From Bacteroidota bacterium (lineage in GTDB: Bacteria > Bacteroidota > Bacteroidia > Bacteroidales > Prolixibacteraceae): DNA of 64,000 nt. Of the stretch, positions 1-64,000 are shown in pieces. Below the pieces are notes generated by a model. It was given only the letters and a program-made list of their open reading frames with translations, was not told the origin of the DNA and did not search any database. Within the stretch, counting starts at the first letter, position 1, and every line of letters begins with the position of its first letter. The position numbers and the translations under genes are program-made. The DNA lies in contig JAJRSD010000083.1 in assembly GCA_024278975.1 (NCBI GenBank), forward strand, positions 24,967 through 88,966, read 5' to 3'.

Positions 1-1409
1 TAAACCGGATTTTCGTGGTTTGCAGTCTGTTGGTTTCCAAACCATAACGGCAACCACGAGCCATCGGAACGTTGATTTTTTTGCAAATAGTTACTTGCTT
101 TTGCAATGGTTTTTGAGAAAACTTTTAAATCTGAAGATGAAATTTCTTTACCATAATTTTTGATAGTAGCCGAAATTGCAAGTAAACAGTGTCCTGTTAA
201 ATCGGAACAACTTTGGTCAAAAGGTAATTTCCCCCAGCCTCTCGAAAATGTTGGAAATCCGCCATCTCTATTCTGAAGCTGTAATAACCATTTTACACCG
301 GCAATAACTTCTTGTCTCGAATTTTCCGATGATTGCAATTGAAGCAAAGCCAGAATTACTCCCGGTGTATCGTCGCAATCGGGTACCGAACCTGAGAAAC
401 TGGTCCATCCCCAGCCGCCCGGATTTGTTCCGTTAAACGGATGGATATTTTTGTTTTGAATAGATTTTAGATGAAGAACAAGTTGCTTTTGTTGAACAGA
501 TGAAAGAACTTCATCTTTTTTCGTTCTGAGTGCTTTTACACTTAATGTTGTTACCCAGGTCGAAAGGTCAACATCGATGGGCCAGCCGCCGTTGCTCCGC
601 TGAGTTCTTTTTAAAAATTCAATTCCTGTTTTTACAATATCGGTTTCTTTGTAACCTGCATTAATAAGACTTAACGAAACAAATGCAGTTAACGGCACTG
701 CCTCCAAAAAACCTCCGCTGGCAGGCAATAATTTATGTAAAACGCGAAGTGATTTTTTTACCGCCCATTGACGAGTTCGCTTCCCAAACGCTCTCTTTTT
801 TTTCTTTTTGAAGATTACTATTCCAACTGCAATAAGTGCCGGAATCGCATAACTTACAACGCTCAGATTTAATAAGCGGTAAAACTTTTGCGGTAAAAGC
901 GAAAACTCAAAAGGCAACTGCGGAATGTGTTCGAATCCATTTTTTTTAGGAATTCCGCAAAGCGCACACATTGTTAAAATGGGTACCGAAAAGGTATAAT
1001 CTTTTTTATAATGCGATAGAATAACCTCCGAAACCTGATTCGAAAGTACATCAATCGATTCGTTTTTAAGATATTGGGCAATCGTTTTTTGTAAATCGGC
1101 AAGACTCTTATCTTTAGAAGAATACAGATTTACAGCGGCGTAAACCATCAGCGAAGTTGAAATATTCCCCGGACTTTCAGGTGTGTCGCCAAAACTTCCA
1201 TCGGTATTTATGTTGTTTTTTAGCCAATCGAGTCCGCGCTCAATTTCCTTTCTGTTTTTGTTGGGGCTGTCGAAATGCAGAGCCGCAACAGCAACTGCCA
1301 CACCCAACGCACTCGATGATAATTCACCGGTCCAGAATCCGTCTGTATTAATTTGCTGTACCAGCAAATCAGACAATTCTTTATGTCTGTTTTTCAGAGT
1401 CTTCTCCAT
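1..1409 (-). CDS. Squalene-hopene-cyclase-like / prenyltransferase-squalene oxidase repeat protein (class II terpene cyclase type), runs off the left edge (not in ORF track because no stop in window)
   Basis: Manual reverse-strand translation from ATG at 1409: MEKTLKNRHKELSDLLVQQINTDGFWTGEL...; QW-type repeats (QRSNGGWPID, QNRDGGFPTF, QRSDGSWLPLWFGNQ) and DxDD-type motif in GSVPDCDDTPGVILAL; overlaps the upstream gene by 29 nt. Confidence 0.85.
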   Translation of the reverse strand, partial: MEKTLKNRHKELSDLLVQQINTDGFWTGELSSSALGVAVAVAALHFDSPNKNRKEIERGLDWLKNNINTDGSFGDTPESPGNISTSLMVYAAVNLYSSKDKSLADLQKTIAQYLKNESIDVLSNQVSEVILSHYKKDYTFSVPILTMCALCGIPKKNGFEHIPQLPFEFSLLPQKFYRLLNLSVVSYAIPALIAVGIVIFKKKKKRAFGKRTRQWAVKKSLRVLHKLLPASGGFLEAVPLTAFVSLSLINAGYKETDIVKTGIEFLKRTQRSNGGWPIDVDLSTWVTTLSVKALRTKKDEVLSSVQQKQLVLHLKSIQNKNIHPFNGTNPGGWGWTSFSGSVPDCDDTPGVILALLQLQSSENSRQEVIAGVKWLLQLQNRDGGFPTFSRGWGKLPFDQSCSDLTGHCLLAISATIKNYGKEISSSDLKVFSKTIAKASNYLQKNQRSDGSWLPLWFGNQQTANHENPV

Positions 1410-2244
1410 TTTCAATTAATGTTCCCAAAGCCAGCAAGCCGTAAAAAGTATATTCCAAATCGCGGGTTTCGTCACCATCGCCCGACAAAAACGCACCCGA
1501 ACTATAATTGTGTTGAATAAAATTAATACAATCTACTGTAATTAATCTTAAGTCGTAATTGGTTTGGCGCAAAACAAACAAGGCAACAGCAGTTGATAAA
1601 ATATCGCTGTTTGTAACAGATGCGAAGGATCTAAAGCCTACTCCCTCTTTGTAATACGAGATAAGTTTTTGCTGCTCTTTTTTAAAATTCAAGCCAACTT
1701 TCTTTTTTGCAAAAGTTAATGCAGACATTAAACTACAAGGCAAGTTTCCCTTTGGTTTATAAAAGTACAACCAAATTCGGGCAAAAAAGTAATAAACTTT
1801 ATTGTATCTGTTTTGAGCATCGATAACTAATGTTAGCAGGAAAAATTTATACGACAACTCAATTCTTTTCCCTTTCCCGAAAACTACTTTTAACAGCGAA
1901 AATAGAGAACGGGATTTCTGCGGTTTAAAAAGCTCTGTGTCTATTAAAATAACAGCCATTTGTTCTACAGGTCCAATCTTCTGGTTATCTTTCTGAGTAG
2001 TTATATACGACTTAAAACTATCGAGATGCCCAGTGCAATTGCCGGCTAAACAAAGCCAAAAACCAAATATAGAATAGTAGAGGTCGGGGTTTCCACCGCG
2101 GTCGGTAAAACCACCGTTTTTATGTTGTTGGGTTTCTAAAAAAATGATTATTTGTTGTTGGGTTTCTTCGTCTAAAACATTAAACCCGGCTTCAACGTAT
2201 TGAATTAACTGTTTGTAAACCGGTATATTTTGGTCACTAATCAT
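1381..2244 (-). CDS. Prenyltransferase/alpha-alpha-barrel repeat protein (terpene cyclase/prenyltransferase-beta-like)
   Basis: FLETQQHKNGGFTDRGGNPDLYYSIFGFWLCLAG is typical of prenyltransferase-type repeats; short (287 aa); start 2244 abuts upstream stop 2247. Confidence 0.7.
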   Translation of the reverse strand: MISDQNIPVYKQLIQYVEAGFNVLDEETQQQIIIFLETQQHKNGGFTDRGGNPDLYYSIFGFWLCLAGNCTGHLDSFKSYITTQKDNQKIGPVEQMAVILIDTELFKPQKSRSLFSLLKVVFGKGKRIELSYKFFLLTLVIDAQNRYNKVYYFFARIWLYFYKPKGNLPCSLMSALTFAKKKVGLNFKKEQQKLISYYKEGVGFRSFASVTNSDILSTAVALFVLRQTNYDLRLITVDCINFIQHNYSSGAFLSGDGDETRDLEYTFYGLLALGTLIENGEDSEKQT

Positions 2245-2246
2245 TT

Positions 2247-3818
2247 TTATTGGCGTTTAAATAATTTCCCCAATATGCCGTATAAACTTAGCCGAAGTTT
2301 TGCATTTTGAAGTTTATCGAGTTTCGAGTAACATTTTTCAACATAATTATTTAAAATACTTTCTGCTTCCGAAATTAATTCTTTGTCCTCAATTACCTTT
2401 CTGAATTCACCAACATCGGTAAATACTTTGGCTGGAAGAGTCTCTTTTCTATCTAAATAAATATCGTTTAAAAGTGCAACCAGAAATGGGAAATTATCGA
2501 TTTTTTCATTTTCAGCGGGTTCGTAAAATTCGTTTAAATCGTCTCTAATCTGGTAAGATATTCCAAATAAATCTGAAAACTGTTCAATAATTTCGATTTC
2601 AGTTTTATTTGCATCACCTAAAACAGCACCCAACAAAAGAGCTACTTTAATGGCTTCACCTGTTTTTAGTTTAAAAATATTCAGAACTTTTTCGATGCCT
2701 AAATCACTGATATGTTCATTTAATAAAATATCGGCTGATTGCCCCTGCGTGAGTCTCACATGCGAGAGTGTTACTTTTTTTAAGCACTCAACAATTAATT
2801 TATTAGCAACAGGCAAATCTGACAGAATCTGGTAACCTTTTCCGATAAGATAATCGCCAACATTAATTGCAATTGGCATACCATGTTTTTTATGTGCAGT
2901 TTCAACATTGTACCTCAAATCTGCATCATCCTGAATATCATCATGAATTAACGAAGCTTTGTGAAAACACTCGATAATAAAAGCCAACGAAGGTAAAATA
3001 GTACTATTCTCTTTTTTCGAATAGGCAAGATAAGTCAGAACTGCCAAAAGCGGGCGCATTCGCTGACCACCAATTAACATGTACTCTTTTGCCAGTTGTT
3101 CTGCTTTGTCCGATTCAGTAAAAAATAGTTGAAGCGACTCTTCAGAAAAATACTCTGTTACCTGCGATTTTAATTGAGAAACAGAGAGTGGTTTAAAATT
3201 ATCATTTTCCTCAAATGACCTAATTTCGTCGAAAAGCCATTGATTATCTAATTTTGTATTCTGACAGCCATCGTACATAAGTGGTATTCCAATTACCGGA
3301 ACAGCCGCATTGGAAACGGGGTCGAACGAACGCTGTAAAACAGGCATACAACTAACTCCAATAACGGCATCAATTGCACCTTCTTCAACCAACCCAACTG
3401 CAACCGTAGTACCTTCGGCAACTAATGTTGCGTATCCCAACTGTTCGGCTTCTATCAAAATATTATCTATTGAACAACCTTTACAACCAGCACAAATTAG
3501 CCCCAGATTATCGAAAACCCCCCTGCAACTGGTACTACTTTTCAAACATTGTGGAAGTAAAAGAAGCCTGCGGTTTATGGGGGTGGCTTTTACTGTTTCG
3601 CGCCATGTTTCATTTCCAATCAGGATAATGGCAAAATCGGTATATTCTTTCGGAATATTCAGTTTATGAACAAGTTTAATTGCCAGTTTTTCCAAGGTTT
3701 CAAAATTTGCCGGCGGTCGCAATCCTATCTTTTTTATAAGCAGTGCCGCCTCTTTACGAAGCAAATTTCGTAACGGCAACTCCTTCGGGACTTTTAATAA
3801 TCTTTCTTCTTTTTTCAT
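2247..3818 (-). CDS. Fusion: N-terminal DUF116-like Cys-rich domain + C-terminal polyprenyl synthetase (isoprenyl diphosphate synthase) domain
   Basis: N-term LLLLPQCLKSSTSCRG..LICAGCKGCSID..GVSCMPVL; C-term GGQRMRPLLAVLTYLAY, LIHDDIQDD (first Asp-rich motif), YQIRDDLNEF (second motif, DDxxE). Confidence 0.85.
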   Translation of the reverse strand: MKKEERLLKVPKELPLRNLLRKEAALLIKKIGLRPPANFETLEKLAIKLVHKLNIPKEYTDFAIILIGNETWRETVKATPINRRLLLLPQCLKSSTSCRGVFDNLGLICAGCKGCSIDNILIEAEQLGYATLVAEGTTVAVGLVEEGAIDAVIGVSCMPVLQRSFDPVSNAAVPVIGIPLMYDGCQNTKLDNQWLFDEIRSFEENDNFKPLSVSQLKSQVTEYFSEESLQLFFTESDKAEQLAKEYMLIGGQRMRPLLAVLTYLAYSKKENSTILPSLAFIIECFHKASLIHDDIQDDADLRYNVETAHKKHGMPIAINVGDYLIGKGYQILSDLPVANKLIVECLKKVTLSHVRLTQGQSADILLNEHISDLGIEKVLNIFKLKTGEAIKVALLLGAVLGDANKTEIEIIEQFSDLFGISYQIRDDLNEFYEPAENEKIDNFPFLVALLNDIYLDRKETLPAKVFTDVGEFRKVIEDKELISEAESILNNYVEKCYSKLDKLQNAKLRLSLYGILGKLFKRQ

Positions 3819-3823
3819 TTTAA

Positions 3824-4999
3824 TTAACCGTAAGCTCCTAATCCGAAAAAAGCACGTTTTTTTGCAAACCTGTAAAATCGGTTTTTTTCGGGAATAGATT
3901 TTATTGAACCATGACTTGGAACTTTTTGCATTGCCGACAACCGCTCTGCTTCGTTTCCGCGACCGGAAGTATCTCTGGCCGAATGTTTATTTGTGTAATT
4001 TACAAGCCATTGAGGATCGTCCATTACAATACACCCTTTTGTTTTATTGGGGATTTCGGTTTTGAATTCTTTTAAAAAAGAGGAATTTTTGTAAATGTCG
4101 GCCAGGTTTCCATCGCTAACATTATTGGTTGCAAACTGAATCACGGGGCAAGGTTCAATGTCTCCCGAGGCATTTATATGATGACTTAATCCGGAAGCTG
4201 CCGGACAGAGTCCATCTCCATTTTCGTCCCAATATGCATCAACAATTACGATGTTGTATTTAATGCGCGCATCAACTATAAACAGTCGTAATTTCTCAAT
4301 TTCCTCTTCAGAAAGAGCAAGTTCAACTGTTGCATTTTCGCCAACCGGACGGTAAATATAATACCACAAATAAAGCACTCCTTTTTTTATGAGTGAGTAG
4401 ATAAATTCTTCCGAAAAAGCAAGTTCCATATTCGATTTGCAAACACTCATTGCAACCCCGGTTACTAATCCGGCTTGTGTAGAATTTACAATTGCGGCTT
4501 GTGTTTTCTCGTAAACATCGATACCTCCGCGTCTGATATCTGCAACTTCCTGGTCGCCTTCAAAACTAATAAGCGGAGTAACATTCGATAATTTACGAAG
4601 TTCCTCTGCAACTTCAGGCGTTAAAAGTGTTCCGTTTGTAAACAACTGGAAATAACAGTCGCTGTGTTTTCTGAAAATATCGAACAGAGGTTTGTACAGC
4701 AGAGGTTCGCCGCCTAATATTCCAAAAAAATAGGAGCCCTGTTTTTTCGATTGTTCAATAATACTGTCGAGTTTTTCGGGTTCCATTTGGCTGTTCTTTA
4801 TCTTCCCTGTAACCCAGCAACCCTGGCAGTGTAAATTACAATCGTCGGTTACCGATATAAAGTGAAAAGCCGGAAAAAACACACCTTTTTTTAATCGCTT
4901 TTGAAACCGGTTAAAACTTATTGCCCCCTTAATTCCAAGGTTATATATAAATTTGAACAGACATTTTTTATCAGTTTTTAAAACTAACTGTTTTAGCAT
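3824..4999 (-). CDS. Radical SAM protein with C-terminal SPASM-like Cys region
   Basis: FISVTDDCNLHCQGCWVTGK (CxxxCxxC), GGEPLLYKPLFDIFRKH, C-terminal CPAASGLSHHINASGDIEPCPVIQ. Confidence 0.85.
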   Translation of the reverse strand: MLKQLVLKTDKKCLFKFIYNLGIKGAISFNRFQKRLKKGVFFPAFHFISVTDDCNLHCQGCWVTGKIKNSQMEPEKLDSIIEQSKKQGSYFFGILGGEPLLYKPLFDIFRKHSDCYFQLFTNGTLLTPEVAEELRKLSNVTPLISFEGDQEVADIRRGGIDVYEKTQAAIVNSTQAGLVTGVAMSVCKSNMELAFSEEFIYSLIKKGVLYLWYYIYRPVGENATVELALSEEEIEKLRLFIVDARIKYNIVIVDAYWDENGDGLCPAASGLSHHINASGDIEPCPVIQFATNNVSDGNLADIYKNSSFLKEFKTEIPNKTKGCIVMDDPQWLVNYTNKHSARDTSGRGNEAERLSAMQKVPSHGSIKSIPEKNRFYRFAKKRAFFGLGAYG

Positions 5000-5000
5000 A

Positions 5001-5774
5001 TTATTTCTTTTTATTCAATCCCTTTTTTAAATCTGCAATTGCCTTATTTCTCTCTGCCTCGGCTTGTTGGACAAATCCTTGTCTGAAAATATTTCTTCGC
5101 GAATTGTTCCGCTCGTTCAGTAGCACAAACAACCCACCGTTATTTTCTGGTTTTTGTATCCTGATTTTTTCTCCGGGTTCAGCTCCCGAGAGAACAGAAT
5201 TCTCGGCTAACCTTGGAAAAATTATTGCAGATGTCGGACAAGTTCGCCCACAAGCGGGACAATTGTCTTTACATTCCAGTGGTTCTACAACACTCAAACT
5301 TTTTTTATCGTACTCATAAACTCCAAAAAGGCAAAACCGGGAACATTGCCCGCAAAGTGTGCACCGCGAGTGGTCGATAACAGGAAACCAGGCCGGGACT
5401 TCCAATTCGCTTTTTTTAATTTCATAATTGGCATCTCCCGCAGGTAAATTATATTCACTCTTCAGTTTATCACCTATTTGCTCAACTGTTTCCTCTCTGA
5501 AATTTAAGGTTTTAAATGCCCCAAAATCAATTTTGTTTTGTATTAAAAGGTTTTTTACGGCACGCGGATAACAGGCAACAATAAATTTATGATGATATTT
5601 TTTTCCAATGGAATTCAAAAAATCTTTTTCGGTTAACGAACAGGCACACAAATCATGTAACTCGTAAACATCTATTTGCAACTTAGCAAAAACCTGTTTC
5701 AGCTTTTCCTGTTTCTCTTCCGAAATTAGTCCGGCACTGCATCTACAAAATAATAAACATGTTTTATTCTTCAT
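5001..5774 (-). CDS. 4Fe-4S ferredoxin-type protein with N-terminal Cys-rich region
   Basis: CTLCGQCSRFCLFGVYEY and CKDNCPACGRTCPTSAI; N-term CLLFCRCSAG. Confidence 0.75.
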   Translation of the reverse strand: MKNKTCLLFCRCSAGLISEEKQEKLKQVFAKLQIDVYELHDLCACSLTEKDFLNSIGKKYHHKFIVACYPRAVKNLLIQNKIDFGAFKTLNFREETVEQIGDKLKSEYNLPAGDANYEIKKSELEVPAWFPVIDHSRCTLCGQCSRFCLFGVYEYDKKSLSVVEPLECKDNCPACGRTCPTSAIIFPRLAENSVLSGAEPGEKIRIQKPENNGGLFVLLNERNNSRRNIFRQGFVQQAEAERNKAIADLKKGLNKKK

Positions 5775-6042
5775 CTTCTTTTAAAAAAGCTAAATAAATG
5801 AAATTTATTTGTGAAATGGAAATTACAATATACAATTAGGTTCTCAACAAACTAAAGCTGTAAAAAGTTTTATCACCGACTCATTCTTTCTCTGGTTTTT
5901 AGATATACTCAATTCAGAAAGGTTTTCTGAAATTTTTTGATTCGTTCTTTTTCTCTTTTCCTACGGTAAATAAAAAAATATAATGTTAGATCGGGCAAAA
6001 TCGAAATATACACAGAATAGTTTAAGGGGATATTGAAAAAAA

Positions 6043-7047
6043 TTATCTTTTCCGGGTGGTGATATAATTCATCAATTCGATTAAAGACGTGCGTGCTTCG
6101 CAATCGTCAAACTCCATTAATGCACTTACAGCTTTGTCTTTGAATTCCAGCATCTTAGATTCTGCATATTCAAGTCCGCCCTTTTTTGTAACCATTTCTA
6201 TTAACTCTTTAACAACCTCCGAATCTTTGTTTTTGCGCTTTATCAACCGTAAGATTCGCTTACGTTCTTTCGGTTTTGCATTGTTTAAAACGTATAAAAG
6301 TGGTAATGTAATTTTCTTCTCTTTTATGTCGTTTCCTGTTGGTTTTCCCAAAACTCCTTTCGACTGATAATCGAAAATATCGTCTTTTATCTGAAATGCT
6401 ATTCCGGCATCTTGTCCAATTCGATACATTTTTTCGGGTAATTCCGGATCGTCTGATGCTGAAGCGGCTCCAATTGCCATGCTGGTAGCAATTAACGAAG
6501 CTGTTTTTTTGCGAATTATTTCGAAGTATGTTTCATCGTCGATATCAAGTTTACGACTTTTTTTCATTTGGAGAATTTCGCCTTCGCTCATATCTTGTAC
6601 GGCTTGCGAAATCAGATGTAAAAAGTTGTACTTTTTGTTTTCGAGTTGAAGTATTAGTCCTCTTGCAAGAATATAATCGCCCACCAAAACTGCAAGTTTA
6701 TTTTTCCAAAGTGCTTTTACCGAGAAGGTTCCGCGACGTTCGTACGACTCATCAACCACATCGTCGTGAACCAAAGTTGCGGTGTGCAACAGCTCAACCG
6801 AGCAGGCAGCTAATTTTGAATATTCATTTGTTTCGCCATGTAATTTTGCCGACAAAAAGACAAAAATTGGCCGGAGTTGTTTCCCTTTTGTACGGTATAA
6901 AAAATTTAAAATAGTTGCGAGAAGTGGAATATCGCTCTGTAATGATTTTTTAAAATAGGGTTCAAAATCTTTGAGCTCCTGTTCAATCGGTAATCTTATT
7001 TTTTTTATTGTTGTCATTAAATTGAAAATCTTTCTTTTTAATTTCAA
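6043..7047 (-). CDS. Polyprenyl synthetase (octaprenyl/trans-prenyl diphosphate synthase type); alternative start at 7017
   Basis: GKQLRPIFVFLSAKLHG, LVHDDVVDESYERRG and FQIKDDIFDYQ: both canonical DDxxD motifs. Confidence 0.9.
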   Translation of the reverse strand: MKLKRKIFNLMTTIKKIRLPIEQELKDFEPYFKKSLQSDIPLLATILNFLYRTKGKQLRPIFVFLSAKLHGETNEYSKLAACSVELLHTATLVHDDVVDESYERRGTFSVKALWKNKLAVLVGDYILARGLILQLENKKYNFLHLISQAVQDMSEGEILQMKKSRKLDIDDETYFEIIRKKTASLIATSMAIGAASASDDPELPEKMYRIGQDAGIAFQIKDDIFDYQSKGVLGKPTGNDIKEKKITLPLLYVLNNAKPKERKRILRLIKRKNKDSEVVKELIEMVTKKGGLEYAESKMLEFKDKAVSALMEFDDCEARTSLIELMNYITTRKR

Positions 7048-7160
7048 ACGAACATAGAATAAATTCGCTTAATAAAGTAATGATTTAACGAAAATATATA
7101 TAATTATTTAATGTTATTCAAAATTGATTCAAATTGATTATTGTCAATAGTTTAGTCCTT

Positions 7161-7192
7161 AAATATTTATATATTTGCATTTGTAAATATTT
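7161..7192 (+). promoter_or_regulatory. Candidate promoter -7 element (TATATTTG, 7170-7177) framed by inverted repeat AAATATTTA-N14-TAAATATTT upstream of ArsR-type gene
   Basis: Bacteroidota-type TAnnTTTG and perfect 9-bp inverted repeat 7161-7169/7184-7192, just before ATG 7198. Confidence 0.4.
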
Positions 7193-7197
7193 TTATT

Positions 7198-7500
7198 ATG
7201 GTAGAAATCAAGGGGTTAGATGCAGATAGATTAGAAATTGCTGCAAGTATGTTAAAAGCGATGGCGCATCCGATGCGTATTGCGATACTCAAACATCTTG
7301 ATGGTAACAAAAGGTTAACAGTTACTCAAATTCATAAATTATTGGGAATTGAACAGTCTTCAACTTCTCATCATCTTGGAATTTTAAGAGACAAAGGAGT
7401 TTTATGCTCGAAGCGTGACGGGAAGAATACTTACTACTATTTGAAATATGAAATTCTAAGTCATATTATAGATACTTTACAAACGTGTGCCTGCGAGTAA
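7198..7500 (+). CDS. ArsR-family winged-helix transcriptional regulator
   Basis: LKAMAHPMRIAILKHLDGNKRLTVTQIHKLLGIEQSSTSHHLGILRDKGVLCSKRDGKNTYYYL; C-terminal CACE. Confidence 0.9.
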   Translation: MVEIKGLDADRLEIAASMLKAMAHPMRIAILKHLDGNKRLTVTQIHKLLGIEQSSTSHHLGILRDKGVLCSKRDGKNTYYYLKYEILSHIIDTLQTCACE

Positions 7501-7562
7501 ATTATCATTAAAATATTGAATGCTGCAGATTTTAATCTGGGGCATTTTTTGTTTGTTCCAAT

Positions 7563-8069
7563 CTAATTGTCAGAAAAACCTTTTCCTTTTTCTCTCAGAT
7601 TTTTTAAATCGTTAACCGTAAAATCGCCATAAAACGAAACGATAAAACGCATTTGATGGTCATCATCGTTTTTTACAAAAACGTGGCACTCGGTAAATTT
7701 TTTCTTTTTCCCCAGTAGCCATATTTCCACATCTTCGTCGTCGTCTTCACTCTCATCTTCAAACTTTTTGTATTGCGATGGTAAAAGTTTAATTGCTTTT
7801 TTAATAAAATCGGAACCGGTTAAATTTCCTTTTTCGGGGTTGTACGACATAAAACGTATTCGATTTAAATCGCCCGTTACATTTTTTTCATCATCGTCGT
7901 CTCCCAAATCCAAATCAATTGCATCAATCATACTTTTCGAGAAAGAGAAACTTAAAACCCCGTCGTTTCCTGAAAAAGTATCGTACATTTTTTCTGATTT
8001 ACTTTGGGCATTTGCAAATTGTGAAGCAACTATAATAATAGCCGCCAACGTTATTTTAATTGTTTTCAT
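7563..8069 (-). CDS. DUF4252-like exported protein
   Basis: Signal peptide MKTIKITLAAIIIVASQFANAQ; Asp/Glu-rich; adjacent to PspC gene; family assignment from general resemblance. Confidence 0.6.
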   Translation of the reverse strand: MKTIKITLAAIIIVASQFANAQSKSEKMYDTFSGNDGVLSFSFSKSMIDAIDLDLGDDDDEKNVTGDLNRIRFMSYNPEKGNLTGSDFIKKAIKLLPSQYKKFEDESEDDDEDVEIWLLGKKKKFTECHVFVKNDDDHQMRFIVSFYGDFTVNDLKNLREKGKGFSDN

Positions 8070-8093
8070 TATAAATATTTTTTGCGAAGTTTA

Positions 8094-8128
8094 GTCATAC
8101 CCTCACTTAAAAAAAGTGAGAGCATGAC
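8094..8128. repeat. Intergenic hairpin GTCATACCCTCACTT-N5-AAGTGAGAGCATGAC
   Basis: 15-bp arms, 13/15 matched, between 7563..8069 and 8139..9740. Confidence 0.75.
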
Positions 8129-8138
8129 ATGACAATAA

Positions 8139-9740
8139 CTAAAAATTGCTGTTTAATAATTCCTCTGTTTCTTTTAGTGCCAGACCATCTGAAGTCATTT
8201 TCCAAGTTTTTCCAACCATATCGGCATCCCATGTATTCGACACATTATCAATATCGTAAATTATCTTAATCATATTCTCCCCAAGAAAAACTGATTTTCC
8301 TTCCGGTATTTTTATGGTGATATCAACATCTTGATTACGCCATTTGCCGTCTTCGTCTAATAAAAAGTATGGGTCGAATAACAATGTTGAGTCGTTTAAT
8401 TCGTAAATGTATATTATATCTTCGGCAGATTCTTTTGCATCTTCGCGAGTTTTCCCTCTCGCCGCTTTCTTCACCGAAACAATAAAATTATCGCTTCCCG
8501 ATTTTACTATATCTAAATTTGGTTCCCCCATCATAACTTCATCGCCATTAATAATCATAATCTTAAAGTTATTAATATCGAGGTCGAGTTCAGCATAGTC
8601 GTCATATTTATCATCGGCAAGTTTTAAGTACAGGGTTTCGCACGAGTCGCACGAAATTGTTTTATTCACTGTTATCGATGACTTACTTTTATAATTTCCA
8701 ACCTGCCCTGCCGAAACAACTATTAGCGAAACAAGTGCAATTAACCAAACCCCAATCATACTTAATCCTATGGCTGTGTTATTTGTTTTATAGCGAAACA
8801 CCAGTTTTGTTCCGATAAAAAGCATTGCAAGCATCGGAATTCCCACTAATAACCCGATTGCAATTAATCCAAATGTTACTGTTCCGGGTTCAACAAAATG
8901 GTTAAAGAAACCGGGAACCTGAATGTCGGGACTCCAAATTAACGGCCAGCCATCAACAAAAGAGTGCCCGATTGCAAGTGTTGAAATAAACCCTAACAGA
9001 CCAAAAAATCCGGAGATAATTAAAACAATACCAATTATTATTACAATTACTTTTAGCAAAACTTTAAATATATTGTAAGCCACGTCGCCTGCACCTTCAA
9101 CACCTTTTTTCCCTTTCGAATAAGTGTCTGACTCTTTAAACTTTTTGTAACTCTCTTTTACTTCGGCAACTTCCTCTTTTATCGACTTTTCAATATTTTT
9201 CACAGTTGCTTCTTGTCCACGCATTTCGAGGCGTTGAGTAGTGTTTATCGCTTTCGGAACTGCAATCCAAAGAATAAAGTATGCAATTAAAGCTGCTCCT
9301 GAAGTTACAAAAAACAGGGCTACAAAAATAATTCGCAGAATTACCGGATCCATATTAAAGTATGCCGAAAGTCCACCACAAACACCACCTAAAACACGGT
9401 GCTCGGGGTCGCGGTACAGTCTTCTTTTTCTTTTAGATTCAGTGTAAACAGGTTCTTCTTCTTCTCCCTCTCCTTCTTCTTCGGCAATAATTTCCGGAGT
9501 TCCCATTATTTCAATTATATTGTTTACCATTTCAACTGTAACGACTATTTTCTCTTCGGTTGATTTTTCGCTGAAAATTTCAGCAATCCTCGCTTCAATG
9601 TCCGAAACAATCTCTCTCCCCTCTTCTCCGCTACCAAAATGGTTTTTTAATTTAATTAGATATTTCTGGAGTACCTCGTACGCATCTTCTTCGATGTGAA
9701 AAATGGTACCACTTATATTTATTGTAAATGTCTTTTTCAT
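8139..9740 (-). CDS. PspC-domain membrane protein
   Basis: RRLYRDPEHRVLGGVCGGLSAYFNMDPVILRIIFVALFFVTSGAALIAYFILWIAVPK. Confidence 0.92.
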   Translation of the reverse strand: MKKTFTINISGTIFHIEEDAYEVLQKYLIKLKNHFGSGEEGREIVSDIEARIAEIFSEKSTEEKIVVTVEMVNNIIEIMGTPEIIAEEEGEGEEEEPVYTESKRKRRLYRDPEHRVLGGVCGGLSAYFNMDPVILRIIFVALFFVTSGAALIAYFILWIAVPKAINTTQRLEMRGQEATVKNIEKSIKEEVAEVKESYKKFKESDTYSKGKKGVEGAGDVAYNIFKVLLKVIVIIIGIVLIISGFFGLLGFISTLAIGHSFVDGWPLIWSPDIQVPGFFNHFVEPGTVTFGLIAIGLLVGIPMLAMLFIGTKLVFRYKTNNTAIGLSMIGVWLIALVSLIVVSAGQVGNYKSKSSITVNKTISCDSCETLYLKLADDKYDDYAELDLDINNFKIMIINGDEVMMGEPNLDIVKSGSDNFIVSVKKAARGKTREDAKESAEDIIYIYELNDSTLLFDPYFLLDEDGKWRNQDVDITIKIPEGKSVFLGENMIKIIYDIDNVSNTWDADMVGKTWKMTSDGLALKETEELLNSNF

Positions 9741-9832
9741 CTCATTATTATTTTAAATTTTTTACGGGCATTCGATGTATCTCGCGTATAGTTTTTTTTC
9801 TGTGTTATAAATATGCTGTTTGCTCGTTTCAT
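9737..9832 (-). CDS. Possible 31-aa small ORF, ATGA-coupled to the PspC gene
   Basis: MKRANSIFITQKKNYTRDTSNARKKFKIIMR*; stop TGA 9737-9739 overlaps the PspC ATG 9738-9740; same AATGAGATGAAA leader as PspC. Confidence 0.3.
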   Translation of the reverse strand: MKRANSIFITQKKNYTRDTSNARKKFKIIMR

Positions 9833-9851
9833 CTCATTATAATTTTAATAG

Positions 9852-10184
9852 TTACGATCTATTATTTTTAACTGTACCTACAGATTCTACTAATTCTCCC
9901 CACGAATTTTCCAGATCTCCTAGAAATTTTCGTCCACTGTCTGTTAATTCGTAGTATTTACGCGGCGGTCCTTGTGTAGATTCCTCCCAACGGTAAGTTA
10001 ATAATCCTGCATTTTTTAAGCGGGTGAGCAGTGGATAAAGTGTTCCTTCAACCACTATTAATTTTGCTTCTTTTAATGCCTGAATTATATTGCTTGCGTA
10101 GAGAGGTTTGCCGTCCAGAACAAGAAGTATGCAATATTCCAAAACTCCTTTCCTCATCTGTGCTTTTGCATTTTCTATTTTCAT
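9852..10184 (-). CDS. PadR-family transcriptional regulator
   Basis: MRKGVLEYCILLVLDGKPLYASNIIQALKEAKLIVVEGTLYPLLTRLKNAGLLTYRWEESTQGPPRKYYELTDSGRKFL. Confidence 0.92.
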   Translation of the reverse strand: MKIENAKAQMRKGVLEYCILLVLDGKPLYASNIIQALKEAKLIVVEGTLYPLLTRLKNAGLLTYRWEESTQGPPRKYYELTDSGRKFLGDLENSWGELVESVGTVKNNRS

Positions 10185-10236
10185 CTCAATAAATTCTAAT
10201 ATGTGTACATAATTGCGTTCTCTAAATCTCTCAGAT

Positions 10237-10668
10237 TTAAATTTCCCAAACTTTCTCTGAAGTCATCCACGCTTCCAGTTCCAACGAAGTTTCAACATCT
10301 TCGTTTACCAGAAACAGGTCTCCGTTTAACATCCACTCTTCAATTCCCAAATCATTGTCGTTCTCCAGAGTATATCCAAACCCTGCGACTCTGAAATGGT
10401 TTTCGTCGAACATCCAATTTTCTAACTCTAAAGTTGGATCGTTTTCATTTTCTAATAACGTGAAATTGAAATTTTCAGTTGTTGAACCTGAAGTTTCTGT
10501 CGCTTTTGGAGTTTCAATCATCGCGAGGGCAATTTTGTTGAAACTACTGTTTTCTAAAAGCTTCTTCCAAAAATCCTGACCGCTAACTGTTAAACTAATT
10601 AGAACGAAACTAACTACTACTGCTACCGACCTTAAAATTGTTTTCTGAACATTGTCTTTTGTTTTCAT
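10237..10668 (-). CDS. Exported protein with three LE-x-WM repeats, function unknown
   Basis: Signal-like N-terminus; LELENWMFDENHF, LGIEEWMLNGDLF, LELEAWMTSEKVW. Confidence 0.65.
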   Translation of the reverse strand: MKTKDNVQKTILRSVAVVVSFVLISLTVSGQDFWKKLLENSSFNKIALAMIETPKATETSGSTTENFNFTLLENENDPTLELENWMFDENHFRVAGFGYTLENDNDLGIEEWMLNGDLFLVNEDVETSLELEAWMTSEKVWEI

Positions 10669-10799
10669 GGCTTTTTTGTTTCTGTTTGTTTTTGTTTTTC
10701 TGTTTTCTTGTTATTATGACGCTGTTTTTTTAATAATGTTACAAACTATAAGGAACTATTTTAAAGAAACTACTCTTTTTTACCTTGTTGTTTGCAATG

Positions 10800-10843
10800 C
10801 AAATATATGTATTTATTTTAGTACTATGCAACACAAAGTACTA
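10800..10843 (-). promoter_or_regulatory. Candidate promoter (-7 TATATTTG on minus, 10800-10807) with inverted repeat TAGTACT-N11-AGTACTA (10819-10843)
   Basis: Upstream of the 10668-to-7563 gene set that includes a PadR regulator; perfect 7-bp inverted repeat. Confidence 0.4.
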
Positions 10844-11073
10844 TAAAAATAATAATTAATTTTAAAAGAGAGCATAAAGTGCTGTGTAAAAGCAATCTAT
10901 GGAGTATTAAAAAATTGGGTATTTTTTGCGATTATTCTCAAAAAGTAATATAAACTGTTGTCATTACGAGGGGTCGCCCAAATTAATTGGGCATAATAAG
11001 TAAATGACAGAGAGATGCTGAATCGAGTTCTCCCATGAGAGTCCTTTGGATAGCATGACGCTATAATTTTAAC

Positions 11074-11099
11074 GTCACCCTGAACTTGTTTCAGGGTCT
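11074..11099. repeat. Dispersed intergenic repeat GTCACCCTGAACTTGTTTCAGGGTCT
   Basis: Closely matches the reverse complement of the right arm of the palindrome at 38644..38706. Confidence 0.6.
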
Positions 11100-11496
11100 T
11101 TTAACAAAATCTGTCATTGGCAGCGAAGCGAAGTAATATCTAATTTAACCAAACATTAGCGATATATTTTACTAAAATATATCTTGTCTCACCACCCATT
11201 ACTTTGTCTCTTTTAAATTGTTAATAACCTATTAACATGTTGTTCAAAAGTTGCCAAAATTGTTTAATAAATATCCGATTAAGGTTTTGGTAGTAATGTT
11301 AAAATATGTGAACTTTCGTCGCCTTTTTAAAATGATATTAGCCTTTAGTTTTGAGGTTTGAAAAAGGTTAAATTAGAACCAGAAATATGATAAAATCAGT
11401 TGTGATAGTTAAAGATTATGGTATTGTATTCTCATTCAACAAATCAAAAAATAACATACTATTCATTTATTTAAATTCTATTAAAAACAATTTTTT

Positions 11497-14043
11497 ATGA
11501 AAAAAACAATTTTGTCATCTGTAATGGTGGCTATTTTTAGCTTACTTGGTTTTGCAACTTTTGCTCAGGGAACAATTAAAGGGGTAATTGTTGACACGGA
11601 AACCAGCGAAGCATTAATAGGAGCCAGTGTAGTTCTCGATGGTACAACTATTGGAACTGTTACCAACATTAATGGAGAATTCTCGCTTTCGGTTAAAGAG
11701 GGCGACCAAAAAATTAACATCTCTTATATAGGATATGTTACTCAACAAGTTAATGTAAAAGTTTCTAGTGGGAAAACCATCGACATTGGAGAAGTAAAAC
11801 TTCAATCTGATGCGGTAGGTATTAGCGAAGTAATGGTGCTTGCATCTGTTGCTGTAAGGCGGAAAACCCCGGTTGCGGTTTCGTCGATAGATCCAACAGA
11901 AATTGCTGAAAAATTGGGAACTCAAGAGTATCCTGAGATTTTAAAATCTACTCCCGGAATTTATGCAACTCGTCAGGGAGGTGGTTTTGGCGACTCGCGT
12001 ATTAATGTTCGTGGTTTCGATATGAAAAACACAGCAGTACTTATTAACGGTGTTCCGGTAAACGACATGGAGAACGGCTGGGTTTATTGGAGTAACTGGG
12101 CAGGTTTATCTGAAGTTACACGCTCGATGCAGGTACAACGTGGTCTTGGAGCTTCTAAACTTTCGATTGGTTCGGTTGGTGGTACTATTAACATTATTAC
12201 CAAAACTACCGATGCTAAAAAAGGTGGAAGTGTTTATACCGGTGTTGGAAACGATGGTTATAGGAAAACTTCGTTTACACTCTCTTCCGGATTAAGTGAA
12301 AAAGGATGGGCAATGTCTTTGTCGGGAGCCCGTGCAACAGGAAACGGCTGGGTTGATGCAACTCAATTCGAAGGCTGGTCGTATTTTGCAAGTATATCTA
12401 AACGCTGGACAAATCAAATGTTAACATTTACTGCATTTGGTGCTCCGCAAGTTCACGGACAACGTTCGAGCACTCAAAGTATTGAGCAGGTTAAAGACCC
12501 TGCAAAAGGGTTACGTTTTAACCCTGACTGGGGATACAAAGATGGGCAAACATATAATTTGAGAACCAATTTCTATCATAAACCACAAATGTCGTTAAAC
12601 CATTATTTAACAATTAGCGACAATATGACTTTGGCAACATCTGCTTATTATTCGTTCGGAACAGGTGGTGGAACAGGCAATTACGGTTCTAACCAAAACG
12701 CATTTTACACTTATAAAACTCCTGATAATTTAATTGATTACGACAGGATTGTTGCTGAAAATGTAGCAAATGGAAATGGCGGTTCAACTGCAATTATGCG
12801 TGCATCAAGAAACGATCATAACTGGATGGGTGTTCTATCTAACCTTCAGTATAATTTAAATGAAAACTGGGAATTAAGTGGTGGTTTAGATTTACGACAT
12901 TACATCGGAAAACACTACCGCGAAGTTACAGATTTAATGGGCGGTGACTTTGTTTTATCCACAGAAGATAAAAACAACCCGGATAAAATTGCACGTGTAG
13001 GCGATAGGATTGGTTATTCGAACGAAGGTGTTGTAACATGGCAAGGATTATTTGGTCAGGTAGAATATTCGAAAGACAAATTATCTACATTTTTTGCAGC
13101 CTCTGTTTCAAACTCAGGATATCAACGTATAGACTATTTTAATTATTTAGACAGCGATCCCAACCAAACTTCAGAGAAAGTAAATCATCAGGGTTTTGTA
13201 ACAAAAGGTGGAGCAAATTATAATATTAACGAAAAGCACAACGTTTTTGCCAATATTGGGTACTTCGAAAAAGCACCAACTTTCGATGCTGTTTTTATCA
13301 ATTACGTGAATGATATTAATACTGGAGCCACAAACGAAAAAACCATGTCTTATGAAATTGGTTATGGTTACAGTAGTCAGAATTTTACTGTTAATATTAA
13401 TGCATATTCAACCAACTGGAAAGATAAATATTTCCGACGCTCTATTAGACAACCTGATGGAGAATTTTATCAGGCAAATATTCAAGGAGTAAATGCTCTA
13501 CACCAGGGTATCGAAATGGATTTTAAATGGAAGCCTGTTAAAGATCTTAGAATTACAGGTATGGCATCTTTGGGTGACTGGACATGGCAAAACGATTTAG
13601 TTGACGTACCAATAGTAAACGACAACCAAGAAGTAATTGGATATGTTGATTTATATATTGCAGGTTTAAAAGTTGGCGATGCTGCACAAACAACATTTGC
13701 CCTTGGAGCAGATTACGAACTTTTTGAAGGGTTTAAAATTGGAGTGAATTACAACTATTACGAGAATTTATATGCACAATACGATCCAACAGGGAGAGGA
13801 GATGAAGCTAAAAAAGGTGTGCAGCCCTGGAAAGTTCCTGCGTATGGTTTAGTTGATGCAAATATTAGATACCGGTTTAAAATTGGCGATTTCGATGCTA
13901 CATTATACGGAAATATCATAAATATATTTGATACTGAATTTATTTCGGATGCTGATGATGGAAAGAATAACGATTGGCAATCAGCAAGAGTTTATTATGG
14001 TATTGGCAGAAATTGGTCGACAGGTTTAAGAATTAACTTCTAA
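11497..14043 (+). CDS. TonB-dependent outer-membrane receptor with N-terminal carboxypeptidase-regulatory-like domain
   Basis: GTIKGVIVDTETSEALIGASVVLDGTTIGTVTNINGEFSL; plug ILKSTPGIYATRQGGGFGDSRINVRGFDMKNTAVLINGVPVNDMENGWVYWSNW; C-terminal beta-barrel. Confidence 0.95.
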   Translation: MKKTILSSVMVAIFSLLGFATFAQGTIKGVIVDTETSEALIGASVVLDGTTIGTVTNINGEFSLSVKEGDQKINISYIGYVTQQVNVKVSSGKTIDIGEVKLQSDAVGISEVMVLASVAVRRKTPVAVSSIDPTEIAEKLGTQEYPEILKSTPGIYATRQGGGFGDSRINVRGFDMKNTAVLINGVPVNDMENGWVYWSNWAGLSEVTRSMQVQRGLGASKLSIGSVGGTINIITKTTDAKKGGSVYTGVGNDGYRKTSFTLSSGLSEKGWAMSLSGARATGNGWVDATQFEGWSYFASISKRWTNQMLTFTAFGAPQVHGQRSSTQSIEQVKDPAKGLRFNPDWGYKDGQTYNLRTNFYHKPQMSLNHYLTISDNMTLATSAYYSFGTGGGTGNYGSNQNAFYTYKTPDNLIDYDRIVAENVANGNGGSTAIMRASRNDHNWMGVLSNLQYNLNENWELSGGLDLRHYIGKHYREVTDLMGGDFVLSTEDKNNPDKIARVGDRIGYSNEGVVTWQGLFGQVEYSKDKLSTFFAASVSNSGYQRIDYFNYLDSDPNQTSEKVNHQGFVTKGGANYNINEKHNVFANIGYFEKAPTFDAVFINYVNDINTGATNEKTMSYEIGYGYSSQNFTVNINAYSTNWKDKYFRRSIRQPDGEFYQANIQGVNALHQGIEMDFKWKPVKDLRITGMASLGDWTWQNDLVDVPIVNDNQEVIGYVDLYIAGLKVGDAAQTTFALGADYELFEGFKIGVNYNYYENLYAQYDPTGRGDEAKKGVQPWKVPAYGLVDANIRYRFKIGDFDATLYGNIINIFDTEFISDADDGKNNDWQSARVYYGIGRNWSTGLRINF

Positions 14044-14055
14044 AAAAGTATTAAA

Positions 14056-15192
14056 ATGAAAAAGATATTATTTATAGCGACACTCGCAATTGTAGTTGTT
14101 TTCAATGCTTGTACTCCAATGCAGGAAATCAACGATGAAATTGACAAATTGATTGCTGATGATGACAAAACAGCAATTTTCTTAAAAGACAGAGCAATAG
14201 CTCCGGCTGCTTATACTCTTACCGACGAAGACTACGAACTCTCGAGTAACGAAAGTGTGAGTAAGTATAAAAGCTTCTCGAAATATGCTTTACCAAAAGA
14301 CTATCTTCCTGAGATTTTAAATATAAAATTTTCGGCAGACGATGCTCAATCGATGGTGGTTACGTACGCTTTTTATTCGAAACCGATAAAAGATAAAGAT
14401 AATGCCTATGAAATTAGTGATGAAGATTACATAAGCATGGGACAGAAGTATGGAAATTTTAGTGATGAAGATGTTGCTGAATCGTTAATTGGTAAGTTAT
14501 TCGATAGAATAATGTATGCCGATGAAGTCGGTGCTGAAAAAACTGCACAATATATTTTATTTTCAAAATATAATACGCGTTATATAAGAGTAAATGCTGA
14601 TGGTACGAGCGAAGAGGTTGGTTACGACAAAAATGCAGAAGAGGTTACCGACGAAATTTACGAGGCAACAGGAAATGGTAAGTATAAAACTTTTTATACA
14701 ATTAATGATGCATTGGAAGATTTGGCACAATATGCCACCGAAAATGGAAAAAATCCTGTTACATACGCCGGCACAGTGTATAAAAATTACATCGACACAT
14801 ATATAGTTTATCTGTTTAATGGTACAAATTGGCTGGCTAAACAGAGTGTTATGCCAGTTGCAGAGGAGTTAAATTATGCATTAAACGCTGATGATATTAC
14901 TCAAAGTACATGGTGGGCCGACCCTGCAATTAAAATCACTTTAACATCTGAAGATTATGCTCTTTACCCGGAATCTGCCAAGTATGGTAACTTCGACCTC
15001 CGTAGTGGAAAAGTACCGGGAACGGATCATGGTAAATTAATTGAGATGATTACCGGGATGTTAGACACTAATTATAGTATTGTTGAGGATCAACAATATT
15101 TAGTAACATATAATTATTATGATGGTAGTTCCGGCGCTACTAATATTCGTTTGATTAAAAACGGCGGAACCTGGTCTGAAGTTACAGATTAA
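14056..15192 (+). CDS. Lipoprotein of unknown function with repeated DEDY/KYGNF-like units
   Basis: Lipobox VVFNACTP; YTLTDEDYELSS..KYKSFSKY, YEISDEDYISMGQKYGNFSDED, ITLTSEDYALYPESAKYGNFD. Confidence 0.7.
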   Translation: MKKILFIATLAIVVVFNACTPMQEINDEIDKLIADDDKTAIFLKDRAIAPAAYTLTDEDYELSSNESVSKYKSFSKYALPKDYLPEILNIKFSADDAQSMVVTYAFYSKPIKDKDNAYEISDEDYISMGQKYGNFSDEDVAESLIGKLFDRIMYADEVGAEKTAQYILFSKYNTRYIRVNADGTSEEVGYDKNAEEVTDEIYEATGNGKYKTFYTINDALEDLAQYATENGKNPVTYAGTVYKNYIDTYIVYLFNGTNWLAKQSVMPVAEELNYALNADDITQSTWWADPAIKITLTSEDYALYPESAKYGNFDLRSGKVPGTDHGKLIEMITGMLDTNYSIVEDQQYLVTYNYYDGSSGATNIRLIKNGGTWSEVTD

Positions 15193-15210
15193 TCCGCTTT
15201 AACAAATATT

Positions 15211-15240
15211 AAAAAAAGCCGCTTTATGCGGCTTTTTTTT
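15211..15240 (+). terminator. Rho-independent terminator
   Basis: AAAAAAAGCCGC-TTTAT-GCGGCTTTTTTTT. Confidence 0.85.
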
Positions 15241-15251
15241 GCTTCAATACC

Positions 15252-15390
15252 CTCGCTCCTGCGCTATTGTATCGTGTGGTAATGTTGTTTCGAGTTCAAA
15301 GTTCAAAGTTCAAAGTTCCAAGTTTCGGGTTGGCGGGTTTTCTTTTTACTGAATGGTAGTTCAATCGTGCACCGGTAAGGGTTAAAACTC
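15252..15390. repeat. Intergenic direct repeat, copy 1
   Basis: CGCTCCTGCGCTATTGTATCGTGTGGTAATGTTGTTTCGAGTT...TTTCGGGTTGGCGG...GTTCAATCGTGCACCGG. Confidence 0.75.
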
Positions 15391-15400
15391 TCCCTCTTCT

Positions 15401-15463
15401 CCCTCTCTTCGCGAAGAGAGGGACGATAATTTGGTAGTCTGATTTATCAGACTGCTAAATTAT
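15401..15463. repeat. Two consecutive palindromes: 22-bp CCCTCTCTTCGCGAAGAGAGGG and 18-bp-arm hairpin ATAATTTGGTAGTCTGAT-TT-ATCAGACTGCTAAATTAT
   Basis: 15401-15422 perfect; 15426-15463 with 16/18 paired. Confidence 0.75.
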
Positions 15464-15531
15464 CAGGGTGAGTAATCTAAATTGTGCAAACCATTCTCAA
15501 TTAGCTCAAACTGAGCGCAAATATAATCGTA

Positions 15532-15660
15532 CCTCCGCTCCTGCGCTATTGTATCGTGTGGTAATGTTGTTTCGAGTTTAAAGTTTAAGGTTTCGGGTTG
15601 GCGGAACAGGCAGGTTTTCTTTTACTGAACGCAGTTCAATCGCGCACCGGCGAGGAGGGT
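15532..15660. repeat. Intergenic direct repeat, copy 2
   Basis: Same CGCTCCTGCGCTATTGTATCGTGTGGTAATGTTGTTTCGAGTT...TTTCGGGTTGGCGG...GTTCAATCGCGCACCGG unit as 15252..15390. Confidence 0.75.
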
Positions 15661-15664
15661 TTTA

Positions 15665-15779
15665 GATGCCCCTGTTTCCACTTACAAGCGCAAGCGCTTG
15701 CAAGTTCCAATAATCCCCCTGAATCAGCGGATAGTCGCAGGCAATTAACCGTTTAGGTTATTGACGGAGACAGGGGTAT
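15665..15779. repeat. Small terminal-inverted-repeat element with internal palindrome
   Basis: ATGCCCCTGTTTCC ... GGAGACAGGGGTAT ends; internal ACTTACAAGCG-CAAG-CGCTTGCAAGT (15680-15705). Confidence 0.55.
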
Positions 15780-15845
15780 TTAAATTCATCATTTAATAAC
15801 CTGTTTTATTAAAATGAATTCTTATTTTTGTCCCCTATTTATTGT

Positions 15846-16844
15846 ATGAAAATGGAACAAGTACAAATTAATAAGATGTTGGAAGGGAAGGGTTTTATTG
15901 ATGAACCGATTGACCCGAAACTGGATTTGGTTAAGGAAATTAACCGTCTGAAAAAAGAGAGAAACGCCGTAATTCTCAGCCACTTTTATGTTGAAGGCGA
16001 GTTGCAGGATATTGCAGATTATGTGGGCGACAGTCTTGGACTGGCACAGGCAGCAGCAAATACCGATGCAGAAACGATAGTTTTTGTGGGCGTTCATTTT
16101 ATGGCCGAAACAGCAAAAATTATCAATCCTCAGAAAAAGGTAATATTACCCGATTTAAAAGCAAGTTGCTCGCTTGCAGAATCGGCACCGGCCGAAAAAT
16201 TTGCAGCATTCAAAGCAAAATATCCCAACCATAAAGTTATTACTTACGTAAATGCAACTGCCGACTTAAAAACAATGTCCGACATTGTTTGTACTTCGGC
16301 GAATGCCCAAAAAATTGTTGAAAGTTTCCCAAAAGATCAGAAGTTAATTTTTGCCCCCGATAAAAACCTTGGTAATTATATTAATAGTATCACCGGGCGT
16401 AATATGGTTTTATGGGACGGCGCCTGTGTTGTACACGAACAATATTCAGTAGAAAAAATTGCTGATTTAATAGATGAACATTCAGATGCAGAATTTATTG
16501 CTCATCCCGAATGTGAAAAACCTGTTCTTTTGCTGGCAAAACATATTGGTTCAACAACGTCGCTTTTAAACTACGTTCAGTCGAGTAGTGCGAAAAAATT
16601 TATTGTTGCAACCGAAAGTGGTATTCTACACCAGATGATAAAAGCGTGCCCCGATAAAATTTTCATTCCGGCTCCGTCAATCGACTCAACCTGCGGATGT
16701 AACGACTGTGAGTTTATGAAACTTAACAGTATGCAAAAACTTTATAATTGCATGAAATACGAGCAACCCGAAGTTACTCTCCCGGAGGATGTAATCGAAA
16801 AAGCCCGAATCCCAATTCAACGAATGTTGGATATTTCAAAATAA
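15846..16844 (+). CDS. nadA: Quinolinate synthase NadA
   Basis: AVILSHFYVEGELQDIADYVGDSLGLAQAAA, DLKASCSLAESAPAE, SIDSTCGCNDCEFMKLN; ATG 15846 preferred over the TTG at 15828 used in the track. Confidence 0.95.
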   Translation: MKMEQVQINKMLEGKGFIDEPIDPKLDLVKEINRLKKERNAVILSHFYVEGELQDIADYVGDSLGLAQAAANTDAETIVFVGVHFMAETAKIINPQKKVILPDLKASCSLAESAPAEKFAAFKAKYPNHKVITYVNATADLKTMSDIVCTSANAQKIVESFPKDQKLIFAPDKNLGNYINSITGRNMVLWDGACVVHEQYSVEKIADLIDEHSDAEFIAHPECEKPVLLLAKHIGSTTSLLNYVQSSSAKKFIVATESGILHQMIKACPDKIFIPAPSIDSTCGCNDCEFMKLNSMQKLYNCMKYEQPEVTLPEDVIEKARIPIQRMLDISK

Positions 16845-16968
16845 ATATTTCCCGTTTAATTATTTTCATACGGTTTGTGAATACAGCAAAAAAAGTTTTT
16901 AAGTCTGTGGTTAATGTTTATTCAATGAATAAATTAACTTTAAGGTCTTAATTTTTAAACTGAGAATT

Positions 16969-17964
16969 ATGGCAAGACCAGTAACACTTTTTACCGGACA
17001 ATGGGCCGATCTTCCCATTGAAATAATGTGCAAAAAAGCACAGGAATTTGGATACGACGGACTCGAACTTTGCTGCTGGGGCGATCATCTGGAAATTGAT
17101 AAAGCCGATCAGGCTTATTGCGACGAAAGATTGGCACTTCTCGAAAAATACGATTTAAAACTATTTGCAATCTCCTCTCATCTTGTGGGGCAATGCGTTG
17201 CCGATAATATCGATGAACGACATAAAAGTATAGTGCCGGAATATATTTGGGGCGATGGCAAACCCGAAGGCATTCGACAACGTGCAGCAGCAGAGATGAT
17301 TAAAACTGCAAAAGTTGCAAAAATGCTCGGGCTCGATACAGTTGTTGGCTTTACCGGAAGTCCGATTTGGCATTTGCTTTATTCATTCCCCCCGGTTACT
17401 CCCGAAATGGTTGAAAAAGGTTATAATGACTTTGCCAAATACTGGATTCCAGTTTTAGATGAATACCAAAAACTCGGTGTTAAATTTGCGTTGGAAGCAC
17501 ATCCAACCTAAATAGCTTTCGATATTCATACTGCACATTTAACTTTGAAAGCACTGAATAATCACCCGGCATTCGGGTTTAATTTCGACCCGAGTCATTT
17601 TGGTTATCAACATGTTGACTATGTGAAATTTATTTATGAGTTTGCCGATCGTATTTTTCATGTTCATATGAAAGATGCGTATTGGAGTGATGTTCCAATG
17701 AGTGTTGGAGTTTTTGGCGGGCATACGGAATTTGGTGATAACCGCCGATATTGGAATTTCCGTAGTTTGGGTCGCGGTAAAATCGACTTCGAAAATATAA
17801 TCAGAGCACTAAATGATATTGGTTACAACGGGCCACTTTCAGTAGAGTGGGAAGACAGCGGTATGAATCGCGAAGTAGGTGCGGAAGAAGCATGCGATTT
17901 TGTTCGCTATGCCGATTTTGAACCTTCGGACGTGGCATTTGATGATGCAATGCAGAAGGAGTGA
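16969..17964 (+). pseudogene. Sugar phosphate isomerase/epimerase (TIM-barrel, AP-endonuclease-2 family) interrupted by an in-frame TAA
   Basis: ORFs 16969..17511 and 17545..17964 are in the same frame; ...[42 protein letters not shown] at 17509-17511 at the position expected for Glu in (E)xHPTEIAFD. Confidence 0.85.
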
Positions 17965-18065
17965 AGAAAGAGCTGGTAGATGGAAGTCTGAAGACCGGAG
18001 CAGGAAGTTTAAAAAAGGAATTTGTGAGATATAAGTAGTGCGTGCAAGAAAACTTACTATTTTCA

Positions 18066-18191
18066 AGTCTTTGATAAGAAAACGTCAAAGACAAGGCTTT
18101 CGAAGATTTTGAAACCAAGGAGTTTACTATTTGTAAATGACTGTTTCAAAATCGAGAGTAACGCAGTATTTGGCGTTTTCTTGCGAAGACT
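18066..18191. repeat. Approx. 126-bp imperfect palindromic intergenic element
   Basis: AGTCTTTGATAAGAAAACGTCAAAGAC ... GTATTTGGCGTTTTCTTGCGAAGACT arms plus inner GATTTTGAAAC/GTTTCAAAATC pairing. Confidence 0.75.
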
Positions 18192-18445
18192 AAGTAAAAG
18201 AACATTGGTTATGCAATTTGTTCTTTGACTGAAGTTGTAACGAGTTTGCACAAAGCAGAATGACGAGAATACATTACAAAAATTAAATTCAAAGAATTGT
18301 ATAAATACTCATATAACCTTATGAATATGATGATTGCGTTTACAAAAAACATTAAATAAATATACACTTCGGATTTCCATCTTCGGACTTCGGTCTTTTT
18401 CCCTGACTTCCGACTTCGGTCTTCCGTATTTTAACTTTTTAAATT

Positions 18446-19759
18446 ATGACCAACAGGAGAACTTTTATTAGAAATTCTGCCCTTGCAACTGCAGGGGTTA
18501 GCGTGGCTGCTTCGGTGCCATTCGCAATGAACTCGTGTATGGGCGCAAACGAAAAACTGGTTTGTGCATTAATAGGAGCCAAAGGAATCGGCTTTGCCGA
18601 TTTAAAAGCTTTTCTCGGACAAAAAAATACCGAGTGTGCAGCAATTTGTGATGTTGATGAAAATGTGTTAAACAAACGAATTGCTGATGTTGAAAAAATT
18701 CAGGGTACAAAACCAAAAGGATTTAAAGATTTCAGAAAGCTTTTGGAAGAGCCCGGTATTGATGTAATAATGATCGGAACTCCGGACCACTGGCATCTTT
18801 TGCCGTTTGTGAATGCAGCCCAGAAGGGGAAATATATTTACTGCGAAAAACCTCTCTCTAATTCCATTGAGGAGATAAATATTATGGAACGTGCTGCTAA
18901 CCGATACGGAACGATTGCACAAATTGGGCAGTGGCAACGTAGCGGAAAACACTGGCAGGACGCTATCGAATTTGTTCATTCGGGCAAATTGGGTAAAATC
19001 CGCACTGTTCGTACGTGGTCGTATCAGGGATGGATGAAATCAATTCCTGTAAAACCAGATGAGCCTGTGCCGGCAGGAGTAGATTACGATTTTTGGCTGG
19101 GACCGGCAAAACAACGACCATTCAACCCCAACCGTTTTCACTTTAATTTTAGATGGTTCTGGGATTATGCAGGTGGAATGATGACTGACTGGGGTGTACA
19201 TATTATCGATTTTGCCCTTTTTGGGATGAAGGTAAAAGCCCCAGAATCGGTGATGGCAATGGGTGGCAAATTTGCTTATCCAAACGATGCGGCTGAAACG
19301 CCAGATACGTTACAAGCATTGTACGATTTTGAAGATTTCACAATGCTCTGGGATCATGGAATTGGGATTGATGGCGGATATTATGGACGATCGCACGGAG
19401 TCGGCTTTGTGGGAAATAATGGAACTCTTGTAGTTGACAGAGCTGGTTGGGAAGTGATTCCCGAGGGCGGTAAAAACCCAAGAATGGATCGGGTAAAACT
19501 TACCAAAGGCGACGGTCAGGATTTAAATAACCACATGAAAAATTTTATAGAGTGTATTAAAGACAACAATAGAAATACAAACACCAGTATAGAAATTGCG
19601 GCAAATACTGCACGGGTTTGTCACCTTGGAAACATGGCTTATAAAACCGGACGCCGTTTATATTGGGATGCCGACGATAGTAAATTTATTAATGACGATG
19701 ATGCAAATCAATTGTTAGTTCCAACTTATCGCGCTCCATGGGAGTTGCCAAAAATATAA
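18446..19759 (+). CDS. Gfo/Idh/MocA family oxidoreductase with Tat-like signal
   Basis: MTNRRTFIRNSALATAGVSVAASVPFA; GTPDHWHLLPFVNAAQKGKYIYCEKPLSNSIEE; WGVHIIDFALF. Confidence 0.93.
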   Translation: MTNRRTFIRNSALATAGVSVAASVPFAMNSCMGANEKLVCALIGAKGIGFADLKAFLGQKNTECAAICDVDENVLNKRIADVEKIQGTKPKGFKDFRKLLEEPGIDVIMIGTPDHWHLLPFVNAAQKGKYIYCEKPLSNSIEEINIMERAANRYGTIAQIGQWQRSGKHWQDAIEFVHSGKLGKIRTVRTWSYQGWMKSIPVKPDEPVPAGVDYDFWLGPAKQRPFNPNRFHFNFRWFWDYAGGMMTDWGVHIIDFALFGMKVKAPESVMAMGGKFAYPNDAAETPDTLQALYDFEDFTMLWDHGIGIDGGYYGRSHGVGFVGNNGTLVVDRAGWEVIPEGGKNPRMDRVKLTKGDGQDLNNHMKNFIECIKDNNRNTNTSIEIAANTARVCHLGNMAYKTGRRLYWDADDSKFINDDDANQLLVPTYRAPWELPKI

Positions 19760-19820
19760 TTATTTAGCATAGTCATGCTCTCACTTCCCGTGATAGTATA
19801 ACTCTTAAAATTTATTCAGA

Positions 19821-20825
19821 ATGAATACCTTTATTAATAATCTACCCAAAGCAGAATTACACCTTCATATCGAAGGGACTTTCGAACCCGAATTAATGTT
19901 TAAAATTGCCCAACGAAATGGAATAAAACTTTCGCAGAAATCTGTTGCAGAACTAAAAGAGAGCTACAACTTTAATAATCTTCAGGAATTTTTGGATATT
20001 TATTATGCGGGTGCAAATGTGTTAATTCACGAACAGGATTTTTACGATTTAACATGGGCTTATTTGCAAAAAGCACACGAACAAAATATCGTTCACACCG
20101 AAATATTTTTCGATCCGCAAACTCATACAAGCCGGGGAATTGAATTTCGCACGGTAATAAATGGAATTCAAAATGCACTCGATGACGGTAAAACAAAGAT
20201 GGGAATTACAAGCAAATTAATTCCTAATTTTCTTCGACATCTCGACGAGGAGGATGCAATCAGAACTTTTAACGAAGCATTGAAATACAGAGATATAATT
20301 ACAGGTTTCGGTCTCGATTCGTCGGAAGTTGGTAATCCGCCGGCAAAATTTCAGCAGGTTTTTGAGATGGTAAAAGCAGAGGGATTTTTAACCGTTGCTC
20401 ATGCCGGAGAAGAGGGATCTGCTCAATACATTTGGGATGCTCTTAAATTATTAAATGTTTCGAGAATCGACCATGGTATTCGTGCTGCCGACGATCTGCT
20501 TTTAATTGAAGAGCTTGAAAAAACACAAGTTCCGTTAACGGTTTGTCCACTGTCGAACCTTAAACTTCAGGTAGTAAAAAACATTAGTGAACTGCCCATT
20601 AAAACAATGCTTCAACAAAATATTATGGTAACCATAAATTCTGATGATCCTGCATATTTTGGCGGCTATATAAATGAAAACTACAAAGCAGTTGCCGAGG
20701 CATTTAATTTTAATAAATCGGATATTTTAAAATTAGCAGAAAACTCATTTAATGCGAGTTTTTTAGATAATGTGGCTAAAACAAAATGGTTGGTTAAATT
20801 GAGGGACTACTACAATAAATTTTAA
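19821..20825 (+). CDS. add: Adenosine/adenine deaminase family protein
   Basis: LPKAELHLHIEGTFEPELMF, FFDPQTHTSRG, VAHAGEEG, RIDHGIRAADD, TINSDDPAYFGGY. Confidence 0.9.
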   Translation: MNTFINNLPKAELHLHIEGTFEPELMFKIAQRNGIKLSQKSVAELKESYNFNNLQEFLDIYYAGANVLIHEQDFYDLTWAYLQKAHEQNIVHTEIFFDPQTHTSRGIEFRTVINGIQNALDDGKTKMGITSKLIPNFLRHLDEEDAIRTFNEALKYRDIITGFGLDSSEVGNPPAKFQQVFEMVKAEGFLTVAHAGEEGSAQYIWDALKLLNVSRIDHGIRAADDLLLIEELEKTQVPLTVCPLSNLKLQVVKNISELPIKTMLQQNIMVTINSDDPAYFGGYINENYKAVAEAFNFNKSDILKLAENSFNASFLDNVAKTKWLVKLRDYYNKF

Positions 20826-20868
20826 TAGAGGACGTAATAATTAGCTATTACAAAAACTACTATCTTTT

Positions 20869-22227
20869 TTATAATAACCCAAAAAATAATTTTCCAATCA
20901 TAAGATAAATTAATAGTCCCAGAATATCGTTCATGGTAGTTATAAACGGACCGGTTGCGAGTGCCGGGTCAATTTTAAACCGGTTTAAAACCATAGGGAT
21001 TAATGTGCCGAACAACGATGCAAAAAGTATAACTATAAATAGCGACAACGAAACTGAATAGGTAAGATTCATATTCCCCTGAGTAAAGAAATTATAAGAA
21101 AAAATTAGGACGGCAAAAATTGAGGCAGTCAATAAAGCTACCGAAACCTCCTTAATAATTTTGCGCGAAGTAGTTTCCAAATCTTTTACCCCACTGGCAA
21201 TACTTTGTACTACAATTGATGAAGATTGCACCCCCACATTTCCGCCCATTGCAGCAATTAACGGGATAAAAAAGGCAAGCTCGGTTACTGTTTTCAGCGA
21301 CTCTTCGTTGGAGCTTAAAACAACCGCGCCTAAAATTCCTCCCAACAAACCAATAAGTAACCACGGAAAACGGGCACGTAAAACTTCCCAAACTTTATCG
21401 CCGGGCTCAACATCGCCGGTAATACCCGAAACCATCTGGTAATCTCTTTCTGCTTCCTCACGTACAAAATCAATTACATCGTCGAAAGTAATTCGCCCTT
21501 TCAGTCTGCCAATATCATCGACAACCGGTATTGAAACCAGGTCGTATTTATCCATAATCTCAGCAACTTCTTCCTGGCGCGCATCGGTATTTACCATCTT
21601 TACGTCTGCGTTGTAAATTTTTGAAATCTTAGTATTTGTGTGGTTAAGGATGAGTTTTTTAAGGGAGAGAATTCCTTTTAATTTTTCAGTATCATCAATC
21701 ACATAAATATAATATATCTCGTCAACATCCTCGGCCTGAGAACTAATCTCTTTTAAACATGCAGCAATAGTTAGGTTTTCGTTTACTGCAATCAGCTCCT
21801 TTGCCATAATTCCACCCGCCGAATCTTCTTCGTATTCCAAAAGGTCAACAATATCGCCTGCCTGATCTATATCTCCAATTTCGTTTAAAACCTCTTTCTG
21901 AACCTCTTCGTCTAACTCTGCAACAACGTCGGCAGCATCGTCGGAGTCCATGTGTTCGATAAATTTGCTGGCAATAAAGTCTGACGGTAAAATTTTCAGA
22001 AATCGTTTCCTGTCGTTGTCGGGTATTTCAATAAGAACATCCGATGCTTTTTCGCCATCCAACAAAAGATATATAAACTTGGCTTCGTCGGTAGATAAAT
22101 CTTCCATCACCTCGGCAATATCAGCCGCGTGAAGATCGTTCATTATGCTTGTAACCTCCTCTGTCTTGTTGTTGGCAATGAGATCCTGAATTAACTCAAT
22201 ATTTTCTTTGGTGATTTCAAACTGCAT
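20869..22227 (-). CDS. mgtE: Magnesium transporter MgtE
   Basis: MgtE N domain, tandem CBS region, C-terminal membrane domain GLLGGILGAVVLSS..AAMGGNVGVQSSSIVVQSIA. Confidence 0.93.
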   Translation of the reverse strand: MQFEITKENIELIQDLIANNKTEEVTSIMNDLHAADIAEVMEDLSTDEAKFIYLLLDGEKASDVLIEIPDNDRKRFLKILPSDFIASKFIEHMDSDDAADVVAELDEEVQKEVLNEIGDIDQAGDIVDLLEYEEDSAGGIMAKELIAVNENLTIAACLKEISSQAEDVDEIYYIYVIDDTEKLKGILSLKKLILNHTNTKISKIYNADVKMVNTDARQEEVAEIMDKYDLVSIPVVDDIGRLKGRITFDDVIDFVREEAERDYQMVSGITGDVEPGDKVWEVLRARFPWLLIGLLGGILGAVVLSSNEESLKTVTELAFFIPLIAAMGGNVGVQSSSIVVQSIASGVKDLETTSRKIIKEVSVALLTASIFAVLIFSYNFFTQGNMNLTYSVSLSLFIVILFASLFGTLIPMVLNRFKIDPALATGPFITTMNDILGLLIYLMIGKLFFGLL

Positions 22228-22230
22228 AAT

Positions 22231-22998
22231 TTACATCTTTTTAAGTTCTTCAATGGCACTGCACAATTCAATAAAATCTTCAACCGAAAGTTGCTCCGGT
22301 CGTTTTTCCGCAAACCGGGCAGGTAGGTTTTCGCAAACTGTTTTTAACGAATTCCGCATCATTTTACGTCGTTGGTTAAAAGCTGTTTTCACAACTTTTA
22401 TAAAAAACTTTTCGTCGCAAGGCAGTTCGGTACGGCTGTTTCGCCTAAACCTTATAACTGCCGATTTAACTTTTGGCGGTGGGTCAAAAACATGTTCGTG
22501 AACTGTAAATAAGTATTCAATATCGTAAAAAGTTTGTAGCAAAACAGACAAAATACCATAAGTTTTTTTCCCATGTTTGCCGGCAATTCGTTCTGCAACC
22601 TCTTTTTGTATCATCCCCACCACTTCGGGAACGCGATTCCGCATCTCTAAAACCTTAAAAAATATTTGCGATGAAATGTTATACGGGAAATTTCCAATGA
22701 TACTAAAATCGCCATTAAACTTTCCGGCAATATCAGCTTTTAAAAAATCCTCTAACCAAATATGTTTTAATTCCTGAAAATTTTCGTTAAGGTAGGCAAC
22801 AGAATCGCGGTCGATTTCAATAACATGAAGATTAATTTCGGGACGTTTGAGCAGGTACTGAGTTAACATACCCGTTCCGGGACCTATTTCCAACACATCG
22901 GATACATCGGATCCCAGGCTTTCGACAATTTTAAATGCGATATTTTGGTCTGTTAAAAAGTGCTGACCAAGTCTCTTTTTGGGCTTTACAAAATTCAT
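22231..22998 (-). CDS. rsmA: 16S rRNA (adenine1518-N6/adenine1519-N6)-dimethyltransferase RsmA/KsgA
   Basis: [69 protein letters not shown]. Confidence 0.95.
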
Positions 22999-23184
22999 GG
23001 TACTCTGCTTTGTTCAATTCAATTTTTACAATGTTCTCTTTTTTTGGAAATTTATCAAACAAATTTTTAATTTTGTTCGCTATAAATCGCTGTAGAAAGA
23101 GCCATTAATTTCGTATCCCGAAAATAGTAAAATTTTAAGGATAAAATATTAACGGCAAATATACAGCCTTTAAATTTAGGAAGT

Positions 23185-24180
23185 TTGAAAAAAATAGCCT
23201 TAAAAGTTCTAAAATTTTTAGCATTCTTTGCTGTCGGTGCATTTATTTTCTGGCTTATTTATAAAGACCAGGACATTGAAAGAATTAAATCTGTTTTAAA
23301 AAATGACGTAAATTATTTGTGGATTGTTATCTCTCTTATTGTTGGGCTTCTAAGTCATATTAGCCGAACACTTCGCTGGGGTTTAATGATTGAACCAATT
23401 GGCCATAAACCAAGGTTTGTAAATACTTTTATGGCGGTAATGGTTGGTTATTTAATGAATATGGCTTTTCCGCGCATGGGCGAAATTTCGAGGTGTGGCG
23501 TACTATCGCGATACGAGAAAATATCGTTTACAAAACTGGTTGGTACAGTGGTTGCCGAGCGACTGGTTGATATGATTTCGCTGCTTATTTTGCTGGCAAT
23601 TGTATTTTTTGCACAATTTGGCAAGATGCTCGATTTTATTAGACGTAACCCTGAAATGCAGGAGAAACTTACTTCTGTATTTTCGTCTCCGTATCTGATT
23701 ATTGGAGTAATAATACTGGTTATACTTTTATTTGTTTTTAGAAAGGCATTTAAACACACTGCACTTTTTAAGAAGATTATTGATATTCTGAAAAATTTTA
23801 AAGAGGGGTTTATTTCCATTCGGTCTATTAAAAGAAAAGGTTGGTTTTATTTCCATTCGGTTTTTATTTGGGCAATGTACTATGTTATGCTTTATGTAAT
23901 ATTTTTCGCATTCGATTTTACCCGCGATTTGAATCCAATTGCAGGTCTTACAACATTTGTAATGGCAAGTTTTGGGATGGTTGCTCCGGTGCAAGGTGGA
24001 ATTGGCGCATGGCATTTTATGGCTATCGAAGCACTCTCGTTGTACGGTGTGGCCAATGAAAATGGAGTTATTTTCGCGTTCGTTGCGCATGGTTCAATGA
24101 CAGTGATGATAATCATTCTTGGGATAATTTCGTTACTCGCACTACCGTTTATTAATCGTAAAAAAGATATTCTTGTTTAA
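23185..24180 (+). CDS. Lysylphosphatidylglycerol synthase/YbhN-like (UPF0104) integral membrane protein
   Basis: Multi-TM; HISRTLRWGLMIEPIGHKPRFVNTFMAVMVGYLMNMAFPRMGEISRCGVL; APVQGGIGAWHFMAIEAL. Confidence 0.85.
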   Translation: MKKIALKVLKFLAFFAVGAFIFWLIYKDQDIERIKSVLKNDVNYLWIVISLIVGLLSHISRTLRWGLMIEPIGHKPRFVNTFMAVMVGYLMNMAFPRMGEISRCGVLSRYEKISFTKLVGTVVAERLVDMISLLILLAIVFFAQFGKMLDFIRRNPEMQEKLTSVFSSPYLIIGVIILVILLFVFRKAFKHTALFKKIIDILKNFKEGFISIRSIKRKGWFYFHSVFIWAMYYVMLYVIFFAFDFTRDLNPIAGLTTFVMASFGMVAPVQGGIGAWHFMAIEALSLYGVANENGVIFAFVAHGSMTVMIIILGIISLLALPFINRKKDILV

Positions 24181-24325
24181 GAACCAAACAACTAAATAAC
24201 AAATTCCGATGAATATAATGTGAATTTTTATCTTGAATTTTGTTATTCGAAATTTCTGGTTTATCCAGATTCGGTGGTTGGAATTTAGTTGTAATTTGGC
24301 ATTTAAAATTTGAGATTTTATATAA

Positions 24326-25579
24326 ATGAATACCGAACTTTTTATAGCACGCAGGCTTTTTTTCGATAAAACGAACAGACAATTTTTATCGCAGAAAATA
24401 ATTAGGATTGCACTGTTTGGCATTGCACTTGGGCTTGCTGTGATGATAATTTCTATTGCCGTTATTACAGGGTTTAAAAAGGAGGTCAGGAATAAAGTTA
24501 TTGGTTTTGGCTCACACATTCAGGTTGTAAATTTCGATTCGCGAAATTCGTACGAACTCTCTCCAATTTCGAGCAATCAACCGTTTTTGTTGAAATTAAA
24601 AACCATCGATGAAATTAAAACAGTACAGGTTTTTGCTACAAAACCAGGATTGATAAAAACCGATGAATATACTCAGGGAATTGTTTTTAAGGGAGTTGAC
24701 AGTAGATATGACTGGGATTTTTTTCAGAAAAATTTAATTACCGGGAGATTACCACAACTAAACGATACGGCTCGTGTTAACGAGATAATAATATCAGATC
24801 AGATTTCCAAAATTCTTAGATTAAAACTTAACGATTCTGCGGTACTCTATTTTGTTAATGGAACCCAGATTACGCCTCTTATGCTTCAACTTAAAATTTG
24901 TGGAATTTATCGAACAAATCTCGAAGAGTTCGACAATCTTTTTGTTATTGGCGATATTAAACAAATACAGCGGATAAACAATTGGAAAGCCAACGAAGTA
25001 AGTGGTTTTGAAATTGAGGTTTTGGATTTTGACAGAATAGAAGAAACCGAGCAACTTGTTAGAAATGCAGTTATTGATTACAGCGAGGAGAATAGTAATA
25101 TTCTGAGAACTGAAAATATTACACGAATGTATCCGCAAATATTCGACTGGCTTAAAATACTGGATATGAATGTTTGGGTGATACTCATTTTACTATTTTT
25201 AGTTGCAAGTTTTAATATGATTTCGGGGCTGCTGGTTTTAATCCTGGAGCGTAGTTCGATGATTGGAATACTAAAAGCACTGGGCAGCCCAAACTGGAGT
25301 ATCAGAAAAATATTCCTTTATCTTTCGGTATTTTTAACCGGTCGCGGAATGCTTTGGGGAAATATTATCGGAGTGGTTCTTATTCTTATTCAAAAAACAT
25401 TTGAAGTAATAAAACTCGACCCAATAACTTATTATGTCGATGTTGTTCCGATAAACTTTTCGCTATTCCATTTGCTGCTTTTAAATATTGTAAGCATTTT
25501 TATTACCACAATTATGCTGATTATACCGAGTTTTCTTGTGAGTAAAATTTCTCCTGAAAAATCTATTAGGTTTGATTAA
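24326..25579 (+). CDS. FtsX-like ABC transporter permease (LolC/LolE type)
   Basis: N-terminal TM, periplasmic MacB-like region, C-terminal MISGLLVLILERSSMIGILKALGSPNWSIRKIFLYLSVFLTGRGMLWGNIIG. Confidence 0.88.
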   Translation: MNTELFIARRLFFDKTNRQFLSQKIIRIALFGIALGLAVMIISIAVITGFKKEVRNKVIGFGSHIQVVNFDSRNSYELSPISSNQPFLLKLKTIDEIKTVQVFATKPGLIKTDEYTQGIVFKGVDSRYDWDFFQKNLITGRLPQLNDTARVNEIIISDQISKILRLKLNDSAVLYFVNGTQITPLMLQLKICGIYRTNLEEFDNLFVIGDIKQIQRINNWKANEVSGFEIEVLDFDRIEETEQLVRNAVIDYSEENSNILRTENITRMYPQIFDWLKILDMNVWVILILLFLVASFNMISGLLVLILERSSMIGILKALGSPNWSIRKIFLYLSVFLTGRGMLWGNIIGVVLILIQKTFEVIKLDPITYYVDVVPINFSLFHLLLLNIVSIFITTIMLIIPSFLVSKISPEKSIRFD

Positions 25580-25647
25580 TATCAATAATTATTTTAGAAA
25601 ACCGCATATTTAAATAGCCACCTTTACCAAACTAATATTTAGATAGT

Positions 25648-25857
25648 ATGTTTTTTGTAGGAGTAACCGGACAGCTTATAACCCTGATGCTTACGGTATG
25701 TTTGCCGTTTGTTTTTTTGATGTCAGGCAGTCAGGAAACCGGTATTCAGAAGCCAACCTTGCAAATTCATATTCAACAAAATAATCACAAAATTTTATCT
25801 TTCGATTCTTATTCCTATCAATTTGAGCAAGGTTATTTTGCCGAAGAGAGTACGTAA
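25648..25857 (+). CDS. Small 69-aa protein with one predicted TM segment, unknown
   Basis: MFFVGVTGQLITLMLTVCLPFVFLMSGSQ...; between lolC-like and NUDIX genes, same strand. Confidence 0.45.
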   Translation: MFFVGVTGQLITLMLTVCLPFVFLMSGSQETGIQKPTLQIHIQQNNHKILSFDSYSYQFEQGYFAEEST

Positions 25858-25949
25858 AATATTAAAATCGAAGATTCTGATTGTCAAAAAATTTTGTGAG
25901 GTTTTGCCGGGTGATAGTCAACGTTAAGAATTTTCCTTATTTTTACCGT

Positions 25950-26576
25950 ATGTTATTTACCGCTGAAAATATTAAAAAATTATTGTCAGGAAATTTACCG
26001 GGGGCAGTTTCGCATAGAAAAATGTTACCACCAAAACGGGGTTTAAAAGTTGCACCGGCAGATAAAAGTGGAGTGAAACAGAGCAGTGTTTTACTTTTAC
26101 TTTTTGAGGAAAACAGCGAACTAAACGCCTGTTTAATAAAACGTCCTGCACACATGAAATATCATGCCGGACAAATTGCATTTCCCGGAGGAAAAATAGA
26201 AAAAGGGGAGACTGCGATTGAGACTGCACTGCGCGAAACTTATGAAGAGATTGGTATTCAGTCAAACGAAATTGAAATATTAGGTTCGTTAACAGAGTTT
26301 TATGTTGAAGTTAGTCGTTTTCAAATTCAACCATTTGTTGGTTGGCTACAAAAAAAACCTGAATTTATTATAAATTATGACGAAGTTGAAAAGACTATAT
26401 TTTTCCCGCTCAAAAAATTTAAAGCTCCCTTTAACGAAATTGAACTGGAAACATTTTCGGGTAAATTAAAAGTTCCGTGTATTAAATTTGATGGTGAAAT
26501 AATATGGGGAGCAACTGCAATGATTTTATCTGAATTTACAGATATTATAAGTCAAATTCACTCTACTTCGGAATAA
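25950..26576 (+). CDS. NUDIX hydrolase, CoA-pyrophosphatase type
   Basis: KYHAGQIAFPGGKIEKGETAIETALRETYEEIGI Nudix box; ATG 25950 preferred over TTG 25881. Confidence 0.92.
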   Translation: MLFTAENIKKLLSGNLPGAVSHRKMLPPKRGLKVAPADKSGVKQSSVLLLLFEENSELNACLIKRPAHMKYHAGQIAFPGGKIEKGETAIETALRETYEEIGIQSNEIEILGSLTEFYVEVSRFQIQPFVGWLQKKPEFIINYDEVEKTIFFPLKKFKAPFNEIELETFSGKLKVPCIKFDGEIIWGATAMILSEFTDIISQIHSTSE

Positions 26577-28014
26577 CATTTAAATAGTGGTTGTAATTGC
26601 TTAAAACCCGTGAAACATAATTATAAGCCTCCTCTCCACGGCAATAACCAAACCTGCAAACGGGGTCTTTATAGTATTTTTCTGATGATTTATTTAAGAG
26701 GAAGAAATCAACATTATCAGTCCAAATCAATCTGTTTTTTCCATATTTATCTGCCAAACGTTGCGCATCTTTAACGTGTCCCATCCCGATATTGTAGGAT
26801 GCCAGCACAAATTTCACACGTTCAGTCGAATCGGGAATAGCTTCCATAAACTGCTTGTTTAACCAGTTCATCAAAAAAATTCCGGCTTTAATATTCTGTT
26901 TCGGCTCGCGACAATCTTCAACGCCAAACCGTTTTGCTGTTGACGGCATAATTTGCATTAATCCGCAGGCTCCTGCCCACGAACCGGCATCGGGTTTAAA
27001 CCGCGATTCGTTATAAATAATTGCTGAAATAAGCCGCCAATCCCAGCCATACTGCGCCGATACTTTTTTTACCGTATCGTCGAATTTAGAAATTTTGCCC
27101 CCCGAAATGCTATGGAAATTACTATCCATTCGCCCTGCAATTCGCGAACTCACAAAATATTTATGATACAGTATTTTATACTTTTTCGATTTCTTAAAAT
27201 TCGAAATCCAGTTGTCAATATAATTTTTCCATTCACCCGAACCTTTCCGAACTGCCCATGCAATATTCTGATTAAAACTAATTGCCAGCGACACGTCTAA
27301 ATTTGGGTAGTATGTTTTATTCAGGTTAGCAATATTTTCGTCACAAACTGCGTAATCTATTTTGCCTTTTGCAACTTGAGCCACCAATTGTTCAACTCCA
27401 AAAATTGTGTCTTCCACAATCTCAATTCTGCTGCCAATCTCTTCCGACAAATTTTGTAACCGGTTAAAATACGAGGAATTTTTCTGAACGTATATTTTCT
27501 TGTTTGCCAACTCTAAAGTAGAACTGATAAAACAAGTGTCAGAATCATGTTTCGCCCTCTGAACCAGTACTTGTTTAGTTTGATATATTGGAACAGTAAA
27601 ATCAATTAATTTACTTCGTTCTTTGGTTATGGTTAAATTCTTTGCAACCAAATCAAATCGTCCACTTTTCAATCCATCAAAAGTTTCGCTCAAACTATTT
27701 AGCACGCTTATTTCTATTTTAACGCCTAACTCTTTGGCCAATTCTTGCAACATTTCGTATTTAAAACCCATCGGTTTACCTCGGTAAACAAAGTAGTTTG
27801 TAGAGTTATAATCTACCACAGCTTTTAAAATGCCGGTATCTTTTATTCGCTGCAAATCATTATGTCTTTCGATAATTAAATCGGTATTATTGTTTTTGTT
27901 TTGTTTTTTAGAGTTGCATGAAACAACGAAACCTAACATGGTAAAAATGAGGATTACTTTAAGGAGAGAATATCTATATTTTAGAAAATAGTTCATTAAT
28001 CGTAAAATGCCCAC
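26563..28014 (-). CDS. mltF: MltF-like lytic transglycosylase (SBP_bac_3 + SLT domains)
   Basis: KDTGILKAVVDYNSTNYFVYRGKPMGFKYEMLQELAKELGV; SLT region SAIIYNESRFKPDAGSWAGACGLMQIMPSTAKRFG. Confidence 0.92.
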   Translation of the reverse strand: MGILRLMNYFLKYRYSLLKVILIFTMLGFVVSCNSKKQNKNNNTDLIIERHNDLQRIKDTGILKAVVDYNSTNYFVYRGKPMGFKYEMLQELAKELGVKIEISVLNSLSETFDGLKSGRFDLVAKNLTITKERSKLIDFTVPIYQTKQVLVQRAKHDSDTCFISSTLELANKKIYVQKNSSYFNRLQNLSEEIGSRIEIVEDTIFGVEQLVAQVAKGKIDYAVCDENIANLNKTYYPNLDVSLAISFNQNIAWAVRKGSGEWKNYIDNWISNFKKSKKYKILYHKYFVSSRIAGRMDSNFHSISGGKISKFDDTVKKVSAQYGWDWRLISAIIYNESRFKPDAGSWAGACGLMQIMPSTAKRFGVEDCREPKQNIKAGIFLMNWLNKQFMEAIPDSTERVKFVLASYNIGMGHVKDAQRLADKYGKNRLIWTDNVDFFLLNKSSEKYYKDPVCRFGYCRGEEAYNYVSRVLSNYNHYLNVIPK

Positions 28015-29939
28015 GAAACGCCAAGTCTGAAAGTTGACCGATTCATTGGGTAATATGGAGTTGTAATATACACTTTATGAATGAATTCGGAGCCAATATT
28101 CATCATTTTAAAAAATAGCCGGGTTCTTTTTAGCCTGATAGTTGCATAAACATCTATATACGGATAGTCTCCGTATTTCTTTTCATTTTGAAGATGAAAC
28201 AGTCCGGTTGAAGGTTGGTATGCGTCGGCATAATACTCAGTATTGTATCGGGTATCAATTCCAATCTGGGAAAACAGCACTTTCGAAACTACAAATTTAT
28301 AGTACGCCGAAACAAAAGCCGACAAGTCAGGCAAATGAATTAGTTCCTGGTTTGAGGATTTTTGCCATAACACACGAGTTCTGAAATGCAGGTTTTTGTA
28401 ATTGAAATCTTTATCGAAGTTGGCAGAAAGAACAACTATCTTTTTTGATGTTTGCGTTGGAATACCAAGTGTGTTGTTATAAATAAAATTGTTTAGAATC
28501 TCGTATTTTACACCAACTTCGAGCTTCCGTTTTGCTGATACAAATTTACCGCTCGCAGTCATTGTCTGGGTCATATTGAAATCGTTATTCCATTTAAAAT
28601 GATTCGAATAAAATTCTTCCTGCAATCTGTCGGCAACTATATTATCTATTGAACCGCTAAAAACTAATGCAGCCAGCGAGTCGCCCCAAAAGTTCAGGGG
28701 TTTCGAGATAATTCCATTCAGCTCGGTCTGCCCGGCTCTTCTGCCAAGCAGATATATTTTACCATCAAAATCCCATGTCCAGAACTTACCTGTTTGTCTG
28801 AAAATACCACCTCCCACAAACAGGTTCGAATGTTTAATATTTTGGCGACTGGAAATATATTCTGAAACTCCCGGGGTTGAACCACGTACTAACTCATGCC
28901 CCATAAAAGCCCTTTTCCCAAAAGTTATCTTTTTATTGGCATTTTCGTATTGTTTTAGCTGAATAATATTGTTTAATATATTGTATCGTATGGAGTCTTT
29001 TATGTAGTCATCGCCATAATAACTATTGTCCCAAAAAATACTATCGTGCTGTTCATCCTCAATAAACTCCTGTTTGTACCGCTCGTATTTAACCGAATAA
29101 ATAATTCCAACAATTGGTCTGAAATAATCAGTTGAATCGTTTATAGCTTCATATTTACCCAACTTATATTCTGCATCAGTAAAAAAAAATGTACTGTTAA
29201 AATGGCTGCTGCTTGCACTAAGATTTACTTTTAAATACTCAGAATCCTCAGGCCCCAAAAGCGAACCTTCGTCTTCCAATCCTCCATTTTCCATGTTTTT
29301 GACAACATTCGAAATAAACCCTGAGTTTATACTCAATTCATCTTTACTGTAGCTTGAATAGAGTGTAACAAAATTATTTTTACCTTCCTGATAATTATAT
29401 TGACCCATTGATTTTGCCTGATCAAAACGGAATGTAAAATTTAGATATGGGTTAACATTTTGAGAGTGGATAACATTAAAACGCGTTTCATTTTTCCGCG
29501 ATTTATTTTCACTCTGGCTAAAATCTAATCGGGTATAAGGAGTTGTTGTGTTGTAGTAATCAATGCCTTCGGGTGTTAACATATATGCATCTCGCGATTT
29601 TATAAAGAAATAATTCATGTTTGATTTTCGCCCGGAGAAATCATTATTTAGATAAGGTGCGCCATAATTTCCAAGATACGATGCTGTTAAAACCTTTTTA
29701 AATACCGGATGAAAAATATGATAATAGTCTAACAAAGTATCTAGTTTGGTAGTGTCTTGAAATGCTCCAAACCCACTTACATTCCACAAATGCAATTTAG
29801 GCTCTACCTCCTTTTTTTTTGTCTCTTTCTTTAAATCTCCTTCCTCCATTTCAAAATCCTGCTCGCTCTGAGCATTTATACCCAGCGGAATAAAAACCAT
29901 TAGAAACAGAATTACTGATATGTATTTTACCTTTATCAT
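27996..29939 (-). CDS. Putative porin (outer-membrane beta-barrel)
   Basis: Signal peptide MIKVKYISVILFLMVFIPLGINAQ (start 29939 preferred over 30077); repeated amphipathic strands, C-terminal aromatic. Confidence 0.7.
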   Translation of the reverse strand: MIKVKYISVILFLMVFIPLGINAQSEQDFEMEEGDLKKETKKKEVEPKLHLWNVSGFGAFQDTTKLDTLLDYYHIFHPVFKKVLTASYLGNYGAPYLNNDFSGRKSNMNYFFIKSRDAYMLTPEGIDYYNTTTPYTRLDFSQSENKSRKNETRFNVIHSQNVNPYLNFTFRFDQAKSMGQYNYQEGKNNFVTLYSSYSKDELSINSGFISNVVKNMENGGLEDEGSLLGPEDSEYLKVNLSASSSHFNSTFFFTDAEYKLGKYEAINDSTDYFRPIVGIIYSVKYERYKQEFIEDEQHDSIFWDNSYYGDDYIKDSIRYNILNNIIQLKQYENANKKITFGKRAFMGHELVRGSTPGVSEYISSRQNIKHSNLFVGGGIFRQTGKFWTWDFDGKIYLLGRRAGQTELNGIISKPLNFWGDSLAALVFSGSIDNIVADRLQEEFYSNHFKWNNDFNMTQTMTASGKFVSAKRKLEVGVKYEILNNFIYNNTLGIPTQTSKKIVVLSANFDKDFNYKNLHFRTRVLWQKSSNQELIHLPDLSAFVSAYYKFVVSKVLFSQIGIDTRYNTEYYADAYQPSTGLFHLQNEKKYGDYPYIDVYATIRLKRTRLFFKMMNIGSEFIHKVYITTPYYPMNRSTFRLGVSWAFYD

Positions 29940-30112
29940 GCAATCACAATTTTGCAGCACAAAACTAAAAAAAGCATTGGTGTGAATGATATATCTCGCA
30001 AACTTTTCACTATAATTAACAAGAATAATATTGAGAAGGTAAATTGAATGTTTTATGGCCCATAAAATAGTACCCAACAGTTTTTAACTATTTTTGCCTA
30101 AAATTATTAAAT

Positions 30113-30691
30113 ATGAAATTAGTTTTTGCAACAAATAACCTACATAAACTCGAGGAGTTACAGGCAATTATTGGCGATAGAATAAAACTTTTAAGTTTAA
30201 AAGATATCGGGTGTTCCGAAGAAATTCCGGAGGAACAACCAACTCTGGAAGGAAATGCCAAGCAAAAATCGACCTATGTTTTCGAAAAATATGGCTACCC
30301 ATGTTTTGCCGACGATACCGGTTTAGAGATTGAAGCACTTAATGGCGAGCCTGGAGTTTACTCGGCTAGATACGCAGGGGAAGAGAAAAGTGCTGAGACA
30401 AACATGAATAAAGTTCTCGAAAAACTCGCAAATAAAAATAACCGAAATGCACGCTTTAGAACTGTAATTTCGTTAATTATTAATGGTGCTGAGAATCAGT
30501 TTGAAGGAGTTGTTGAGGGCAAAATTCTTACCGGTAAAAAGGGAGATTCGGGTTTTGGATACGACCCTATTTTCCAACCAAATGGTTTCGAAACAACTTT
30601 TGCAGAGATGAATATTACTGATAAAAATAAAATTAGCCACCGTGGCAGAGCGGTGGAAAAACTGGTTAAATATCTTCAAACAATTTCATGA
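30113..30691 (+). CDS. rdgB: XTP/dITP diphosphatase (non-canonical purine NTP pyrophosphatase)
   Basis: [70 protein letters not shown]. Confidence 0.95.
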
Positions 30692-33684
30692 AGAAAAAGG
30701 AATACCTACTTTTAATATTAGTTGTAATCTTAGCTTTTTGGCAGGTATTCTTCTTGCAAAACGGAATGAAATGGGATTTTGTAGATGCGTTTCTTCCATC
30801 GCGGTATTTTTTTTCTGAGTCGATATTAAACAATCAATTTCCCCTTTGGAATCCGTATCTCCTTTATGGAACTCCCATTTATGCCGATCTTGTTTCGGTT
30901 TTTAACCCTGAGTTTTGGATTGTTGGCAATATGTTTGGATACTCAAATATTACCCTGCAATTTGTCTATTTGTCATATGTTTTTATAGCCGGAATATCAT
31001 TCTTTTACTTCCTGAAACAGTTCGGTACCGGCTACAAATTATCGGTTGGATTGTCGGTTGCGTACATGCTTTCGGGATTAAGTATCGGCAATGCGCAACA
31101 CCTTGCATTTGTTGCTGGCTATGCAATTTTGCCTTTCGTAATCGCATGCTATTTTCAACTTGTCAAACAGATAACCCGACCCAATATAATTCGTTTTTTA
31201 ATTGCACTTTTTTTTATGATTTACAGTGGCTATCCGGGGCTTACAATTATTCTTGGATACTTTCTGTTAACCATTTTTATTTACTACTTAATAGTAAATT
31301 GGACCGATAAAAGTTATATCAAAAAACTACTGATTTATCATTCTTTTATAATCGTAATTGTAACTCTTTTTAGTTCGGTACTAATTTTATCGTACTTTCA
31401 AATCTCTCCGTTTTTAAGCAGGTTTGGTGGACTTCCCATCGATTTGGCACAAAAACATCCCTTCTCGATAAAATCTGTTTTGTCGTTTATTTTGCCAATG
31501 GCAACTGGTAACGATGCTCAGTATTTTGGAACCGATACTTCTATGTCGAACGGTTATTGGGGAATAATCAGCCTGATTCTGTTTATATTCAGTTTAACAA
31601 AAAAAGCTAAAAACAAAGAGTCGTATTTAATATTGTTTCTTGGTGTATTTTCTTTGTTCGCCTCGTTTGGCAGCCAGTTTTTTTTACGCGAATTACTTTA
31701 CAATTTTGCTCCTCTGATGGCTATGTTTAAGTATCCATCCATTTTCAGGGCATTTGCAATTTTTAGTTTTTTAGCATCTATTGGCATCAATTTAAACTTA
31801 TCGAAATTAACCGGAGTCGATAGGAAAAAGCTCCAAATAATTTCAGCTTTAATTATTGGTGCAATTTTATTTTTTGTTTGGCAGGCAGTTGGGAAAGTAG
31901 AACAATTTGCATTTTTTAATTCTGAAAAAAACTTTGCCGATGAGATTCTGAGTTCAACCCGTTTCGACAATATAATTTTTCAGGGACTCATTCAAATTAT
32001 TATCGTAACGGTTTTTATGTTGTTAACCGGTAAAGCTAAAACCCATAAATATTTTTCGGCAGCCATACTTTTTTTGTTTATTTCTGATGGTATTATTTCC
32101 ACGCAATTAAACATTTATTACACTGTTGTTGGTAAAACTAATCCAATCGAATTTTCGAAATATCTTAAATCGTCGCCCAAAGGTTTTCCTGTTCCGGAGT
32201 TAAATCCCATTGAAGAGAATTCAGATAAAAATGCGCGAAATGATTTTATATGGATGAATAATAATGTTTTTCCCAAAAGAGTTACATTCGACGGGTTGGT
32301 TGCATTTAAGTTAGATGGATACATGAATCTTGCTGATAATCACCCCGATTTGCTGAATGCAATTAAAAAAGAAGCTGTAGTTTATTTCTCCGACGATATC
32401 AGAAAGAACTCATCGATTGATAAATTTAAAACGAATACGGTTTTTTTTAATGATTTAGATTACAATAACTTATCGGAGCAAAATTTATGTTCCGATAAAA
32501 ATGACCAGCTAAATATTATCGGTTTTTCGCCAACTAAAATTGAAATCAAAACAAAGACAAGTTTCCCCGAACTACTTACATATCAGCAAAACTTTTATAA
32601 AGGCTGGGCAGTTTATATCGATGGTGTGGAGCAAAATTTACTGAACGGGAACTTTGCTCACATGGCTGTATTTCTGCCACCCGGCGAACACATTGTTGTT
32701 TTTAAATATGCAAACCCATCAATTAAAATTGCATTTTATTTTGGCATTTTTATTCTGTTAGTTTTAGCAGTATTCTATGTTCGCTACTTTATAACAGACC
32801 ACCCCCACAAGAAAAACCGCGTAGTAATAATCTTAGTTTTTGGTGTCATTCTTTTTATTCTGATTAGTACCGTTAACAGGTATTTTTATGGGAAAAACAA
32901 GTTGGGATTAACACCGGTAATTATTGAAAAAGTTGAAACCTGGAAGGCAAAGTATGGCGGTGATATTCAGATTTTCTTGAGTACGCAGCAACAAAAGTTG
33001 AAAAGTTCGGTGGCTGCCGATAAAATTTGTTTTATCAGCGAAACAACAAACATCTCGGAACTCAGCTATTTTTTGATGAATACAGAAAGTAAATATTTTG
33101 CTTTTGCCTGGCAGGGCAGTGTAATACTTGATGAAATTTTTGAGCTTATTTATTCGTTTTACCCAACTGTTATAAATCAGGAAAAAGGTAATAACTCGGG
33201 TGTTATTTTGCTCGAAAAAAGTATCGAAAAGCAAAACTACACTTTCATTCAAACTTTTGAACCCGAAAATTCGGCAGCAAAAATACGGAACGATATCAGA
33301 ATTAAGATAGATTCTGTAAGTGGAAATCACTCTTATTTTTACAATGCCGATGATGAGTGGGGTACAACAGCAAAAATTCCCTTAAAAAAAGAATTTACTG
33401 GTCTTGAAAAAATTACAATACTCGTAGATTTTTTGATCGAAAAAGAGATAGCTGAAATTCCTTTGGTTTTTTCAATTGAACGCGATGGGGAACCGCTCCT
33501 TTATCAGGTTTCAAAAATTGATAAATTTGCGAAGGACACCGGACAATGGACACGAGCAGTTTTTACGATTAATGTAGAGTTTGAATTAAACGAAGGCGAT
33601 TTAATAATAGCCTATTTATGGAATAAAAATAAAATACGTTTTCAAATAGACAACCTGAAAATAAAATTTAGTCATTCAAAATAA
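30688..33684 (+). CDS. YfhO-like polytopic membrane protein
   Basis: [87 protein letters not shown] overlap with rdgB. Confidence 0.8.
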
Positions 33685-33738
33685 ATAGTGCTCTTTTTTC
33701 GTTATTTTACTTGTTATAACTGTGATTAGAAAAATCTT

Positions 33739-36057
33739 ATGCAAAAATATATACTTTTAATTATTCTTGGAATTGCATTTTATATAACGAATGCACAAAG
33801 TAAAGCTGGTTCGTGGAAAGATTATCTCTCTTATTCAAACGCCACAAAAGTTGCCATTTCGCCCGAAAAAATATTCTGTGTAACCGATGGAGGATTGTTC
33901 TATTTCGATACTCAGGATAATAGTATTAATAAAGTTTCGGGACAAGTTGCCCTCTCCGATTTTGGAATTAAAACAATTGCTTTTAGCAAAGAAAACAGCG
34001 TGTTGGTTGTGGCGTATAAAAACAGCAACATCGATTTAATTTACGAAAACGGAAACGTTATTAATCTTTCGGATATTAAACGGAAACAAGTAACAGGAGA
34101 TAAATCTATTAACAATATTTCGTTTTCGGGAAATGAAGCTTTTTTATCTACCGGAATTGGAATTGTAGTTATAAATCTGGATAAAAAGGAGATTAAAGAC
34201 ACGTATCTGATTGGAGATGAGGGAAATGCTTTGGCGGTAAATGATATTGCAATTTATAACAAATACATTTATGCCGCTACCGATAATGGTTTACGAATGG
34301 CCGATAAAGAGGGGACAAATTTGCTTGATTTTAACAATTGGAGTCGTGTTAAAGACATTCCGCATTCTGCCGATATTTTTAATCAACTGGAAGTACACGT
34401 AGGAAAACTAATTGCAAATTATACTCCTGAAGAGTGGTATCAGGATGAAATGTACTTTTTAAATGGTGATGTGTGGGAATTATATTTACCCGAAATAAGA
34501 TATGCCTTTGATATTCAAACTGCTGGAGATTATATGACTATTGCCAGTAGAGATGCAGTTTTTGTGATTGATGAAAATGACAATATTGTGGGAAAAATAA
34601 GTCATTACCAGTTTGGCGACGAGCGGGTTTCTCCCATAAAACCTAAAAGTGCCGGAGTTTCTAACGAAGGTTCCGTTTGGATTGCTGACTCCGAAAATGT
34701 TCTTGTTCGTATTAGTGACAGCAATTTCGAAAAGGCATTTCCGAGTGGTCCACTCGATAACGATGTGTTTTCGTTGTACCAATCCAATTCCGGTCTTTGG
34801 ATTTCTCCGGGAGGATTAATCGGTTGGGAAGCACCCCGGTTTCAACGTTTTGGTAACGACGTGTGGGATTACTTTACTAAAAATAGTAATCCTGAATTAG
34901 ATGGCTTTTTTAATATTCTTTCTATTGCTGTTGATCCGCTTGACGAGAATCATTTTTTTGTTGCAAGCTGGGGTGGCGGGCTTCTGGAATATCAAAACGA
35001 CGAGTTTGTTAAGCGTTATACAAATAATAATAGTCCGCTTGAAACTGCTTTGCCGCAACAACCCGATGAACCTTATGTGCGAATTGGTGGTCTCGACTTC
35101 GATACGGAAGGAAATTTATGGATAACTAATGCAGCGGTTGCCCATAATTTACATAAACTTTCACCAGCGGGCGAGTGGGAATCTTTTGTTTTACCCAAGA
35201 TTGCTAATCTTTGGAATACAGGCGAAGTACTTGTAAATAAGTACGACGACAAATGGGTTCTTGTTCTTCGTGGAAACGATATTTATGTTGCCGATAAAAC
35301 CGGAAAGAACCGGAAACAGTTGTTGGTAACATCATATTTTAACAACGGGCAAAGCGAAATTTATAACCGGATGAATGATGTTTATTCCATTGCAGAAGAC
35401 AACAAGGGTGCCATTTGGGTTGGCACTTCGAAAGGAGTTGCGCTTTATAACAGTCCTTCGCGAATTTGGGATTCGGAAACAATGTATGCAACTCAGCCGA
35501 GTTTAGATTTAAACGATGGTGTTTACCATCCATTATTAGCAACCGAAACTGTTACTGCAATTGCTGTTGACGGGGCAAATCGTAAATGGTTTGGCACAAA
35601 AGAATCGGGAGTATTTTTAATTTCAGAAAATGGAGATAAAGAAGTTCTACACTTTACAAAAGATAATAGTCCGCTACTTTCGAACCAGATAAATGCAATT
35701 TCCATTAATCAAAAATCTGGTGAATTATTTTTTGGAACCGACAAAGGATTAATCTCTTACCAAGGCAATGCAATTAGCGGAAAAGCAACATACGACAATG
35801 TTTATGTTTATCCGAACCCGGTTAGAGAAACCTACGATGGACCAATTACTGTAACAGGTTTAATCGAGAATACCGATATTAAAATTACCGATATTAGCGG
35901 CAACCTGGTTTATAAAACTACCTCGCTGGGAGGGCAAGCAGTTTGGGATGGTACTAACTTAAACGGAAATCGCGTTAAAACAGGAGTGTATCTTGTATTT
36001 TGTAACGATGAGAATGGTGAAGAAACACACATTACAAAACTACTGTTTATAAATTAG
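33739..36057 (+). CDS. porZ: PorZ-like type IX secretion beta-propeller protein with C-terminal sorting-like domain
   Basis: SWKDYLSYSNATKVAISPEKIFCVTDGGLFYFD N-terminal propeller; C-term VYVYPNPVRETYDGPITVTGL..TDISGNLVYKT. Confidence 0.75.
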   Translation: MQKYILLIILGIAFYITNAQSKAGSWKDYLSYSNATKVAISPEKIFCVTDGGLFYFDTQDNSINKVSGQVALSDFGIKTIAFSKENSVLVVAYKNSNIDLIYENGNVINLSDIKRKQVTGDKSINNISFSGNEAFLSTGIGIVVINLDKKEIKDTYLIGDEGNALAVNDIAIYNKYIYAATDNGLRMADKEGTNLLDFNNWSRVKDIPHSADIFNQLEVHVGKLIANYTPEEWYQDEMYFLNGDVWELYLPEIRYAFDIQTAGDYMTIASRDAVFVIDENDNIVGKISHYQFGDERVSPIKPKSAGVSNEGSVWIADSENVLVRISDSNFEKAFPSGPLDNDVFSLYQSNSGLWISPGGLIGWEAPRFQRFGNDVWDYFTKNSNPELDGFFNILSIAVDPLDENHFFVASWGGGLLEYQNDEFVKRYTNNNSPLETALPQQPDEPYVRIGGLDFDTEGNLWITNAAVAHNLHKLSPAGEWESFVLPKIANLWNTGEVLVNKYDDKWVLVLRGNDIYVADKTGKNRKQLLVTSYFNNGQSEIYNRMNDVYSIAEDNKGAIWVGTSKGVALYNSPSRIWDSETMYATQPSLDLNDGVYHPLLATETVTAIAVDGANRKWFGTKESGVFLISENGDKEVLHFTKDNSPLLSNQINAISINQKSGELFFGTDKGLISYQGNAISGKATYDNVYVYPNPVRETYDGPITVTGLIENTDIKITDISGNLVYKTTSLGGQAVWDGTNLNGNRVKTGVYLVFCNDENGEETHITKLLFIN

Positions 36058-36168
36058 TACACTGTCAGAATTCGTTATGAGATAATAAACCAGTATATTT
36101 TCCCAGATGTTATTACTTGAAGTAAATTAATTCTTGAATCTCATTTTTATTATACTTTTACTCAGCTT

Positions 36169-37677
36169 ATGAAGAATATTTTATTTTTACTGATATTCGT
36201 TTGTGGCGTTTTTTTAGTTTCAGCGCAAACTACAGCACCAAAATACGAATTCCGTGCAGTGTGGGTGGCAACAGTTGTAAATATCGATTGGCCATCGAAA
36301 CCGGGACTTTCAACAAAAGAGCAGCAAAACGAAATTATTACGATTTTAGATACTCAGCAAAAACTGGGAATGAATGCAATTATTTTGCAAATACGCCCGG
36401 CGGCTGATGCTCTATATAAATCGGATTTAGAACCCTGGTCGAAATATTTAAGCGGAACTCAGGGACAGCCACCAAAACCTTTTTACGACCCACTGGAATT
36501 TTGGATAAAAGAGTGCCATAAACGCGGAATGGAACTACACGCCTGGCTAAATCCATATCGGGTGGCACAAAAATATACACAGCCACTTGCTGCAAACCAC
36601 GTTGCATTTGCTCATCCCGATTGGATTTTAAAATATGGGAACAAGCTTTATTTCGACCCGGGACTGCCGGAAACACGTGCTTTTGTTACTAAAGTCGTAA
36701 AAGATATTGTTGTGCGTTACGATGTCGATGCTATTCATTTCGACGACTATTTTTATCCATATCCGTTAAAAGATGAGTTCCCTGATTCTACTTCGTTTGC
36801 AAAATATAATCAGGCATTCAAGTTTGAAAGTAAGGCAGAGTGGCGGCGTAAAAATGTTGACACTCTCATTAAAATGCTGAACGATACAATAAAAGCTGTA
36901 AAACCCTGGGTGAAATTTGGAATCAGTCCGTTTGGTGTTTGGCGAAATAGTAGCGACGATCCACGCGGCTCCGACACAAAAGCCGGTACAACAAACTACG
37001 ACCAACTTTATGCCGATGTAATTAAATGGCAGGAAAATGGTTGGATTGATTATCTGCTACCTCAACTTTACTGGCAAATCGGACACCCAACAGTCGATTT
37101 TAAAATGCTGGCAAACTGGTGGGCAAATCATTCTTATAACCGTGCAATGTATATTGGGCAGGCGCTCTATAAAATAAACTCATCATCAAAAATAAAAGAG
37201 TGGGCAACAACCAACGAAATACCCAAACAAGTTAGGTTGCTTCGGACGATTCCTAAAATTCAGGGTTCGGCATTTTATAGCTGCAAACATTTTAAAAGAG
37301 ATTTACTTGGATTTCAGGATAGTTTGATGCTTAACTTGTATAACACTCCGGCAATTATTCCGCCAATGAGTTGGATTGATAATCAACCTCCGCAACCAGT
37401 TCGTAAATTTAAAAAGAGAGGTAAAAAAGTTAAATGGAAAGTTTTTGAAACTTTAAACGAAATGGATAAACCCAATTTATTTGTAATTTATTTGAATGTG
37501 CAGGGTTCGGTATTCGACCCTAATAACAGTGAACTTATTTATAAAATTACCGATGGTAAGGAATTCAAATTTTCAAAATTCAACAAAAAAAAGAAAAAAT
37601 ACGAGGTGCGAATTTCGGTATTAGACAGACTGCATAACGAGAGTGAAATCAGTAACCCGGTAGTATTAAAATTATAA
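36169..37677 (+). CDS. GHL10/DUF187-type glycoside hydrolase-like protein
   Basis: EFRAVWVATVVNIDWPSKPGLS, NAIILQIRPAADALY, ELHAWLNPYRVA, VDAIHFDDYFYPYP. Confidence 0.9.
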   Translation: MKNILFLLIFVCGVFLVSAQTTAPKYEFRAVWVATVVNIDWPSKPGLSTKEQQNEIITILDTQQKLGMNAIILQIRPAADALYKSDLEPWSKYLSGTQGQPPKPFYDPLEFWIKECHKRGMELHAWLNPYRVAQKYTQPLAANHVAFAHPDWILKYGNKLYFDPGLPETRAFVTKVVKDIVVRYDVDAIHFDDYFYPYPLKDEFPDSTSFAKYNQAFKFESKAEWRRKNVDTLIKMLNDTIKAVKPWVKFGISPFGVWRNSSDDPRGSDTKAGTTNYDQLYADVIKWQENGWIDYLLPQLYWQIGHPTVDFKMLANWWANHSYNRAMYIGQALYKINSSSKIKEWATTNEIPKQVRLLRTIPKIQGSAFYSCKHFKRDLLGFQDSLMLNLYNTPAIIPPMSWIDNQPPQPVRKFKKRGKKVKWKVFETLNEMDKPNLFVIYLNVQGSVFDPNNSELIYKITDGKEFKFSKFNKKKKKYEVRISVLDRLHNESEISNPVVLKL

Positions 37678-37684
37678 TTTCCCC

Positions 37685-38083
37685 CTATCCCGGAGCCAAT
37701 ATATTAAACGGATAAACAGGCAGGTTTCGTAATATCCAAAACAGAATAATAATTACGAGAATAATCCAGGGTGTACTTTTAAAATAAAAAATATTGGGAA
37801 GTTTCCATCTGAATTTCTTATTCAGAAATGCAAAAGAGTAGTGATAAATAAGTAAAAATACAGCCGGTAAAAACAGAAAATTATTGTCCACAACCCCCGC
37901 AAAATTTAGATGCAATAAACTGTGAATTGCACGTTGCGAACCGCATCCCGGACAATAATATCCGGTAACAGTATGAAAAACACATTTCGGAAATATTTCA
38001 TGTTTAGCAGGATTTAGTATAAAAAAAAGAACTGCCATTGCTGCAAAAACAATCAGCAGTACTAAATTTATAATTTTTTTCAT
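37685..38083 (-). CDS. DUF2752-type membrane protein
   Basis: CVFHTVTGYYCPGCGSQRAIHSLLHLNF. Confidence 0.85.
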   Translation of the reverse strand: MKKIINLVLLIVFAAMAVLFFILNPAKHEIFPKCVFHTVTGYYCPGCGSQRAIHSLLHLNFAGVVDNNFLFLPAVFLLIYHYSFAFLNKKFRWKLPNIFYFKSTPWIILVIIILFWILRNLPVYPFNILAPG

Positions 38084-38112
38084 TCTTATACCAATTTATG
38101 GTTATTTTGGTA

Positions 38113-38403
38113 TTACATATCAAGACCATTTGCCCAAAAAGCAGTTACACCTGCAAATAAAATTACAAGCAAATAAATTACCAGTCCCGAAATCCCTATT
38201 GCAAAAGCAACCCATGCCCAGGTTTTAGCATTTTTACTTGAACTTTGCGCACCGGCAAAATCTCCGGCAGCCCATTTCGAATTTACCTGCGCTGCAAAAA
38301 TTATTGAAATAATACCAAACGGCAAACAACATAAAATGGTGGTAATAATTGCAAATGCTAAATAGTTCGGCGGAGGTGATTGTTGTTGTAATTGTTCATT
38401 CAT
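38113..38403 (-). CDS. CD225/dispanin-like small membrane protein
   Basis: PPNYLAFAIITTILCCLPFGIISIIFAAQVNSKWAAGDFAGAQSSSKNAKTWAWVA; start 38403 preferred over 38532. Confidence 0.85.
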   Translation of the reverse strand: MNEQLQQQSPPPNYLAFAIITTILCCLPFGIISIIFAAQVNSKWAAGDFAGAQSSSKNAKTWAWVAFAIGISGLVIYLLVILFAGVTAFWANGLDM

Positions 38404-38643
38404 AATAAAATATTTAAAGATGATAATTAACAAATGTAAGGTTTGAGTTTTAAAAATGATATTTTTTTTACAATAAAATAGTTTCACAATTTGAAACAGA
38501 AAAACTAACCCCAGAGAACACAGAGAAAACACAGAGCTTTAAAAACGCAAAAATAGTTAAAACTGAAAAATCAGTTAATAAACTGAAAACATAGTTGCAA
38601 AACTGAAAAATCAGTTGTATGTTTGTTCTGTGATTATATTTCC

Positions 38644-38706
38644 GTCATGCCGAATTCATTTCAGTATCTTTCGATTTAACAGATCCTGAAACAAGTTCGG
38701 GATGAC
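38644..38706. repeat. Palindromic intergenic repeat GTCATGCCGAATTCATTTCAGTATCT...AGATCCTGAAACAAGTTCGGGATGAC
   Basis: 26-bp arms, about 20/26 paired; related to 11074..11099. Confidence 0.7.
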
Positions 38707-38780
38707 GAAGAAAATAGCACCTGATACTTTTGAATCTTGATACTTGTGTCTTTTATCTAATTGTCTCAAAGTCTAAAAAA

Positions 38781-39146
38781 ATGAAAAAACTTACACGAAA
38801 AGAGGAGGAGTTAATGAAAATACTCTGGAACCTGGAAAAAGCTTTTGTAAAAGATATCATCGAAAGATACCCCAACCCCAACCCCAAACCACACTACAAT
38901 ACTATTTCGTCGCTGGTACGGTTGCTGCAAGACAAAGGAGTAATCGGATTTAAGCAGTACGGAAACACGTATCAGTATTTTCCGTTGGTTTCGAAAGAAG
39001 AGTATCGCCAGTCGTTTATGAAACAGGTTGTTAGCGACTATTTCGATAATTCGTATAAGAGTGCAGTTGCCTTTTTTGTAAAAGAAGAAGGACTTTCTGC
39101 AGATGAAATTAATGAGCTGGTACAAATTATTAAAGACCGGAAATAA
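38781..39146 (+). CDS. BlaI/MecI/CopY-family transcriptional repressor
   Basis: MKKLTRKEEELMKILWNLEKAFVKDIIERYPNPNPKPHYNTISSLVRLLQDKGVIGFKQYGNTYQYFPLV; start 38781 preferred. Confidence 0.9.
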   Translation: MKKLTRKEEELMKILWNLEKAFVKDIIERYPNPNPKPHYNTISSLVRLLQDKGVIGFKQYGNTYQYFPLVSKEEYRQSFMKQVVSDYFDNSYKSAVAFFVKEEGLSADEINELVQIIKDRK

Positions 39147-41053
39147 TGGAAAGTTACCTTATCTATATTGGCAAATCGGCACTGGCAGCCGGTGCATTTT
39201 ACATCGCTTTTCTATTGCTTTTTCAAAACCAAAAACATTTTGTGTTTAACCGTTTTTACTTGCCTGTTTCATTGGCTTTGAGTTTTTTAATCCCGCTAAT
39301 AACTTTTACAACCGTTAAATATATCGAGCCGGTTTTATCTGAAAACACAAATAGTTTTGCCTATTTAGCAACTACCTCCGAAAGAGTTGGGCTACCAGAA
39401 TTTGTCTTTCAGTGGTATCATTATTTGTTTGGTTTGTACATTTTGGGAGTTACTGGCTTTCTGTTTCATCTTCTGCTTGGGCATGTAAAAGCTGTAAATA
39501 TTATCAGATTTAGCCGATTAAAAACGTTGTTCGGAACTGAGGTGAATATCACTCCAAAAGATGTTCATCCATTTTCGTTTTTCAACAAAATAGTGATTTC
39601 CGAGAATACTCTCGGTCACCCGAATCTGGATATGATTGTAAACCACGAAAATATTCACGTAAAAGAACGACACACTCTCGATATTCTTTTTATTGAAATT
39701 TTATTTCTTTTTCAATGGTTTAATCCGTTTGCCTGGCTGCTAAAAGATGCCGTAAAAAACAATCTCGAATATAAAACCGACCACCAAATTACAAAAAATC
39801 ACAACCCAAAAGAGTACCAGTTGGCAATGGTTGCACTCGCCGACAAAGAGGGAGTTGCTCCATTTTTAACAGCTTTAAACGGGTCGCAATTAAAAGACAG
39901 AATTATTATGATGAAAAAGAAAACAGAAAACAAATATGCTTTATTAAAGCAGTTAGTAGTTCTTCCGCTACTTGCTATTTTGGTGATGGGACTTTCGAGC
40001 TGGGAAATCAGAACAGAAATTATTGAGACTGAAAAGAAGGTTGAAATAAGTCAGACAGGCAGTGATAATGTACAAATTGAAAGAGATACAATTAAACCTG
40101 CACAAAATACCAAAACTGGTGAAACTAAAGCTCCATATTACGGAACTAAAATAAAACCAAATACTGTTGACTCGCATGTTAAAGCATCGGGAACTGTATA
40201 TTTAAATTCTAAGACAGATAAAACTACACCACTTTATATTGTTGACGGAAAAGAGATTGAAAATATTGATAGAATCAATCCGGATGATATTAAAAGTATC
40301 GATGTTCTTAAAAATAAATCGTCAACCAATATTTATGGCGAGAAAGGTAAAAACGGAGTGATTTTGATAACTACAAAAAAAAATGGAGGAGATTTTTTGC
40401 TTGATAAAAAAGAGATGCCTCAATTTCCGGGAGGAGAACTTGCATTGAGAAATTTTATTGCCGAGAATATTCAATATCCTGAAACTGCATTGGAGAAAGG
40501 AATTCAGGGAAAAGTTTATGTTTCATTCATTATAAATACAAAAGGTAAAGTTACCGATGCCAAAATTTCGAGGGGTGTTGATCCTTCGCTGAATAAAGAA
40601 GCACTGCGTGTGATAAACTTACTTCCTCTTTGGAAACCCGGCAAACAGCGAGGTGAATTTGTGGATGTTACTTACACAGTTCCTGTAAGTTTTAAACCAA
40701 CAACAGAGCAAACCCGAAAACATAGTAAAGTGGGGTTAGATGGTAAACCTCTTGAAAAAGAAGCAGTGGATACTGGAAATAAAATAAAACCGAAAATTAC
40801 ATACTTACCCAATAAAAATAGCAGCAGCAGTACAATGTTGTCCGGCTCTAATGACTCAATACTATATATCGTTGATGATGAAGAGATTGACATTAAAAGT
40901 TTAAGCGAAATTCAACCAGAAACAATAGAATCAGTGTCGATTATTAAAGATGCTTCGGCAGTAGATATTTATGGAGAAAAAGCGAAAAATGGGGTAATAA
41001 TAATTACGTTAAAAGATAGCAAAAAGAAAACTGATGTTACTAAGGGATTATGA
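39146..41053 (+). CDS. M56/BlaR1-type membrane metallopeptidase fused to TonB C-terminal domain and two plug-like segments; C-terminus truncated by an inserted element
   Basis: HENIH (HExxH); MPQFPGGELALRNFIAENIQYPETALEKGIQGKVYVSFIINTKGKVTDAKI (TonB_C); LYIVDGKEIENIDRINPDDIKSIDVLKNKSSTNIYGEKGKNGVILITTKK and LYIVDDEEIDIKSLSEIQPETIESVSIIKDASAVDIYGEKAKNGVIIIT (plug-like). Confidence 0.88.
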   Translation: MESYLIYIGKSALAAGAFYIAFLLLFQNQKHFVFNRFYLPVSLALSFLIPLITFTTVKYIEPVLSENTNSFAYLATTSERVGLPEFVFQWYHYLFGLYILGVTGFLFHLLLGHVKAVNIIRFSRLKTLFGTEVNITPKDVHPFSFFNKIVISENTLGHPNLDMIVNHENIHVKERHTLDILFIEILFLFQWFNPFAWLLKDAVKNNLEYKTDHQITKNHNPKEYQLAMVALADKEGVAPFLTALNGSQLKDRIIMMKKKTENKYALLKQLVVLPLLAILVMGLSSWEIRTEIIETEKKVEISQTGSDNVQIERDTIKPAQNTKTGETKAPYYGTKIKPNTVDSHVKASGTVYLNSKTDKTTPLYIVDGKEIENIDRINPDDIKSIDVLKNKSSTNIYGEKGKNGVILITTKKNGGDFLLDKKEMPQFPGGELALRNFIAENIQYPETALEKGIQGKVYVSFIINTKGKVTDAKISRGVDPSLNKEALRVINLLPLWKPGKQRGEFVDVTYTVPVSFKPTTEQTRKHSKVGLDGKPLEKEAVDTGNKIKPKITYLPNKNSSSSTMLSGSNDSILYIVDDEEIDIKSLSEIQPETIESVSIIKDASAVDIYGEKAKNGVIIITLKDSKKKTDVTKGL

Positions 41054-41201
41054 AGAAATAACCTAACCGTTTTGACTTGTTCTTTTGCACGCTAACTTCG
41101 TTAAAAAGCCTCACCGTATCTATGCTATGCCTGCGTCTTTTGCCTTGTTATCGTACAAAATAACTTCGTCAATTCCAGTCATATTATTTCTTCATAATCC
41201 C
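41044..41201. mobile_element. 158-bp MITE-like non-autonomous element, 18-bp perfect terminal inverted repeats, candidate 3-bp TSD (TAA)
   Basis: GGGATTATGAAGAAATAA (41044-41061) and TTATTTCTTCATAATCCC (41184-41201); TAA at 41041-41043 and 41202-41204; removal rejoins a reading frame. Confidence 0.8.
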
Positions 41202-41577
41202 TAAGATTACAACCCAACTCGAACTACGAAAGTTTATTGCAAATGAGATTAAATACCCTGTTTTATCACAAAAAGCAAACAGAGAAAAAGTGGTAAAATT
41301 ATCGGTACAGATTGATAAAAATGGAAGTATAACTTCGATTAAAGAGACGGATGGATATATTAAAATTAGAGTTGATGTAGTAGTCATTACTAGCTACAAA
41401 ACAAAAGAAGTTACCGGTTACGGAACAAAAATTGAAGTCGAAAGTGCAAGAAAGAATGAAGAACAACTTTTAATTGATGAAACCAAACGTGTAATTTATA
41501 AACTTCCAAAAATCGATATCCCGGAATTTAAAGGAAAAACTGTTGGGATAACAGTAAGATTTATTTTACAAGATTAA
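41202..41577 (+). pseudogene. Separated 3' part of the M56-TonB gene (TonB_C-like)
   Basis: KITTQLELRKFIANEIKYPVLSQKANREKVVKLSVQIDKNGSITSIKETDGYIKI...; ORF track shows only 41290..41577. Confidence 0.7.
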
Positions 41578-41756
41578 ACTTTTTTCAACAAAAATATTTA
41601 TGTTCTCTACTGTATAAAAAGAATATTAACCACATATAACACGGAGAAGACGCAGAGTTTCGCAAAAATTACTGTGAATAATATCCTGAAATTCTAGGAC
41701 AGAGTTTTATTTCAAAACTTACATGGCAGAAGCTATATTTTATTTTTTCTTTTAGT

Positions 41757-41785
41757 CCCTCCCTTTTGGGGAGGTTAGGTGGGGC
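41757..41785. repeat. GC-rich intergenic hairpin repeat CCCTCCCTTTTGGGGAGGTTAGGTGGGG
   Basis: Just downstream of a minus-strand stop; related to 58042..58070. Confidence 0.55.
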
Positions 41786-41788
41786 TTT

Positions 41789-42196
41789 TTATAAAAATTC
41801 AGCAATCGCTTTTTTTACTTCCTGCAGATTAGAGTAGTTTACCAACTTTAAATCTTCGCATCCTGAAATCATTGCCGAAATATTTTTCCCTGAATCAGGG
41901 CGGAACAGACAGAGAACTTTTTTGCCTGTTTCAACTGCCCTGCCAATTTCGTAGCCTACACCCATCGAAACTGTCGTAACTTCGGCAACCAAAACATCGG
42001 CAGAATTTAACCATTCTAAATCGCGGTCGTGAATATATTTATCGGTGGGTCCGTCGTCGCCCAGTTCGGTTAAATTTGGGTCACCAATATGTTCGGTTAA
42101 AACTTCACCATAAGTTTTCAGGTATTCAATAATCTGCAGATAGAGTGCTGCATCTTCGCGTCCTCCACGTATTGAACCGGCAAAATATATTTTCAT
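41789..42196 (-). CDS. Nucleoside 2-deoxyribosyltransferase-like / 2'-deoxynucleoside 5'-phosphate N-hydrolase-like protein
   Basis: MKIYFAGSIRGGREDA, DRDLEWLNSADVLVAEVTTVSMGVGYEIGRAVETGKKVLCLFRP. Confidence 0.88.
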   Translation of the reverse strand: MKIYFAGSIRGGREDAALYLQIIEYLKTYGEVLTEHIGDPNLTELGDDGPTDKYIHDRDLEWLNSADVLVAEVTTVSMGVGYEIGRAVETGKKVLCLFRPDSGKNISAMISGCEDLKLVNYSNLQEVKKAIAEFL

Positions 42197-42284
42197 ACTG
42201 TTTGTTTTTGAGTTTCACCACCTTTGGCAGGACAGGCAATTTACGAGTTTTGAGTTCAATTTAAAATCAGTATTGAATATCCAA

Positions 42285-43958
42285 TTAATTACTGGTAGAA
42301 ATTACCCGTCCCGGCTCGAAATAAGCAGCATAATTTGTTCCCGACTTTAACTCTTCGATGGCTTTTTTAATCGCTTTATCGTCGTTTATTGCCGAACGAA
42401 TTGCACCTTTTTGATAGTAGTAACGCGAAACAATTTCGCTCTCCAGCAACTCGCTTATATCTTTTCTAAACTCCAACAAATCTTTATCTAAGTTGGGTTC
42501 CAGTTTTAGTCTTAACGACTCAAATTCCGCCTCGGCCAAATCGAAATACTTCTCGCGTTTAGCAGTTTTTAACAACTCTTCAAACTCATCTTTCGATTGA
42601 GATTCATATTCAAAATTACTCTCTTTAACAAAAGCCGAAAACTGATTATAAATATCGTCGGTAATAACAAACTCTTCCGGTTGAGCTATCGAATCATTTT
42701 CGTATTTAAACTTGGTTGCAAAATCGAAAACCTTAAATCGTGTAACCAATTCAATTGCCAACGGACTTAACTTATCGCCTTCAATTTTAACATCGGGCGT
42801 AATACCGCCCCCATCGTAAACTTTGCGTCCGTTTTTAGTAGTAAATTCGGTTACCAGCGAATCGGGAATAGTACCCACACTGCCATCTTCGTTTCGGTGA
42901 GAATAGTCGAGAGCCTGAATACAGCGCCCGCTCGGAATATAATATTTTGCAGTGGTAACTTTTAACTTGGTATTGTAACTTAAATCGCGGGTGGTTTGTA
43001 CAAGTCCTTTTCCAAAAGTACGTGTTCCGACTATAATACCGCGGTCGAGATCCTGAATTGCACCCGACACAATTTCTGATGCCGATGCCGAGCCACGATT
43101 TGTTAATACCGCGATCCTAATTGTAGTATCCATGGGATTTGCCATGGCATTGTACGTTTTGTCCCACTGTTTAACTTTTCCGCGAGTGTTCACAATTTCC
43201 TTGCCTTTCGGTACAAAAAGGTTTACAATTTTTACCGATTCCATTAATAATCCACCGGGGTTACCACGTAAATCTAATACCAACGATTCAGGATTATTCT
43301 CCTCTAATTCCTGAAGAGCTTTTTGCACCTCTTTACTACAATTTGCAGTAAAACTCGACAGACGAATATAAGCTGTTTTATCGTCCAGCATTCCGTAATA
43401 TGGAACTGCATCGATTGAAATTTTCTCGCGAATAACATCAACTGTATAAGGTTTTTTTGCTCCGGGGCGTTGTAGTTTTATGGTAACAGGTTTATTGGCA
43501 GGTCCTTTTAACAAACTGCTCACATCCTGTGTACTCATTCCGGAAGTTGCTTTACCCGATACCTCCAACAATATATCGCCCGCCTTTAATCCAAACTTAT
43601 CTGCCGGAAAACCTTTGTAAGGTTCGGCAACTACAACTTTGTCATTTTGTTTGCTAATTAGCGCGCCAATTCCCGCATATTCACCGGTTGTCATAAAACG
43701 GAAGTCTTCAATTTTATCTTCCGAAATATAATTTGTGTATGGGTCGAGCGAACTTAACATTTCGTCGATACTGGTTTTTACAAGTTCATTCGGATTTACA
43801 TCATCCACATAAAACATGTTCAGCTCCCTAAACAAAGTATAATAGATATCGAGATTTTTTGCTACTTCGAAATTTTTATCATCTCGGTTAAAACCATAAA
43901 AGCTCGCCCCAACTATTGCTATTATTACAACTCCTATCCAAATTCTTTTCCTGTTCAT
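42285..43958 (-). CDS. S41-family C-terminal processing peptidase with PDZ domain
   Basis: YAGIGALISKQNDKVVVAEPYKGFPADKFGLKAGDILLEV; LVLDLRGNPGGLLMESVKI; NRGSASASEIVSGAIQDLDRGIIVGTRTFGKGLVQT. Confidence 0.95.
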   Translation of the reverse strand: MNRKRIWIGVVIIAIVGASFYGFNRDDKNFEVAKNLDIYYTLFRELNMFYVDDVNPNELVKTSIDEMLSSLDPYTNYISEDKIEDFRFMTTGEYAGIGALISKQNDKVVVAEPYKGFPADKFGLKAGDILLEVSGKATSGMSTQDVSSLLKGPANKPVTIKLQRPGAKKPYTVDVIREKISIDAVPYYGMLDDKTAYIRLSSFTANCSKEVQKALQELEENNPESLVLDLRGNPGGLLMESVKIVNLFVPKGKEIVNTRGKVKQWDKTYNAMANPMDTTIRIAVLTNRGSASASEIVSGAIQDLDRGIIVGTRTFGKGLVQTTRDLSYNTKLKVTTAKYYIPSGRCIQALDYSHRNEDGSVGTIPDSLVTEFTTKNGRKVYDGGGITPDVKIEGDKLSPLAIELVTRFKVFDFATKFKYENDSIAQPEEFVITDDIYNQFSAFVKESNFEYESQSKDEFEELLKTAKREKYFDLAEAEFESLRLKLEPNLDKDLLEFRKDISELLESEIVSRYYYQKGAIRSAINDDKAIKKAIEELKSGTNYAAYFEPGRVISTSN

Positions 43959-44240
43959 CTGTTTTGTTTTTATGCTGGATTAGAAATTCAACTTCCCATT
44001 TTTTAAAAATAATCGCTAAAAGTATAAAAACTACTTTAATAGATACTCAAGGTATTTATTTCATTACGTTAAAATTTACTAAAGCTAATAATACAAGAAT
44101 GCTTTGAACGATGTAAATGTTCAAAAAAGTTTTAAATAGTTAATTGAAGTTAAAATAGAAACTGCATTAAACCACTGAATGTATGGCAAGTCAAAGAGCC
44201 GAATTTATAAAAACAAATTATTCATTTAAATTTTAATATC

Positions 44241-44741
44241 ATGAAAACAAGAATTTTAAGTTTAGTTATTGTAACAGCATTGTTTATTTCTACATCAGTA
44301 TTTGCACAACCTGTAAATAAGGGAAATAAGTCTCCGGAACGAAAAACAATGATGAAGAAACAGTTTGCTCAACAAAAAAGAAATTATCAAAAGTTTTTTA
44401 CTGAAGAACAACAGGAAACAATGAAAGCACTTCGGTTAGAAACGGCTAAAAAAGTGAAACCTTTTAAAAATGAACTTCGCGAATTAATGGCTCACCAACA
44501 AACTTTAACAACTGCCGACAATGCCGATTTAAAGGCCATCAATAATAATATTGATAAAATGTCGGTCACAAAAACTAAGATTGCAAAAATTATGGCTGCG
44601 CAACATCAGCAAATCCGTTCTATTTTAACCGAAGAACAGCTTCTTAAATTCGACACAATGAAAAATAAGAGTGGGAAAAAACGGGGAGGAAATTCAAGAG
44701 GAGGAAACTCGATGAGTCCTCACAAAAGAATGGGAGCATAA
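44241..44741 (+). CDS. Small exported basic helical protein, Spy/CpxP-like
   Basis: Signal peptide ...ALFISTSVFAQ; FFTEEQQETMKALRLE and ILTEEQLLKFD. Confidence 0.6.
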   Translation: MKTRILSLVIVTALFISTSVFAQPVNKGNKSPERKTMMKKQFAQQKRNYQKFFTEEQQETMKALRLETAKKVKPFKNELRELMAHQQTLTTADNADLKAINNNIDKMSVTKTKIAKIMAAQHQQIRSILTEEQLLKFDTMKNKSGKKRGGNSRGGNSMSPHKRMGA

Positions 44742-44769
44742 CAAATATTACTGAAATACAACTAATATC

Positions 44770-44801
44770 AAAAAGCTGGTTTTTTTGAACCGGCTTTTTT
44801 T
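44770..44801 (+). terminator. Rho-independent terminator
   Basis: AAAAAGCTGGTT-TTTTTG-AACCGGCTTTTTT. Confidence 0.85.
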
Positions 44802-44915
44802 ATGCTTTTTTTTACCGATGAATTTCCTCTGTTCAACGAAAAAACTTTAGTTATTAGTTTTGTTTGAAATAAATTGCAATGAATATGACCAGACAAAACA
44901 ATTAAATAAATTATT

Positions 44916-45635
44916 ATGAAACGGAAATTTTCTATTCTCGCCACATTTATATTCGTTCTATTTATTTTTTCATCATGTATTTTTTCAGGCCCGTCGTTAA
45001 AAGGAAATGGTAAAGTTGTTGAGGAGACACGAAAAACCGGAGACTTTGACGAGATTAAAGTTAGCCGCGGAATGAATGTTTATATTTCGCAGGGAGAAAA
45101 AACCAAAGTAGTTGTAAAAGCCGATGAAAACTTATTGGATGCCATTGAAATTGAAGTGGAAGGAAATACTCTGAAAGTTACTTCAAATCAGAATATTCGG
45201 AGTGCAACATCAAAAAAAGTATTTGTTACAACTCCCAATATTTCAAAGATAAAATCGACAGCCGGCAGTAATGTTTTTTCAGAAACAGTTATCAAATCAG
45301 ATAAACTTAATTTATCGGGTTCGGCAGGAAGTAACATAAAACTTGATGTTAATATTGGAGTTTTAGATGTTTCTGTTTCGGCGGGTTCGAACATAAAATT
45401 AGAGGGGCGGGCCAAATATTTTACGGGGAAAGCCACCTCGGGATCGAATTTGAAAGCTGAAGATTTGAAAACGAAAGATTGCTCGGTAAATGTGAGTTCC
45501 GGGGCAAATATCTGGATAACAGCAAAAAATAATTTTAATGCACATGCAAGTAGTGGTGGAAATATTTTCTATTACGGCAATCCCGAATCTACTGAGATTG
45601 AAAAATCATCGGGTGGAAATATTATTGAAAAATAG
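44916..45635 (+). CDS. DUF2807/GIN-domain lipoprotein (head GIN family), paralog 1
   Basis: Lipobox FSSCIFSG; GDFDEIKVSRGMNVYISQGEKTKVVVKADENLLDAIEIEVEGNTLKV; SAGSN repeats. Confidence 0.9.
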   Translation: MKRKFSILATFIFVLFIFSSCIFSGPSLKGNGKVVEETRKTGDFDEIKVSRGMNVYISQGEKTKVVVKADENLLDAIEIEVEGNTLKVTSNQNIRSATSKKVFVTTPNISKIKSTAGSNVFSETVIKSDKLNLSGSAGSNIKLDVNIGVLDVSVSAGSNIKLEGRAKYFTGKATSGSNLKAEDLKTKDCSVNVSSGANIWITAKNNFNAHASSGGNIFYYGNPESTEIEKSSGGNIIEK

Positions 45636-45782
45636 GTTTGGTCTTTTTTATAGCGACGAATAATACTTGAATTGGAAAATGAATTGATAGCAAATCTGTT
45701 TAACCAAAATAGAATTCCGACACGCATGTAACTTTAAGGTTTTTTAATCGTCATTTCTATTACAATATTAAAAAAACAGATA

Positions 45783-46493
45783 ATGAAAACAATTAAAACA
45801 TTTTTTATTCTTTTTCTGATTGTGGCAACTGGAATAAATACATCATTTGCCGACAACAGCGATAAAACAGAATACAGAAAAGTAAAAGACTTTAACGCAA
45901 TAAAAGTTTCTGCCGGAATTGATCTGTATATTACAATTGGCGAAACTGAGGAGGTAAAAATTGTTGCCGACGATGATATTATTGATGATGTAATTACGGA
46001 GGTAATAGATGGTACACTTCGGATTTATATGAAAGAGAAAAATTGGTTTGGCTGGAATAACAGGGGAAGCCGAAAGGCTTATGTTACAATAAAAGAGCTT
46101 GTTGCAATTAATGCATCGTCGGGTTCCGATGTTGTGTCGGAGAATACATTAAAAGGTGAAAGTTTAAAAGTAAAAGCCAGCAGTGGCAGCGATGTAGAAA
46201 TCGATGTTTTTTATAAAAACTTTTCGCTTGATACAAGTAGTGGATCCGATGCCACAATTAGTGGTAAAGTAAAAACTTTCGAAGCCAAAGCAAGTAGTGG
46301 AAGCGATATAAAAGCACGGAATCTGCAATCGGTAATTTGTAAAGTTAACGCCAGCAGTGGTTCCGATATAACAGTTTCTGTTTCGAATGAGTTGTATGCA
46401 AAAGCCAGTAGTGGAGCCGATATTCGATATTATGGAAACCCTGATATACGCGATATAAGCGAATCGAGCGGCGGAGATGTAACACAGAAATAG
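45783..46493 (+). CDS. DUF2807/GIN-domain exported protein, paralog 2
   Basis: KDFNAIKVSAGIDLYITIGETEEVKIVADDDIIDDVITEVIDGTLRI; six or more SSGSD repeats. Confidence 0.9.
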   Translation: MKTIKTFFILFLIVATGINTSFADNSDKTEYRKVKDFNAIKVSAGIDLYITIGETEEVKIVADDDIIDDVITEVIDGTLRIYMKEKNWFGWNNRGSRKAYVTIKELVAINASSGSDVVSENTLKGESLKVKASSGSDVEIDVFYKNFSLDTSSGSDATISGKVKTFEAKASSGSDIKARNLQSVICKVNASSGSDITVSVSNELYAKASSGADIRYYGNPDIRDISESSGGDVTQK

Positions 46494-46633
46494 TCAGAAA
46501 AGTTTATTCTATTGAAAGACGGATTATTCCGCTCGGGGGATGAATTGTTTTCATTTTTTATGGATAATTTTTGAATGTTAACAGGAGATTCGATACATCA
46601 TATTCATATCAGGTTTTATCAACCCCCATATTT

Positions 46634-48094
46634 CTAATCACCAATAATTTTAATCAATTTTCCTTTTTGAACTATGTCGGAGAGTTCCATGTAATTTAGT
46701 AACGCAAGTTCGTTTGTCTGGCTTTGCGGAACTCTGAAATATTTAAAAGCATCGGCCAAAGTGCCGGAGCGCTGAACTGACTTGACTTTTATTCTTTTAG
46801 GTCTGACATTTAATTTCGACGGTTCGGTTAAGCTGTCGAAATTTGCCATTGTAGATTCAAAAATTCTGAAATATGAATTAAAACTCATCTCATCTGAAAC
46901 ACCATGAAATACATAAATCCCTTCGTCTTTTTGAATAATATATGATAGCACTTTTATTGTTTGTTGCTGACCAGTTTGTTGATCTTGCGAAACTTGCTGA
47001 GATACTGCAACAATAGCCGGTGCACCATTTACTATCGTCCGTTTACTATCGAGAACGGTTAATCCCAATGCATCTAACGCTTCCTGTCCGGCTTTTTCAA
47101 GAGTTTTTTGTGGAGTCATAAAAAATACCATCATCGCTTTTCCATCCTCCGGAGTCATTTGAACCTGCATGGGTGAGTTTACTAATTTCCAACCGGGAGG
47201 AATTGGGTATTTAAATTTCATTTCAGGATGATAAAACATATTTGCTTCAACAAAACCCTGACGCGGATCTTCTCCGTAAACCAACCCATCAATCATGTGT
47301 AAATAGCTGTTTTCGTTTACTTTCCAATTCGAATAATTCAAACTGTCCTGCCACTCTTTTGCTTTTCTGTTTACCGCGTTGTACCTGTCGCCCGGATCGG
47401 GGTGAGTTGACATAAAAGTTGGTACACCCGCATGACTGCTTGCCATCTGCATTTTATTCAGCACATTAAAAAAGTTTGCCATCTGATGTGCATCGTAGTG
47501 TATTTTAGATGAATATTCAACTCCCAGCCGGTCTGCTTCGCGTTCGTTATCGCGACTAAATTTTAAAAACAGAAGTTGCATTCCCTGCATAGCATAATCC
47601 GCAAACTGGCGAAATTCTTCCGAAGCAATCATTCCACCAACTAATAAAAGTTGCCCCAACTGCTGTTTGCTTTGTTGGCTCGCTGTGTGCCGCGCGGTAA
47701 TATGTCCCATTTCGTGACCGAGTACTCCAATCAATTCTGCCTCGTTATTAAATTGCGCCAAAATTCCACGAGTTAAATATATGTAACCGCCGGGTACTGC
47801 AAATGCATTTATCACAGGCGAGTCTAATATTTTAAAATGATACTCGAGATTTGGGCGATGAGAAATCTTACCCATTTCAGCACCTTTGGTAGTTATAAAA
47901 TCTAAAAGTTTCGGCTGGTCGTAAACTCCAAAAGTGGAAACAACAGACGGATCGTACTGTGCTCCCAAGGCTATTTCCTGTGCTTCTGACATTAGCATAA
48001 ATTGCTTTTTACCGGTTACCGGATTTATTGCACACGACGGAATTAATGATAATATTATAACAAATAGCAGTAGTTTATTTATATTTATTTTCAT
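46634..48094 (-). CDS. M48-family metalloprotease lipoprotein
   Basis: LIPSCAINPVTGKKQFMLMSEAQEIALG; GVLGHEMGHITARHTASQQS; DNEREADRLGVEY. Confidence 0.95.
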   Translation of the reverse strand: MKININKLLLFVIILSLIPSCAINPVTGKKQFMLMSEAQEIALGAQYDPSVVSTFGVYDQPKLLDFITTKGAEMGKISHRPNLEYHFKILDSPVINAFAVPGGYIYLTRGILAQFNNEAELIGVLGHEMGHITARHTASQQSKQQLGQLLLVGGMIASEEFRQFADYAMQGMQLLFLKFSRDNEREADRLGVEYSSKIHYDAHQMANFFNVLNKMQMASSHAGVPTFMSTHPDPGDRYNAVNRKAKEWQDSLNYSNWKVNENSYLHMIDGLVYGEDPRQGFVEANMFYHPEMKFKYPIPPGWKLVNSPMQVQMTPEDGKAMMVFFMTPQKTLEKAGQEALDALGLTVLDSKRTIVNGAPAIVAVSQQVSQDQQTGQQQTIKVLSYIIQKDEGIYVFHGVSDEMSFNSYFRIFESTMANFDSLTEPSKLNVRPKRIKVKSVQRSGTLADAFKYFRVPQSQTNELALLNYMELSDIVQKGKLIKIIGD

Positions 48095-48197
48095 TATAAT
48101 TAAATGTTAAAATGTAAATTTGCACGAATGTTCTTAATTATTACTCTCTTAAAATAATAATTTAATAAATATCGTAATTATTTTTATTCTATTTAAT

Positions 48198-49739
48198 ATG
48201 TTGTTAAAAAAAATATCATTCACAGCACTCTTCTTGTTTGCATTTAATAGTTTCTCCTTCTCACAAAATCAGGCTCTTTCTAAAATCGATAAAAATGATA
48301 TGAAACGTCATTTAACTTTTTTATCATCAGACAGTTTGCAGGGTAGGAAGTTGGGGACAGAGGTTCCGGGGTTGGATATTGCAGCTGACTATATTAGAGC
48401 AAATGCCAAGAGTAACGGGCTTAACCCGGGTGTCGAAAATTATTTCCAAAAGGTTAGTTTGGTTTCGGTAAAACCCAACGAAAATAATTTTATTGAGGTG
48501 ATTGATAATAGAGGGACAGTTCGTTTATGGTCGGAGAAATTGATTAGTTATGGAAAATCGTCCGGAGAAATTGAGATGCAAAATGAAGGCATTATATTGT
48601 TGGGATTTGCAACCGAAGATTCGATAACAACTGATGTTGAAGGGAAAGTGGTGGTGGTTTCGCAAAGTACGCCGGAGTTGTTTTTAGAAAAAGAGACGGG
48701 TTGGAGTAGTCGTTTGGAAAGACCAAAAATAGAGAAGATTACGAAGAAGAATCCAAAGGCAATTATATTTGTTCTCAACCCAAACATAAAAGCAAGAAAT
48801 TCTTTTTCGATGTTAGACCGTTGGCTGAACCGCGAGCGTTATTCATTAAAATCACCGGCTAAAAATAATCCGCCAGTATTAATTGTTATGCCCGAGGTTG
48901 CCGATGCTCTTTTAGGAGGAGATGGAAAATATAATAAATATTTAACAGGGGTTGCAAAAGGGAAAAAGAAGATTGTTTCTGTAAAAAAGAGAAAAGTAAA
49001 TTTGAAGTTTGGGTCAAATTCAGAGCCGGTTGAAGCAAAAAATATTATTGGTGTGGTTGAAGGCAGCGACCCCGTTTTAAAAAATGAATACGTTATTTTT
49101 ATGGCTCATTACGATCATCTTGGAGTTGGAAAAGATGGCGATGTTTATAATGGTGCCGACGATAACGGTTCAGGAACTGTTACACTTTTAGAAGTTGCGG
49201 AGGCATTTACAAGCCTGGAACAGAAACCAAAACGGAGCATAGTTTTTTTGTGGGTAACATGCGAAGAGATTGGAATGTTTGGATCTAATTATTATACCGA
49301 CAACCCTGTTTTTCCTCTCGAAAAAACTGTGGCCTGTATCAATATCGATATGGACGGGCGGGTTTACGAACCGCGCGATTCGGTATGGAATAAATCGCCA
49401 AAAAAGGTGAAAGATTTTGATGGATTATTTACACTTTGCAACAATGTTTGGCCAGAGATAGAAGAGATTAGCAATTCGAATTGTGAAAAGCTTGGATTGA
49501 TTCCCGACTGTTCGTTGCCATCAAAATTTTTACGAAGCAGCGACCATTATCACTTTCATAAAAATGGAATTCCGATAATAAATTATGCCACCGGTTATCA
49601 TGCCGATTACCATAAAGTTGGCGATGAGGTTTCGAAAATTAGTTTTGAAAAAATGAAGCGGGTTGCCGACCTCTGTTTTTTGGTGGGATACGAAATTGCA
49701 AATCGTGATGAAATCGAGTTTGACAGAGAAGAAAATTAA
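48198..49739 (+). CDS. M28-family metallopeptidase
   Basis: VIFMAHYDHLGVGKDGDVYNGADDNGSGTVTLLEVAEAF; LWVTCEEIGMFGSNYY; YHADYHKVGDEV. Confidence 0.93.
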   Translation: MLLKKISFTALFLFAFNSFSFSQNQALSKIDKNDMKRHLTFLSSDSLQGRKLGTEVPGLDIAADYIRANAKSNGLNPGVENYFQKVSLVSVKPNENNFIEVIDNRGTVRLWSEKLISYGKSSGEIEMQNEGIILLGFATEDSITTDVEGKVVVVSQSTPELFLEKETGWSSRLERPKIEKITKKNPKAIIFVLNPNIKARNSFSMLDRWLNRERYSLKSPAKNNPPVLIVMPEVADALLGGDGKYNKYLTGVAKGKKKIVSVKKRKVNLKFGSNSEPVEAKNIIGVVEGSDPVLKNEYVIFMAHYDHLGVGKDGDVYNGADDNGSGTVTLLEVAEAFTSLEQKPKRSIVFLWVTCEEIGMFGSNYYTDNPVFPLEKTVACINIDMDGRVYEPRDSVWNKSPKKVKDFDGLFTLCNNVWPEIEEISNSNCEKLGLIPDCSLPSKFLRSSDHYHFHKNGIPIINYATGYHADYHKVGDEVSKISFEKMKRVADLCFLVGYEIANRDEIEFDREEN

Positions 49740-49763
49740 TAGTGACTATTCATTTCATAAAAA

Positions 49764-49789
49764 AAAGCTGTCCAATCCGGACAGCTTTC
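49764..49789 (+). terminator. Hairpin terminator candidate
   Basis: AAAGCTGTCC-AATC-CGGACAGCTTTC between convergent genes. Confidence 0.6.
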
Positions 49790-49822
49790 TCAATAATCAT
49801 ATCTAAAAGTTTTAATATTTTT

Positions 49823-51232
49823 TTATTTCATAGCAACTTTCATCGCCTCGGTAGTAGTGTAATATTTAACAATCATATTTGGTACTTCCCATTCTGGTAA
49901 ACGTCCCCATTTCAGATAGCGCAAATATTTTGCAGTAACCTGCCCAAAATGTGCTTCGTGACCAACTTTGTATTTGGCCGGGATTTCAACTTTCCACAAT
50001 TTATCGCTCAACTTTACAAGTTTAATTCCGGGATACATAACCGCGAGATCCTGATTAATTGCTTTTCCCAAACCTCCGGCAAAAGATTCCAGACCTTCAT
50101 TTATAACTGCTTCAACATAAAGAGTTGGTTTGAAATTTTCTTCGGCACCTTGCTTAATAATAATGTTGCACATTGTACCTCGCATAATAGAATAGTGTGT
50201 GTCGGCAGTTCCTTCGGGTGCCTGATAATTCCAGATTACCGATGCTTTTGCATGAATACCTTTTAATTTATAGTTGATTTCGCCGTTACTGTAAACTTTT
50301 AAAACTCCGTCTTTAACATCTTTTTTCAGATATTCAGGAAACTCATTCAATCCCGTAACTTTTTTAAACATCTCGGGAGTCAGGTCTGTTGTCCAGCGTT
50401 TTGCAGATACAATTTCAACATCCGATTTTGCAAGAGTAACTTCAGGAAAAGCTTCCCACTGAATTAAATCGACCAAATGAGTTGTAACATCAACAATTCC
50501 TTCGCCTTGCTGCGCCACATCGAAAAACCATGCCGGACGAATTAACGGGCTGCCCGAAACATATTTAAAAAAGTGGTGCACACTCTCTTTTGTAATTGCA
50601 GGCTCTTCCTCGATTCCGGTTTGCAGTGTCCCAAAAACCTCAGGTATTTTCGATAGTTCGCGCTGAAGTATTGTAGTAACTTCATGCCGCTCGGTCATTA
50701 TATCGTAAAGTAAAACACCTTTTTCTTTAGCAGTTTTAAATGCCTGCTCCAGTTTTGGAAATTCATCGGGATTTATAACCATTGGTTTATCGGCAAGAAC
50801 ATTAATTCCGGCTTCGATGGTTTTTGCAATAAATTCAGTTTTTTTTGCATTGTTACCCGATGTAACCATTAAATTGCCCGGTTTTTCTGCAATCATTTTT
50901 TCGAAGAAATCGTCTCCTCTATAAACTTTCTCTTCCCACGATGTTGGGTTTTCGGCACGGGTATTAAATCCGTTAATTCGTTTTAAGTGACCTTCCACAT
51001 CCGGACCTGCCGGTGCAAAAACGTAAACAACCGGGTCAACCTGGTCGTACATCGATTTTTGTACAAGTGCAGCGTGGAAATGACCCGGGTCGAGAGTCAT
51101 AATTTTAACTTCGCCTTTAGCTCCTGTAAACATACTTTTCTCTTTTTCGGTTTGATTTGATTTTTGACTTCCGCCCGTGCAAGCTGTAAATAGTATCGCA
51201 AAAACGAGAGCCACAAAAGATAATTTTTTCAT
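49823..51232 (-). CDS. Gfo/Idh/MocA-family oxidoreductase-like lipoprotein
   Basis: Lipobox LFTACTGG; KIMTLDPGHFHAALVQKSMYDQVDPVVYVFAP; EAGINVLADKPMVINPDEF. Confidence 0.85.
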   Translation of the reverse strand: MKKLSFVALVFAILFTACTGGSQKSNQTEKEKSMFTGAKGEVKIMTLDPGHFHAALVQKSMYDQVDPVVYVFAPAGPDVEGHLKRINGFNTRAENPTSWEEKVYRGDDFFEKMIAEKPGNLMVTSGNNAKKTEFIAKTIEAGINVLADKPMVINPDEFPKLEQAFKTAKEKGVLLYDIMTERHEVTTILQRELSKIPEVFGTLQTGIEEEPAITKESVHHFFKYVSGSPLIRPAWFFDVAQQGEGIVDVTTHLVDLIQWEAFPEVTLAKSDVEIVSAKRWTTDLTPEMFKKVTGLNEFPEYLKKDVKDGVLKVYSNGEINYKLKGIHAKASVIWNYQAPEGTADTHYSIMRGTMCNIIIKQGAEENFKPTLYVEAVINEGLESFAGGLGKAINQDLAVMYPGIKLVKLSDKLWKVEIPAKYKVGHEAHFGQVTAKYLRYLKWGRLPEWEVPNMIVKYYTTTEAMKVAMK

Positions 51233-51276
51233 TATTAATTGATTTTTGGTTTTTAATTATGAGTACAAATTTAAGA

Positions 51277-51564
51277 TTAAAAATCAATTTGTGTTAAAAA
51301 TTTTCGTAATGATAAATGTTGTATTCCCCGATATGATGTACCTGTAATTTCATCAAGCGTAATTACGTATTTTGGGTAGTTATCTTTCACGGCAAGCAAA
51401 CTCCCAAATTCTCGTTCCATTGTTTTTCGTCCTTCTATACGGAGAGCAATCTGAATATATCTCTTCTCTCCATTCTTTTTGGCAATAAAAACTTTTATAA
51501 GGTCTTTTCTATAAAATGGCCTTATTATTTTCAGATATAACTCTCTTTGTATAACACTATTCAT
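51277..51564 (-). pseudogene. Internally deleted AAA/DUF4143-type ATPase remnant (N- and C-termini joined in frame)
   Basis: MNSVIQRELYLKIIRPFYRKDLIKVF resembles the N-terminus before Walker A; IAKKNGEKRYIQIALRIEGRKTMEREFGSLLAVKDNYPKYVITLDEITGTSYRGIQHLSLRKFL resembles the C-terminus; ATPase core absent. Confidence 0.7.
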
Positions 51565-51715
51565 AGAGGCTGTTATTTATAATTAAAGGTTTAGCAGATA
51601 TCGTTAAAAATATTGCTTATCCACAACAGATTTAATAAAAGATTAAATTGTATAATATCTACACAACAAAATTTAGTACTGAACAGAAATGATTAGAACA
51701 GATTATTCCATAAAA

Positions 51716-53328
51716 CTAGTGGACTCTGGCATAATTTATTCCGGTAAGAAAGTGGATATCGCGGTTAAAAGTGGATAAATCGTTTTTGTTGAATTGGTCG
51801 AAATTATTGTACCCACAAGCGCGTGCAACAACTTTCATTAAATCGTTTGTTGCCAGTAAAAAATTACTCAACTGTTTTGCCGAACTTTGAATAATTAACC
51901 TCTGCCGCAAATCCTCTTTTTGTGTGGCTACACCCACCGGACAACTGTTTGTGTTGCAGGCGCGCATTGCAATGCAACCAACTGCCTGCAATGCCGAATT
52001 GGAAATTGCAACTGCATCGGCACCCAACATCAGTGCTTTTGCAAAATCGTCGGCGATACGTAAACCTCCCGTAATTATCAGAGTAATATTATCTGCATTT
52101 CGTTTGTCCAAATGTTTACGTGCGCGAGCCAATGCCGGAATTGTGGGAACATTAATATTGTCACGTAAAATAGTTGGTGCTGCACCAGTTCCGCCGCCTC
52201 TTCCATCAAGAATTATATAATCTGCCCCGGCTTCCAAGGCAAAATCAATATCTTTTTCGATATGACTTGCGGCAATTTTAAACCCGATTGGAATACCGCC
52301 GGTTTTTTGTCGCACTTCGTTGGCAAAGCTGGCAAAATCGGATACCGTTTTTAAATCGGAAAAGCAGCGGGAGAGATAGCATCTTGTCCTTCTTTCAAAC
52401 CACGAACTTCGGCAATCTCTTTTGTAACCTTATTCCCGGGGAGGTGTCCGCCGGTTCCGGTTTTTGCTCCCTGTCCGCCTTTAAAATGAAAAGCCTGTGC
52501 TTTTTGCACTTTCTCCCACGAAAAACCAAACATACCCGATGCCAGTTCATAAAAATATTTCGAATTGTTTTCCTGTTCTTGTGGCAACATTCCACCTTCT
52601 CCGCTGGCAATTCCGGTACCTGACATTTCTGCCCCTTTTGCCAGAGCAATTTTAGTTTCCTGCGACAATGCCCCAAAACTCATATCGGAAATAAAAATTG
52701 GAATATCGATAACCAATGGTTTTTTTGCATTCTTACCAATCACAACTTGTGACTTAACCTCCTCATTATCTAACAAAGGTCGCCTGAATAATTGAGCAGG
52801 TAAAAACTGAATGTCTTCCCATTTTGGAAGTGTGTTTCTATCGACTCCCATTGCGGCAGTTGGACCGTGACCAACTTTTTTCAAGCCATGTTTTGCCAGT
52901 TTTCTGATGTATCCGTTATAAGGCTCTGCACTTTCGGGATGCGTGTCCTGATAACTTCCCAAATATTCGTTGTGGTTAAATGGTTGTGGATTTTTCTCCA
53001 GATAATTGTCGATTTCCGATTCATCAACCCAAACAAAGTCATCTTTAATTTCGGAGGTAAATTTATAAAGTACCTCTTTATTATTATATTCCGAAACTCC
53101 TGTTTCATATTTGTAATCCCAGCCATGCAACCCGCAAATTATGTTATGCCCTTCAATGTGTCCGTCGGCCATTAACGCGCCACGGTGCAGACAACGCCCA
53201 TATAAAACTGAAATTTTATTGTCGTAGCGAATAACAACTAAATCTAAATCTAAATCTTTAACTCGTGCATGAGTAGGTTTCCTATCTTCGATGGAGGAGT
53301 ATTTAATAAGATTTATGGGTTTTTGCAT
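51716..53328 (-). pseudogene. Rieske [2Fe-2S] domain fused to FMN-binding glutamate-synthase-like domain, split by a 1-nt frameshift near 52356
   Basis: ORFs 52351..53328 and 51716..52315; CLHRGALMADG..CGLHGWDY (Rieske); GGQGAKTGTGGHLPGNKV..AISPAAFP|DLKTVSDFASFANEVRQKTGG..DGRGGGTGAAP; CCGATTTAA would read through if CCGGATTTA. Confidence 0.88.
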
Positions 53329-54191
53329 TATCTGTTTCTTTTAAGAATCTGCATTAATTGTTCAATTCCGCTATTGTAGAACTGTTTTACCTGAAGATAT
53401 TGATTTTCTACGGAAGTTCCATCAATAATTTCGCTGTGTGTTAAAACGGCACCATTCCAATCTGGTGTTAACCAATTTCCAATTTTCAACGGCGCAAAAT
53501 TTGAGATGTTTTTCACCTCTTTTTCTGACCAAAAACTAATATAAAAATATGGTTCGTTTACCATTTCGTCCGGAATTGCCCAACCCAGCCCAATGGTTTG
53601 AGTAACTTTCCCTTCGGCGTTTTTACCCGCTGTAAAAAAAGTACCTGTGTCAAAATGATGTGGCCAAATTCGTACTGGAATTGCATCGCTGAAATAGGCA
53701 ATTAACTCATTTATAATTATTTCTGCATTATTACGGAGAATTGAATTCTGTACAAATGCTGTATTATTTGTGGTTAAAAATTTACTGTCTGACAACCATT
53801 GAGTTGGGAGTTTGTAAGGCTGCTCGGTTTTTATTTTTGAAATATCAACTCCTTCAATAATTAAAACTTGTTTGAGTTCACCAAAAACCTGCTCGAAGGT
53901 TTTATTATTTAGTTGAATAGTTTTTAGAGTTGAACCATTTGATTGCAAAATCACAATTTCCATAGTTGAAAGTTGAAGACCAATTTGCAACCCATTTTTC
54001 AATTTATTGCCCAACAGCATCTCCTTGTCAGAAATAAATTGCATGTTAATGTTACTGGAGTCTGGTTTTTTAGGTACAATATATCTGCCCACCAGTGCTA
54101 TAAATTGTGCTGCAAGATGTTGCTGTCCCAGAGCATTTCTCGTGTTTTTATCAAACTCAAAAAGAGATGGTTTCCATAAAGTGTTTTGCAT
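53328..54191 (-). CDS. DUF5996-like protein
   Basis: VRIWPHHFDTGTFFTAGKNAEGKVTQTIGLGWAIPDEMVNEPYFYISFWS; family recalled, moderate certainty. Confidence 0.6.
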   Translation of the reverse strand: MQNTLWKPSLFEFDKNTRNALGQQHLAAQFIALVGRYIVPKKPDSSNINMQFISDKEMLLGNKLKNGLQIGLQLSTMEIVILQSNGSTLKTIQLNNKTFEQVFGELKQVLIIEGVDISKIKTEQPYKLPTQWLSDSKFLTTNNTAFVQNSILRNNAEIIINELIAYFSDAIPVRIWPHHFDTGTFFTAGKNAEGKVTQTIGLGWAIPDEMVNEPYFYISFWSEKEVKNISNFAPLKIGNWLTPDWNGAVLTHSEIIDGTSVENQYLQVKQFYNSGIEQLMQILKRNR

Positions 54192-54227
54192 TTTTATCTT
54201 TTTAGTAAAAGTAAAATATTTTTGGTA

Positions 54228-54509
54228 CTATTTCGATACCTGAACTCCACGCCAAAAAGCAATATGGTTTTTAATGTTTTTTGCCAGATTCGATGGAGTG
54301 GAGTAGTACCAGGCGGCATTGCTATTTGTTTTTCCTTCAACTATTACATCGTAATAAGACGCTGTGCCTTTCCATGGACAGACTGTGTGCGTTTCGTTTT
54401 CGGTTAAATATTCTTTGTTAACCGACTCTACTGGGAAATACTGGTTTCCCTCAATATTTATTGTTTTGCTACTTTCTGCAATAACTTTTCCGTTCCAAAT
54501 TGCTCTCAT
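54228..54509 (-). CDS. DUF427-domain protein
   Basis: MRAIWNGKVIAESSKTINIEGNQYFPVESV..THTVCPWKGTASYYDVIVEGK..AWYYSTPS. Confidence 0.88.
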   Translation of the reverse strand: MRAIWNGKVIAESSKTINIEGNQYFPVESVNKEYLTENETHTVCPWKGTASYYDVIVEGKTNSNAAWYYSTPSNLAKNIKNHIAFWRGVQVSK

Positions 54510-54599
54510 AATTATATTGTTTTTTTAAGAGAGTCGGATAGAGTGAAGAAACCTGACAATTTTGGAGAATCCTTAAAAGATAACAGGGAGTGGTTTCAA

Positions 54600-57500
54600 T
54601 TATTTACTCAAATCTTTAATCCGAATATTTCTGAATTTCAATTCCGAACCATGCCCAAGAAAACCGATGTACCCTTTTTTATTCAATAATCCCGGATGAT
54701 TTTTATGATCCAGTGTTCCGTTTTTACTGGCTTCGGCAATGTCGCCATCTAAAATAATTTCGCCATTTAGAGTAATTGTTATTCGATTACCTTTTGCGAT
54801 TACCTCTTCGGTATTCCATTCTCCTACAGCATTTTGGAAACCACGTTTTGCAGGAATTACTCCGTAAACCGAACCGTGATACTGGTACTCGTGAAGGTTC
54901 GCATAAATGGCAGCCGTGTTCTCAAGAATTTGTAATTCCATTGCTTTGTAAGCAGCATCGCCTTCAAGTGGTGCACGAATTCCAAGACCGTTATTTGCTC
55001 CCGGAGTAAGCTGAAATTCGAACCGGAAAATAAAATCGCTGTACTCTTTCTCGGTGAAAAGATTTCCGTGCCCACCCATTTTAGGGTTCACAATCAACTC
55101 TCCATTTTCGGCATAATAATCGGTTTTATTTCCCTGCCAGCCATCTAAATTTTTACCATTGAAGAGCGAGACAAAACCATCGGCTTTCTCTTGCTCTGTC
55201 AGCCCTATCTCTTTTGTATTAATTTCGCGAACATAAATATTGCGGAATTGAAGTAGATTTCCATGTGCCTGCAATTCAATTGCACCGGTTTTAAAAATCG
55301 GAATTTCACGATTCCAGTAGTTGTCCATTTTAATATTGTCAACCACCAGTTCGCCATTCAGATAAACGGTTACATTTTCGCCAATCATTGTAATGCGGAA
55401 AGTATTCCACTCATCAATCGGATTATCGGCAACTTTTAAAGGTTTGCTTATGTGTTTTTTATTATTGTACAATCCGCCTGAGCCAACCTGAGCACCAGAT
55501 TCAACCCGCGAAGTATCCCAAATCTGAACTTGTGGAGTGCCACGTAAATATATTCCACTGTCGCCCTCTTTTGTAATTAGCCAGTCAACAATTAACTCAA
55601 AATCAGCATAATCTTTTACCGAACAGAGATTATGTCCTTTCCCGCTAAAAATAATTTTACCATCTTTTACACTCCAGTTTTCCGATACTTTTTTATCAGC
55701 TTCGGCCTGTTTTTGTGCCAACTCATCCTCGCTCATTTCGGCGCGGGTAATTGGGTTGCCAACCAATCCTTTCCAGCCATCGAGATTTTTTCCGTTAAAC
55801 ATCGATACAAAACCTTTCTCTTTAGACATTTTTGCAAGGTAATTATCAATATCAATTTTAAAGTACTGACTATCGCCGCCAGTCATAATCGATTTTGCTT
55901 TTTCAAGTAAATCACTCACAATCTCGCCCGAGAAACCATTATTCTGATTATTTGTTGGCAAGGCAATTTTCATGATTGAAATGGAAGTAGCTTGTTGTAA
56001 CTCCTCATCGTCAATAAATTGTTCTAAATAAATTAACGAAAGGAAAGTTTTTAATTTACCGATGGAAGAAATGACACTGTTTTTATCGTCGTCTGAAGAT
56101 GCGTACGGCATTATTTTACGGTATTGCAACAGTTTTTGGTCGTCGGGGATTTTTGCCGAACCAACCATTCTTACGAAGTTTGAGAATGCTTTTTGCTGGT
56201 AATTGCCCGTTGAAGTTTTGCAAATTTCGTAAAGCGATTTCGACGCTGAATAATCTTTCCAGTTTGTTAATGCTTCGAAAGCTGCATCTTTGGTTTCGCC
56301 GGTTGAAGTGTTAAAATAACCGCTAACAGTTTTGAGTGCAACGTCTCCACCTATTTCAGGAAGGATTGAAATAATTCGTGATTTTTTATCGGTAGCTTTT
56401 AAGGCTGTAAATATTTTGCCACCCTCTTGTTGTTCTGTTTGAACTCCTTTTGCCGCAGCAACAACTGCCATTTGAGTTTGTGTAATCTCATTTTCATCCT
56501 CAACAGAAAGTAAAAGTTTAATTAGCTCATCCAAATTCTTTTCGGTTGAAACTTTTTTAAGTGCATCAAAAGCAGCTATTTTTTCATCATTATCAGCCGA
56601 CGATGTAGCTTCAAATATCTCATCGAAATATTGCGAACCTGCTTTGGCTGCAATAATTTCGATGAATGCAGCTTTTGTTGTGCCCGATGTTTTATCTAAT
56701 TGTACAGCCACCGGTGCGAGATGATTTTTATCGAGTATTTGTAAAAGAACAGCTTTTGTGGCTTCAATATCGTTTCCTTTTGCGAGGTGCGAAATTAATG
56801 CTGAAGTAGATTTTGATCCCTCCAGTTTTGCAAGTGCAACAACTGCCTCCTGGCGAACAACTGCTGATGTTGAATTTAAGTTTTCTTCAATAAAACCGAC
56901 AGCAAAATTATCACCTCTATTTCCAAGCATATAAATAATCTCAGCTTTTGTTTCAGGATTTACGTTTACCGCTTTTGCTACCCATGCACGAGTGTCGGCA
57001 ACTCCGCCAATTTTTTTGGCCGTATTTAATACTGAATATCGGAATGCTTTGTCGTTGTTGTCAACGGCATCCAATAAAAGAGGAGTAGCTTCGTAACCCA
57101 GGTATTTAGCGTAAATAGAGAGAGCCGTTGAGTAGTTGTGTAAAAGGTCAGCCGATTGGTTTGCTTTAAAAATTTCGTTGCAGGCTTTTTTCATCAACTC
57201 TGTTTCGTTTTGCTCGCCCAAACGATTTGTATAATTTAAAAATGCTTCGGCGGCATCGGTTGCTTCGTATTTAAAATCTACTGCTTTTGCAGCTTTCAAC
57301 ATTGTTTTATACGAATCGGGGACCCCAATATTTGCCAGAGCTGCAAGTACAGTCTTTTGCATACATGGTTTACCCGAATTTACAAATGGTGTAATTTTAT
57401 CTACTGCATGCTGGCATTTTAATGTGCCGAGTGCCCGTACCAAAGTAGCTCTGTTTTTTCCTTCAACAGAAGGAAGTGCAGCCATAATATTTTTGGCAAC

Positions 57501-57992
57501 TTTTTTAATTCTTAATGCTAAAAGTGTTTGTGTTGCCGGCTCGCAAAGTTCTGTTTCGGTTAAATATGCAGAAACTTCAGCTATACATTTTTCGCTGCCA
57601 ACCATATTTAGCTGGTTCAATAAAAAAGTTTTTACCTCGGTGTCTTTAGCTGCTTTTAATGCAATTAAAATATTGTCTTCGGCGAAAGCTCGTGCCTCCT
57701 CTTTACCAAATTGACTTGCATATCGGGCTAAACTGTTTATTGCAAAACGTACCGCGGTATCGTCGCCAACTCCCGGGGGAGTTAGCTCTGCTGCTAACTT
57801 TCGAAATCCTTCAGGACCAATATTTATCAGCTCAATCATTGCTTTATCGCGATGAGCCAGAGTTTTGGTTGGCATCTGCGCCAAAACATCGGCAACTTTA
57901 GTATCTAAAGTTCTGTTGTCTTGCGCAAAACTGCTGATGCTAAAAACCGTAAGCATCAAAATTGCTATTATTTGAAATGTATTTTTGTTCAT
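54600..57992 (-). CDS. HEAT-repeat protein with two C-terminal DUF1080 (3-keto-disaccharide hydrolase-like) domains
   Basis: HEAT-like N-terminal two-thirds; FVSMFNGKNLDGWKGL...GDSGIYLRGTPQVQIWD and FVSLFNGKNLDGWQGN...NNGLGIRAPLEGDAAYKAMELQI. Confidence 0.9.
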   Translation of the reverse strand: MNKNTFQIIAILMLTVFSISSFAQDNRTLDTKVADVLAQMPTKTLAHRDKAMIELINIGPEGFRKLAAELTPPGVGDDTAVRFAINSLARYASQFGKEEARAFAEDNILIALKAAKDTEVKTFLLNQLNMVGSEKCIAEVSAYLTETELCEPATQTLLALRIKKVAKNIMAALPSVEGKNRATLVRALGTLKCQHAVDKITPFVNSGKPCMQKTVLAALANIGVPDSYKTMLKAAKAVDFKYEATDAAEAFLNYTNRLGEQNETELMKKACNEIFKANQSADLLHNYSTALSIYAKYLGYEATPLLLDAVDNNDKAFRYSVLNTAKKIGGVADTRAWVAKAVNVNPETKAEIIYMLGNRGDNFAVGFIEENLNSTSAVVRQEAVVALAKLEGSKSTSALISHLAKGNDIEATKAVLLQILDKNHLAPVAVQLDKTSGTTKAAFIEIIAAKAGSQYFDEIFEATSSADNDEKIAAFDALKKVSTEKNLDELIKLLLSVEDENEITQTQMAVVAAAKGVQTEQQEGGKIFTALKATDKKSRIISILPEIGGDVALKTVSGYFNTSTGETKDAAFEALTNWKDYSASKSLYEICKTSTGNYQQKAFSNFVRMVGSAKIPDDQKLLQYRKIMPYASSDDDKNSVISSIGKLKTFLSLIYLEQFIDDEELQQATSISIMKIALPTNNQNNGFSGEIVSDLLEKAKSIMTGGDSQYFKIDIDNYLAKMSKEKGFVSMFNGKNLDGWKGLVGNPITRAEMSEDELAQKQAEADKKVSENWSVKDGKIIFSGKGHNLCSVKDYADFELIVDWLITKEGDSGIYLRGTPQVQIWDTSRVESGAQVGSGGLYNNKKHISKPLKVADNPIDEWNTFRITMIGENVTVYLNGELVVDNIKMDNYWNREIPIFKTGAIELQAHGNLLQFRNIYVREINTKEIGLTEQEKADGFVSLFNGKNLDGWQGNKTDYYAENGELIVNPKMGGHGNLFTEKEYSDFIFRFEFQLTPGANNGLGIRAPLEGDAAYKAMELQILENTAAIYANLHEYQYHGSVYGVIPAKRGFQNAVGEWNTEEVIAKGNRITITLNGEIILDGDIAEASKNGTLDHKNHPGLLNKKGYIGFLGHGSELKFRNIRIKDLSK

Positions 57993-58041
57993 CTTTTCAA
58001 TATTTAATTATAAAGTTTAATAAAGTCTCTCTTTTTCTGTT

Positions 58042-58070
58042 CCCCTCCGTCGGAGGGGTTAGGGGAGGCC
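58042..58070. repeat. GC-rich intergenic hairpin repeat CCCCTCCG-T-CGGAGGGGTTAGGGGAGGCC
   Basis: Perfect 8-bp arms; related to 41757..41785; directly adjacent to a minus-strand stop. Confidence 0.6.
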
Positions 58071-59342
58071 TTAAATAGTCCACGGTGCACGCATGGGTTG
58101 ATTCATCAATCGGTTTGCACCTTCGTCATCAATAAACTCAAGTTTATCGGGGTCGAAATGCAGAGTGCGTCCTAAACGAACAGCAGTAATTCCAAGGTTT
58201 ACAATTGTTGCCGAACGAAATCCGTTCATCTCATTCAATGCGAATTTTTTACGCGATTTTACTGATTCTGAGAAAATCTTAATTTGTGGTTCCGGCTCAG
58301 GCAGCGTTTTTATAAAACTTTGCAGGTTCGGAATGTCCGATTTGAATCCTCGGAAAATTTTTCCATTTGGTCCTTCGATATATGCTGCGTCTTTATCTTT
58401 GTTTTCGCCGTCGAGAATTATCTGGCAACCATCGGCGTAAGTGTAAGTAATTCGTCTCCACGAACCCACTGCATCGTAATGTTGCTGCGGTGCATCCACC
58501 TCAATTTTCACCGGGCTGGTTTCGTCTTTTCCCAACATATATTGAACAGGGTCGAGATAATGTTGTCCCATATCTCCAAGTCCACCGCCATCGTAATCCC
58601 AGTATCCACGGAATTTAGAGTGAACACGTAAATGGTTATAAGGTCGGTGCGGTGCAGGTCCCAACCACATATTATAATTCAAATTTTCAGGAATTGGTTC
58701 GGGCGTGAGATTGTGTTCGCCACTCCAGTAGAATTTCCAGTTGTAGCCGGTAATTCCACTTACCGTAAATTTTAAAGGCCATCCGAGAATCCCACTGTCG
58801 ATTACTTTTTTTAGTGGTTTTACATCGGTTCCCAAACCGTAAAAATTATCTTTAAAACGAAACCAGGTGTTTAAACGAAACATTCTACCGTGTGCATTTA
58901 CAGCTTCTACCACGCGTTTCCCCTCGCCAATTGTACGTGTCATCGGCTTTTCGCACCAGATATCCTTTCCGGCTTTTGCAGCTTCAACAGCCATTAAACC
59001 GTGCCAGTGCGGTGGCGTGGCAATATGTATAATATCAACTTCGGGAAGCTGGCACACTTCTCTGTAATCGTCGAACTGTTTTACATCGTAATCGATTAAG
59101 CTTTTTGCCTTTTCTAAATGCTGCGTATCAACATCGCAAATTGCAACCACACGAGTACCTTCGTAAGGAATGTGTCCGCGTCCCATTCCGCCAACTCCAA
59201 TAATTGCTTTAGTTAATTGGTCTGACGGTGCCAAAAAGCCATTTCCGCCCAATACGTGGCGAGGAACGATTGTCATTCCAATACCCGCTGCAAGGGAACT
59301 TTTTAAGAATCTCCTTCTTGTAGATTTATTATTTGAATCCAT
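58071..59342 (-). CDS. Gfo/Idh/MocA family oxidoreductase with Tat-like signal
   Basis: TRRRFLKSSLAAGIGMTIVPRHVLGG; IATPPHWHGLMAVEAAKAGKDIWCEKPMTRTIGEGKRVVEAV; GDMGQHYLDPVQY. Confidence 0.93.
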   Translation of the reverse strand: MDSNNKSTRRRFLKSSLAAGIGMTIVPRHVLGGNGFLAPSDQLTKAIIGVGGMGRGHIPYEGTRVVAICDVDTQHLEKAKSLIDYDVKQFDDYREVCQLPEVDIIHIATPPHWHGLMAVEAAKAGKDIWCEKPMTRTIGEGKRVVEAVNAHGRMFRLNTWFRFKDNFYGLGTDVKPLKKVIDSGILGWPLKFTVSGITGYNWKFYWSGEHNLTPEPIPENLNYNMWLGPAPHRPYNHLRVHSKFRGYWDYDGGGLGDMGQHYLDPVQYMLGKDETSPVKIEVDAPQQHYDAVGSWRRITYTYADGCQIILDGENKDKDAAYIEGPNGKIFRGFKSDIPNLQSFIKTLPEPEPQIKIFSESVKSRKKFALNEMNGFRSATIVNLGITAVRLGRTLHFDPDKLEFIDDEGANRLMNQPMRAPWTI

Positions 59343-59560
59343 TTTAATTGGTTATTGATTTGAAGTATCAAAAATAATAATGTTTTTAGATTAATAGGTA
59401 ATTATAAGTATTTCAAAAAGATTAAAAAACATTAAATTACTATTTGAAAAGGTATTATGGGTTTCGTTGATGAAATGTTGAAAAATAAAATTGGCTAAAA
59501 CAAAATTGGTTGGGTTCATTTTATATCTTTAAAACTTTCAAAAAAATATAAATTTACAGT

Positions 59561-60448
59561 ATGAAAAATATTCCGGTAATCACAGTTTCAGGTAAATCGT
59601 TGGCAGAAACTTACGAAGCAGCATTAATTAGTTTGTACGAAAAAGGTACACGTTTTAAAACTCAGTACGATAAACCGGGCGATCCGCAAAGTATCGACTG
59701 CACAATGAATATGACAATTAATGAACCGGAAACCGATCCGATGATTCACATGGCATTTCCGGGAGGAATTGATGATTTGAAAGAGTATGTTTTGGAATTG
59801 AAAGGGTACAAAAATCACTGGGTAAAAAATATAAATGACGAAAAAGATACCCGCTGGGAATATACTTATCACGGGCGTATTAAAAATTATGGTGTTTGGC
59901 AAGAACTTCAAAATGGCGAGTCGGTTGAAGTTGGACCGTTTAAAGTTGACCAGATTGAAAATGTGATAAAGAAACTTTCTGATCAGCCATTTACACGACA
60001 GGCACAAATGATTATCTGGATGCCAAATCTGGACACCGATTGTTACGACCCTCCATGTTTGCAGTCGTTGTGGTATCGCATTCTGGAAGACGAGGATGGA
60101 GTTTACTGGTTAAATTGCAACATTCGTTTCAGGAGTAACGATGCGTGGGGCGCGAGTTTTATGAATATGTTTGGTTTTATTCAGTTTAATAAAGAGGTGA
60201 TTGCTGCCGGGGTTGCTGCAAAAACCGGGAAGACCGTTAAACTGGGGCGTTTAAACTGGCAGGCCGATTCGTACCACATTTACGGGAAAGATATTAAAGC
60301 TGCAAAAGAGCGTCTTTTCGACCGGGTTGAAACCATGCCTTTTGAAGAACGAACCATGCCATTTAACGACCCGTTTATTCGAGATATGTACGACGATGCC
60401 GAACCAATGGTTATTCAAAAAATTAAGGAGTTTGATGCCAGACATTGA
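59561..60448 (+). CDS. Divergent thymidylate synthase-superfamily protein (ThyA / dCMP hydroxymethylase-like)
   Basis: TDCYDPPCLQSLWYRI (PPC active-site-like), NIRFRSNDAWGASFMNMFGFIQF (RSxDxxxG-like), LNWQADSYHIYGKDI (xHIY-like). Confidence 0.75.
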   Translation: MKNIPVITVSGKSLAETYEAALISLYEKGTRFKTQYDKPGDPQSIDCTMNMTINEPETDPMIHMAFPGGIDDLKEYVLELKGYKNHWVKNINDEKDTRWEYTYHGRIKNYGVWQELQNGESVEVGPFKVDQIENVIKKLSDQPFTRQAQMIIWMPNLDTDCYDPPCLQSLWYRILEDEDGVYWLNCNIRFRSNDAWGASFMNMFGFIQFNKEVIAAGVAAKTGKTVKLGRLNWQADSYHIYGKDIKAAKERLFDRVETMPFEERTMPFNDPFIRDMYDDAEPMVIQKIKEFDARH

Positions 60449-60644
60449 GAGGGCTTGCAGTTGCAGTTAAATGCCATTCCCGCCATGCGGATATCTTTTC
60501 GATGTGGAGATTTCAGGGAAAAGACATTTATAATCAGTTGGTTACTGATTCAAAAATTCAACAAAAAATTTATTAGAGATCCAGATAATATAGTTTTAAG
60601 GTTTGACTAGATAAGAATAAGCTACGAATAAAAGTTAATTCCAC

Positions 60645-61511
60645 TTATTTGTGTAACCCGATTGCCCTTAAATATTCAAGAAGCATTGCCGGCTCGTTGG
60701 TTTGAATGATGTTTGCTCCGTATTTTGTCAGCTCTCCAAACATCTTCTCCATATCGCCGTACCTCATTTTTGCATCTGCCTCACCAAGAGAATTGATCCA
60801 GATACGTGAATTATTATTACGTAAGAGCTTGCCAACTTTTTTTGTGTAAAACGAGGGGTCGATGTGTACTACCGCTGGTTTGAAGATATGTAGAGCCGAA
60901 TCGGCCATTTCGTAGGAATATGCCCGTGGCATAAATATTGAGTTGCAGTCCATCTCTTTAATTGAGCGCAAAGCGTTATAATCATTGTCGAAATAAAAAA
61001 CCTGATCTGCCACATTCATCCTATTTACAACTTCTACTATTGGTTTGAGATTCCCGGTTTTCAGGTCGATATCGATCATTATATTGCCTTTGGTAATTTT
61101 TAGCACATCTTCAAAAGTGGGAATAGTTTCATCTGTAAGAATACCCAACCAGTTTTTTAGTCTGAACTGTTTTAATTCTGCCAGAGTATAATCTTCAATT
61201 TTCCCTTTGCCATTAGTTGTCCGCTCAATTGTGCGATCGTGCATCAACATCGGAACTCCATCTTTCGATATCTTTATATCGAGTTCAATTATGTCGACAC
61301 CAAGTCTTATTGACTGTTTGGTGGACAGGACAGAGTTCTCGCAATTACCAATATGAGCACCCCGGTGGGCAGCAACCAATACTGTATTCGATTTGGCATT
61401 ATTGAACTCTTTTGTGATATAATTCAGATCGCTTTTTTGTGCGAAGAGTGAAATGTTTACAAAAAGAAGTAAAAGCAGAAGCCTGGTAGTAATCAAATTT
61501 ATTTTCATCAT
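60645..61511 (-). CDS. Glycerophosphodiester phosphodiesterase family protein
   Basis: VAAHRGAHIGNCENSVLSTKQSIRLGVDIIELDIKISKDGVPMLMHDRTIERTTNGKG. Confidence 0.93.
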   Translation of the reverse strand: MMKINLITTRLLLLLLFVNISLFAQKSDLNYITKEFNNAKSNTVLVAAHRGAHIGNCENSVLSTKQSIRLGVDIIELDIKISKDGVPMLMHDRTIERTTNGKGKIEDYTLAELKQFRLKNWLGILTDETIPTFEDVLKITKGNIMIDIDLKTGNLKPIVEVVNRMNVADQVFYFDNDYNALRSIKEMDCNSIFMPRAYSYEMADSALHIFKPAVVHIDPSFYTKKVGKLLRNNNSRIWINSLGEADAKMRYGDMEKMFGELTKYGANIIQTNEPAMLLEYLRAIGLHK

Positions 61512-61595
61512 AAATTTTTTATAAAGTTAAAAATTCTATCATATTTTTTTGATGCACCTTTTGTATAAATCTTAAGGGTTTATATTAGCTATGCA

Positions 61596-63161
61596 CTACT
61601 CTGTTAAACAAATCTTATAACTCTTCGAAAAGTTCTGACAATTTACTTTTACAATGTAAAATGCAGGTAAAAGATTAAGTTGTCGTAAACTTAAAGTAGT
61701 TTCCAACGGATGTGTATTTTGATACATTAACACACCAGATATTGAATATATTGCAATATTCATTTCGGTTTCAAAATTACTGTTGTCAACTTTTATATTT
61801 AATATATCGTTTGTCGGATTCGGATAAATAATCATATCCGTATTTTGCATTGCTATCAGCTTGCTACTTACATTATACGGTTCATCGGCAAATGGCGAAC
61901 CACTAATATTAACCGAACTTGCCCAATATCCATGTTGATTTGGGTCTCCCTCAGGATTCCGAATCGCCGACACCAACGAGTTTCCATCTCCATCCGGTTC
62001 TTCCGGCCAGGGCGATTTATCATCGTACGTAAAATGGATTATTGCGTTGCCATTAGAATCGTGCAGAAGCACCTCTTCGCCACCGTTAGAGAAATATCCT
62101 TTGTAATTTCCCGACGACTCCATTCCATAAAATTCGTAAAACTTATCTGTCTTCGAGCTGACAATATAAAATTCGCCACTATTCAGAATTTCATTTTCAG
62201 GAAATTCGTAATATACGGCTGAGTCTAAAACTAATCCGCTAAGATTTAGAGATCTATTCCCTGTATTTTTAAATTCAATAAATTCAAGTTTTTTTCCTTC
62301 AGTAGTATCGATACCAACAATATAATCAAGCGGGTGGTAATGCAACTCTGTTACTTTAAGCGACGAAAAATCTTCGTTCGTTTTAAGGAAATTCACCTGT
62401 TTTATTGCTCCCCAGTTTCCATTATAATAAACCCGTGTTTTTAATACTGTTGTAGAATTAATAGAAAAAGGGTAGTCGTTATATAACTTTGTACTTTCAG
62501 AAATTTTACCGTCAATTTCTCCGGGATCGGTTCCGTCGAAAGTATAATAAATAATTCCAACATTGCCGGGATTACTTATATCAACCGATATAGATTCTTT
62601 GAATTTACTATAAGGGAGTTTAATTTCTATGGTATTTCGTTTTACTACAGGTGCATCTGGCGATGAATATATTTTAGCACTTTTAAGCTGATCTATAACA
62701 ATGGCAGTTCTTTCCGGAAAATAGTTATTACGCATATTGTTTATCTCCGGAATCCAGTTGTCGTTTTTCGTATAAGGATTGGAGTTTCCTCTGGTATCGC
62801 CCCATCTTGCCGATTCTGCAATTATAGCCAGATCGATTTGCGACACTCTTTTCCCAAAACTAACTCTGTTAATATTCACATCAGAAAGAGCATGCTCAGC
62901 ATCGTAAATCAGTGCTTCAACTTTAACCATATCATAATCTGCTGAATTACCGCCAAAGTAATCTTCGGCATAATTTGCCTCCAAACGCTCCTGTGTTTGA
63001 TAAAACCCCCAATACATACCATTTAAATACTTAAAATTTGAATGAGAAGGAAGAATTGTTTGAGCATCAACAGAAAAAAATGAGATAAGGGGAATAGCGA
63101 TGAGAAATAAAAATCTCATTCGAATTAAAAAATAAAAATATTTAAGATTGATAACCTGCAT
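61596..63161 (-). CDS. CotH-related + chitobiase/lamin-tail-type protein with T9SS C-terminal sorting domain; CotH region appears condensed
   Basis: KYLNGMYWGFYQTQERLEANYAEDYFGGNSADYDMVK; DAEHALSDVNINRVSFG; IDLAIIAESARWGDTRG; LKVTELHYHPLDY..LEFIEFKNTGNRSLNLSG; IIYPNPTNDILNIKV. Confidence 0.75.
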   Translation of the reverse strand: MQVINLKYFYFLIRMRFLFLIAIPLISFFSVDAQTILPSHSNFKYLNGMYWGFYQTQERLEANYAEDYFGGNSADYDMVKVEALIYDAEHALSDVNINRVSFGKRVSQIDLAIIAESARWGDTRGNSNPYTKNDNWIPEINNMRNNYFPERTAIVIDQLKSAKIYSSPDAPVVKRNTIEIKLPYSKFKESISVDISNPGNVGIIYYTFDGTDPGEIDGKISESTKLYNDYPFSINSTTVLKTRVYYNGNWGAIKQVNFLKTNEDFSSLKVTELHYHPLDYIVGIDTTEGKKLEFIEFKNTGNRSLNLSGLVLDSAVYYEFPENEILNSGEFYIVSSKTDKFYEFYGMESSGNYKGYFSNGGEEVLLHDSNGNAIIHFTYDDKSPWPEEPDGDGNSLVSAIRNPEGDPNQHGYWASSVNISGSPFADEPYNVSSKLIAMQNTDMIIYPNPTNDILNIKVDNSNFETEMNIAIYSISGVLMYQNTHPLETTLSLRQLNLLPAFYIVKVNCQNFSKSYKICLTE

Positions 63162-63365
63162 AAAAATATGTTAAAATAACAAAGTTTAATTAGCTCAAAG
63201 TAGCGTGCTAAAATAGTATAGTTCTACTTATTCCGTTACAATTGTGCCAATATTTTATTTCAGATACCAACATGATAACCTTTGGCATGAAAAATTATAT
63301 CGCCTTTTTTGTCTGCAATAAAAACTTCAGACAACTCCCGAAACAACAACCCTTTTCGCCATAAC

Positions 63366-63689
63366 TTAAATGTATTTTTTATAATCGGAAGCTAAAAGAT
63401 GCAGGGGAGCTTCATCTTCAATAATATCAGGGAAACGGCCTACTTCATCGTAAAAACGATTGTCGGAACTATCGTCGTTAACTGCGCTAACCTCGCCAAC
63501 CAACACTTTCCCTTTTCCTGCTTCGCCATAAAATTTATGATAGATTCCCTGCTCTAAACAGATGCTTTCGCCCGGAGTAAGAATTACTTTTCCGCCGGCA
63601 GAAATTGTACGACTGATTCCATCTATTTTCATCTCATTAAAAAACTCTTTCGACTCTCTAATCAGTTGATTAATCTCACTTCTTTTCAT
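63366..63689 (-). pseudogene. Internally deleted D-lyxose ketol-isomerase-like gene
   Basis: MKRSEINQLIRESKEFFNEMK joined directly to IDGISRTISAGGKVILTPGESICLEQGIYHKFYGEAGKGKVLVGEVSAVNDDSSDNRFYDEVGRFPDIIEDEAP; middle cupin metal-site region missing. Confidence 0.75.
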
Positions 63690-63702
63690 AAAATTGTATT
63701 TA

Positions 63703-63753
63703 GGGGACTTCTAATAATTCCTTCTTGAAAGAAAGGAATTATTAGAGGTCCCC
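63703..63753. repeat. 51-bp hairpin GGGGACTTCTAATAATTCCTT-N9-AAGGAATTATTAGAGGTCCCC
   Basis: 21-bp arms with 20/21 complementarity, intergenic. Confidence 0.85.
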
Positions 63754-63759
63754 TTTAAT

Positions 63760-64000
63760 CTATTCCGGTTTGTAATCCATATAAGAAGGTGGAGCATTCT
63801 CAATTTCACTTCCCCACTGCTTGTTGGGTTTACTTCCCATAACAAGTTTTAGAGTTCCACCGTTCATTAAATCTTTGTGAGTAAACCAGGGTTTATTTAA
63901 TGGTTCTCCGTTAAAATATGCTTTCTGAATGTATTTGTTCTTTTTCGAACTCTCCTCAGCAACAACAGTAAACTTTTTACCATCAGGCAGGTCGATTGTG
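63760..64000 (-). CDS. C-terminus of a GH92-type alpha-1,2-mannosidase-like protein (runs off right edge)
   Basis: Manual translation TIDLPDGKKFTVVAEESSKKNKYIQKAYFNGEPLNKPWFTHKDLMNGGTLKLVMGSKPNKQWGSEIENAPPSYMDYKPE*. Confidence 0.8.
   Translation of the reverse strand, partial: TIDLPDGKKFTVVAEESSKKNKYIQKAYFNGEPLNKPWFTHKDLMNGGTLKLVMGSKPNKQWGSEIENAPPSYMDYKPE

Follow-up and report, generated by a model that had tools for sequence, protein, structure and literature searches.

A five-gene cassette at the left edge of the window (the whole 64,000-nucleotide stretch analysed, G000:C90:24967-88966, G000 being the window's genome) encodes a squalene-hopene cyclase (SHC)-like class II terpene cyclase together with a polyprenyl synthase, a radical SAM enzyme and an Fe-S protein, and is conserved in gene order and linked in many genomes to a second gene set with an apparent role in electron transfer, here called module 2. 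We give roughly even chances to the reading, drawn from gene content, that the cassette is a squalene-independent pathway to a cyclic polyprenoid whose product serves module 2. The cassette genes are as follows.

5001..5774, minus strand: FS, Fe-S protein, 257 aa, cassette gene 1 (sub-threshold Fer4, HdrA/HgcB-like NCBIfam similarity)
3824..4999, minus strand: RS, radical SAM enzyme, 391 aa (PF04055, 2.2e-16)
2247..3818, minus strand: DP, DUF116::polyprenyl synthetase fusion (PF01976, 1.1e-30; PF00348, 5.7e-41)
1381..2244, minus strand: B, small alpha/alpha-toroid protein, 287 aa (sub-threshold PF00432, AlphaFold2 model)
1..1409, minus strand, cut by the window: SHC-like class II terpene cyclase, ~600 aa in full (SQHop_cyclase_C, PF13243, 4.7e-32; SQHop_cyclase_N, PF13249, 4.4e-18)

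In the order of steps that we infer, the synthase half of DP would make an all-trans polyprenyl diphosphate, and the DxDD aspartate of the SHC-like protein would then protonate the far isoprene and so set off class II ring closure, with that diphosphate or a head-group derivative as the substrate. B, the second toroid, may bind or further process the same hydrophobic chain, RS may introduce a radical modification with electrons from FS, and the Cys-rich DUF116 half of DP could perform a further, probably metal-dependent step. In module 2, electrons would pass from NADH through a NuoEF-like fusion and a flavoprotein to a NapH-like membrane Fe-S protein, and onward to a Tat-exported ferredoxin and PQQ-type beta-propeller proteins; the cyclised product would serve this co-inherited module. 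It is a more speculative and rather unlikely suggestion that the product is a new polycyclic terpenoid redox cofactor or carrier for a NADH-to-periplasm electron pathway formed by module 2 in anaerobic Bacteroidales and Lentisphaerota/Kiritimatiellota. Should the link to module 2 prove true, animal-associated bacteria would have a new lipid as well as a new route for membrane electron transfer.

Gene order and distribution of the cassette

All five minus-strand reading frames lie where the earlier note had placed them, and the tight packing that it described was confirmed, with gaps of 1, 5 and 2 nt along FS, RS, DP and B, and an overlap between B and the cyclase gene of 29 nt (ATG start at 1409) or 35 nt (alternative TTG at 1415). 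Extending the contig to the left, as had been proposed, completed the cyclase gene, which runs 388 bases beyond the window edge (C-terminal end at G000:C90:24579; complete gene, L004:14580-16382). The cyclase is the last gene of the cassette, since 12 nt separate its stop from the end of a convergent glycoside-hydrolase-like gene. A polyprenyl synthetase gene at 6043-7047 was considered as a sixth member and rejected, as it does not adjoin the cassette in relatives. A promoter and terminator scan gave nothing informative, and a PHROGs search gave no match. The domain content that had been claimed was largely recovered by Pfam: SQHop_cyclase, DUF116, Radical_SAM and polyprenyl_synt were found, the last agreeing with the predicted prenyl-diphosphate synthase, while Fer4 and Prenyltrans matches were sub-threshold.

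Of 80 related loci in Bacteroidales and Lentisphaerota/Kiritimatiellota, 56 carry the complete order FS-RS-DP-B-SHC, and most of the remainder are fragmentary or cut by contig ends. The arrangement is not due to chance, for the identical order is seen again in tens of genomes whose flanking genes differ; the divergence of the five proteins is likewise correlated (r 0.91-0.97 over 68 cassettes, uncorrected for shared ancestry). This co-conservation in order upholds the earlier proposal of a dedicated gene set. The hosts include many anaerobic gut and sediment bacteria, and the cassette points to an uncharacterised terpenoid in such common anaerobes as Parabacteroides and rumen relatives of Prevotella. 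A literature search, with most subscription journals outside its coverage, found no description of the cassette or of module 2; module 2 is apparently undescribed, and the search is weak evidence that the cassette is apparently new as well.

A linked, putative electron-transfer module

The linkage to module 2, which lies outside the window, is the strongest clue to the function of the cassette. The module comprises a NuoEF fusion, a NuoG/GltD-like flavoprotein, a NapH-like protein, a Tat ferredoxin and several PQQ_2/BamB-like beta-propellers, and appears to move electrons from NADH across the membrane. Like NapH/MauN-type ferredoxin proteins (TIGR02163) and NuoEF, it combines a membrane Fer4_5 protein, an exported ferredoxin with a Tat-type leader and an NADH-binding NuoEF-like fusion, but the membrane protein reached 38.9 bits against the TIGR02163 (NapH) cut-off of 213, and the beta-propellers and the flavoprotein are additions.

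Of 49 cassette loci, 46 have module-2-type genes directly downstream of the cyclase, and 40 have the module 2 ferredoxin there. Among 295 genomes, a module 2 marker was present in 11 of 13 that carry the cassette, compared with 37 of 282 others (p about 4.5e-8, uncorrected for shared ancestry). Nonetheless, the cyclic terpenoid might be an envelope lipid or a secreted compound unrelated to module 2, with the proximity reflecting shared ecology or regulation. Of the 48 sampled genomes with module 2, 37 have no cassette, among them G020, from the same genus as the window's genome, and because the module so often occurs alone it does not strictly need the cassette product. Furthermore, in G000 itself module 2 is on a contig other than that of the cassette (G000:C22), and in G011 and G031 the two are ~100 kb apart. 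Coincidental proximity is, however, difficult to reconcile with the strong co-occurrence and with loci in which the two sets lie side by side, seen in both deep clades of Bacteroidales and also in Lentisphaerota/Kiritimatiellota, and we regard an unrelated product as possible but unlikely.

Radical SAM enzyme, Fe-S protein and toroid protein B

In a polyprenoid pathway serving module 2, radical chemistry would fall to RS and FS, and both the CxxxCxxC radical SAM motif and the two 4Fe-4S motifs that had been predicted are present. The RS cluster motif is C54-x3-C58-x2-C61, with CxxxCxxC invariant in the alignment, and further conserved cysteines (C265, C284 and C323, among 104 homologues) lie in a SPASM/twitch-like region. 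This region is covered by the alignment with SkfB, the nearest solved relative of RS. RS resembles SkfB-type radical SAM/SPASM enzymes in its CxxxCxxC core and in a C-terminal stretch that aligns and holds additional conserved cysteines, but differs from them in scoring 15.6 bits against SPASM (PF13186; cut-off 21.5) and in reaching the cut-off of no named family. FS consists of an N-terminal Cys-containing domain followed by the motifs C138-C141-C144-C148 and C168-C172-C175-C179, and its cysteines are at least 95% conserved across 103 homologues. No precursor peptide gene came to notice in the cassette.

B scored 23.6 bits against Prenyltrans (PF00432), under the curated cut-off of 26.5, and its profile matches are to geranylgeranyltransferase (GGTase) beta subunits and SHC-type cyclases. 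A fold search with its AlphaFold2 model (mean pLDDT 81.8) gave weak toroid matches, among them MstE, drimenyl diphosphate synthase and complement thioester domains, with nothing below E 0.001. Taken together, the sub-threshold domain match, the profile matches, the model and the weak fold matches suggest a toroid of the prenyltransferase/terpene-cyclase type. In B a Tyr stands where the GGTase beta motif has its His, a zinc ligand.

It could be argued that the cassette makes no free small molecule and modifies a module 2 protein, by radical SAM/SPASM maturation, by prenylation or by both. The target would be the ferredoxin or a beta-propeller, folded in the cytoplasm prior to export. The closeness in sequence of RS to SkfB, a peptide maturase, the resemblance of B to protein GGTase beta subunits and the Tat-type leader of the ferredoxin are all consistent with such a role, as is a Cys-rich C-terminal tail on the small beta-propeller in the Parabacteroides-type clade. 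That tail, however, is absent from the small beta-propellers of the window's clade and of the Lentisphaerota/Kiritimatiellota examples, and maturation of a Cys tail was rejected since the tail is not conserved. The Tyr in B also argues against prenylation, and an intact DxDD cyclase would be left unexplained. Modification of a protein target is, in our judgement, improbable.

Cyclase, polyprenyl synthase and the source of the substrate

The cyclase, which would close the rings in the proposed polyprenoid pathway, has the acid motif DCDDT, and DxDD[TS] was present in all 83 cyclases examined. The family profile matches residues D374/D376/D377, W312, D447, H451, W489 and Y495 of AacSHC, so that the DxDD proton donor and equivalents of the supporting His, Tyr and aromatic residues of the class II superfamily are all found, in line with the class II, DxDD-type assignment made earlier. 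One may suppose that both toroids are lipid-binding or structural proteins around the radical SAM enzyme, since B has no DxDD motif and toroid folds can also be non-enzymatic, as in the complement thioester domains among the matches of B, but retention of the acid and its supporting residues in every SHC-like member, and a prenyl synthase fused into the operon, make this highly improbable.

In DP, a Cys-rich DUF116 domain (residues ~46-197) precedes a trans-polyprenyl diphosphate synthase (~241-522), and seven cysteines are conserved. The synthase motifs are intact (DDxxD, DDxxD/E, KT and GxR.RP), both Asp-rich motifs included. The first Asp-rich motif is preceded in 99 of 99 by Ala (position -5) and Ser (position -4), which suggests that the all-trans product is probably longer than C20; no NCBIfam cut-off for a named chain-length equivalog was reached. 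A fold search with the DUF116 model gave no useful match (nothing below E 0.001) and no assigned function was found in the literature, and the cassette is a definite setting in which one might be sought.

Like the cyclases of hopanoid (hpn/sqhC) systems, the cassette cyclase has two SQHop_cyclase domains, DxDDT and the active-site residues, but it scored 95.2 bits against the hopene cyclase equivalog TIGR01507 (cut-off 431.1) and has genes for a polyprenyl synthase, DUF116, B, RS and FS as its neighbours. As a marker of a squalene source we used PF00494, the squalene/phytoene synthase family that includes squalene synthase, HpnC and HpnD. G000 has none, which extends genome-wide the earlier observation that the window holds no squalene synthase, and PF00494 was absent from 8 of 28 cassette genomes (G000 and 7 of 27 others), including the single-contig G008 and G031, which have no known squalene route. 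No HpnH match over cut-off was obtained in the 12 cassette genomes searched, G000 included, and no second SHC over cut-off in G000. Hopene-only bacteria can be without HpnH. With PF00494, HpnH and another SHC absent from G000, 8 of 28 hosts without PF00494 and a polyprenyl synthase of its own in every cassette, ordinary hopanoid biosynthesis by a divergent squalene-hopene cyclase with accessory neighbour genes is therefore very unlikely, despite the SHC-type active site and a PF00494 gene in 20 of the 28 genomes. The earlier view that this is no ordinary hopanoid SHC thus held. From the gene content, a linear polyprenyl (di)phosphate or a derivative is the better guess for the substrate, although squalene or phytoene could serve in the 20 hosts with PF00494.

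Drimenyl diphosphate synthase (7xq4) and MstE (6sbb) are class II, DxDD-type members of the same superfamily, and the former is matched by the cyclase family profile, but the best sequence match of the cassette cyclase is full-length SHC and the operon context differs. A precedent for a squalene-independent route through a polyprenyl synthetase and a cyclase is the bacterial triterpene gromomycin, reported from Streptomyces, in which the cyclase acts on a linear hexaprenyl derivative (PMC12105684). In that pathway, however, the GroF cyclase is of a different type, with a DLADPD motif, and Rieske and P450 enzymes are found where the cassette has a radical SAM enzyme (PMC12105684).

The remaining part of the earlier interpretation, a membrane-lipid or quinone-like product, was not established. 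MenA was not found in G000, G136, G148 or G203, which first suggested a quinone substituting for menaquinone; the idea was dropped, as all four carry UbiA-family genes. Because the one in G000 is an MqnP-like prenyltransferase, menaquinone there can be accounted for with no part played by the cassette.

The five-gene cassette

The earlier note had described an operon at the left edge of the window (1-5774), and its five frames were confirmed as follows.

5001-5774, minus strand: Fe-S protein (FS)
3824-4999, minus strand: radical SAM enzyme (RS)
2247-3818, minus strand: DUF116::polyprenyl synthase fusion (DP)
1381-2244, minus strand: small toroid protein (B)
1-1409, minus strand: SHC-like cyclase (SHC), start ATG 1409 or TTG 1415

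The genes are spaced by gaps of 1, 5 and 2 nt and then an overlap of 29-35 nt. The cyclase, which is the final gene of the operon and is faced by a convergent glycoside-hydrolase-like gene, is interrupted by the window edge and continues for 388 bases to the left in the assembly, giving ~600 aa in full. Pfam matched the SQHop_cyclase N and C, polyprenyl_synt, DUF116 and Radical_SAM domains that had been claimed; the Fer4 matches of FS and the Prenyltrans match of B were also found, but both were sub-threshold.

The DUF116::synthase fusion was found in 29/37 genomes of the window's genus and RS in 13/295 sampled genomes of the order, spanning 9 families, while in a phylum sample of 395 genomes the sole match was in the window's own genome. 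A 36% RS match in G107 was rejected as a cassette member, being a paralogue that is not accompanied by the cassette. When one genome per species (84,980 species) was scanned, 548 related stretches emerged, the best 80 of which were taken as loci; their hosts were Bacteroidales, Lentisphaerota, Kiritimatiellota, a Verrucomicrobia bin and one bin labelled Eubacteriales. This last bin (L086, JAQVJP010000011.1) carries an operon ~76-85% identical to a Bacteroidales operon and is probably mis-binned. The complete order FS-RS-DP-B-SHC was present in 56 of these best 80 loci, and the others were mostly fragmentary or interrupted by contig ends; in Pontiella (L150) the gene set is rearranged. Within complete cassettes 186/224 gaps were <=50 nt, 107 of them overlaps or abutments. 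Pairwise distances of the five proteins correlated at 0.91-0.97 (68 cassettes), to which shared species history also contributes. In a single-contig relative (L045, G006:C1, 9570-12539) FS, RS and DP are intact and B and the cyclase each lie in two frames, reflecting either a decaying cassette or sequencing errors.

A linked, putative redox module

In Parabacteroides-type loci the cassette operon runs on into a second gene set (module 2) of secreted PQQ_2 beta-propellers, a membrane-anchored PQQ_2 protein, a small beta-propeller, a Tat-type 4Fe-4S ferredoxin and a NapH-like membrane Fe-S protein. The same set, followed by a BamB-like protein, is present in the window's genus, and in sister genomes it is extended by a NuoEF fusion plus a NuoG/GltD-like flavoprotein. 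Module 2 adjoins the cassette in G021, G033 and G292; in the window's genome it lies on a separate contig, C22.

Module 2 of the window's genome, L169 (G000:C22:6000-25999), ~7490-19579
Three secreted PQQ_2 beta-propellers, membrane-anchored PQQ_2 protein
Small beta-propeller, Tat ferredoxin, NapH-like protein, BamB-like protein

Module-2-type genes lay right of the cyclase in 46/49 cassette loci having at least 4 kb there (ferredoxin in 40/49), a sample enriched in one clade and non-independent. Of 295 genomes, 48 carried the ferredoxin marker and 13 the cassette, with 11 carrying both (one-sided Fisher p = 4.5e-8, ancestry uncorrected). Adjacency was found in the window's clade, the Parabacteroides-type clade and the Lentisphaerota/Kiritimatiellota lineages, which fall apart in a tree of RS, DP and SHC.

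LytTR/histidine-kinase type regulators occur upstream of or inside clusters in several genomes. Immediately upstream of the cassette in rumen Bacteroidales lie genes for a LytTR response regulator and a histidine kinase (as at L135:6966-8748 and comparable loci), and similar proteins lie within module 2 in L173 and L175.

Substrate, product and competing readings

The best reading is that the cassette makes a cyclic polyprenoid independently of squalene and that this pathway serves module 2. Assignment to the class II terpenoid pathways is fairly secure; the compounds it uses and makes, the way electrons run and its functional tie to module 2 are inference. The absence of a squalene synthase, suggested from the window, was borne out genome-wide: no PF00494 enzyme (squalene synthase/HpnC/HpnD family) is encoded in the window's genome, which is 99.6% complete, and no second SHC there passes the cut-off. 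PF00494 enzymes were also absent from 7/27 other cassette genomes, two of them single contigs, and a family-level match was present in 20/28 cassette genomes; adenosylhopene synthase (HpnH) over its cut-off was found in none of 12 genomes tested. The hosts without PF00494 thus have no known squalene route, which makes it likelier that the cyclase acts on a linear polyprenyl (di)phosphate or a derivative of one; ordinary hopanoids carry lower confidence than a squalene-independent pathway. Gromomycins offer a precedent for bacterial triterpenes made independently of squalene (PMC12105684).

The motif D-[ACG]-DD-[TS] was conserved in 83/83 cyclases examined. The family profile is identical to the Alicyclobacillus enzyme at D374, D376, D377, W312, D447, H451, W489 and Y495 and aromatic at F365 and Y420, active-site positions of SHCs. 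B is a predicted alpha/alpha toroid (mean pLDDT 81.8) weakly resembling GGTase beta subunits, MstE and SHCs. That the toroids are non-catalytic is a reading we trust less than the polyprenoid pathway. The synthase half of DP retains the DDxxD, DDxxD/E, Lys-Thr and GxR.RP motifs, with Ala at -5 and Ser at -4 relative to the first motif in 99/99; longer-chain synthases typically have small residues at these sites. Ala at -5 is shared by the neighbouring synthetase (6043-7047).

DUF116 has conserved Cys at seven positions, and RS has a CxxxCxxC core with additional conserved Cys residues in a SPASM/twitch-like region, its nearest solved relative being SkfB. Protein maturation by the cassette, and an envelope or secreted terpenoid unrelated to module 2, both carry lower confidence than a polyprenoid serving that module. 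Menaquinone is an unlikely product, because an MqnP-like prenyltransferase is encoded in the window's genome, and MenA in those of several relatives. The component families are already known, though no function is assigned to DUF116 or B; the papers searched held no description of the cassette's gene combination or of partner module 2. A reading as a new redox-lipid system is less likely.

The MqnP-like UbiA gene lies at L178 (G000:C95), 1444-2301, in the window's genome, which has no MenA, and quinone routes appear to differ inside the genus, several sister species having MenA. Within the window itself, a 1130-aa protein (54600-57992) carries both HEAT repeats and a 3-keto-disaccharide hydrolase domain, and another (39146-41053) joins a BlaR1-type M56 peptidase domain to TonB C-terminal and Plug-type matches.
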